The notes under the pieces: model-generated
Database searches by the model: none
Told to the model about the DNA's origin: nothing
Seen by the model: only the letters and a program-made list of their open reading frames with translations
Made by a program: the position numbers and the translations under genes
From: an uncultured Anaerolineae bacterium
Lineage (GTDB): Bacteria; Chloroflexota; Anaerolineae; Anaerolineales; Villigracilaceae
Assembly (NCBI GenBank): GCA_903908605.1
Contig: CAIVSQ010000362.1
Location: 1 to 34,094, forward strand
Length of the DNA stretch: 34,094 bases
Reading direction: 5' to 3'
Shown here: positions 1 through 34,094 of the stretch, piece after piece
Position numbering within the stretch: position 1 is the first letter of the stretch
How the letters are laid out: each line of letters starts with the position of its first letter

Positions 1-1
1 A

Positions 2-217
2 AATTATAAAAAGAGTACTGAGTTTAATATTCCAGATGAATTTCAACATAAGCTGGATGAAATCCCTGCTTTGAGAACTGCTTTTGATGGACTGACGCCA
101 GGACGGCAAAGAGCCTACCTGCTTTACTTTTCAGCGCCAAAGCAGTCCAAAACACGGGAGGCTAGGGTTGATAAATTTTTACCGCAAATCCTGGACGGGA
201 AGGGCCTGGATGATTAG
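2..217 (+). CDS. YdeI/OmpD-associated family protein, C-terminal part
   Basis: This is the 3' end of a gene that begins before the window; the open frame runs from base 2 to a TAG at 215-217 and gives 71 residues. The C-terminal segment contains the pattern L-T-P-G-R-Q-R-A-Y, followed by Y-F-S-A-P-K-Q-S-K-T-R and a final I-L-D-G-K-G-L. This is the hallmark of the YdeI or OmpD-associated family (PF13376), whose members are small cytoplasmic proteins that have been linked to bacteriocin or antimicrobial-peptide tolerance; the molecular function is poorly known. The start is not visible. No terminator hairpin was found directly after the stop. Family assignment is confident, function is not. Confidence 0.8.
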   Translation, partial: NYKKSTEFNIPDEFQHKLDEIPALRTAFDGLTPGRQRAYLLYFSAPKQSKTREARVDKFLPQILDGKGLDD

Positions 218-570
218 GAATAAAATGCCAATAGCATAGCAGGGGAATATTGATTCGTTCCATCAGCTCAAGCAATCACCTTCCACCTTATGTCCGGGCT
301 GGGTGAGGCGGTAATAAAATTTTAATAGAAAGCTTCAACCCGGTGCAAATGGATGACAGAAGATTGAAATTTAATTGCCAGGCAAAGTAAGCTTTTATTT
401 AGGACCGTAGCAATTTACAGAAGCTACACATGTATCTCAAAATCATCTTTCCACGAAATGTCACCAAGAAAAATAAATGTAACCAGAGAAGAGCACGGTC
501 TACGATCGAGCAATATTCAGGCTACCCGAAACTCCATCATTGCGACCCTGCCAACTTGAATACAGACTAC
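218..570. other. Intergenic region without recognised gene
   Basis: This stretch of about 350 bases is visibly more AT-rich than the genes around it. I found no convincing open frame with a ribosome binding site, no tRNA-like fold and no strong terminator. A short open stretch near 490-590 (plus strand) has no start signal and no family resemblance I recognise. It may be the decayed remains of a gene or simply spacer. Confidence 0.4.
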
Positions 571-601
571 TTGCTTCATCTTTATTGAACTATGCTATAG
601 T
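571..601 (+). promoter_or_regulatory. Putative promoter of the SLH protein gene
   Basis: An extended -10 element, TGC followed by TATAGT, lies at 593-601. A possible -35 box TTGCTT at 571-576 is 19 bases upstream, which is long, but the extended -10 could compensate. The predicted transcript would have a leader of about 55 bases before the TTG start at 662. Motif reading only. Confidence 0.4.
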
Positions 602-661
602 GATGAACCAATTCATTCGAATTGCCTGGCTGGTTTCTTTATATGCAGTGGAGGATATACA

Positions 662-1456
662 TTGAAACTCAAAAACGTGGTTACTAGTATTTTTCTGGTC
701 ATTCTGGTTGGAGCTGCCTTTGCAGTTGGGCAGGCTTATGCTACGCTTTGTTATTCTGATACGAACACTGTGGCCGCGTGTTGGTTGAAAAATAATGGCA
801 TTGCGACTGCTTACGGGGATGGAACATTCCGCCCACTAAATTATCTCACGCGAGGCGACGCAGCCGTATTCCTGATTCGCGCCAATAAGGTGCCACCAGC
901 TACCGGAGATATATTCTTTTCCCAAAGCCTGAGTTCACTGGTTCCCCTTGGAGATTACAATACCAGTGCAAGTGTCGTTTATTATGCCGACATGGACAAA
1001 CTGAAAGCGACCGATCTCGGCTTCACAACAGTCAAATATTTTCAAATCGGTCTGAGCATACCAACCGACCTGTATGGCCGAGCCACATCGCTAAAAGGAA
1101 TACAAGTTTGCTACAATACAAATTACAGCGCTTCGATAGTTCAGGTGTCGCTGCAAAGGTGGATCAACGTGGCTGGTGATACAAGCATGGCAAATTCAGT
1201 CACTGATGATACGGTACGCACAGATAAGGCTTGCCGCGTATATAGTTTTCCATCCCCCGTCAAACTTTCAGGCAGCAATCATGTTGTCCTGTATCTGGCA
1301 GGTAATTTCCCCACGCTATCCGCCTGGGTTGGGGTCAACTCCATCACAGCCATCCTTTCGCCGACAACAACCAACGGTATTTTGGCACCAGAAGAAACGC
1401 TTACGGGAGAAATGCCTGTGCCAGACCCTGCAACCCTTTCGGGCACAACCCCTTAA
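662..1456 (+). CDS. Secreted protein with a single SLH domain
   Basis: The protein has 264 residues. Residues 1-27 form a signal peptide: K2/K4, a hydrophobic core and an A-Y-A cleavage motif. Residues about 29-73 match one S-layer homology domain, with W41, the GDGTFRP motif near residues 52-58 and L-T-R-G-D-A-A-V-F-L-I-R. SLH domains bind secondary cell-wall polymers or other envelope glycans and usually occur in threes; here there is one. The remaining roughly 190 residues are Ser/Thr/Val-rich and look like a beta-sandwich-type extracellular domain that I cannot assign. The start is TTG at 662, chosen because GGAGG at 650-654 sits 7 bases upstream and the signal peptide follows directly. 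The gene stands alone between a putative promoter and a strong terminator. It is probably exported and surface-attached; its binding partner is unknown. Confidence 0.75.
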   Translation: MKLKNVVTSIFLVILVGAAFAVGQAYATLCYSDTNTVAACWLKNNGIATAYGDGTFRPLNYLTRGDAAVFLIRANKVPPATGDIFFSQSLSSLVPLGDYNTSASVVYYADMDKLKATDLGFTTVKYFQIGLSIPTDLYGRATSLKGIQVCYNTNYSASIVQVSLQRWINVAGDTSMANSVTDDTVRTDKACRVYSFPSPVKLSGSNHVVLYLAGNFPTLSAWVGVNSITAILSPTTTNGILAPEETLTGEMPVPDPATLSGTTP

Positions 1457-1479
1457 TATCTCTCGCGTTAATTCCCACA

Positions 1480-1516
1480 AAACTCCCGGTCTTTTTTGCC
1501 GGGAGTTTCTTTTTTT
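1480..1516 (+). terminator. Rho-independent terminator after the SLH gene
   Basis: A perfect 10-bp stem (AAACTCCCGG at 1480-1489 with CCGGGAGTTT at 1499-1508) and a 9-base loop are followed by C and seven T's. It lies 24 bases after the stop of the SLH gene. Confidence 0.9.
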
Positions 1517-1824
1517 CTGCACAGCAGGGCTCAATATTTGGTTAAGGAACCCATAGGGTTCGGCTTTTGGAGCTCTTTAAAAGCGCAATCCAGACGTGCG
1601 AATGATCTGGATTAAAAATCGCTATCCATATTGTTACAAGGGATCACCATTTTAGGATTCCAACGCCCCGAATTCTAAATTCAACTCCAGAAAAATGCTG
1701 GCGTAGCATTTTAGCAGCAAATCGTCCACTGATTTTCAGTAGAGATATGCGTATTTGCGCAAGAGAGAAAATTACACCATATAAAGCAATCGGCGAGTCC
1801 TTTTGCTGAAGTATCACCAAGAGC
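1517..1824. other. Intergenic region with two inverted repeats
   Basis: About 310 bases without a credible gene on either strand. It contains two perfect 8-bp inverted repeats: AATCCAGA at 1587-1594 with TCTGGATT at 1606-1613 (11-base loop), and AAAATGCT at 1692-1699 with AGCATTTT at 1705-1712 (5-base loop). Neither is followed by a T-run on the plus strand. They lie upstream of the AraC-type regulator gene and could be operators or RNA hairpins; nothing here decides this. Confidence 0.4.
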
Positions 1825-1853
1825 TTGACCTGCCCTGTCATTTGTGTGATAAA
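1825..1853 (+). promoter_or_regulatory. Promoter of the AraC-type gene, leaderless spacing
   Basis: TTGACC at 1825-1830 (5 of 6 to consensus) and GATAAA at 1848-1853 (4 of 6) are separated by 17 bases. A start point 7 bases beyond the -10 falls on base 1860, which is the A of the start codon. No Shine-Dalgarno sequence precedes that ATG, and an in-frame TGA lies at 1854-1856. Confidence 0.5.
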
Positions 1854-1859
1854 TGAAAC

Positions 1860-2942
1860 ATGCTCGCAACCACCGCATCCACAGCCATCGCCATTGCCGC
1901 CGTACTGACCTTTTACACTGCGCTGCTGCACCTGACGCGTCCAAATAGCAGCCGCTTCTACGCGTTCCGCATTGCGCGAGATCTGATGGTGGGCACACAA
2001 ACCCTGCAATTGTATTTTGTAGCCACCAACCTGCACCTGAAGTACCCGATCGTGTTGTACCCTTTTATCACCCTGCTGTTTCTATCCGGCCCGCTCAACT
2101 ATATCCGCTATTTTAAATTTTTTTACCCTGAGGGGAAGATCCCGCTAAACGTGCTGGTACAAATGATTCCAGCAGGGTTGGTATTTTTGGCGGAGACCTG
2201 GTTTACTTTTTTTACAGACAGCCAGTCGACAGTGCGCAGCCTGTTCGCGAACCCGGCCGGGTATGCGGCGACCTACCTGGTGCTGGCCGGAGTGGTGGTG
2301 GCGTTGATTCAATATGGGGGCTTGCTGCGATTAGAAATCGGCTTTGCCAGCCGGCAAACCACCCGTGAGCCTGTTTTACTCTCAAGCACAATCCTGGTTC
2401 TTTACATGATCAACACCATGCTGATCGCGTTTGGGTTCTTCTTCACCAACCAGGATGTGACAAACCTGGGCATCCTGCTGTTGGGGATCGCGGGCATCAC
2501 CTATCTCTTATTCGAAAACCGTTATCCTGATTTTTACCAACTGGTTGCACGTGAGCAGCGACAGCAGAAATTCAAGAAATCACTTATCCAGGGGCTCAGC
2601 CGGGAAAAAATCATTAACCGGCTGCGCGAGTTGATGGAAGATGAGAAAATTTACCGGCAATTTGACTTGAAGTTGGACGAGGTGGCGACGATGCTTTTTA
2701 TCACGCCGCACCAACTTTCGGAGTTTGTAAACGACTGTATGGGGATGAATTTTTCAAGTTACATCAACCAGTACCGGGTGGAAGAAGCCAAAATGTTGTT
2801 GATGGAGAAACCGGAGGAGAGTACGCTGGTCATTGGCTTCCAGGTGGGGTTTGGGTCGAAGCAATCCTTTAATACAATTTTTAAGCAGCAAACCGGCATG
2901 ACGCCTTCAGGCTATCGCAAGAACAACCCGCAGGCGGGGTAA
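1860..2942 (+). CDS. Membrane-anchored AraC-family transcriptional regulator
   Basis: The 360-residue protein has about seven hydrophobic segments in residues 1-225, starting with a helix at about 5-25. A C-terminal cytoplasmic AraC-type helix-turn-helix domain follows (about 260-355). The second HTH carries the typical signature: V-I-G-F-Q-V-G-F-G-S-K-Q-S-F-N, then F-K-Q-Q-T-G-M-T-P-S-G-Y-R. Family members with this architecture bind DNA from the membrane and sense a ligand or envelope state through the helices. The gene sits 101 bases upstream of the fucosidase operon on the same strand and is the obvious candidate regulator. ATG 1860 is the first start after an in-frame stop; it lacks a ribosome binding site and coincides with the predicted transcription start, so translation is probably leaderless. 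The sensed signal is unknown. Confidence 0.85.
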   Translation: MLATTASTAIAIAAVLTFYTALLHLTRPNSSRFYAFRIARDLMVGTQTLQLYFVATNLHLKYPIVLYPFITLLFLSGPLNYIRYFKFFYPEGKIPLNVLVQMIPAGLVFLAETWFTFFTDSQSTVRSLFANPAGYAATYLVLAGVVVALIQYGGLLRLEIGFASRQTTREPVLLSSTILVLYMINTMLIAFGFFFTNQDVTNLGILLLGIAGITYLLFENRYPDFYQLVAREQRQQKFKKSLIQGLSREKIINRLRELMEDEKIYRQFDLKLDEVATMLFITPHQLSEFVNDCMGMNFSSYINQYRVEEAKMLLMEKPEESTLVIGFQVGFGSKQSFNTIFKQQTGMTPSGYRKNNPQAG

Positions 2943-2976
2943 TAAGGGCGGCTTTAAGAGAAGGAACAAAATATTT

Positions 2977-3011
2977 CGTCACCAAAACGTCAAAATTTAT
3001 AATTTTTGACG
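2977..3011 (+). promoter_or_regulatory. Fucosidase operon promoter and palindromic operator
   Basis: A consensus -10 hexamer TATAAT at 2998-3003 lies inside a 24-bp palindrome (2988-3011) with outer arms CGTCAAAA and TTTTGACG. A third half-site CGTCA at 2977-2981 is a direct repeat of the one at 2988-2992, 11 bases (one helix turn) apart, which is the spacing AraC-type regulators like. There is no good -35 box at the right distance, consistent with an activator-dependent promoter. Binding by the neighbouring regulator is inference. Confidence 0.55.
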
Positions 3012-3043
3012 ACATTTATTTTATTTCCAGATAGGATAAAAAT

Positions 3044-4468
3044 ATGCGATACCAAGCAACCCTCGAGTCCGTAAAAAGCCACCCCTTACCAGATTGGTAC
3101 CAGGATGCCAAGCTGGGGATTTTCGTGCATTGGGGCGTCTACTCTGTGCCGGCGTTTGCGCCCGTTAAAAACAAGGGCAACAGTCACGAAGAAGCGAGCC
3201 TCAGCGAAAATAAAGGCTGGGGGCAATCGCTGTATGCCGAATGGTATCAAAACTCGCTGCGCATTGATGGCAGCCCAACACAGGAATATCACCGAAAAAA
3301 GTACGGCGAAGGTTTTCGCTATGAGCAGTTTGGGGAACTATTCAACAAAGAAATTCAGAAGTGGAACCCGGATGCAATGGCCGAACTATTCGCCCAGGCC
3401 GGAGCTCGTTACGTGGTGCTGGTCAGCAAGCACCACGATGGGTTCCTGATGTGGAAAAGCGGCATCTCCAACCCGCGCATTACGAACTGGCAGGTTTCGC
3501 GCGACGTGGCTGGCGAGCTGAGCCAGGCGGTCAATGCACGTGGCATGAAAATGGGCTTGTATTACTCCAGCCTGCTTGACTGGAGCTTTACGAAGAAACC
3601 GATCAATTCGATTGAAGAATTGGTGGCTGCAAGCGATATCAGCGAAGAGTATGTGGCTTATGTGGAAAAGCACTGGCTGGAACTGATCGAACGCTACGAC
3701 CCCTGGATTTTGTGGAGCGATATCGGCTACCCACCCGGGTATCAACTGCCCAAGCTTTGGGCTCATTATTACAACCATAAACCAGAGGGCGTCATTAACG
3801 ACCGGTGGATACAAATGCCAAAAGGTGCTTTCAGCCGTTTCGGGCGTTTCCTGATTCGCAAGTATATTGAGATTGCAAAACCAACGGCCATACCCGAGCC
3901 TGCGCACAAGGATTTTGTAACGCCTGAGTATGCCACGCTGGACCACATCACAGCCCATAAATGGGAAACCTGCCGGGGGATTGGCAATTCATTTGGATTC
4001 AACCAATTCGAAGATGCCAGTCATTATGAAAGTGCGGATGCTTTAATTCGACTGCTGGCGGACGTGGTCAGTAAAAACGGCAACTTGCTCTTGAACGTCG
4101 GCCCACGCGCCGATGGGTCGCTGCACCCGCTGCAGGTGGAAGCGTTGGAAGGGCTGGGAGCATGGCTAAAGGTGAATGGGGAAGCCATTTACGGAACAAA
4201 ACCGTGGAAACGTTTTACTGACCCCAATGCCGATGGCGCGGAAACCAGGTATACATCCCGCGACGGCGCGCTATATGTGATTGTGATCAAAAAGCCCGAA
4301 AATGGGGTCCTCTGCCTGCCCGTTGAAATGATCGATGCGCAGGTTAACTTGCTCGAAACAGGAGAGGCTCTGCGGATGGAACGTTCCACCGAGGGCCAGC
4401 CGATGGTCAAAATTGCAGACGAGTGGCAGGGCAGTACGATACCTGTCATAAAAATCCATATTACGTAA
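3044..4468 (+). CDS. Alpha-L-fucosidase, glycoside hydrolase family 29
   Basis: This 474-residue enzyme hydrolyses terminal alpha-L-fucosyl residues with retention. The N-terminus shows the GH29 signature W-Y-Q-D-A-K-L-G-I-F-V-H-W-G-V-Y-S-V-P. The S-K-H-H-D-G-F segment binds substrate, and W-I-L-W-S-D-I-G-Y-P carries the probable nucleophile Asp226. The N-G-N-L-L-L-N-V-G-P-R-A-D-G motif closes the barrel. A small C-terminal beta domain follows. There is no signal peptide, so it acts in the cytoplasm on imported fucosides. AGGA at 3033-3036 precedes ATG by 7 bases. It is the first gene of the operon, 15 bases before the transporter gene. The acid/base residue was not assigned. Whether the substrate is a fucoidan fragment, host-type glycan or small fucoside cannot be told. 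Confidence 0.93.
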   Translation: MRYQATLESVKSHPLPDWYQDAKLGIFVHWGVYSVPAFAPVKNKGNSHEEASLSENKGWGQSLYAEWYQNSLRIDGSPTQEYHRKKYGEGFRYEQFGELFNKEIQKWNPDAMAELFAQAGARYVVLVSKHHDGFLMWKSGISNPRITNWQVSRDVAGELSQAVNARGMKMGLYYSSLLDWSFTKKPINSIEELVAASDISEEYVAYVEKHWLELIERYDPWILWSDIGYPPGYQLPKLWAHYYNHKPEGVINDRWIQMPKGAFSRFGRFLIRKYIEIAKPTAIPEPAHKDFVTPEYATLDHITAHKWETCRGIGNSFGFNQFEDASHYESADALIRLLADVVSKNGNLLLNVGPRADGSLHPLQVEALEGLGAWLKVNGEAIYGTKPWKRFTDPNADGAETRYTSRDGALYVIVIKKPENGVLCLPVEMIDAQVNLLETGEALRMERSTEGQPMVKIADEWQGSTIPVIKIHIT

Positions 4469-4483
4469 AACTGAGGAGATGGC

Positions 4484-5854
4484 ATGGAGAAGAAATTGAC
4501 CTTTGGCTATAAGTTGCGTTTTGCCCTGGCTGAGCTGGGATTTAACGTCCTGCGCGCGGCAATGGACTTCTTCCTGCTGTTTTATTACACGGATGTGGCT
4601 GGAATCAACCCGGCGATTGCGAGCAGTGCGCTGCTGGTAGGCAAGTTGACCTGGGATGCAATCAACGACCCGCTGACCGGTTATTTCTCGGACCGGACAA
4701 AATCACGGTTTGGGCGCAGGCGCATCTTTATGTTGATTGCCGCTGTTCCGATCGCACTGGCCTCGTGGATCCAATTTTCGCTACCGCAGGGGATGAGTGG
4801 GGTGGCGGCATTTTTTGCGGTGCTGTTGACTTTCTGGCTAAAGGATACCTTCGTGACACTGGCAATTGTGCCATATGCATCCCTGGTTGCGGAAGTGACG
4901 CACGATTACCAGGAGCGTTCGAGCCTGGCCTTGTACAAGAGCCTGAATTCGGTGGTCGGGTACATCGTTGGCGCGGGGAGCGTGCTGGTTTTTGTGGGGA
5001 TTTTCAAATCGATGGGGTTGGGCCTTTCGGGGTCGTGGAGCGCAACCGGGGCGGTTTTCGGGATCATCGCAATGATTACCCTGCTGGTCAGCACTTTTTC
5101 GATCAAAGAAAGTGCCGAGCAGCAAGAAGAAGCAAATCCCATCCCGGCCTGGGAAGGGGTCAAGTTGTGTTTCAAGAACAAGCCGTTCATGACGCTGATG
5201 AGTGTCTTCCTGCTGGGGTCGTTTGCCTTCACAGCACAGGCAGCGCTGTTCCCTTATCTGATTCAATACCAGTTGGGGATGCAAAGCCAGCTGACCAATA
5301 TCATGGTGCTTTCACTTGTAACAACCGGGCTGTTCTCGCCGGTCGCCAAGCTGCTGGCAGACAAAATTAACAAGGGGCCGGCTTATGCATTGGGCTTGTC
5401 GCTGACAACGGTGACGTTTGTAATGGCCTTTCTTTTCCTGCCCCATCAGCCCACGCCCTGGGTGTATGTTGTCGCAACCGTACTGGGAATCAGTTTTTCG
5501 GCACAGTGGGTTTTACCCTACGCGATGATGCCCGATGTGATCGAATACGACGAACTGCTGACCGGGAAACGCCGTGAAGGAATCTATTACGGAATTTCTA
5601 ACTTTCTGACCAAGTTTTCCAATGCGATGGGGGTGGCAATTCCGGGCTGGGCGCTGAGTTGGTATGGCTATGTTCCAAACGCTGTGCAATCAGAAAGCAC
5701 GCTGTTTGGGATCCGTTTCTTTTACGCGATTGTGCCAGCGGCAGCGATGTTGATTTGTGTACCGCTTTTGCTGCGCTACCCAATCACACGCGACTCACAT
5801 GCCGAATTACTCAAGGAACTGGCAGCCAAGCGCGCCACAGGAACAGCAGAATGA
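4484..5854 (+). CDS. GPH-family (MelB-like) sugar:cation symporter
   Basis: This is a 456-residue, twelve-helix inner-membrane transporter of the glycoside-pentoside-hexuronide:cation symporter family. The N-terminal motif W-D-A-I-N-D-P-L-T-G-Y-F-S-D-R-T followed by K-S-R-F-G-R-R-R matches the MelB helix II and loop 2-3 signature, including the two aspartates used for cation coupling. The segment V-I-E-Y-D-E-L-L-T-G-K-R-R-E-G-I-Y-Y-G in the second half is also typical. It should import a glycoside with H+ or Na+. GAGGAG lies just before ATG. Its place between fucosidase and sulfatase, with a 4-base overlap to the latter, points to uptake of a small sulfated or fucosylated glycoside. The actual substrate is inferred, not shown. 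Confidence 0.9.
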   Translation: MEKKLTFGYKLRFALAELGFNVLRAAMDFFLLFYYTDVAGINPAIASSALLVGKLTWDAINDPLTGYFSDRTKSRFGRRRIFMLIAAVPIALASWIQFSLPQGMSGVAAFFAVLLTFWLKDTFVTLAIVPYASLVAEVTHDYQERSSLALYKSLNSVVGYIVGAGSVLVFVGIFKSMGLGLSGSWSATGAVFGIIAMITLLVSTFSIKESAEQQEEANPIPAWEGVKLCFKNKPFMTLMSVFLLGSFAFTAQAALFPYLIQYQLGMQSQLTNIMVLSLVTTGLFSPVAKLLADKINKGPAYALGLSLTTVTFVMAFLFLPHQPTPWVYVVATVLGISFSAQWVLPYAMMPDVIEYDELLTGKRREGIYYGISNFLTKFSNAMGVAIPGWALSWYGYVPNAVQSESTLFGIRFFYAIVPAAAMLICVPLLLRYPITRDSHAELLKELAAKRATGTAE

Positions 5855-7272
5855 AGGCAGGTAAGGGTGAGGCGTTACCACACCTTCCCTCACGCCCAAA
5901 TATCGTAATCATCAACTGTGATGACCTGGGCTACGGTGATCTGCCGCCGTACGGAAATACGGTGATTAACACACCGCACATCAACAACCTGGCGGAAGGC
6001 GGGGTGAAGTTTACTTCCTTCTATGCCTGCAATTCACTGTGCACGCCTTCACGTTTCGGGCTGTTAACCGGGCGGTATGCCGACCAGGCAGGCCTGGGCT
6101 GGGTATTGGGCGCAAAACGCGAAGGCTACCGCGCACCGGTCAACTCGCGCTGGGAAGATTTGCAGGGAAAAATCTGGTGGGAAGTCGCCAAGTTCGTTTC
6201 GCGGCGTGGTCTGATGGATTACAGCAACGAGCCCAGGGAACGCGGTATCGCCGCGAAGGAAATTACGATCGCCAAGGCACTGAAGGCGGTCGGCTACCGG
6301 ACAGGGATGGTCGGTAAGTGGCACCTGGGTGAATTCCCGGTATATCCGCAATACCATCCGCTGCAGCACGGGTTTGATCACTTTTTTGGGGTGCCCCACA
6401 GCAATGACATGAAGGATTTCGCGCTGTACCGCGATAACGAGTGCCTGTCTCCGGATTTCACTGAGATGGAACAACTGACCGGGCTGTATACCCAGGAAGC
6501 AACGAAGTTTATCGAGGAAAACAGTGCTGAACCGTTTTTCCTTTATTTTGCCCACACCTATCCACACCAGCCCCTGCACGCATCGGAGAATTTCCGCGGA
6601 AAATCACGGGGTGGCTTGTATGGCGACACAATCGAGGAGATTGATTGGAGCCTGGGTGAGCTGGAAAAAACCTTAAAAGCACGTGGGCTGTGGGAGAAGA
6701 CGCTGGTGGTTTTCACCAGTGACAATGGTGTCTGGTACAACGGCAGCAGCGGCAACCTGCGCGGCCGAAAGGGTCAAAGCTATGAAGGTGGTTACCGCAT
6801 CCCAATGATCGCGCAGTGGCCTGAGGTAATCCCGGCTGGCAGTGTGTGTGATGCAGCGGCAATGAATATTGACTGGTTCCCGACCTGCCTGGCGCTGGCA
6901 GGAGTCGATCTACCCGTGGACCGGGTCATTGATGGCAAGAATATCCTCGGTCTGCTGACCGGTGAGGAAGCTGAAAGCCCGCACGAGGTGCTGTACTACT
7001 ATCACAACGAGAGCCTGGAGGCGCTGCGAGCCGGCAAATGGAAGTACATCCCGCGCATCCATACCTATGTATGGCCTGTACCACTGGATAAATTCTGGGC
7101 TTCGGCCGGAAGCGCGCAAGCACCCTGGTTATATGACCTGGAAAGCGACCCGCAAGAAGCCTACAACCTGAAACACAATCACCCCGAAGTGATCCAGGAC
7201 CTGCAGAAAAAATTCCTGGCATGGGAAGCAAGAATGAAGGCGGATCCGGGCGGGTGGATTACGCTCAAATGA
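5851..7272 (+). CDS. Type I (formylglycine) sulfatase, cytoplasmic
   Basis: The 473-residue arylsulfatase-fold enzyme belongs to the S1 class. The catalytic signature C-T-P-S-R is at residues 64-68 (Cys64 would be matured to formylglycine). Metal ligands D24/D25 lie in I-N-C-D-D-L-G-Y-G-D, G-M-V-G-K-W-H-L-G supplies the lysine and histidine, and F-T-S-D-N-G-V the late Asp-Asn pair. There is no signal peptide, so desulfation would be intracellular, unlike most marine-type sulfatases. The start ATG 5851 overlaps the transporter stop by four bases (ATGA), indicating translational coupling; the frame stays open further upstream but that part lies inside the transporter gene. Maturation needs a formylglycine-generating enzyme or anSME, neither of which is in this window. 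The substrate is probably a sulfated fucoside or its aglycone (inference from neighbours). Confidence 0.92.
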   Translation: MKAGKGEALPHLPSRPNIVIINCDDLGYGDLPPYGNTVINTPHINNLAEGGVKFTSFYACNSLCTPSRFGLLTGRYADQAGLGWVLGAKREGYRAPVNSRWEDLQGKIWWEVAKFVSRRGLMDYSNEPRERGIAAKEITIAKALKAVGYRTGMVGKWHLGEFPVYPQYHPLQHGFDHFFGVPHSNDMKDFALYRDNECLSPDFTEMEQLTGLYTQEATKFIEENSAEPFFLYFAHTYPHQPLHASENFRGKSRGGLYGDTIEEIDWSLGELEKTLKARGLWEKTLVVFTSDNGVWYNGSSGNLRGRKGQSYEGGYRIPMIAQWPEVIPAGSVCDAAAMNIDWFPTCLALAGVDLPVDRVIDGKNILGLLTGEEAESPHEVLYYYHNESLEALRAGKWKYIPRIHTYVWPVPLDKFWASAGSAQAPWLYDLESDPQEAYNLKHNHPEVIQDLQKKFLAWEARMKADPGGWITLK

Positions 7273-7342
7273 CAGGGTTCGCACTGGCATTTCTTTTTGA
7301 CTTTTTATATTCATTGGGTTTTCTACTATTCTGGAGGAAAGC

Positions 7343-9043
7343 ATGTCTGATCATAAATTCGTTCCCAACTGGACAAATATACCACCCGTGGCCGGCTCAT
7401 ACCGCTCGATCGTGAAGGAGGGACGGCAGGATCAGGTAAAGGTGCCGACGCATGAATATTTCGAGCAGCTCAAACGTGATCTCAAACTGGAAGATGGCTA
7501 CTTTAGCAATAAGCAAGATGGCAACCAGCCGCTGCAGAATATCCCCGCATCAAACCTGGATGGGACAGTTATTGAAGAAATCAAGGCCATTGTTGGGACT
7601 GAGAATGTGCAGGTGGATGATTACAGCCGGGTGAAATACAGTTATGGCAAGCTGGCAGAGGAAATGGTCAGTCTTAAACGCGGCATTTTGCACGAAATTA
7701 CTGGCGCGGCTGTGCATCCACGCAACAAGCTCGAGGTACAAAAGATTGTGCAGTTGTGCAATGAAAAGAAAATCCCCGTGTATGTCTATGGCGGCGGCTC
7801 AAGCTGCAACATGGGCTTCAAACCCGAAAAAGAGGGTGTGACGCTGGTGCTGAACACCTACATGAACAAAGTCATTGAAGTGAACGAGCTGAACCACACC
7901 TGCCGAGTGCAGGCTGGCTGCATGGGTCCGCAACTGGAAGATGCACTGAACAACGCCCCCGAGAAATTCCATACAGTTCACCGCTTCACCAACGGGCATT
8001 TCCCCCAGTCCTTTGAGCTTTCCAGCGTGGGCGGCTGGATATTAACACTGGGCAGTGGGCAGGCCTCAACATACTACGGCGAGCCATACAACCTTGTGCT
8101 TTCCATGGAAATGGTCACCCCGGCCGGTTTGATCAGTACGCACGATTACACCAGCACGGCCACCGGCCCACGGATCCTGGATATGCTGAAGGGCAGCGAG
8201 GGGGTTTTTGGTGTCTTGGTTGAACTGACAATCAAAATTTTCCGCTACATGCCTGAGAATCGCAAACATTTTGGGTATATGTTCAAGGATTGGGAGAGCG
8301 CAGTCAGCGCATCTCGTGAGGTATGCCAGGGTCAGTTTGGGCTGCCGGCCGTCTTCCGCCTTTCGGACGCGCATGAAACTGATCACGGTTTCCAGATGTA
8401 TCCCCAACCACCGATCGTGGAATGGGGCCTGAACATGCTGGGCTACAAACCCAAAAAGCGCTGCGTGATGATGGGCACGGTCGAAGGAGAACGTGACTTT
8501 ACCCAAATGGTACAGGGCAAAATTGCTAAAATCGCAGGTCAGCACGGTGCCTTGAGCATTGGCGGCGGTTTCTCAAAGAGCTGGGAGAAGGACCGTTACG
8601 AATCTTTCCTGATCGGTGAAGCCATTAGCGATTACGACATCATCATGGACACAGTCGAGACGTCGGTGAAGTGGGATAACCTCCACCATATCCATGATTC
8701 TGTACTGGCATACGCGCATTCCGTGCCCGGAACGCTGTGCATCAGTCACATGTCACACTTCTATCCATATGGGAGTAACCTGTATTTTATCTTTGGCATC
8801 AAAGGCAGCGTGGAAGATTATGTCAAGTACCGCACGGCACTGGTAGACGCGATGGTGAAGGCAGGTGGCTCACCAAGTCATCATCACGGCGTGGGACGAT
8901 TGATGCACCAATGGATGGAAGGCTTCCTGGGTAAAAATGAGATGGATGTGTTACGCACGCTAAAAAACCACTTTGACCCCAACAACATTATGAATCCCGG
9001 TCGCCAACTTGGCCTGGATGTGCCCGACGAATTGAAACGGTAA
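7343..9043 (+). CDS. FAD-binding oxidase, alkyl-DHAP synthase (AGPS)-like
   Basis: The 566-residue flavoprotein of the VAO/PCMH type has an FAD_binding_4 domain (about 110-290) and an FAD-linked oxidase C-terminal domain. The segment V-Y-G-G-G-S-S-C-N-M-G is the FAD pyrophosphate loop. F-E-L-S-S-V-G-G-W corresponds to the AGPS E-F-S-T-V-G-G-W, and the triple-histidine motif H-H-H-G-V-G-R at 513-519 corresponds to the AGPS active-site motif. AGPS makes the ether bond of alkyl-DHAP; related bacterial proteins include oxidases of other hydroxy compounds. The T-R-A-S-G motif usual in the family is here T-L-G-S-G, so its chemistry may differ. GGAGGAAA precedes ATG. The gene is 70 bases after the sulfatase gene and four bases before the kinase gene. 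Confidence 0.82.
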   Translation: MSDHKFVPNWTNIPPVAGSYRSIVKEGRQDQVKVPTHEYFEQLKRDLKLEDGYFSNKQDGNQPLQNIPASNLDGTVIEEIKAIVGTENVQVDDYSRVKYSYGKLAEEMVSLKRGILHEITGAAVHPRNKLEVQKIVQLCNEKKIPVYVYGGGSSCNMGFKPEKEGVTLVLNTYMNKVIEVNELNHTCRVQAGCMGPQLEDALNNAPEKFHTVHRFTNGHFPQSFELSSVGGWILTLGSGQASTYYGEPYNLVLSMEMVTPAGLISTHDYTSTATGPRILDMLKGSEGVFGVLVELTIKIFRYMPENRKHFGYMFKDWESAVSASREVCQGQFGLPAVFRLSDAHETDHGFQMYPQPPIVEWGLNMLGYKPKKRCVMMGTVEGERDFTQMVQGKIAKIAGQHGALSIGGGFSKSWEKDRYESFLIGEAISDYDIIMDTVETSVKWDNLHHIHDSVLAYAHSVPGTLCISHMSHFYPYGSNLYFIFGIKGSVEDYVKYRTALVDAMVKAGGSPSHHHGVGRLMHQWMEGFLGKNEMDVLRTLKNHFDPNNIMNPGRQLGLDVPDELKR

Positions 9044-9047
9044 CCAG

Positions 9048-10643
9048 ATGAACAGCCAACCACGCTCAAGTGACGATCTGATCCTGGCGTTTGACGCCGG
9101 AACCCAATCCGTACGCTGTGGGTTGTTCGATGTGACTGGGCGGATGGTGGATTTTACCAAGATACCGATCACGCCTTACTTCTCAACAGCGCCGGGCTTT
9201 GCTGAACAACATGCCGAGTATTTCTGGCAAAAATTCTGTGAAGCCAGCCTTGCACTGCTGGCCCGTAACACCGCCCTGAAGCAGCGCATCAGGGCGGTGA
9301 CGGTAACCACGCAACGTGGGGTGTATGTAAACCTGGATCGGGAAGGCAAGGCACTCCGCCCGGCCATCTCGTGGTTGGACCGCCGCGAAGCCTACCCAAC
9401 CCACTTTGCGCCGTTCTGGTTGGAGGCCGGTTTGAAAACGATCGGTCTGTACGGCGTGGTGGATAAATTAAACCGGAAGGGCTTTTCGAACTGGATCAGG
9501 CAGCATCAGCCGGAGGTATGGGAGAAAACTCATAAGTACGTACTGCTTTCGGGCTTTTTTCATTACCAATTGAGCGGGGTTTTTGCTGAATCACTTGGCA
9601 CCAACTTTGGATACCTGCCAATCAACATGAAAACCTTTGGCTGGGCAGATAAATACGACATTATCTGGTTCCCCTTCCCAATCGAGAAGGATAAACTGCC
9701 CGAACTGGTGCCCCAGGGCAGCACAATTGGAACGGTAACCAGGCAAGCCGCACTTGAAACCGGCATCCCCGAAGGAATCCCGGTGACGGCGGCGGCGTGC
9801 GATAAATCCTGCGAGGTGCTGGGCAGCGGGACGCTGACTCCCGAGATCGGCTACCTGAGCTTTGGAACCTGCGCCACTGTTAATACGATCACGACCAAAC
9901 CGGTGGATTTACTGCCGTACCTGCCGCCTTACCCGGGGGCAGTACCCGGAACCTACTGTACAGAAATTCCGATTGACCGGGGATTTTGGATGGTGAGCTG
10001 GTTCAAGGAAGAATTTGGCCACAAAGAAGTGCAGATGGCGGCTGAACGCGGGGTTGCTGCGGAAATGCTGTTTGAGGAAATGATCGCAGGGATTTCGCCC
10101 GGGTGCAACGGGCTGATCTTGCAACCTTACTGGAGCCCCGACCGGGTCTACTGTGATGAATACGGCCGAGGCGCAATTGCCGGTTTTAGCGAAAGTCATA
10201 CGCGCGCGCACCTGTACCGAGCGATCCTGGAAGGAATTGTGTTTGCGCTGAAAGACGGTGCAAACATCACCACAGGCAAACTGGGCCATCCTTTTACGAA
10301 ATTACGTATCTCAGGTGGGGGCGCACAAAGCAAAACTGCCGTGCAAATCGCGGCGGATGTGTTTGACCTGCCGGTTGAACGACCAAGTATTGCCGAAACA
10401 TCTGCCCTGGGCGCGGCAATGATTGCCGCAGTGGGGTTGGGATACTACCGTGATTATAGTGATGCCGTAAAGGGGATGACCAGCATCCAGGAAGTGGTGC
10501 AGCCAATTGCGAGGAACCGCGACTTGTATGAGCAAATTTACAACCGCATCTACCGCAAGATGTACAACCAGCTAAAACCGATTTACAAAGAAATGGCGGC
10601 GATTACGGAGACCTATCCTGAATTGATTCCGCCAGCAAAATGA
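9048..10643 (+). CDS. FGGY-family carbohydrate or polyol kinase
   Basis: This 531-residue member of the ASKHA superfamily has both FGGY domains. F-D-A-G-T-Q-S-V-R at the start is the phosphate-1 loop, S-W-L-D-R-R-E corresponds to the substrate-contacting W-x-D-x-R region, and A-C-D-K-S-C-E carries the probable catalytic base Asp252. S-F-G-T-C-A-T-V-N is the phosphate-2 loop and I-S-G-G-G-A-Q-S-K the adenosine motif. Family members phosphorylate glycerol, xylulose, erythritol, fuculose and similar substrates; the residues I can read do not fix which. It starts four bases after the flavoenzyme stop and precedes a GlpD-like dehydrogenase, an arrangement that resembles the kinase/dehydrogenase pairs GlpK-GlpD and EryA-EryB. 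A kinase for glycerol or a C4-C5 polyol is therefore a reasonable, unproven guess. Confidence 0.88.
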   Translation: MNSQPRSSDDLILAFDAGTQSVRCGLFDVTGRMVDFTKIPITPYFSTAPGFAEQHAEYFWQKFCEASLALLARNTALKQRIRAVTVTTQRGVYVNLDREGKALRPAISWLDRREAYPTHFAPFWLEAGLKTIGLYGVVDKLNRKGFSNWIRQHQPEVWEKTHKYVLLSGFFHYQLSGVFAESLGTNFGYLPINMKTFGWADKYDIIWFPFPIEKDKLPELVPQGSTIGTVTRQAALETGIPEGIPVTAAACDKSCEVLGSGTLTPEIGYLSFGTCATVNTITTKPVDLLPYLPPYPGAVPGTYCTEIPIDRGFWMVSWFKEEFGHKEVQMAAERGVAAEMLFEEMIAGISPGCNGLILQPYWSPDRVYCDEYGRGAIAGFSESHTRAHLYRAILEGIVFALKDGANITTGKLGHPFTKLRISGGGAQSKTAVQIAADVFDLPVERPSIAETSALGAAMIAAVGLGYYRDYSDAVKGMTSIQEVVQPIARNRDLYEQIYNRIYRKMYNQLKPIYKEMAAITETYPELIPPAK

Positions 10644-10667
10644 GGATCGCCATTGTCGGGTGGTCGA

Positions 10668-10686
10668 GGCGCAGCGCCGCTGCGCC
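10668..10686. repeat. REP-like palindrome between kinase and dehydrogenase genes
   Basis: A perfect palindrome of two 9-bp arms (GGCGCAGCG and CGCTGCGCC) around one base. It resembles the palindromes near 28925 and 31691 and, like the latter, is followed within a few bases by AGCTG. It occupies the only large gap between the oxidoreductase-kinase genes and could affect mRNA stability between kinase and dehydrogenase. Confidence 0.6.
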
Positions 10687-10763
10687 CGCTAGCTGATGGA
10701 AAAGAAAGAGCTGGAGAGCCAGCAAGATACGCTGCCATTCACAGGCAGAAGGAGCCAGTTCGC

Positions 10764-12404
10764 ATGAAACGCTTTATTGAGACACACAACGGCAAAGCCT
10801 ACGATATGATCGTGATAGGCGGCGGGATCAGCGGCGCGGCAGTAGCGTATGAGGCCGCATCACGGGGTTACTCTGTCGCACTGGTGGAAAAGGGTGATTT
10901 TGGAGCGGGGACTTCGGCTGCAACCTCCAAACTGATACACGGTGGGCTGCGCTACCTGGCTAATTTTGAGCTGGGGTTGGTGCGCGAATCGCTGAAGGAA
11001 CGCAAAACGCTTGAGAACATCGCCCCCAATTTTGTAAATCCAATGCCCTTCCTGGTGCCGCTGCACAAAACCGGTGTGCGCAACAAGTGGATCCTTGAAC
11101 CAGGGATGATCATTTACGACATGCTGTCTTATGACAAGGGCTTCACCTGGGATAAGAGCAAGAAACTTCCCTGGCACCGGCTGCTCTCACGCAAAGAAGC
11201 GCTGGGGATGGAACCCATCATCCAGGCAGAGGACCTGACCGGGGCGATTTTGTATTACGATTGCGCCAATTTGAACCCGGAACGGCTGACATTGGCGTTT
11301 GTCAAGTCGGCGGTGAGGCATGGGGCTGAGGTGGCCAACTACACCCGGGCGGAGGATTTTATCCATGAGGCCGGGGCGATTGGCGGGGTGGTGGCACGCG
11401 ACCTGTTAAATGATAAAACGACCAACCTGCGCGGAAAATGGGTGATCAACTGCGGCGGCCCATGGGCAGACATCCTGCTGGGTGTTGCGCGCGGGAAAGC
11501 CGGCTCAGGTCATATTCGCCGCTCGGAGGGAATTCACCTTGTGACGCGAAAGATCACCAATGCAAGCGCGGCGGTCGGTGGGCTGACACCTTCAGGGCGG
11601 CCATGCAACCTGATCCCGTGGCGCGGGCATACGCTGATCGGCACAACCGACCGCGAATACGTGGGCAACCCCGATCAATATTGTGTGACTCGGGAAAAAA
11701 TTGAGGAGTATATTGGCGAGGTAAACGCGGCATTTGGCGACCCAGGTCTGGTGAAATACGAAGAGATTGTATATGCCTATGGTGGGCTGCGGCCATTGGT
11801 CGATGACCAGACAAAGGACGTCTACAAGAGCTCACGAAAATACGAGATTTTTGATCACGCCAATGAAGGTATGCCGGGGCTGGTGACGGTTGAAGGTGGC
11901 AAGTACACCACCAGCCGCAACCTGGCAGAGCATGTGCTGATGACAATAACCAAGCAGTGGGCGCAGCAGCGCTGCGCTACTGGATCGGTAAGTGCAAAGA
12001 AACCGCTGGCAGGCTGCGAAATCCGCGACATGGCGGCATTTTTGAGTTCTGCCAAAACGAAGAACCGTGACTTTGATGAAACCGGGCTGGACTACCTGGC
12101 ACGCATGTATGGCACCGAGCTGGATAGGCTGCTGAGCCTGGCACGCAGTGAAAAGCCATTGGCTGAGCGTTTGAATGCGGACGGCGAGATGCCGGCCCAG
12201 GCAGTCTACGCCATTCGGAATGAAATGGCACAGACACTGACGGATATTCTCATACGCAGGACAGGCCTGGGAACCTTGGGCTACCCGGGGAATGCCGTGG
12301 TGGAGCAAATCGCCCAAATCGCCGCGCGAGAGTTACAATGGAATCAGGCAAGACTGGACCGGGAGTTGGAAAACGCTAAAAAGGCGATCTCGCTGCCCGG
12401 ATAA
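10764..12404 (+). CDS. FAD-dependent glycerol-3-phosphate dehydrogenase-like protein
   Basis: The 546-residue protein belongs to the GlpD/GlpA/EryB group of DAO-fold dehydrogenases, which oxidise glycerol-3-phosphate or polyol phosphates and pass electrons to quinone at the membrane. The Rossmann motif V-I-G-G-G-I-S-G-A is near residue 15, followed by the group signature A-A-T-S-K-L-I-H-G-G-L-R-Y-L. Later come D-R-E-Y, Y-G-G-L-R-P-L and V-E-G-G-K-Y-T-T-S-R, and a C-terminal DAO_C domain with I-R-N-E-M-A-Q-T-L-T-D. ATG 10764 is preferred: AGAAGGAG lies 9 bases upstream and homology starts here; the frame is open further up, but that part contains the REP-like palindrome. It follows the kinase by 120 bases and precedes the DUF2270 gene by 14. 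The exact polyol phosphate is not determined. Confidence 0.87.
   Translation: MKRFIETHNGKAYDMIVIGGGISGAAVAYEAASRGYSVALVEKGDFGAGTSAATSKLIHGGLRYLANFELGLVRESLKERKTLENIAPNFVNPMPFLVPLHKTGVRNKWILEPGMIIYDMLSYDKGFTWDKSKKLPWHRLLSRKEALGMEPIIQAEDLTGAILYYDCANLNPERLTLAFVKSAVRHGAEVANYTRAEDFIHEAGAIGGVVARDLLNDKTTNLRGKWVINCGGPWADILLGVARGKAGSGHIRRSEGIHLVTRKITNASAAVGGLTPSGRPCNLIPWRGHTLIGTTDREYVGNPDQYCVTREKIEEYIGEVNAAFGDPGLVKYEEIVYAYGGLRPLVDDQTKDVYKSSRKYEIFDHANEGMPGLVTVEGGKYTTSRNLAEHVLMTITKQWAQQRCATGSVSAKKPLAGCEIRDMAAFLSSAKTKNRDFDETGLDYLARMYGTELDRLLSLARSEKPLAERLNADGEMPAQAVYAIRNEMAQTLTDILIRRTGLGTLGYPGNAVVEQIAQIAARELQWNQARLDRELENAKKAISLPG
11959..11978. repeat. REP-like core inside the dehydrogenase gene
   Basis: The 17 bases at 11959-11975 (GGGCGCAGCAGCGCTGC) are identical to 27798-27814, also within a gene. 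The stretch is read in frame and encodes part of a hydrophilic loop (W-A-Q-Q-R-C-A). Confidence 0.45.
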
Positions 12405-12418
12405 TTGGAAAGGACGCG

Positions 12419-13465
12419 ATGAGCACAGAAAGCGAATTACCACCCGAGGATTCGGTCTGGACATACCGGGGCTATCATCTTAAGACAGGTGAATTTGTCA
12501 CTGCGATGGTACACCTATTCCGGGCCGAGGTGCAGCGGGCCAATGTCTGGCGACAGCGACTGGATGCGACCACAAACTGGGCGGTGGTTGCGACAGGTGC
12601 ATCGATTTCGCTATCCTTCAGCCAGCCAAACGCACATCACGGCATCATCATTCTGAACATCCTGCTGGTGACATTGTTCCTGTTTATCGAAGCCAGGCGC
12701 TACCGGTATTACGAGCTGTGGAGCTACCGCATTCGCCTGATGGAAACCGATTTTTATGCGGCCATGCTGGTGCCACCTTTTCATCCCTCGCCAGAATGGG
12801 CCGAGAGCCTGGCCGAAAATTTACTGCTGCCAAGTTTCCCGATATCGATGTGGGAGGCATTTGGGCGGCGGTTACGCAGAAATTACCTGGCCATCCTGGT
12901 GATCCTGGGAATGTCGTGGGTGGGTAAGGGTTTCCTTTTCCCAATACCGGCCACAAGTTGGGGAGAATTTGTTTCGCGCAGTGCAATCGCAAGCATTTCC
13001 GGGCAGGTGGTAATTGCGATGGGTGCGATTTACTATGGATTCCTGGTCATTGTCGCAATCGCCACCATGGGGCTGAACAAGGCAACCGGTGAGGTACTGC
13101 CCAGGTATGGAGCGGACGATGAAAGCAAAAACCCTTTTCAGAAAGAGAGGGCTGAAGGCGTAAAAAGTTGGTTGCATCCGAATAAACGACGCAGTCAGTT
13201 TTTGGCAATCATCATTACCGAAAAGCCTGAGAAAATTGCAAAAAATATCCTTGGGAATTTAAAACGAGGTGTAACGGCCATGCAGGGGAAAGGAATGTAT
13301 ACCGGAAGCGAGCGTTCCGTGCTAATGTGTGCGCTGACGGTGACAGAAATTCACAGCCTGAAAGCGACGATCGCCGAGGAAGACCCGCAGGCTTTTGTGA
13401 TTGTATCGCCAGCCCAGGAGATCCTGGGGCGGGGGTTCAACCCATTAAAGGACGCTGCTGATTAG
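12419..13465 (+). CDS. DUF2270 membrane protein fused to a DUF2179 domain
   Basis: The protein has 348 residues. The N-terminal two thirds match DUF2270: F-R-A-E-V-Q-R-A-N-V-W-R-Q-R-L-D, then transmembrane pairs near 58-90 and 155-225, with A-R-R-Y-R-Y-Y-E-L-W-S-Y-R-I between. The last ~85 residues match DUF2179, the cytosolic domain found at the end of YitT-type membrane proteins: I-I-I-T-E-K-P, then L-M-C-A-L-T-V-T-E-I and ending in F-V-I-V-S-P-A-Q-E-I-L-G-R-G-F. Neither domain has an established function; DUF2179 resembles small regulatory ligand-binding domains. GGAAAGGA precedes ATG. The gene is 14 bases after the dehydrogenase and last before a strong terminator, so it is cotranscribed with the catabolic genes, but its role there is unknown. 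Confidence 0.8.
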   Translation: MSTESELPPEDSVWTYRGYHLKTGEFVTAMVHLFRAEVQRANVWRQRLDATTNWAVVATGASISLSFSQPNAHHGIIILNILLVTLFLFIEARRYRYYELWSYRIRLMETDFYAAMLVPPFHPSPEWAESLAENLLLPSFPISMWEAFGRRLRRNYLAILVILGMSWVGKGFLFPIPATSWGEFVSRSAIASISGQVVIAMGAIYYGFLVIVAIATMGLNKATGEVLPRYGADDESKNPFQKERAEGVKSWLHPNKRRSQFLAIIITEKPEKIAKNILGNLKRGVTAMQGKGMYTGSERSVLMCALTVTEIHSLKATIAEEDPQAFVIVSPAQEILGRGFNPLKDAAD

Positions 13466-13496
13466 CCGACGGCGGGCGATTTCATTTCGCCTTATA

Positions 13497-13552
13497 AACG
13501 TGATTGCCGCGACCAAGCCCTGGAGGCTGAGCGCGGCAATCACGTTTTTTTA
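13497..13552 (+). terminator. Strong rho-independent terminator closing the operon
   Basis: A perfect 15-bp stem (AACGTGATTGCCGCG at 13497-13511 with its complement at 13532-13546) and a 20-base loop are followed by a T-run to 13551. It lies between the DUF2270 gene and the convergent GH3 gene. On the minus strand only TTTATAA follows the hairpin, so termination there would be weaker. Confidence 0.92.
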
Positions 13553-13564
13553 TTGCAGTCGATG

Positions 13565-15799
13565 CTAGCTGACGACCTCAAACTCAGTTTGGAGCGAGGC
13601 CAGGCAGTCGGCGCCAACCCACAGGTCGAAAGCTGCGGCATCCTGGAGCCACTTGCCGGCGTTGGTGCTCCAATGACGGAGTTCGGCCGGGCCGAGCTTG
13701 AAGGTGACTGTTTTTGTTTCGCCCGGCTGCAGGGTAAGGCGTTCAAAGCCTTTCAACTCACGCATGGGGCGAGAGTCGCTGCCGGATTTCTGGTGAATGT
13801 AGAGCTGAGCGACTTCGTCACCGGCGATGGCACCAGTGTTGGTCACGTCAATGCTGACGGTGATTGCTGCTCCCACCTTGACCTGCGCAGCGGAAACTTT
13901 CAAGTTGGTAAATGAGAAGGTGGTGTAACTGAGGCCAAAGCCAAAGGGATACAGTGGGGTTGGCAAACCATCCCAGTAGCGTGAGCGGTACATCGGGCTG
14001 GTCTCGGGCTGGTGAGTGATGTTGCGCGCATAGTAAATGGGTGAGTGTGCGCCCTTGCGCGGGAAGCTGACCGGCAGCTTGCCACCCGGGTTGACATCGC
14101 CGAAGAGGATATCGGCCACAGCATGACCACCCTCCGTTCCAGGCTCCCAGGCTTCGAGGATGGCAGGCACGTTCTCGGCAGCCCAGTTGATGCTGAGCGG
14201 GCGGCCGTTGAGCAATACCAGGACGACAGGCTTGCCGAGGGCCACCACAGCCTTGAGCAGCTCTTCCTGGCGACCGGGCAGGTCCAACGAGGCGCGCGAG
14301 GCGAATTCCCCCGCCATGTTGGCGGATTCACCCAGCACCATGATGACAAGATCGGCGTGACGGGCGGTATCGAGAGCGGTTTGATAAGCAGCTTCGGCAT
14401 CGGCCGGGGACTGATCGGGTTTCCGATCGGCCGGGGGAACAAAATCGTCAAACATGGAGGGGATATCGCGCTTGATTTCAGGCCCTGGGGCATAAGAGAC
14501 CGCGGCAGCGGATAACCTGGCACGGATGCCTGCCAAAACGGTGACGGCCGCTGGCTTGTGGTCAAAGATCATCCATGAACCTTCGGTGGCTTCCATGGAA
14601 TCAGCCAGAGGGCCGATGACGGCTACATTGGAGAGCTGCTTCGAGAGGGGCAGCAGGCCACCTTCATTGCGCAGCAGCACCATCGAGCGCTGGGCAGCAA
14701 GGCGGGCTTCCTGGCGGTGAGCGGGCAGGGCGATGACCTGTTCGAGCATGCTTTCATCGGTGTAGGGCTGTTCAAAAAGGCCCATGCGAACCTTGATGGA
14801 TAGAATGGGGCGAACAGCGGCGTCGATTTCAGCAACATCCAGGCTGCCATCTTCGACAAGACCAGCGAGATGCTGTCCATAGGTGTTGCTGGCCATATCC
14901 ATATCGAGACCGGCACTCAGCGCACGCAGGGCTGCATCGCGGCCATCGCGGGCAAAGCCCTGGATGACGAGATTGCCAACAGCAAAAGCATCACTGACCA
15001 CAAACCCGTTGAAACCCCACTCGCCGCGCAAAACATCGCGCAGCAGGAAGCGGTTCGCGCCGGCCGGAACATCATTGAGATCCATATAGGCACTCATAAT
15101 GGTGCCAACCCCTGCCTTGACAGCCGCCTCAAAGGGCGGAAAGTAGGTATTACGCAGCTGGCTTTCGGAGAGATAGACCGGATCGTAATCGCGTCCGCCA
15201 TCAGAAGCACCATAACCGGCGAAGTGCTTGGCACTGGCAAGAACGCGATCCGGAGCGCCTAAAACATCACCCTGGAAGCCGCGTACCTGGGCGACAGCCA
15301 TGGCGGCACCCAGGAAGGGATCCTCGCCGGCACCTTCAACGATGCGGCCCCAACGGGCGTCGCGGGCGATATCGAGCATGGGACCGAAACTCCAGTGGAT
15401 GCCAGCGGCACGGGCTTCCCTGGCGGCAACAGTTTGGGCGCGCTCAGCCACCGAGGGGTCCCAGGAAGAGGCCATGGCGAGTGGGACAGGGAAGATAGTA
15501 TGGTAGCCGTGGATGACATCGAGGGCAAACAGCAAGGGGATCCCAGAGGGGCTTTCTTCGACAGCAACCTTCTGGAGGACATTGAACTGCTTGCGATCGG
15601 TGAGCCAGAGGACAGAACCGGCGCCCCCCTTGCGGATGACATCTTCGGGCTTGGGACCAGGCATAAAGGCCATGGCACCAAGCTGGGTAAGTTGCCCGAT
15701 CTTCTCCTCGAGACTCATGCGCCCCAAAATGGCGTCCACACGGGCCTTGATTGCGGTTTCGGTTGGGCTGATTGACTGATTGTCACGCTGATTATCCAT
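13565..15799 (-). CDS. Beta-glucosidase, glycoside hydrolase family 3 (BglX-like)
   Basis: This is a 744-residue three-domain GH3 enzyme that removes terminal beta-D-glucosyl (or related) residues. The N-terminal TIM-barrel carries K-H-F-A-G-Y-G and the nucleophile motif V-V-S-D-A-F with Asp270. The alpha/beta sandwich domain follows (about 380-600), then a C-terminal fibronectin-III-like domain starting near Y-P-F-G-F-G-L-S-Y-T and containing R-E-L-K-G-F-E-R. No signal peptide is present, unlike periplasmic BglX, so the enzyme is probably cytoplasmic. ATG 15799 is chosen because AAGGAG lies 5 bases upstream; the frame remains open for 32 more codons into the promoter region. It is transcribed divergently from tetR from a promoter overlapped by a palindrome, so repression by the TetR protein is likely. 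Confidence 0.93.
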   Translation of the reverse strand: MDNQRDNQSISPTETAIKARVDAILGRMSLEEKIGQLTQLGAMAFMPGPKPEDVIRKGGAGSVLWLTDRKQFNVLQKVAVEESPSGIPLLFALDVIHGYHTIFPVPLAMASSWDPSVAERAQTVAAREARAAGIHWSFGPMLDIARDARWGRIVEGAGEDPFLGAAMAVAQVRGFQGDVLGAPDRVLASAKHFAGYGASDGGRDYDPVYLSESQLRNTYFPPFEAAVKAGVGTIMSAYMDLNDVPAGANRFLLRDVLRGEWGFNGFVVSDAFAVGNLVIQGFARDGRDAALRALSAGLDMDMASNTYGQHLAGLVEDGSLDVAEIDAAVRPILSIKVRMGLFEQPYTDESMLEQVIALPAHRQEARLAAQRSMVLLRNEGGLLPLSKQLSNVAVIGPLADSMEATEGSWMIFDHKPAAVTVLAGIRARLSAAAVSYAPGPEIKRDIPSMFDDFVPPADRKPDQSPADAEAAYQTALDTARHADLVIMVLGESANMAGEFASRASLDLPGRQEELLKAVVALGKPVVLVLLNGRPLSINWAAENVPAILEAWEPGTEGGHAVADILFGDVNPGGKLPVSFPRKGAHSPIYYARNITHQPETSPMYRSRYWDGLPTPLYPFGFGLSYTTFSFTNLKVSAAQVKVGAAITVSIDVTNTGAIAGDEVAQLYIHQKSGSDSRPMRELKGFERLTLQPGETKTVTFKLGPAELRHWSTNAGKWLQDAAAFDLWVGADCLASLQTEFEVVS

Positions 15800-15894
15800 A
15801 GCATCTCCTTGTAACAGCGCCGCTGGTTCAAAACGATCCTGCCCCACGCGAGGCAAGAACTCCACAACCCTGGCTGACGGCGATGAATTTTGCA

Positions 15895-15923
15895 ATCATA
15901 ATGGCACTGAGTGCCACTGTCAA
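15895..15923 (-). promoter_or_regulatory. Promoter of the GH3 gene
   Basis: On the minus strand a consensus -35 TTGACA (15918-15923) and a -10 TATGAT (15895-15900, 5 of 6) are 17 bases apart. The start point would be near 15888, giving a leader of about 90 bases. The spacer is almost entirely filled by the palindrome at 15902-15916. Confidence 0.75.
15902..15916. promoter_or_regulatory. Palindromic operator, probable TetR site
   Basis: Perfect inverted repeat TGGCACT-G-AGTGCCA. It lies exactly between the -35 and -10 of the GH3 promoter and covers the -35 of the opposing tetR promoter. A dimer of the TetR protein bound here would shut off both genes. The assignment to that regulator is inference from position. 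Confidence 0.65.
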
Positions 15924-15939
15924 CACTATGTGCTAAAAT
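15911..15939 (+). promoter_or_regulatory. tetR promoter, leaderless spacing
   Basis: An extended -10, TGC-TAAAAT, lies at 15931-15939, with GTGCCA at 15911-15916 as -35 (4 of 6, spacer 17). The start point 7 bases further on is base 15946, the A of the tetR ATG. No ribosome binding site precedes the ATG. Confidence 0.5.
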
Positions 15940-15945
15940 CCCATT

Positions 15946-16626
15946 ATGGTCCAGATAGAAGCCCCCAACATACAACCAAGAGCCAAGCCATTTGCCGAGG
16001 CAGTGCCTGCCGGCGTGGAGAACATCAAGGCGCGCAAACAGCAAGTGGTGCGAAACGCACTGAGCAGCGCCGCTGAGAAACTATTCCTGGCGCGTGGTTT
16101 TGAGAATGTAACCGTGGAGGAAATCGCGCTGAGCGCAGGCGTTTCACGGCGGACATTTTTTCGTTATTATGAATCGAAGGAAGATGTACTGGTGGAACGT
16201 TTCAGCCAGCTTGGGGAAGACTTGCTGAGCGAACTGGCAACACGACCCGTGGAAGAACCGGCGTTGCTGGCGATTCGCAACGCACTGGTGCCAACCATGG
16301 AAGCCAGCCTGGTAGAGCCGGAAATCATCCGCGATACGGTGCGCCTGCTGCGCGAGACGAACGCATTAAGGCGAGCCTTGCTGGAGCGCCGCAGCCGGCT
16401 GGAGGAGCGAATTGCGCGGTTGATGATTGAACGGATAGGGAGCAGCTCACAGGACAACACACCGATGCTGCTGGCGTTTATCACAAGGGCGCTGATGGAT
16501 ACGGTATTTAACGCCTGGTATGACCATGAAACCGATGACATCGCCGGGTTGGTGGATGAATTAATCGGCCGGCTGTGCGGGGTGGTGATGGCGATGCCAG
16601 CGGAATTTAGAGGGGCGGAGAATTAA
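15946..16626 (+). CDS. TetR/AcrR-family transcriptional regulator
   Basis: The protein has 226 residues. After an unstructured N-terminal extension of about 28 residues comes a TetR HTH domain (about 30-80), with F-E-N-V-T-V-E-E-I-A-L-S-A-G-V-S-R-R-T-F-F-R-Y-Y as two pieces of one helix-turn-helix. The C-terminal half is all-helical; L-A-F-I-T-R-A-L-M-D and F-N-A-W-Y-D look like an MftR-type C-terminal domain. It probably represses the divergent beta-glucosidase and itself through the palindrome at 15902-15916; the inducer could be a glucoside or its product. ATG 15946 has no Shine-Dalgarno and sits at the predicted transcription start. The last four bases overlap the end of the convergent gene. 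Confidence 0.88.
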   Translation: MVQIEAPNIQPRAKPFAEAVPAGVENIKARKQQVVRNALSSAAEKLFLARGFENVTVEEIALSAGVSRRTFFRYYESKEDVLVERFSQLGEDLLSELATRPVEEPALLAIRNALVPTMEASLVEPEIIRDTVRLLRETNALRRALLERRSRLEERIARLMIERIGSSSQDNTPMLLAFITRALMDTVFNAWYDHETDDIAGLVDELIGRLCGVVMAMPAEFRGAEN

Positions 16627-17624
16627 GACCCGGCTGGAATGAGTGCAGCCCCGGCAGGCTGTTCGACCCGCAGGATGACACGCCAGGCCATGAGAGTCAA
16701 CCAGCGAGAGGGTGTTTTCTTTTGGCCGAATTCCCAATCTTTCCAGGCGGTCCAAACTGATTCAATGGTAAAACAGCCGCGCGCATCCATTTGGTTCTTT
16801 ACAATCAGGATCATATCGCGCAGGCGGTCATCGTCGCGAAGCCAGGCAAAACGGGAGAGGACATCCAGCACGTGAAGAAGATCGTACCAAACAAAGGGGA
16901 CTTTTAGTTTTCGGAAATCCGTGCCCATAAAAAACATATACGGGTGACGATCGGCACTGTGCTGCCAGAGATCGAGGAGAGTCTCGGCGCCGGTGTGGCA
17001 AGCCGGGCTGTCATTGAAATCGGGCATGACGGAGAGGGCTTTCAACATCGCCAGGGTGGCAAATGGGCAGGGGTCGCCTTTGCGGCCTGGGCCACGGAAT
17101 TTTCCTAGTTCTTTTGAGACTACACAGGGCCAACCATTTTCACGCAGCAACCCAAGCAGGTGTTGGCAGGCTGCCTGTACGGCAGGATGTTGCTGCAACC
17201 CAAATTTCGCCAGGGCATAGATTGAAAGGGGGGCATCGCAGAGCGCCCAGGCCCATTGATCCTGACCGGAGCCGCCATACTGGGTAGAGATGTTCATGGG
17301 CAGCAGGAAGGGTCCTGCAGGCTCTTGATGAGCCATAACGCGGGCGATGATCGTGTCAACAACAGGGTCAGTGGCAAGCAAGCCAAGATCAGCGAGGAAG
17401 GTCAGCTTGTGAAATGGCTGGCTGGCGCTTTTGTGGCTGGCAATGACGGTACCCGGCCAGCCGGACAAATCGATCAGCAGGTTTTGGACAAGCGTACTGT
17501 TTAACATGGCAGCGCGGGCGGTCTGTACAGCGGGATGACTTTCCGCCTGAGCGAGCAGGTCACGCCGTGTACGGTACTGGATATATGGTTCCCCTTCAAG
17601 CAACCAATCAATAGGAGCATTCAT
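16623..17624 (-). CDS. Hypothetical protein with alpha/alpha-toroid (prenyltransferase/squalene-cyclase-like) fold
   Basis: The 333-residue protein has helix-pair repeats of the type seen in terpenoid cyclases and protein prenyltransferases (for example A-W-A-L-C-D-A-P-L-S-I-Y-A-L-A-K-F-G, and repeated C-x-x-L-L-x-L-L and L-K-A-L-S segments). It begins I-D-W-L-L-E-G-E-P-Y-I-Q-Y-R-T-R-R-D-L-L. I see no D-x-D-D squalene-cyclase motif, so it is probably not a cyclase; such toroid proteins are common hypothetical proteins, possibly carbohydrate- or peptide-binding. AAAGGA lies 8 bases before ATG. It is downstream of the ChrB-like gene (134-base gap) and convergent with tetR, overlapping its end by four bases. 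Function unknown. Confidence 0.65.
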   Translation of the reverse strand: MNAPIDWLLEGEPYIQYRTRRDLLAQAESHPAVQTARAAMLNSTLVQNLLIDLSGWPGTVIASHKSASQPFHKLTFLADLGLLATDPVVDTIIARVMAHQEPAGPFLLPMNISTQYGGSGQDQWAWALCDAPLSIYALAKFGLQQHPAVQAACQHLLGLLRENGWPCVVSKELGKFRGPGRKGDPCPFATLAMLKALSVMPDFNDSPACHTGAETLLDLWQHSADRHPYMFFMGTDFRKLKVPFVWYDLLHVLDVLSRFAWLRDDDRLRDMILIVKNQMDARGCFTIESVWTAWKDWEFGQKKTPSRWLTLMAWRVILRVEQPAGAALIPAGS

Positions 17625-17758
17625 CCTGGAGGTCCTTTCTACGGATAGGGTTTATCTTTACCATGCCATATTAAAGCTTTGTTCCACGATATCGGTATAG
17701 GTAGAGAGTGTGCCTGGCTGAAAAAGCCGGGGACCAACAAACCGTTAAGAAAAGTGTA

Positions 17759-18199
17759 TCACAGCTTGTTTTTAGCGACATCCAGACGGCACCATGCATA
17801 GAGGGCATCATAGACTTGCATCTGGTGCTCCAGGTTCTCCAGATCGGCCGGGTAACGCAGGCTGTAACCGGTGGCAATCGCTTCGAGACCGCGGGCAATG
17901 GGATCCGCATCGATATCTTCGCTGACATCCGCAGCGTGAACGATGCGAGCCAGGCGCAGGAGCCCCGGGTCTTTGAGCTCGTATTTCAGGATGATGGATT
18001 CGAACGAGCAGCGGTTTTCGTGGTGGCCAAGTTCAACACCGGGAGCGTCGAATGGGATTGCCCCGGTCTGGCGAACCAGCTGGTCGAGCTGGCTGGCAGG
18101 GGCAAACATAAATTCGGCTTCGCTATCGATAAAACGGGTGATCAACCAGGGACAGGCAACGCGATCAACGTGCACGTGCGAACGGGTAATCCAAAGCAT
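17759..18199 (-). CDS. ChrB C-terminal-domain protein (chromate resistance-related)
   Basis: The 146-residue protein matches the ChrB C-terminal domain (PF09828) over nearly its whole length. It opens with V-H-V-D-R-V-A-C-P-W-L-I-T-R-F-I-D, continues with G-V-E-L-G-H-H-E-N-R-C-S-F-E and ends with I-A-T-G-Y-S-L-R-Y. ChrB proteins accompany the chromate efflux pump ChrA and have been described as regulators or auxiliary resistance proteins; stand-alone copies are of unknown function. The conserved Asp, Cys and His residues suggest a metal- or anion-binding site. ATG 18199 is chosen because AAGGAG lies 7-8 bases upstream. It is 34 bases after the ABC exporter pair on the same strand and probably cotranscribed. 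No ChrA gene is in the window. Confidence 0.8.
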   Translation of the reverse strand: MLWITRSHVHVDRVACPWLITRFIDSEAEFMFAPASQLDQLVRQTGAIPFDAPGVELGHHENRCSFESIILKYELKDPGLLRLARIVHAADVSEDIDADPIARGLEAIATGYSLRYPADLENLEHQMQVYDALYAWCRLDVAKNKL

Positions 18200-18233
18200 G
18201 GCGGCACTCCTTGTGATAAATAGAAAGAGCTGG

Positions 18234-20024
18234 TTAGCCGAACGGGTCAGCGCGCCAATCCCAGCCGGCGGCTTCGAGTTCGAGCAGGGCGGCAAAACGG
18301 CCGCCCTTGCGGATTAATTCCTCGGGGGTGCCCATTTCGAGAATATGGCCATGATCGAGGACGATCACGCGACCGGCGGCGCGGGCAGTGGACAAACGAT
18401 GGGCAACGGTGAGAATGGCGCGCTGGTGCTGAGCGGATTCACGCTCGAGGGCCTGGCGAAAAACCGCTTCACTGGCGCTATCAATGGCTGAAGTCGCTTC
18501 GTCAAAGAGCAGCACGGACGGGTTCCAAACCAGGGCACGCGCAAGGGATAACAACTGGCGCTGACCAGAGGAAAGCTGCACCCCGGCACCCGAGCCGCTG
18601 CTGATAAGGGTGCTGTAACCCTGGGGCAACGAACGGATGAATGCATCCGCGCCGGCAATGCGGGCTGCGTTTTCGACTGTCTCGAGGGGCACATGCTGGT
18701 CACCAAGGGTCAGGTTTTCGAGGACGGTGCCGCTAAAAAGTTGAACCGCCTGCGGAACCACCCCGATGACCCGGCGCCGGTCGTCTTCGGGCAAGCCACG
18801 CGGGTCAAGCCCTGCGACGCGCAGCTCGCCCTGCCAGGGGCTATACAAGCCACCAAGCAAGTTGACGATGCTGCTCTTGCCAGCCCCAGTACGCCCGACC
18901 AGGGCAACATGTTCGCCAGGCTGGACAGTGAATGAAACCTGGCGCAGAACCGGCTGGTCGGGGAAATAACCGAAGGTCAAGTCATCCACCTGGATGCCGG
19001 TGGGGACAGCCCCAACAGAGACAGGATGGGTACCATAGGTTTCGACAGGAGTATCGAGGACCTGGAAAATTCGTTCGGCACCAGAAAGAGCGCTTTGGAC
19101 GGTCTGCCACTCTTCGCCCAGGGCAGTAATTGGATCGAAGAATCGTTTGAACAGCAGGACAAAGGCGGTGAGCGTGCCAAGGCTAATCTGCCAGCGGGTG
19201 GCGACCGACCAGGCTCCGCTCCAGAGCAGCAGGGCAATGGCGGTGGCCATCAAAACCTGCATAATCGGCTGGTAGAGGGCGGAATAGAGGGCAGCCTGGT
19301 TAAAGGCATCGAGTGTCTGCTTGAGGATACGGCGGAAGCGGGCAGCGAAAGCGGGTTCACGCCCAAAAGCGCGGATGACTTCCAGCCCGCCGAGCGTTTC
19401 CTGCAAATGGGTGTTCATAGCGCCTACCGCCTGGCGATTGTTGCGCTCCGCCTGGCGGATGCGCTGGCGGAAAGAGTTGGTGACGAGAAGCAGAGGCGGT
19501 ACGACCAGGGCGGAGATGAGGGTGAGCAGCGGGCTGAGCAGGAGCATGGCAACCGAGACAGTCAGCAGGCGAACCAGGTCGGCTACCAGACCAGACACAC
19601 CGGAAGAAAACAATGTGTCGAGGGTCTCCACATCGGCAGTACAGCGGCTGATGATATCGCCCAAGGGGGTGCGATCGTGATAGCTCAGGGGCAGGCGCTG
19701 CAAGTGAGCGAACAGGCGCACGCGCAGATCGCGCAATGCCCCCTGGGCAGCCATGGCGGTCAGGTAGTTGGAAAGGAAGCCGAGGCCCTGGACACCCGCC
19801 AGCGAGGCGAGGTAGGCAAAGGCCAGGGGCCAGAGACCAGCCGCTACCCCGGCAGCCAGGTGTCCATCGACAACCTGCTTCATCACCATGGGTGGGACCA
19901 ACTCCAGGGCGGCGCTGAGCAAAATGGTGACCGCAATGACGGCAATGAAGCCGCCGTAGGGGGAGAGAATCTCAAACAACTGCTGGCGGGTGGCTCCGCG
20001 CAGGGTGGCTGGCGTGGTATTCAT
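18234..20024 (-). CDS. ABC exporter half-transporter, subunit with catalytic Walker B
   Basis: A 596-residue half-transporter: a six-helix ABC exporter membrane domain (about 20-320) and an ATPase domain. Walker A is G-R-T-G-A-G-K-S-S, Walker B is V-L-L-F-D-E-A-T-S with the catalytic glutamate, and the signature is L-S-S-G-Q-R-Q rather than L-S-G-G-Q. Its start overlaps the stop of the upstream half-transporter by four bases (ATGA), so the two are made together and should form a heterodimer like TM287/288, BmrC/BmrD or LmrCD. Such pumps export drugs, lipids or peptides; the substrate here is unknown. A small ChrB-type gene follows. Confidence 0.9.
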   Translation of the reverse strand: MNTTPATLRGATRQQLFEILSPYGGFIAVIAVTILLSAALELVPPMVMKQVVDGHLAAGVAAGLWPLAFAYLASLAGVQGLGFLSNYLTAMAAQGALRDLRVRLFAHLQRLPLSYHDRTPLGDIISRCTADVETLDTLFSSGVSGLVADLVRLLTVSVAMLLLSPLLTLISALVVPPLLLVTNSFRQRIRQAERNNRQAVGAMNTHLQETLGGLEVIRAFGREPAFAARFRRILKQTLDAFNQAALYSALYQPIMQVLMATAIALLLWSGAWSVATRWQISLGTLTAFVLLFKRFFDPITALGEEWQTVQSALSGAERIFQVLDTPVETYGTHPVSVGAVPTGIQVDDLTFGYFPDQPVLRQVSFTVQPGEHVALVGRTGAGKSSIVNLLGGLYSPWQGELRVAGLDPRGLPEDDRRRVIGVVPQAVQLFSGTVLENLTLGDQHVPLETVENAARIAGADAFIRSLPQGYSTLISSGSGAGVQLSSGQRQLLSLARALVWNPSVLLFDEATSAIDSASEAVFRQALERESAQHQRAILTVAHRLSTARAAGRVIVLDHGHILEMGTPEELIRKGGRFAALLELEAAGWDWRADPFG

Positions 20025-21871
20025 CGACCACCCCCATTCGGTTGAGCAATCCGGGCCTGGGCATGGTAGATACGGGCGTACAACCCGTTTTGCGCCATCA
20101 AGCCGGCATGGGTGCCGCTGGCTGTAACCCGACCCTGGTCCAGAACAATGATTCGGTCGGCAAGCGGAAAGGCGGCCAGGCGATGAGAGGAGAGCAGGAT
20201 GGTGGCCCGGTGGTGCGGCGCAGCTTCGGGGCCATAGGCCTGGCGCAAGGAGGCGATTAACTGCATTTCGGTATCCAGGTCAACGGCAGAAAAGGGATCA
20301 TCGAGTAGAAGCAGGCCGGGCGAAACGGGGGCGGCCGCCAGGCTGCGTGCAAGGGCAATCCGCTGACGCTGCCCGCCAGAAACGCGCACACCCAATTCGC
20401 CAATTTGGGTGTGCAACCCGGCCGGGAAGGTTTGCAAATCTGTTTCGAGGATGGCTGTTCGGGCGGCGGCGGTCACGCGCTGCTCATCACCGGCATAGTC
20501 CAGCCCGAAGGTGATATTTTCGTGGATACTGCCTGAGAAAAGATAAGGATCCTGGGGCAGGTAACCAACCCGACTGGCACGTTCGTCTGCGGGGTATGTG
20601 GCTGGGGGCTGGCCATCCAACAAGATGGTACCTGCTTCAAACGGGTACAAGCCCAGGATGGCACGCAGTAAGGCACTTTTGCCAGAACCAACCGGGCCGG
20701 TGATGGCAACAAACGAACCAGGTGGAATTTCAAGGGAAACATCGCACAGGGCGGGCAGGGCGGCACCGGGATAGCGAAAGGTGACAGCGCGCAGCTCAAC
20801 CGCAAGGGGACGATGTTGCACCTGGGGCGCCGGGGGTAGAGGTGCATGCAGCCCAACCACCTGCCCGGGCTGGTAGGAAGCAAAGGGCGGCTCAGCATTC
20901 ACAGAAAGAGCAGGGGACAGCAGGGGTTTCAGGCGCTTGTAAGCCACGCCACCGGATTGGATGGAGTTGAACATCTGGGGGATGCGGTAGGCGCGGCCGG
21001 TGAACTGCAAGAAAAGCTGCACATAACCGACAAAGGCTCCAAGGGTCATGGCACCGGCGAGAACTCGCTGGCCACCCAGCCCAATGGTGAGAACCACGCC
21101 AGCCACCATAAGGGTGGAATAAACGGGTTTGAGACCTTCTCGCAAACGAACAACGGACAAGTTGGCATCTGCCAGGCGCTGGGATTGGTCATTGACGCGC
21201 CCGGTGGACACGCCGGTGCGGCCGAAGAGCTTTAAGACGCGGATGCCGGCCAGGCGCTCCTGCAGGGTGGAGGTGAGCGTGGCATTGGCCTCGCGAACAG
21301 CACTGGTGCGAGCGCGTACCCAGCGGCCAACCACCTGGGCCAGCAACATGGCAATGGGCGTGGGCAGCAGCGCCAGGAGGGAGAGCCTGGGATCGTAGAT
21401 AAACATGGTGACAACGAACGAAAGCGAGAAGAGCAGGGTATCCCAGGTTTCGACGCTGAATTCGCGCATGCCAACGCCCAATACTTCGACATCCCCAACG
21501 ATACGGGACATCAGGTCGCCAATGGGGGAGGTGTGCAGACGTTCCATTGGCCAGGCCAGCACGCCGCGCAGGGCGTCGGTGCGCAGGTTGGCGCGGATAC
21601 GGGCATTGGCGGTCATCAGCCACCAGCGTTTGCCCAGGCGGGGGAGCTGGGTGGCCAGGGTGGCAAGCAGATAGGCCAGCGCAGCCCAGGCGACGTCCGT
21701 CAAGGAGGCCTGATGCCGGTCAAATGCCAGGGTGACATCAATGGCACGGCCGAGCATGACAGCTGGCAGGACGATCATGGTATTCATGAGGATGCCGCAG
21801 ATGGAGCCGAGCAACAGCTCACCGGCGACATGGCGAAAGTAAGGACGCAGTTCCCAAAGGTAATTTTTCAA
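20021..21871 (-). CDS. ABC exporter half-transporter, subunit with degenerate ATP site
   Basis: A 616-residue half-transporter with an exporter membrane domain (about 15-310) and an ATPase domain. Walker A is G-P-V-G-S-G-K-S at 392-399, the signature V-S-G-G-Q-R-Q-R is canonical, but Walker B reads L-L-L-L-D-D-P-F-S: Asp525 stands where the catalytic glutamate should be. Combined with the L-S-S-G-Q signature of its partner, this predicts one non-hydrolysing and one hydrolysing ATP site, as known for heterodimeric exporters. The start is TTG at 21871, preceded by GGAG about 6 bases upstream; an ATG in another frame nearby gives no homologous product. It is 120 bases downstream of a methyltransferase gene on the same strand. 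Confidence 0.9.
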   Translation of the reverse strand: MKNYLWELRPYFRHVAGELLLGSICGILMNTMIVLPAVMLGRAIDVTLAFDRHQASLTDVAWAALAYLLATLATQLPRLGKRWWLMTANARIRANLRTDALRGVLAWPMERLHTSPIGDLMSRIVGDVEVLGVGMREFSVETWDTLLFSLSFVVTMFIYDPRLSLLALLPTPIAMLLAQVVGRWVRARTSAVREANATLTSTLQERLAGIRVLKLFGRTGVSTGRVNDQSQRLADANLSVVRLREGLKPVYSTLMVAGVVLTIGLGGQRVLAGAMTLGAFVGYVQLFLQFTGRAYRIPQMFNSIQSGGVAYKRLKPLLSPALSVNAEPPFASYQPGQVVGLHAPLPPAPQVQHRPLAVELRAVTFRYPGAALPALCDVSLEIPPGSFVAITGPVGSGKSALLRAILGLYPFEAGTILLDGQPPATYPADERASRVGYLPQDPYLFSGSIHENITFGLDYAGDEQRVTAAARTAILETDLQTFPAGLHTQIGELGVRVSGGQRQRIALARSLAAAPVSPGLLLLDDPFSAVDLDTEMQLIASLRQAYGPEAAPHHRATILLSSHRLAAFPLADRIIVLDQGRVTASGTHAGLMAQNGLYARIYHAQARIAQPNGGGR

Positions 21872-21991
21872 ACATTCTCCACGGTCAGGCGGGCATGCTG
21901 GGGAAGCCCCACGATAGGGGCCAAATCAGCAAGGCAAGGCAGGCCGAAGCATATTGAGTAACAAAAGCAGCCAGATGGATGGAATGATACT

Positions 21992-22876
21992 TCAGGCCGG
22001 CTTGCGAGCCAGCACACCGATCCATTCGGAGGCAGGGTCATAGGGATTGCCAGCCAGGTCGCCCCGCAGGTCTTCGACAACGAAGCCGGCGACTTGCAAC
22101 TCGGCACCGATGGCAGCAGGGGTGTAGTCCTGAAACCAGTTGCGATAAATGCTGATTTTGCCCTCAGGCTCGACGACAATATACTGGTCGAGATAAATAT
22201 CACCCGGGTAAGAGAAACCCTGTTCCAGTACCAGGTGAGGGCCAGGTTTCCAAAAGCCCTGCCCGGCCGCAACCCAGTGATTTTTTAAGCCATGGCGTTG
22301 GCGGTGGATGGGCGTTGAGACATCGAAGATAAAACAACCACCCGGTTTGAGGGCACGGAAAACATTGGCAAGCAAGCTGGCGCGCTGGGCAGGTGCAAGC
22401 GGGCAAAAATCACCGTAAATGAGCAAGACGGCGGAGTAGGCATCCTGATCTTGCAGCTGAAGATAATCCTGGCAGCGGTACTGGATGGCAAGGTTGGCGC
22501 GGCGAGCTTCTGAAAGCGCATAATCGATTGAGTTCTGCGAGAAATCGACCCCGGTAACCTGGAAGCCAGCCCGCGCCAGGCGAATGGCGTATAACCCGGG
22601 CCCGCAACCCAGATCTAGAATGGGAGCGTTGGGTTGCCAACGGTGTGCAGGGTCCGCCACGATGAGGGAAGATATCCAGGCAGCGGATCGATCGATGATT
22701 TCCGGGCGGCGGCTGGCAGCATCGTGACTGGGATCGAGATGGGCGGCAAGCATCTGGCGGGCAATGTGCGGATCCGTCCAAAAATGAGGTTCGCCCGGGG
22801 TGAATGGAAGCGGTTGTTCCTGCAGCAGGCAGAGCAAGTCTATATCTAGAAGGGCAGGCATGCCAGAAGTGGTCAT
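21992..22876 (-). CDS. Class I SAM-dependent methyltransferase
   Basis: The 294-residue protein has a Rossmann-fold methyltransferase domain. Motif I is I-L-D-L-G-C-G-P-G-L-Y-A-I-R-L-A, followed by V-T-G-V-D-F-S-Q-N-S-I-D-Y-A (motif II), Y-G-D-F-C-P-L near motif IV, and F-R-A-L-K-P-G-G-C-F-I-F-D-V-S. These bind S-adenosylmethionine; the acceptor cannot be read. The N-terminal ~90 residues contain F-W-T-D-P-H-I-A, as in many uncharacterised methyltransferases. ATG 22876 is the most likely start; the frame is open 34 codons further, but that part looks like leader sequence, and ATG 22861 is a second option. It may form an operon with the ABC exporter genes downstream, 120 bases away. Confidence 0.85.
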   Translation of the reverse strand: MTTSGMPALLDIDLLCLLQEQPLPFTPGEPHFWTDPHIARQMLAAHLDPSHDAASRRPEIIDRSAAWISSLIVADPAHRWQPNAPILDLGCGPGLYAIRLARAGFQVTGVDFSQNSIDYALSEARRANLAIQYRCQDYLQLQDQDAYSAVLLIYGDFCPLAPAQRASLLANVFRALKPGGCFIFDVSTPIHRQRHGLKNHWVAAGQGFWKPGPHLVLEQGFSYPGDIYLDQYIVVEPEGKISIYRNWFQDYTPAAIGAELQVAGFVVEDLRGDLAGNPYDPASEWIGVLARKPA

Positions 22877-23034
22877 GGATATTCCCGGAGGGGGAGGGGT
22901 AAGGATTGATTGAACAAGCGTGATGACATTCGCCAGTTTTAGGGCAAAGTGATTACAAATAGAAAGACAGGTTGCCAATGTGATTGTACAACTATTTAAT
23001 GGAAGAGATGGAATGATATGGGATGAAGAGGCGA

Positions 23035-23063
23035 TTTAAAAGAAAGCCTATTTGCTATACAAT
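23035..23063 (+). promoter_or_regulatory. Putative promoter of the dikinase gene
   Basis: TTTAAA at 23035-23040 (4 of 6) and TACAAT at 23058-23063 (5 of 6) are 17 bases apart; an overlapping TGC-TATACA at 23053-23061 would read as an extended -10. The leader would be about 90 bases. Confidence 0.45.
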
Positions 23064-23160
23064 AAAAGAGGGGGCAGTACACTGTGCAGGACAGGTCCCA
23101 ACCGGCGTCGGGCCAACGATCCGGGAGGAAGAGCAAGAATAATGCGAAATGGAGGTTTCC

Positions 23161-25689
23161 ATGGCCAGTTATATCTTGAGTTTTTCCGATCAAAATGCCA
23201 CACTCGAAACAGTGGGCGGCAAGGGAATGTCACTCTCCAAACTGAGCCGGGCCGGGCTGCCGGTGCCAGGCGGGTTTCATGTTTGCACAGATGCTTATAG
23301 ATGTTTTGTCGATCAAAATGGAATCCAATCGCAAATTATGGAAGCGCTAAAGAATGTTGATGCCAGCGACCCTCTGGCCCTTGAACCGGTATCACGCGCC
23401 ATCGCCGGGTTCTTTGGCGCAGGGCAGATACCGGCTGAGATCGCGGAGGAGATAAGGGCGGCCTATGCCATGCTGAACGGCGTGCCCGTGGCGGTACGTT
23501 CATCGGCGACGGCGGAAGACCTGCCGGAAGCCTCGTTCGCCGGCCAGCAGGATACGTTTTTAAACGTTGATGGCCCTGAAGCGGTCCTGGATGCCGTCAA
23601 AAAGTGTTGGGCATCGCTTTGGACGGCGCGAGCAATCGCCTATCGCAGCCGGCAGGGGATTGGGATAGGCGCGGTGGCCCAGGCGGTTGTGGTGCAGAAG
23701 ATGGTATTTGCAGAAGCGGCGGGAGTGATGTTTACAGCCAACCCGGTCACGGGCAAACGCGATGAGATCCTGGTTACGGCTGCATGGGGGCTGGGGGAAG
23801 CGCTTGTAGCGGGTGCGGTGACACCAGATACGTTGACGCTGGCAAAGAAAACGGGAAAAATAATCAGGCGAGAGATCGCCCAAAAAATGGTGATGACCAT
23901 CCGGATGGAGAGCGGCACGCGTGAAGCAGCTGTGCCAGATGCCAAAAAGGCAAAAGCCGTTTTATCAAACTTGCAGGCCGCCGAACTGGCCAGGCTGGGG
24001 CTGGAGATCGAAAAGCTGTACGGGATACCGATGGACATCGAGTGGACGCTGTTGGACAACCGGTTTGCCATTGTGCAGGCGCGCCCGATCACGGCACTGC
24101 CCGAGGTGTTGGATTGGCCGCTGCCCCACCCAAAAGCGATGCTGGCGCGCGGCAGCTTTGCGGAGTTTGTGCCGGAGCCGGTTTCAACACTGTTCGCCAC
24201 CTTGGCCATCCCAATCGCGCGCAAGACAACTGCCAGGTTGATGAATATGATTGGGCAGAACGATGAGATCAGTTACCTGATGGAAGTGCTCAACGATTAT
24301 GTTTATATTGGGTTCGTTTTTTCACCCAGGATGATCTGGTCGATGATGAAGGCTTCGGTAAAGATGATTGGACCGATCATTAAAAACACCGGGCAGCGAG
24401 CGATAGAGGCGCGGGCAACACTCGTGGCAGTGGCAGCCAAGTGGCAGGTGCGTGACTTGATGGAACTGAGTGCAGCGGATATGCTGAGTGGGGTGGAGGA
24501 GATTTTCACCGAAACAGCCCAGTACTACAACATGGCTCAATCTGGCACCATCCCGGTGGCGATGGGGAGCGAGATGAGCTTTGGCGCATTTTACAACCTG
24601 CTAGTACGACGCAAACAAGACCCGCTGGCTGAGGCGTTTTTGTTTGGAACAGAAAACCACGCCATGCGCATGGAAAAAGAACTGCATAACCTGGCAATCT
24701 GGCTGGGGTCACAGCCGGGGCTGGCTGAGCATGTGAAAGACAGCCCGGCCGCCGACTTAGCACGGGAAATTATTGCTGGTCAGCCGTGGGAAGAGTTTTC
24801 AGCACGGTTTAGAGCGATCCTGGATGAATACGGTCACGCGATTTACGACCTGGACTTTGCCAAGCCCACCCCGGCAGAAGAGCCGACACCGATGATCGAA
24901 AGTATAAAGGTGTACCTGGCCGGGAAGAACGATCCCCACGAACGTCAGCGGGCGGCTTTGGAAATGGGTGAAAAGGCGAGCGAACGAATTTGCAAACGGC
25001 TAGACCCGCTGCGGCGCAAATATTTCTTGAAGCTGCTCAAGTGGGCGCAGGAAACTGCCCCCATGCGCGAAAACAGCATCGCGGACCTGGGATTGGGGCA
25101 TCCACAAATACGGCGGATGCTGGGCGAGCTGGGACGCAGATTCACAGCGGGCGGGGCGATTACGCGCGCGGAGGATGTCTACTGGTTGGAAGCAGGGGAA
25201 GCTGCTGAATTGGCGGTGCGGATTGATCAAGGCCGGGCGATGGAGAATTTCAGCGGGCGGGTGGAAGAACGCAAAACCAAATGGCAGACGATGCGACGCA
25301 TCATCCCACCCAACACCCTGCCGAGGGTACGCTGGTTAGCCTGGTTCTTTGCAGACAATGAGCAAAGCGGCAAGCAGATCAAGGGCTTTGGGGCGAGCGC
25401 GGGGATCGTGAAAGGAAGAGCCTGTGTGATGTTGGGGCCGGAAGATTTCGGACGATTAGAGGCGGGCGATATCCTGGTGACCGGCATCACTACGCCAGCC
25501 TGGACGCCGCTGTTTGCGCGGGCGGCAGGCATTGTGACCGATATCGGCGGACCACTGAGCCATAGTTCGATCGTGGCGCGGGAATACGGCATCCCGGCGG
25601 TGCTGGCGACCGGGGTTGCCACGCGGCGTATTAAGAATGGGCAAATGGTGACGGTGGATGGAACGAAGGGGACGGTAACAATCGAATGA
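23161..25689 (+). CDS. PEP-synthase-like dikinase with rifampin phosphotransferase architecture
   Basis: The 842-residue protein has an N-terminal ATP-grasp (PPDK_N) domain (about 1-310). It contains V-G-G-K-G-M-S-L, R-S-S-A-T-A-E-D-L-P-E-A-S-F-A-G-Q, M-F-T-A-N-P-V-T-G and V-Q-A-R-P-I-T. A long helical middle region (about 320-740) follows. The swivelling phosphohistidine domain is last: G-G-P-L-S-H-S-S-I-V-A-R-E-Y-G-I-P-A-V, with His801 as probable phosphate carrier. The C-terminal PEP/pyruvate TIM-barrel of true PEP synthase is missing, so this is the ATP-grasp, middle, His order of rifampin phosphotransferase and related small-molecule dikinases. ATG 23161 is preferred over ATG 23149 because GGAGG (23151-23155) sits correctly before it. 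The acceptor is unknown. Confidence 0.85.
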   Translation: MASYILSFSDQNATLETVGGKGMSLSKLSRAGLPVPGGFHVCTDAYRCFVDQNGIQSQIMEALKNVDASDPLALEPVSRAIAGFFGAGQIPAEIAEEIRAAYAMLNGVPVAVRSSATAEDLPEASFAGQQDTFLNVDGPEAVLDAVKKCWASLWTARAIAYRSRQGIGIGAVAQAVVVQKMVFAEAAGVMFTANPVTGKRDEILVTAAWGLGEALVAGAVTPDTLTLAKKTGKIIRREIAQKMVMTIRMESGTREAAVPDAKKAKAVLSNLQAAELARLGLEIEKLYGIPMDIEWTLLDNRFAIVQARPITALPEVLDWPLPHPKAMLARGSFAEFVPEPVSTLFATLAIPIARKTTARLMNMIGQNDEISYLMEVLNDYVYIGFVFSPRMIWSMMKASVKMIGPIIKNTGQRAIEARATLVAVAAKWQVRDLMELSAADMLSGVEEIFTETAQYYNMAQSGTIPVAMGSEMSFGAFYNLLVRRKQDPLAEAFLFGTENHAMRMEKELHNLAIWLGSQPGLAEHVKDSPAADLAREIIAGQPWEEFSARFRAILDEYGHAIYDLDFAKPTPAEEPTPMIESIKVYLAGKNDPHERQRAALEMGEKASERICKRLDPLRRKYFLKLLKWAQETAPMRENSIADLGLGHPQIRRMLGELGRRFTAGGAITRAEDVYWLEAGEAAELAVRIDQGRAMENFSGRVEERKTKWQTMRRIIPPNTLPRVRWLAWFFADNEQSGKQIKGFGASAGIVKGRACVMLGPEDFGRLEAGDILVTGITTPAWTPLFARAAGIVTDIGGPLSHSSIVAREYGIPAVLATGVATRRIKNGQMVTVDGTKGTVTIE

Positions 25690-25691
25690 GT

Positions 25692-25725
25692 CAGCGGGCG
25701 GAAAAGATCCGCCCGCTGTTTTTTT
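25692..25725 (+). terminator. Rho-independent terminator after the dikinase gene
   Basis: A perfect 11-bp stem (CAGCGGGCGGA at 25692-25702 with its complement at 25708-25718) and a 5-base loop are followed by seven T's, directly after the dikinase stop. Confidence 0.92.
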
Positions 25726-25731
25726 ACCGGA

Positions 25732-26808
25732 TTAAAAGACGGGGGTATCGAGGGAGTTGGGGCCAACGGCGGGGAATTCGAGCATAAAGCGGGTGCCCTG
25801 GCCGGGCTGGCTGGCAGCGGTGATATCGCCACCATGGGCGCGGACCAACTGGCGGGCGATGGCCAGGCCCAGGCCGCTGCCCGAGCCGGCGCGGGTGCGA
25901 GAGCGATCCCCTTTCCAGAAACGGTCAAAGATGAAGGGCAGGTCGGCAGGGTCAATCCCGGAGCCTGTATCGGTGACTGTGACCTGGATGATGCCTTCCG
26001 AAGAAACAGCCTGCAGGCGAATGGACCCGGCGGACGGGGTGTGACGCAGGGCATTGGCGACAAGGTTCGAGAGGACCTGGTCGAGGCGGTCATAATCGGC
26101 CAGGATGGTCAGTTCGGGTGGACAATCAGAGGCAAGAGTGACCCCCTGCTCGGCGGCGCGGGGAGAGAAACTGGCGGTCACATCCTCGAGCAAGTCTGAG
26201 AGGGGGAAACGGGTGGGGTGCAGGGGCAGTTGACCGCTTTCAGCCAGGGAGAGGGTTTGAAGATCGGCAACCAGGCGGGCAAGCAGGCGGGTTTCATCGA
26301 GCATGGAGGAGAGGTTATCGGGGGTGGGTTCGTAGATACCATCCAGCATCCCTTCAAGATTGCCCTGGATGATGTGGAGGGGGTTGCGAAGTTCATGGGC
26401 GATATCGGTGGTAAGGTTGCGGCGCTGCTGATCGGCGCGGGCAAGCTCGGAGGTCATGTGATTGAAACGACGGGCCATCTCACGGATGGGGCGCGGACCA
26501 TGCTCGCTGAGGCGCACGCTGAGATCACCGCGGCTGATGGCATCGGTGGCCGACATGATATCGACAAAGGGACGGGCATAACGGCGGAAGCCAAAGCGAC
26601 CCATAATACTGGCTGCCATGAGAAAGAAGATGGGGATCAGGCAGACGAGGGGATTAAAATGCCAGCTTTGGGGGCGCTGAAAATCGGTGGGCGGGGTGCC
26701 CGTAACCAACCAGAAGACCAGGCCAATGCCGAGCAGGAAAAAAACGGTCAACCCGCCAAAGAGCAGGAGAAAACCCCAAAAGACAAAACGACGGCCGGGA
26801 TGCTTCAT
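25732..26808 (-). CDS. Sensor histidine kinase with short extracytoplasmic loop
   Basis: The 358-residue kinase has two transmembrane helices (about 10-36 and 54-70) separated by a loop of only about 18 residues, which suggests sensing within the membrane or through a partner protein. A HAMP domain follows (about 75-128), then a HisKA domain with D-I-A-H-E-L-R-N-P-L (phospho-acceptor His138). The HATPase domain has the N box N-L-V-A-N-A-L-R-H, G1 box D-T-G-S-G-I and G2 box G-S-G-L-G-L-A-I. The ATG overlaps the response-regulator stop by four bases, so the two are translationally coupled. The kinase is last in a minus-strand series that begins with a His-rich membrane protein. Confidence 0.93.
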   Translation of the reverse strand: MKHPGRRFVFWGFLLLFGGLTVFFLLGIGLVFWLVTGTPPTDFQRPQSWHFNPLVCLIPIFFLMAASIMGRFGFRRYARPFVDIMSATDAISRGDLSVRLSEHGPRPIREMARRFNHMTSELARADQQRRNLTTDIAHELRNPLHIIQGNLEGMLDGIYEPTPDNLSSMLDETRLLARLVADLQTLSLAESGQLPLHPTRFPLSDLLEDVTASFSPRAAEQGVTLASDCPPELTILADYDRLDQVLSNLVANALRHTPSAGSIRLQAVSSEGIIQVTVTDTGSGIDPADLPFIFDRFWKGDRSRTRAGSGSGLGLAIARQLVRAHGGDITAASQPGQGTRFMLEFPAVGPNSLDTPVF

Positions 26809-27488
26809 GGGCGGTCCAGTTCCACCAGGCGATAGCCTATGCCATAGACGGTTTCGATGGCGAGGCGGGCATTTTCCAGCTTGCGACGCAGGTTTTTGAT
26901 GTGCGAATCGATGCTACGGTCGAGGCCGACCGGGCTGGCGCCGTAGGTCTCATCCATCAACATTTCGCGGGTGAGAGTCTGGCCAGGGCGGCGCGCCAGG
27001 ATGACGAGCAGCTTGAACTCATTGGGGGTCAGGTGAACAGGTGTGTCGCCATGGCGAACGGTGTAAGCGGCTTCATCGATCTCGAGAGCGCCAATGATGT
27101 GGCGAGCGGGGGCGGAAACCTGCCCCTGGGCACGCCGCAACATGGCCCGCACACGGGCCACCAGGGCACGCGGAGAGAAGGGCTTGGTGATGTAATCATC
27201 AGCACCCAACTCGAGGCCAACCACCTGGTCACTTTCTTCGGTAAGAGCGGTGAGCATAATAATGGGGACGTCACTCTCGCGGCGCAGCACACGGCAAACT
27301 TCGCGACCATCCATGCCAGGTAACATGAGGTCGAGGATGATCAGGGCCGGGCGCTCACGGCGGGCCATCAGCAGGGCGGAGGGACCATCGGCGCAAACCA
27401 TGACGCGGAAGCCATTTTTCTCGAGATAATCGCGTGCCAGGCGGGAAACCTTGGGTTCGTCATCGACGACGAGGATTAGTTCTTGCAT
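26805..27488 (-). CDS. OmpR/PhoB-family response regulator
   Basis: The 227-residue regulator has a receiver domain (1-120) with the acidic pair D9/D10-E11, phospho-acceptor Asp53 in I-L-D-L-M-L-P-G-M-D-G, and Lys102 in Y-I-T-K-P-F. A winged-helix DNA-binding domain (about 130-225) contains L-T-P-N-E-F-K-L-L, D-R-S-I-D-S-H-I-K-N-L-R-R-K-L and T-V-Y-G-I-G-Y-R-L. ATG 27488 is chosen because the receiver domain begins at residue 4; the frame is open far upstream, but that part lies opposite the terminator and inside the neighbouring gene. No clear Shine-Dalgarno is present before this ATG. It partners the histidine kinase encoded directly downstream. Confidence 0.93.
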   Translation of the reverse strand: MQELILVVDDEPKVSRLARDYLEKNGFRVMVCADGPSALLMARRERPALIILDLMLPGMDGREVCRVLRRESDVPIIMLTALTEESDQVVGLELGADDYITKPFSPRALVARVRAMLRRAQGQVSAPARHIIGALEIDEAAYTVRHGDTPVHLTPNEFKLLVILARRPGQTLTREMLMDETYGASPVGLDRSIDSHIKNLRRKLENARLAIETVYGIGYRLVELDRP

Positions 27489-27504
27489 ATAGAAAGTGTA
27501 TCCT

Positions 27505-27539
27505 AAAAAAGGAAAAAGGGGCGGGTTGGACCCGCCCCT
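27505..27539 (-). terminator. Terminator between the His-rich protein and the two-component system
   Basis: On the minus strand a perfect 10-bp stem (AGGGGCGGGT with ACCCGCCCCT, 3-base loop, 27517-27539) is followed by TTTTTCCTTTTTT. It lies 11 bases after the stop of the small membrane-protein gene and upstream of the response regulator, so it should end or attenuate transcription between them. Confidence 0.8.
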
Positions 27540-27550
27540 GTGGAAAAGAT

Positions 27551-28015
27551 TTACTTGTTTTCGGGCTGTGGATTCTCGGGCTGGGCCGGGGCTTGCGGAG
27601 CAGGCTGCTGCGCCCAGGGCGGCATGTGACCATGCTGCCAACCGTGGTGCATCATGCGGCGGAAGAAGATCATGCGCATGGCGCCAAAGAACAAAAAGCC
27701 GAAGAACAAGAAGGCGAGAATTCCGCCAAAGGGATTGAAGCCGAAGTGATGCCCATAAGCCATGGGGTAGCCACCGAACATCATGGGGCCGGGGTACGGG
27801 CGCAGCAGCGCTGCACCCCAACGGGGGTAAGCGCCGAAAGCGTAGGGAACAGGGAGTGCACCGGCATTCTTCTGCCAGGTTTGCATTTGCTCGGCGATGG
27901 CGGGGCTATCGGTGACGCCGCGGGCATAGCCCATGCGGAAGGCACCACCGCCGACAATAGCGAGCAGGGCCAGGACGACCAGTACACGTAAAACGATAAA
28001 GATTGGTTTTTTCAT
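27551..28015 (-). CDS. Small His/Pro-rich two-helix membrane protein
   Basis: The 154-residue protein has an N-terminal transmembrane helix (about 5-28), an extracytoplasmic segment rich in Tyr, Gly and Pro (Y-P-R-W-G, P-Y-P-G-P-M-M-F-G-G-Y), and a second helix (about 97-118). The tail has R-M-M-H-H-G-W-Q-H-G-H-M-P-P-W and then repeated P-Q-A-P-A-Q-P-E-N. I do not recognise a family. The cluster of His and Met in the tail could bind a metal such as copper, which would fit a sensing or buffering role near the two-component genes; this is inference. GGAG lies 5-6 bases before ATG. A REP-like palindrome at 27798-27818 is read in frame. Confidence 0.7.
   Translation of the reverse strand: MKKPIFIVLRVLVVLALLAIVGGGAFRMGYARGVTDSPAIAEQMQTWQKNAGALPVPYAFGAYPRWGAALLRPYPGPMMFGGYPMAYGHHFGFNPFGGILAFLFFGFLFFGAMRMIFFRRMMHHGWQHGHMPPWAQQPAPQAPAQPENPQPENK
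27798..27818. repeat. REP-like palindrome inside a coding sequence
   Basis: It reads GGGCGCAGC, AGC, GCTGCACCC. It equals the reverse complement of the element at 31691-31711 except for the three central bases. It contributes the residues around W-G-A-A-L-L-R-P of the His-rich membrane protein. Confidence 0.6.
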
Positions 28016-28053
28016 TTTTTCTCCAAGAGTGAATGTTTGGGTTTGATGTTGTT

Positions 28054-28059
28054 AATATA
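28054..28059 (-). promoter_or_regulatory. Extended -10 of the His-rich protein gene
   Basis: On the minus strand TGC is followed by TATATT (5 of 6). No clear -35 is seen, as allowed for extended -10 promoters. The start would be near 28047, about 30 bases before the ATG. Confidence 0.45.
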
Positions 28060-28184
28060 GCAACCAATTGTGGAGGAAATATGGTGATGGACGGCGGGAA
28101 ATGTGGAGGAAAGCGATGGATCTTCCATCGAGAGGATGAGGTGAAATCCGCCCGGCGGCGGAGGCGGGGAAATGGCTACGAGCC

Positions 28185-28190
28185 TATACT
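28185..28190 (+). promoter_or_regulatory. Possible -10 box before the small membrane ORF
   Basis: TATACT (5 of 6) lies 34 bases before the ATG at 28224; a -35 box is not evident. It is divergent from the promoter of the His-rich protein gene. Confidence 0.3.
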
Positions 28191-28223
28191 GAGAGGCATG
28201 GAAATAAACCAAGGAGCCTGACC

Positions 28224-28328
28224 ATGATGCTTTTCTTATTTTTCTTGATTGTGATCTTTGTTGCAGCGAGCCTGGCGCCGATGCTGGCAGCGGACACCGA
28301 AGCCGAGGTACAGATTCAACTGCCGTGA
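28224..28328 (+). CDS. Small membrane peptide, 34 residues
   Basis: A perfect AAGGAG at 28211-28216 lies 7 bases before ATG. The product starts M-M-L-F-L-F-F-L-I-V-I-F-V-A-A-S-L-A-P-M and ends D-T-E-A-E-V-Q-I-Q-L-P. It is one hydrophobic helix with a short acidic tail, either a single-pass membrane peptide or the signal-peptide part of a cut-off gene. It stands just before the sensor-kinase pseudogene and may have belonged to the same unit. No family recognised. Confidence 0.5.
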   Translation: MMLFLFFLIVIFVAASLAPMLAADTEAEVQIQLP

Positions 28329-28367
28329 ACTATTAAAAATCTGATACTATTTTATAAAGGAACAGAT

Positions 28368-28922
28368 ATGAAAAATTTCTTTTCTCGAATCCAATGGAAA
28401 CTGACACTCTCGTACGCAATCGTAACAGCGGGAACGGTCATTTTCCTGGCGTTTATTTTGGCAGGGGCGGCGGCGATGGCGGAAAACGCCCCAACGGGGC
28501 AGCAACCGGACCTGGGACAGCCTGTACTGGTCGAAGACCGGGTTTCAGGACAATATCCCCTTCCTGGCCAAAGGGGAAAAGGGGCGCTGCAAAGCTGGTT
28601 GGAAAAGGTGCGGAAGAATGGGTTTGATTCACGCGACTTTCAATCGTACACGGGCCAACACGCTGATCGGGGATCTGCCAATTTACGTGCTGGACCCAAA
28701 TCTCAAGATTTTGGCGATGGTACCCGCCGCGCCCAACCAGGTTGGGAAGGTTTTCTCACGTAATGTAAGCGGGGTAAGCCTGGAAAGCATCCTGGCAGCA
28801 GCGCAGGTGGGTGACAAAAATTATTAAGCACAAAGCATTCGCTATGCCGACGGCACGTATGTGGCCGCCATGCCGCTGCGAGCCAATGAGGATGCAGCAG
28901 TGATCGCGATCGTGGTGTACCA
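28368..28922 (+). pseudogene. Decayed sensor histidine kinase, N-terminal sensor part
   Basis: An intact-looking start (ATG 28368 after AAAGGA) encodes R-I-Q-W-K-L-T-L-S-Y-A-I-V-T-A, a typical first helix of a sensor kinase. The homologous reading then changes frame several times. In the second frame Q-D-N-I-P-F-L-A-K is read near 28545-28575. The first frame resumes for L-Q-S-W-L-E-K-V-R-K-N-G-F-D-S-R-D-F-Q-S-Y to about 28655. The second frame then gives I-Y-V-L-D-P-N-L-K-I-L-A and L-A-A-A-Q-V-G-D-K-N-Y up to a TAA at 28825-28827. After the stop the same frame continues A-Q-S-I-R-Y-A-D-G-T-Y-V-A-A-M-P-L-R. Everything downstream (helix 2, HAMP, kinase) is gone, and a REP-like palindrome lies at the break. 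It is clearly non-functional. Confidence 0.85.
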
Positions 28923-28945
28923 GCGGGTGCAGCATCGCTGCGCTG
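28923..28945. repeat. REP-like palindrome at the pseudogene break
   Basis: It reads GGGTGCAGC, ATC, GCTGCGC. The 21 bases from 28923 to 28943 are identical to 31689-31709. It separates the kinase pseudogene from the promoter of the ABC-2 operon. Confidence 0.7.
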
Positions 28946-28955
28946 ACTTTCGGAG

Positions 28956-28961
28956 TATAAT
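28956..28961 (+). promoter_or_regulatory. -10 box of the ABC-2 operon
   Basis: A consensus TATAAT lies 60 bases before the ATG at 29022, with a T-rich stretch behind it. The place of the -35 box is taken by the REP-like palindrome and shows no good match. Confidence 0.5.
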
Positions 28962-29021
28962 TTTTTTAATCCAAGTATGGTTACAACAGGTAGTTAATTG
29001 CCCCTAAGCGAGGAATCGATT

Positions 29022-30014
29022 ATGACAGATGCTATCACCATCCGCGAACTTGCCAAGCATTACCGGGTGCCTGAACGTGAAGCCGGGCTAAAGGCGGCGA
29101 TCGGGAGTTTGTTCAGACGCAAATACCGGGCTGTTAAGGCAGTGGACGGGATTTCCTTTAATATTGAAGCCGGCGAGGTGGTGGGGTTCCTGGGTCCAAA
29201 TGGAGCGGGGAAGACGACCACGCTGAAGATGCTGAGCGGTCTGCTGCACGCCAGCTCGGGCGAGGTCAATGTGCTGGGCTACAAACCCGCAGAGAGGTCG
29301 TATGACTTTCTCAAGCAGGTCACATTGGTGATGGGGAACCGCAACCAGCTTTCGTGGGATCTGCCGGCACTGGATTCGTTTGATTTACAGCGGGCCATCT
29401 ACGGGGTGCCGCTGGAACAATTCAAGAAGACACGCGATGACTTTATTGAGCTGCTGGACTTGCAAAGCCTGGTGACCAAACCAATCCGCAACCTGTCACT
29501 GGGGGAGCGGATGAAGATGGAGATTGTGGGCGCATTGCTGCACCGACCAAAGGTGCTGTTCCTGGATGAGCCGACGATTGGGCTGGACGTGACCATGCAG
29601 CGGCGCATTCGCAGCTTTGTTGCCGAGTACAACCAGAGATATGGGGCGACGGTGCTGTTGACGAGCCATTATATGGCGGATGTTGAAGCGCTGTGCAAGC
29701 GGGTGGTGGTGATTCACCACGGGCGGCTGTTGTTTGACGGCGACCTGGCGGGACTGGTGGAGAGGTTCTCGGCTTACAAGACGGTGGGGGTGACGGTCCA
29801 GGATGGGGATGCTGATCTTTCGCGGTTTGGCGAGGTGGTTGCGCGGGACGGCCTGCGCATTACGCTGCGCGTGCCAAAAGCGGAGGCCTCGCGGGTAACT
29901 TCACGGCTGCTTTCAGAGATGCAGGTGGATGACCTGACGGTGGAGGATCCGCCGATTGACGATGTGATCGACCATGTCTTCAGCATGGAGAGCAGCGAAG
30001 GCGCGGCGGCATGA
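29022..30014 (+). CDS. ABC-2 type exporter, ATP-binding protein
   Basis: The 330-residue ATPase has Walker A G-P-N-G-A-G-K-T-T (about residue 55), signature L-S-L-G-E-R-M-K-M-E, Walker B V-L-F-L-D-E-P-T-I-G-L-D, and an H-loop T-S-H-Y-M. The N-terminal I-R-E-L-A-K-H-Y-R-V-P, with an insert before the first strand (L-F-R-R-K-Y-R-A-V-K-A-V), and a C-terminal extension of about 90 residues are typical of the ATPases that pair with DUF990-type permeases. ATG 29022 is chosen because AGGA at 29011-29014 is 7 bases upstream. The stop overlaps the first permease start by four bases. The export substrate is unknown. Confidence 0.92.
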   Translation: MTDAITIRELAKHYRVPEREAGLKAAIGSLFRRKYRAVKAVDGISFNIEAGEVVGFLGPNGAGKTTTLKMLSGLLHASSGEVNVLGYKPAERSYDFLKQVTLVMGNRNQLSWDLPALDSFDLQRAIYGVPLEQFKKTRDDFIELLDLQSLVTKPIRNLSLGERMKMEIVGALLHRPKVLFLDEPTIGLDVTMQRRIRSFVAEYNQRYGATVLLTSHYMADVEALCKRVVVIHHGRLLFDGDLAGLVERFSAYKTVGVTVQDGDADLSRFGEVVARDGLRITLRVPKAEASRVTSRLLSEMQVDDLTVEDPPIDDVIDHVFSMESSEGAAA

Positions 30015-30814
30015 AGAAATATTTTGATTTTTACGTTTCAATGGTGAAGATCGCGATCATTGAGCAGTTTCAATACAGTGTGGCGACGGCTTTTTATATG
30101 ATCGGGATGCTGGTGGAGCCGATTATTTACCTGGTGGTGTGGTCGACGATTGCCCGACAGATGGGCGGAAGCGTAGGCGGCTATACAGCGGGTGCTTTCG
30201 CGACGTATTACATCGTGTGGACACTGGTGCGCAACATGAACATCGTGTTTACACCATACGGCTGGGAAGGGCGGATTAAGTACGGGCAGCTCTCGATGAT
30301 GTTGATGAAGCCGATCCACCCGATTCACAATGATGTGGCCTACCTGGGCGGGATGAAGGTGGTGATGATCGCGATGTGGGTGCCGATTGCGGTGCTGCTG
30401 TCGCTGTTCTTCAAGCCGACGCTAGAGGTGACCTGGCTCAAGGTGGTGGTGTTTTTCTTCGCCATCTGGGGCGCATACCTGATCCGCACGATGCTGCTTT
30501 CGATCCTGGGGTTGATCACGTTCTGGACGACGCGGGTAAGCGCGGTTTTTGAGCTGTATTTTGGGCTGGAGCTGATCCTTTCGGGGCGGTTGGTGCCAAT
30601 GTCACTGATGCCGGTGTGGGTGCAGAATGTATCGGTGTACCTGCCGTTTAAATGGACTTTTTTCTTCCCGATCCAGGCGCTGGCGGGGAATATGAGCACG
30701 GCCGAGCTGCTGGGTGGGCTGGGTATGCAGGTGGTGTGGATTTTGATTGGGCTGGTTGGGCTAAACCTTTTTTGGAAGATTGCCGTCCGCGAATACTCGG
30801 CCGTGGGTGGGTGA
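30011..30814 (+). CDS. ABC-2 type permease, DUF990 family (first)
   Basis: A 267-residue integral membrane protein with about six helices. It begins with a short amphipathic segment and R/K-poor first helix (Y-S-V-A-T-A-F-Y-M-I-G-M-L-V-E-P-I-I-Y-L). W-E-G-R-I-K-Y-G-Q-L-S-M-M-L-M-K-P-I-H-P is the cytoplasmic coupling segment (G-x-L-x-x-x-L-x-x-P-x in the family), and the protein ends with W-K-I-A-V-R-E-Y-S-A-V-G-G. This is the pattern of ABC2_membrane_6 (PF06182). It overlaps the ATPase gene by four bases and forms, with the next gene, a two-permease exporter. Confidence 0.88.
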   Translation: MKKYFDFYVSMVKIAIIEQFQYSVATAFYMIGMLVEPIIYLVVWSTIARQMGGSVGGYTAGAFATYYIVWTLVRNMNIVFTPYGWEGRIKYGQLSMMLMKPIHPIHNDVAYLGGMKVVMIAMWVPIAVLLSLFFKPTLEVTWLKVVVFFFAIWGAYLIRTMLLSILGLITFWTTRVSAVFELYFGLELILSGRLVPMSLMPVWVQNVSVYLPFKWTFFFPIQALAGNMSTAELLGGLGMQVVWILIGLVGLNLFWKIAVREYSAVGG

Positions 30815-30820
30815 GGAAGT

Positions 30821-31609
30821 ATGATGAATCCATTTAAATTATTCTGGATGTACCTGCGGGTGGGTGTCATGAATGAGCTGCAGTACCGGATGAATTTTTT
30901 CATTCAACTGCTGCAGACGTTTATCGCAGTGGCAATTGGATTGATCGGGCTGTCGCTGGTTTTTTCTCAGGTGAACACGCTTTCGGGCTGGTCGCGGGCG
31001 GAATTATTGGCGGTGATGGGTGTGCACCTGTTGATGGGCGGGGTGATCCGGGCGAGCATACAGCCAAACATGAACCGTTTTATGGGCGATGTGCGCGAGG
31101 GAACACTGGATTTTGCGTTAATCAAGCCGGTGGATACCCAGTTTTTGGTAAGCATACGAGAATTTAGCTTCTGGCAGTTGGTGGACGTGTTGGTGGGGCT
31201 GGTAGTGATGGGCGTGGCAGTAGCGATGATGGGAACAAGCATCCAGATATGGCAGGCGCTGGGGTTCGTGGCGGCACTGGTGATGGGTGCGTTAATGATT
31301 TACTGCGTGTACTTCATGGTCACCTCACTGGCGTTCTGGATCATCCGGGTGGATGAGATCGTAAACCTTTTTGAAGGGATTTATGCGGCGGGACGCTGGC
31401 CGGTGAGTATTTACCCGGATTGGTTGAGAACAGGGCTGACTTTCCTGGTGCCGGTGGCTTTTGCGGTGACGGTGCCGGCGGAGGCGCTAACCAACCGGCT
31501 TTCGGGGGGGACCTTGCTGGGAGCGCTGGGGCTGACGGTGCTGCTGCTGGCCATGGCGCGCGGGGTGTGGAAGCTGGGGCTGCGCAGCTACGGAGGGGCT
31601 TCGGCCTGA
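30821..31609 (+). CDS. ABC-2 type permease, DUF990 family (second)
   Basis: A 262-residue permease paired with the preceding one. It has N-E-L-Q-Y-R-M-N-F-F-I-Q near the N-terminus, the coupling segment V-R-E-G-T-L-D-F-A-L-I-K-P-V-D, about six helices, and the ending W-K-L-G-L-R-S-Y-G-G-A-S-A. Two ATGs follow each other at 30821 and 30824; GAGGA at 30813-30817 is spaced better for the second. It lies six bases after the first permease gene. With the ATPase it makes a complete three-gene exporter of unknown substrate. No terminator hairpin other than the REP-like palindrome follows. Confidence 0.88.
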   Translation: MMNPFKLFWMYLRVGVMNELQYRMNFFIQLLQTFIAVAIGLIGLSLVFSQVNTLSGWSRAELLAVMGVHLLMGGVIRASIQPNMNRFMGDVREGTLDFALIKPVDTQFLVSIREFSFWQLVDVLVGLVVMGVAVAMMGTSIQIWQALGFVAALVMGALMIYCVYFMVTSLAFWIIRVDEIVNLFEGIYAAGRWPVSIYPDWLRTGLTFLVPVAFAVTVPAEALTNRLSGGTLLGALGLTVLLLAMARGVWKLGLRSYGGASA

Positions 31610-31639
31610 GTGATATCCGCTGGTTGAGAGGATAATTCC

Positions 31640-31681
31640 ATGAATACGATTCAGGCAATACGAAACAAACTGGATTGTTAA
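31640..31681 (+). other. 13-codon open frame with a ribosome binding site
   Basis: GAGGA lies 7 bases before ATG 31640; the frame encodes M-N-T-I-Q-A-I-R-N-K-L-D-C and stops. It may be the start of a gene whose body was lost at the adjacent REP-like palindrome, or chance. It follows the ABC-2 operon by 30 bases. Confidence 0.25.
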
Positions 31682-31690
31682 ATAAGCTGC

Positions 31691-31711
31691 GGGTGCAGCA
31701 TCGCTGCGCCC
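31691..31711. repeat. REP-like palindrome between ABC-2 operon and terminase
   Basis: It reads GGGTGCAGC, ATC, GCTGCGCCC. It is the most complete member of the family in this window, lies between convergent genes and may act as a bidirectional mRNA end. Confidence 0.7.
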
Positions 31712-31742
31712 CTAATTAGCTGGACGATAGGTGGGGACGGGG

Positions 31743-33269
31743 TTAGCGGGATGGGCGAGGGCGGTGGGGGGCGGAGCGGGCGTGCCAGCCGCGGGCTAGC
31801 AGGTGCTCGAGATAGAGGATGGCCTGGGTGAGGGCGTCGACGGGGTCGTTGATGCGGGCAGCGGGGAAGCTGTAGAGTTGTTCTTCAAAGTCGTGGAGCC
31901 ATGGGTATTGGTTGGAGGGCTGGGGCAGGATGATGCAGCCACGTTCGCACCAGAGGCTGGCCTGGCGGGCACGGGTGGCTTTGGATTGCTGGCCGGGCGA
32001 GAAGGCGCGCAGCAAGGAGGCGACGGCGGGCGGGGCAGACTGGGTGAGGGTCTGGAAGAGGCTGATTCCGCTGGCTTTGTCTTCGATGACGACGCCGTAG
32101 AGCAGGCCAGACTGGTTCCAGTGGAGGGTCTCTTCGATGATGAGAGAGGCGAGCTGGGGAAACTGGAGGCGGTAGCTGGCGGCGTGACGGATAAAGAGGC
32201 GGTGGTCGGCAAGGAGGTCGCAAACGACGAAGGCGCTGGTGTCGTTGTGGGCCTGGTCTTTGAAGGCGGTATCCCAGGAGAGCCAACGGGCGACGACATC
32301 TTCGGTGGGAGGGTCGTCGCGGTTGCGGTTGTTCCACCAATCGACCTGGTAGATGGAGCCGGTTTCGGGGGTGGGGCGCTGGGCATGCTGACCGGCATAG
32401 GCACGCGGGCCGAGGTCGGAATGGGCGGCGAGGTTTTCGAGGGGACCAAAACGGGCGGGCCAGAGGAGCTGGCCGGGGGTGGTGCGCGGGTCGGATAGGC
32501 CGAGGGAGGAAATGAAACGGCGAGGTTCGTATTCAGTGGGCAGGCAGAGGTGTTCGTAGCGCGCGGCGCCGGTGTGGTCTAGTTTTTCGAGGAGGTGGCC
32601 GGTGAGATCTTCGGGATGGAGGCGCTGCATGATGATGACGCGGCGGGCAAGGCGGGTGTCGTTGGCGCGGGTGGTAAGGGCGGTGTCGTAGGTCTCGTTG
32701 ACGCGGTTGCGGATGGTGGGGTTGGCGGCATCCTGGGCTTTGAGAGGGTCGTCGACGATGAGGATATCGGCGCCTTCACCGGTGACGGCGGCGTTGAATC
32801 CAAAGGCGAGGCGGGTGCCGGTGCGGTTATTTTCGTAGCGGTGCTTGGTGTTCTGGTCGGAGGTGAGGGTGAAGATGTGACCGAAGGCGGCACGATACCA
32901 GGGATGCTGGAGGATGCGGCGGCTTTTGAGGGTATCACGGATGGCGAGAGGTTCGGCATAGGAGCCGGTGAGCCAATGGAGGGCGGGGTTTTTGATCCAG
33001 CTCCAGGTGGGCCAGAAGACGGAAATCAGCAGGCTTTTCATGTGACGGGGCGGGATGTTGATGATGAGATTGTTGATTTGGAAATCCGAAACGGCCTGGA
33101 GGTATTCACAGATGAGGCCGATGTGCCAATTATCGACGAAGGGGGTGGCGGGTTCGACGATGGGCCAGGCGGCGCGAACGTAGGAGTGCAGATCGTCACG
33201 AAGGGTGACGAAGTGGGTGGCCTGGAGAAGTTTTTGCTGTTGGACGGTGAGCGATGTATTATTATCCAT
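31743..33269 (-). CDS. Phage terminase large subunit
   Basis: The 508-residue protein has an N-terminal packaging ATPase and a C-terminal nuclease. The Walker A-like motif is N-I-P-P-R-H-M-K-S-L-L, Walker B is I-L-I-V-D-D-P-L-K, and a coupling motif T-T-R appears shortly after. The RNase H-like nuclease shows S-W-D-T-A-F-K, V-I-E-D-K-A-S-G and D-P-V-D-A-L-T, so all acidic residues appear to be present and the gene looks intact. It starts two bases after the small-subunit stop. Where a portal gene would be expected downstream, bacterial ABC genes are found instead, so this is an isolated packaging pair. GC and codon use (many CGC, CCC, ACC) differ from the neighbouring genes, in agreement with foreign origin. 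Confidence 0.9.
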   Translation of the reverse strand: MDNNTSLTVQQQKLLQATHFVTLRDDLHSYVRAAWPIVEPATPFVDNWHIGLICEYLQAVSDFQINNLIINIPPRHMKSLLISVFWPTWSWIKNPALHWLTGSYAEPLAIRDTLKSRRILQHPWYRAAFGHIFTLTSDQNTKHRYENNRTGTRLAFGFNAAVTGEGADILIVDDPLKAQDAANPTIRNRVNETYDTALTTRANDTRLARRVIIMQRLHPEDLTGHLLEKLDHTGAARYEHLCLPTEYEPRRFISSLGLSDPRTTPGQLLWPARFGPLENLAAHSDLGPRAYAGQHAQRPTPETGSIYQVDWWNNRNRDDPPTEDVVARWLSWDTAFKDQAHNDTSAFVVCDLLADHRLFIRHAASYRLQFPQLASLIIEETLHWNQSGLLYGVVIEDKASGISLFQTLTQSAPPAVASLLRAFSPGQQSKATRARQASLWCERGCIILPQPSNQYPWLHDFEEQLYSFPAARINDPVDALTQAILYLEHLLARGWHARSAPHRPRPSR

Positions 33270-33271
33270 GT

Positions 33272-33946
33272 TTATGTATGGTTATCCATGGTTTTTTGGG
33301 AAAACTCGGCGGGTGGGGTGAGGATTTTCTCCTGAAGACGGAGGAACTGGAGGCGTTCTTCGGGGGTGAGGACGTCGAGAGTGCAACCCTGGGTGTCGAT
33401 GAGGGGATCGGGTGGAATGGGTTGGCGATTGATGCGGCCCCCGGTTTCGGCGGCGATGTCATCGAGGATGGCGCGAAGTTGGCGGAAGAGTTCGCCGTTG
33501 AAGCGACGAAGCTCGACCCGTTCGAACTGGTTCTGGTCGACGCGGACGGTTTTTACGTCGCGGACCCAGACGGCTTCGGGGTCTTCGGCCAGGGCGAGCA
33601 GGCGGTTGTAGATGGCGACGAGGTGTTCGATGCGTTCGTGTTCGAGGGCGAGGCCGGTATGGAGGGCGTTTTCGCGGCGGGTGGTGTAGTCGGCGGTGGC
33701 TTGCCGGGAGAGGCGGTCATCGTAGGCGGCGGCACGCTGGGTCCAGGCGAATTCGGAGGACCAGGAGCGCAGGGTTTGGATGGAGCGGGTGGGGACGTTG
33801 GGGCCCTGATTGAGGAGGTCTGGGAGGGTGCGGCTGGGTCCCAGCTGGATGTACTGGAGAAAGGCCTGGTAGGCGCGGCCTTGTTCGGGCTGGTTGCCGG
33901 GGCCGATGGCGGGTTGGGTGGGGTCGTTTGGGTTCCATGTGGTCAT
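33272..33946 (-). CDS. Phage terminase small subunit-like protein
   Basis: The 224-residue protein has an N-terminal segment A-Y-Q-A-F-L-Q-Y-I-Q-L-G-P-S-R-T-L, then T-L-R-S-W-S-S-E-F-A-W-T-Q-R-A-A-A-Y-D-D-R-L. This is the pattern seen in many predicted terminase small subunits or adjacent phage HTH proteins that recognise the phage DNA. The rest is helical and charged. AGAGG lies 8 bases before ATG 33946. It is followed after two bases by the large-subunit gene. Assignment rests on this pattern and the neighbour. Confidence 0.72.
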   Translation of the reverse strand: MTTWNPNDPTQPAIGPGNQPEQGRAYQAFLQYIQLGPSRTLPDLLNQGPNVPTRSIQTLRSWSSEFAWTQRAAAYDDRLSRQATADYTTRRENALHTGLALEHERIEHLVAIYNRLLALAEDPEAVWVRDVKTVRVDQNQFERVELRRFNGELFRQLRAILDDIAAETGGRINRQPIPPDPLIDTQGCTLDVLTPEERLQFLRLQEKILTPPAEFSQKTMDNHT

Positions 33947-33978
33947 GCGGTTATCCTCTCTTTTTTGGATTCACTATC

Positions 33979-34007
33979 AGTGTATAGAGTTTTTCCGGCA
34001 TTGTAAA
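33979..34007 (-). promoter_or_regulatory. Putative promoter of the terminase genes
   Basis: On the minus strand TTTACA (34002-34007, 5 of 6) and TACACT (33979-33984, 4 of 6) are 17 bases apart. CACT and AGTG around ATC (33972-33982) form a short dyad over the -10 and start region. Confidence 0.4.
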
Positions 34008-34033
34008 GTCAATGGATTAACTGACAAGTCGTT

Positions 34034-34094
34034 GGGGGACGGAGGACGGGGGACGGAGGACGGAGGACGGAGGACGAGGGACGGAGGACGGAGG
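34034..34094. repeat. 7-bp tandem repeat (GGAGGAC) at the window edge
   Basis: Eight full units and five bases of a ninth, with consensus GGAGGAC; two units read GGGGGAC and one GAGGGAC. The array runs into the end of the window, so its full length is unknown. Confidence 0.9.

Follow-up and report, generated by a model that had tools for sequence, protein, structure and literature searches.

A predicted AraC-controlled operon linking a sulfatase to an AGPS-like flavoenzyme, an FGGY kinase and a GlpD-like dehydrogenase in an uncultured Anaerolineae bacterium

Gene content and transcript layout

The window analyzed here, 34,094 nucleotides long, is a whole contig (C362) of the 612-contig assembly G000 (91.5% complete, 6.4% contamination). 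Its nearest relatives that bear names point to Chloroflexota. A gene for an AraC-family regulator (1860..2942, + strand) precedes a run of genes on the same strand, which opens with a GH29 alpha-L-fucosidase (3044..4468; PF01120, 9.2e-90), a GPH/MFS_2 symporter (4484..5854; TIGR00792) and a type I sulfatase (5851..7272; PF00884, 1.2e-55). It continues with an AGPS (alkyl-DHAP synthase)-like flavoenzyme (7343..9043; PF01565 and PF02913), an FGGY kinase related to E. coli YgcE (9048..10643), a GlpD-like FAD dehydrogenase (10764..12404; DAO and DAO_C) and a DUF2270-DUF2179 membrane protein (12419..13465). Pfam and NCBIfam assignments, by which the regulator and the kinase were also classified, confirmed every gene named in a preliminary description of this DNA. 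For the sulfatase, ATG 5851 is the most likely start, which gives a 4-base overlap with the symporter stop; TTG 5659, the start in the list of open reading frames, is an upstream extension. The dehydrogenase most likely starts at ATG 10764 rather than at TTG 10653, the codon at which its open reading frame opens, and its counterpart in assembly G034, from a second genus of the same family, has an N-terminal start like that of the window protein from ATG 10764.

The strong terminator previously placed at the operon end was recovered as an intrinsic terminator (13496..13552, + strand), in which a 16-pair stem (about 13496-13547) is followed by a T run within 100 bases past the last gene. Its fold reached -50.1 kcal/mol (z, -6.4), and none of 200 shuffled sequences was equally stable. 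A simple terminator scan did not list it, and it was found by folding the 100 bases after the last gene. The sulfatase and AGPS genes are separated by 70 bases containing a weak promoter-like match (9/12); with this gap as a caution, a single transcript across the whole operon is no more than likely.

The GH29 protein has the fucosidase 1hl8 as its closest solved relative, and the positions that we take to be the nucleophile Asp and the acid/base Glu are retained in the alignment of the two; its activity is predicted only. By a hydropathy scan, which is not a signal-peptide predictor, neither this enzyme nor the sulfatase has a strongly hydrophobic N terminus, in keeping with the earlier remark that the enzymes lack signal peptides. 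The symporter scored 261.9 bits against TIGR00792, above the cut-off of 231.35. The MelB residues Asp19, Asp124, Trp128 and Arg149, presumably the sugar residues, are altered in it, and are uninformative on the substrate because they are also altered in the four paralogues compared. Likewise, its nearest solved relative is the lysolipid transporter MFSD2A, from which a lipid substrate might have been read; a paralogue of the same genome ranks the same way, so this likeness says nothing on the substrate. The sulfatase, besides its PF00884 match, carries CTPSR at residue 64, fitting C/S-x-P-x-R. Steryl-sulfatase was its closest solved relative, followed by arylsulfatase A and GalNAc-6-sulfatase, and the scores of GalNAc-6-sulfatase and carrageenan sulfatases were near that of arylsulfatase A. 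One control sulfatase of G000, unlike that of the operon, was not closest to steryl-sulfatase.

Conservation of the operon and its upstream palindrome

In G034, read on two contigs, the order is AraC, palindrome, GPH symporter, sulfatase, AGPS, FGGY kinase, anaerobic sulfatase maturase and GlpD, the maturase lying between the kinase and GlpD. The symporter (76% identical, position unchanged), the sulfatase (76%, there in two pieces on the two contigs), the AGPS-like protein (88%), the kinase (75%) and the GlpD-like enzyme (79%) are all retained. Conservation therefore does not stop at the sulfatase and continues into AGPS, FGGY and GlpD, so that the earlier joining of the sulfatase part to these genes holds, with regulator and palindrome kept alongside. 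GH29 is absent from the G034 operon stretch, where GPH directly follows AraC, and a GH29 protein 68% identical to that of the window is encoded on a different contig. The DUF2270-DUF2179 protein had no match in the G034 stretch (L031). Thus, operon linkage is conserved across two genera, though not as a fucoside operon, and on this comparison GH29 is an accessory outside the G034 operon. A maturase-like gene of G000, 302 bits to the G034 maturase, adjoins another sulfatase.

The AraC-family regulator is 77% identical in G034 and 62% identical at a further locus (L092), in which it lies directly before AGPS. Its N-terminal half appears, by eye, to be membrane-embedded. The 24-nt palindrome CGTCAAAATTTATAATTTTTGACG (2988..3011) overlaps a promoter-like site (2976-3003). 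It occurs at a single place in G000 and, as a near-identical 24-nt sequence, at a single place in G034, each time between AraC and the first operon gene, and the reversed palindrome, used as a control, occurred in neither genome. The palindrome is probably an operator.

Active-site residues and distribution of the AGPS, kinase and GlpD trio

Among solved structures, the window AGPS matched 2uuu best, at 7.8e-60; a glycolate oxidase, the molecule ranked after it, reached 1.4e-17. At the positions aligned with R419 of the mammalian enzyme, with its putative base Tyr and with HHH, AGPS-type residues are retained in the window and at all 78 loci with an AGPS longer than 450 aa, whereas E, H and GEH occupy these columns in E. 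coli GlcD and in a GlcD-type paralogue from G000. Gln takes the place of the middle His in all four aligned AGPS proteins of the same-order, FadR type (L036, L043, L045 and L047). In AGPS, the Tyr is the essential base and a flavin-DHAP adduct forms, according to PMC3509576.

GlpD residues R317, R332 and K354 were retained in 55/55 proteins and R54 in 54/55 (one gap), and all are present in the window. We take Arg54, Arg317, Arg332 and Lys354 to be the G3P-site residues of GlpD. The window protein reached 319.2 bits against NF008899, below the equivalog cut-off of 360, and is therefore classed by score as a relative, not as GlpD proper. The kinase is similarly far from GlpK, with 140.7 bits against TIGR01311 (equivalog cut-off, 590.35). 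It retains the GlpK positions Arg83, Trp103 and Asp245, while the Glu84 position is Ala, Ser, Asn, Gly or Thr in 38/38 kinases and Gly in the window. Glu84 is a glycerol-binding residue of GlpK, and its replacement could give the kinase room at C1. G000 also encodes a separate GlpK, which scores 616 bits against E. coli GlpK, and a GlpD-related FAD gene lies two genes from it.

The surroundings of the best-matching relatives of AGPS were surveyed at 79 loci. Within 4 kb, GlpD was found at 58, FGGY at 39 and both at 32, and a FadR-like GntR regulator at 46. Where 4 kb of sequence was available on either side of AGPS (41 loci), the counts were 32 (GlpD), 20 (FGGY) and 18 (both). The trio occurs in several phyla, in bins named Smithella, Deltaproteobacteria, Spirochaetes, Bacteroidetes groups and Chloroflexota. 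AGPS is present at L061 (Smithella) and L105 (Spirochaetes), and in the named strain Maribellus maritimus 5E3, L102 carries GlpD and AGPS and the genome also encodes the kinase. FGGY was missing within 4 kb at 40 loci; the genomes of 16 of these were searched, and each had one kinase match (E <= 1e-60, 42-49% identical). Other FGGY kinases in eight trio-bearing genomes were at most 31% identical. Among 101 relatives no more distant than the same order, 17 had both AGPS and kinase, 9 only AGPS, 3 only the kinase and 72 neither (odds ratio 45, p 3e-10), at cut-offs that we chose and with genomes that are not independent; the kinase is thus missing at the chosen cut-off from 9 of 26 AGPS-bearing genomes. 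Three loci with close AGPS relatives (L053, L054 and L092) had no GlpD or FGGY in their stretches, of which those of L054 and L092 end near AGPS. Of the gene families recurring around the trio, only two were set apart by their position: the GntR/FadR-like regulator, at 46 loci near and none far, and a DUF362 protein, at 9 near and none far. Acyl-CoA synthetases lay near at seven loci and far at one, on the AGPS strand in only two of the seven. A two-component protein was rejected as a partner, being near at 11 loci and far at 9. Viral contigs gave 39 pattern matches, with no AGPS relative among them.

The regulator of the window operon is of the AraC family, and no regulator of the fatty-acid-related FadR type lies beside its trio. 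Among same-order relatives, all five trio regulators tested scored above the FadR cut-off NF003444; FadR-type regulators were found at L036, L037 (a fragment, judged by eye), L045, L047, L049 and L051, and none was seen at L032, L033, L034, L035, L043, L044 and L048. In the wider set, 46/46 regulators matched FadR_C. For the two of these with known scores for both domains, FCD scored higher, at 57.0 vs 41.1 for FadR_C at L055, whose regulator is below the NCBIfam FadR cut-off, and 64.3 vs 35.1 at L095.

Proposed function and alternative readings

From the gene content, the G034 order, the palindrome, the active-site residues and the FadR-type regulators of some relatives, all of them observed, we propose with just under even confidence that this is an AraC-controlled catabolic operon for a sulfated, O-substituted glycerol compound, feeding a kinase-dehydrogenase-AGPS module that would cleave it. 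A small compound of this kind would be imported and its sulfate removed in the cytoplasm by the sulfatase, GH29 perhaps also taking off an alpha-L-fucosyl or similar residue here. The FGGY kinase would phosphorylate the free sn-3 hydroxyl, and the GlpD-like enzyme would convert the sn-2 hydroxyl into a ketone, yielding 1-O-substituted DHAP. Flavin N5 of the AGPS-like enzyme would then attack C1 beside the ketone and expel the substituent, running the ether-forming reaction in the breaking direction to DHAP (or acyl-DHAP) and an alcohol. The substrate is most likely a glyceryl ether, arriving sulfated in this operon; we infer the reaction direction, the alkyl-ether substituent and the sulfated natural substrate. 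GlpK and GlpD together form an established oxidation route; an oxidative direction is preferred because the kinase is accompanied by an FAD-linked G3P-type dehydrogenase. Against cleavage we count that the known AGPS reaction is ether synthesis and that alkoxides leave poorly. The restriction of FadR to part of the relatives and its absence from this operon also count against ether catabolism, as do the Gln at the middle His, the AGPS-bearing genomes and loci that lack trio partners, the near-equal scores of other sulfatases and the few acyl-CoA synthetases on the AGPS strand.

In ether-lipid synthesis or salvage, the kinase would salvage alkylglycerols, AGPS would make alkyl-DHAP in its established direction and GlpD would interconvert alkyl-DHAP and alkyl-G3P. 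Retention of all AGPS-type residues suits this scheme; however, it calls for a reductase, FAD-linked GlpD being, as generally known, usually oxidative, and the transporter and sulfatase look catabolic. Ether lipids are known from a sulfate-reducing bacterium, but ether formation in Desulfatibacillum is attributed to Ger, ElbD being the other described bacterial route (PMC11150832). We consider this scheme unlikely.

It is likewise doubtful that the same three-step chemistry acts on a glycosylglycerol, the substituent being a polar group such as a sulfated sugar and its link being cleaved without a glycosidase. Glycosides give the GPH symporters their family name (TIGR00792), GH29 and the sulfatase could indicate a sugar, and AraC replaces FadR in this clade; against this, FadR-like regulators often adjoin the wider module, and GH29 is not conserved in the G034 operon.

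The preliminary description had a sulfated fucosyl-glycerol or -polyol imported, hydrolyzed by GH29 and its aglycone oxidized by kinase and dehydrogenase. Import followed by intracellular desulfation fits our data, as do the gene content and the retained GH29 catalytic positions, but a fucoside as the defining substrate is not supported, the G034 operon having no GH29. The fucose isomerase C-domain (PF02952) had no match in G000 (about 91% complete) or G034, with positive controls in E. coli, Deinobacterium and Thermotoga, which bears on the isomerase route only. Simple glycerol or polyol oxidation fares no better, since glycerol is already served by the separate GlpK with its nearby GlpD-related gene and AGPS would be left without a role. 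We therefore rate the fucoside scheme very improbable. Least probable is that the AGPS-like protein acts as a dehydrogenase of 2-hydroxy acids or sugar acids in a polyol/aldonate pathway: glycolate oxidase and D-lactate dehydrogenase belong to its superfamily and the like E. coli ygcU/ygcE pair adjoins a putative deoxygluconate dehydrogenase gene, but AGPS-type instead of GlcD-type residues stand in 78/78 proteins, and YgcU itself bears the AGPS-type Arg, Tyr and HHH.

The proposed cleavage module resembles several known systems in part. It shares family and compared active-site residues with AGPS/ADPS (2uuu, 4bby), but is bacterial, has a kinase and a GlpD-like enzyme as operon partners, and would act in cleavage; no acyltransferase is among the window operon genes. 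Like GlpK-GlpD glycerol catabolism it pairs an FGGY kinase with an FAD dehydrogenase bearing G3P-site residues, but the kinase has no Glu84 equivalent, AGPS is added, and the genome has its own GlpK elsewhere. Erythritol EryA-EryB also sets an FGGY kinase and a GlpD-like dehydrogenase on a polyol; that system is not known to include AGPS, and the window operon has no isomerase. The E. coli ygcU-ygcE region encodes AGPS-like and FGGY homologues, which score 136.7 and 212.6 bits against those of the window and are both annotated "putative", but the part of it that was read contains neither GlpD nor a sulfatase nor FadR, and no paper naming both genes as whole words was found among the open papers searched.

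Archaeal and bacterial ether lipids last in anoxic sediments and are used as biomarkers, and the lineages bearing the trio are largely anaerobic. Alkylglycerol monooxygenase (AGMO), according to a 2021 review the sole enzyme known to cleave the glyceryl ether bond, requires O2 and tetrahydrobiopterin (PMC7911779). For the GlpD-AGPS-FGGY set, no described pathway was found among the open papers searched. With more reserve than for the operon itself, we suggest that the set may perform O2-independent glyceryl ether cleavage by reversed alkyl-DHAP synthase chemistry in several phyla, this operon being a branch for sulfated ether (glyco)lipids. The module would thereby offer named genes with which to test O2-free turnover of ether lipids, and a starting point for the uncharacterized E. 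coli ygcU/ygcE genes.

Operon genes and their linkage in a second genus

All seven genes named for the operon at 3044-13465 in the preliminary description, encoding a GH29 fucosidase, a GPH symporter, a sulfatase, an AGPS-like flavoenzyme, an FGGY kinase, a GlpD-like FAD dehydrogenase (the last three hereafter the trio) and a DUF2270-DUF2179 protein, were recovered by Pfam and NCBIfam, which also placed an AraC-family regulator, absent from that list, immediately upstream. The sulfatase, whose motif is CTPSR, and GlpD had their starts revised to 5851 and 10764, respectively. The reported absence of export signals agreed with a hydropathy scan (no signal-peptide predictor), in which neither the sulfatase nor the GH29 N terminus was strongly hydrophobic, and the strong terminator at the operon end was confirmed (z -6.4). 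The window, 34,094 bases long, is an entire contig; its assembly, of metagenome type, is 91.5% complete and 6.4% contaminated. Among named bins, its nearest relatives belong to Chloroflexota/Anaerolineae. Elsewhere on the contig, an S-layer homology repeat protein, seemingly secreted as judged by eye, precedes the operon (662-1456), a two-component system (25732-27821, minus strand) faces an ABC transporter with two ABC2_membrane_6 subunits (28998-31609, plus strand), and a phage-type terminase large subunit (phrog_38, 6.4e-81; Pfam Terminase_6C) adjoins two ABC2_membrane_6 proteins near the contig end (31743-33269, minus strand).

The proposed linkage of the sulfatase part to the trio held in G034, a genome of a different genus in the same family, which carries an 88% identical AGPS. 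Its contig C101 reads, in order, the C-terminal part of a sulfatase, AGPS, FGGY, a radical SAM protein exceeding the anaerobic sulfatase maturase cut-off (397.3 versus 349.45 bits) and GlpD. At the end of contig C86 lies an N-terminal sulfatase piece (76% identical), with GPH (76%) next and AraC (77%) after it. The two sulfatase pieces span query residues 5-314 (C86) and 269-470 (C101), from which we infer that the contigs probably adjoin. No GH29 gene lies between AraC and GPH in G034; its GH29 (68% identical) sits on contig C200, and the stretch read there gave no match to any other window gene. Each genome has a palindrome in the gap from AraC to the first operon gene, and the two copies agree at 22 of 24 positions; at up to three mismatches, the palindrome occurs at one place per genome; the reversed palindrome, used as a control, gave no site in either genome at the same tolerance. 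Given this gene order and the palindrome sites, the regulator, palindrome, transporter, sulfatase and trio stay linked as a set, and GH29 and DUF2270 are accessory. In a third genome, a Dehalococcoidia bin (L092), AraC immediately precedes AGPS. The distribution of the operon is patchy. In a set of 101 genomes reaching out to the order level, GH29 was found in two at E ≤ 1e-60 (the window's genome and G034) and AGPS of at least 39% identity over the full length in four (these two, G088 and G075); of 400 sampled genomes of the phylum, five had an AGPS at E ≤ 1e-130, the window's genome included.

The trio and its regulators beyond the operon

Four window-type AGPS proteins, used as queries against a collection of species genomes, yielded at least 580 confirmed relatives, of which the best 80 were kept, in genomes named as Deltaproteobacteria (many Smithella), Spirochaetes, Bacteroidetes groups, Hydrogenedentota, Chloroflexota and others. 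Gene calls made 79 usable; L129, its AGPS masked by ORF choice, was left out. Within 4 kb of AGPS, 58 of the 79 loci held GlpD, 39 FGGY, 32 both, 46 a FadR-like GntR regulator and 13 none of these, fractions not valid for all AGPS relatives because these loci are the best-matching part of the family. Where 4 kb was available on both sides (n = 41), the counts were 32, 20, 18 and 28, and six loci lacked all three (L053, L056, L078, L096, L103 and L130). FGGY was missing within 4 kb from 40 loci; the genomes of 16 of these were searched, and each gave a single kinase match at E ≤ 1e-60 (all ≤ 2.3e-130, 42-49% identity), lying beyond the stretch read or, for loci that are themselves cut (e.g., L054 and L092), at a distance from AGPS that the contig ends do not fix. 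Across 101 relatives, AGPS was called in 25 by a match of E ≤ 1e-60 to the L036 protein and in the window's genome besides, and the kinase in 20 at E ≤ 1e-80; the two occurred together in 17, AGPS alone in nine, the kinase alone in three and neither in 72 (Fisher p 3e-10, kinship ignored); more distant AGPS-like genes in G019 and G098 fell under this cut-off. Four further Chloroflexota loci from the phylum sample all had GlpD near AGPS (on the opposite strand in L158), three FGGY and one FadR. In the same-order loci L043, L044 and L048, GlpD adjoins AGPS and FGGY is absent; therefore, the kinase is not an invariable member of the set. A DUF362 protein (one representative scanned, L073:4639-5970) was seen in nine loci, always near the trio. 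In another relative, genes resembling short-chain dehydrogenase and acyltransferase by eye flank an AGPS-like enzyme (L038:2000-3775), which may form a biosynthetic ether-lipid cluster.

Some same-order relatives have a GntR regulator ahead of the trio. All five regulators tested passed NCBIfam FadR NF003444 (209.7 to 225.0 bits versus a cut-off of 189) and stayed under the stricter TIGR02812 cut-off of 249.2; PF07840 FadR_C was found in all three scanned with Pfam. A matching fragment was seen by eye in L037, and no FadR-type regulator was seen in same-order L032, L033, L034, L035, L043, L044 and L048. In the wider set, 46 loci had a related regulator near the trio and no locus had one far away; all 46 matched FadR_C and 39 matched FCD, which outscored FadR_C in the two compared by Pfam score (L055 and L095), the former also falling under the FadR cut-off. 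The window's own regulator is AraC, not FadR. We take these regulators as lipid-type regulation in some Chloroflexota, and elsewhere as suggestive of it.

Active-site residues and proposed chemistry

The AGPS catalytic set (Arg419 of mammalian AGPS, located by counting in the alignment, the base Tyr and HHH) is kept in the window and in all 78 loci with an AGPS longer than 450 aa. Tyr508 of Dictyostelium AGPS, named as the essential base in PMC3509576, would correspond to window Tyr481 by alignment and an inferred numbering offset. At the positions of this set, E. coli GlcD and the window genome's own GlcD-type paralogue carry Glu, His and GEH. Gln replaces the middle His in all four aligned AGPS of FadR-type same-order loci, and EHH replaces HHH in an AGPS-like protein of a different family branch (L046:13837-15282), which has different neighbours, a GntR-type gene recognised by eye among them. 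The AGPS-type Arg, Tyr and HHH are also present in E. coli K-12 YgcU (L148, with ygcE), annotated as a putative FAD dehydrogenase, and because of these residues YgcU may not be an ordinary dehydrogenase. GlpD Arg317, Arg332 and Lys354 are kept in 55 of 55 sequences and Arg54 in 54, with one gap. In the kinase, the positions of GlpK Arg83, Trp103 and catalytic Asp245 are unchanged; at that of Glu84, all 38 trio-linked kinases compared have Ala, Ser, Asn, Gly or Thr.

The kinase followed by the FAD-linked G3P-type dehydrogenase would yield a 1-O-substituted DHAP, which is the AGPS product; because these two enzymes would already make that product, we infer that AGPS would run in the breaking direction, with leaving-group chemistry as the weak point. 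The window's genome also holds an ordinary GlpK (616 bits versus E. coli GlpK), and a GlpD-related FAD gene lies two genes away from it; thus, the trio is not its sole glycerol route.

Substrate of the operon

The sulfatase ranked closest to steryl-sulfatase (1.9e-75), followed by arylsulfatase A (1.6e-61) and GalNAc-6-sulfatase (3.3e-60), with carrageenan sulfatases matching from 3.3e-56; one control sulfatase of the same genome preferred GlcNAc-6-sulfatase. This ranking is in keeping with a sulfated lipid or aromatic ester, and a sugar sulfate would also be compatible with it. Symporter comparisons do not discriminate between the candidates. GH29 suggests an extra fucosyl-type residue in this genome only, and no match to the fucose isomerase C-domain was found in the window's genome or G034. 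Both a sulfated ether glycolipid and a sulfated glycosylglycerol are possible substrates. In the window's genome, a second sulfatase has a maturase-like radical SAM gene immediately after it (L145:7081-9672, contig C387), which may supply sulfatase maturation for the window.

Thus, the genes and their conserved linkage stood, and the reading should shift away from a sulfated-fucoside operon. We found no description of a GlpD-AGPS-FGGY module in the open-access papers searched; the operon is better read as a sulfatase-linked member of this widespread module, most probably for glyceryl ethers.
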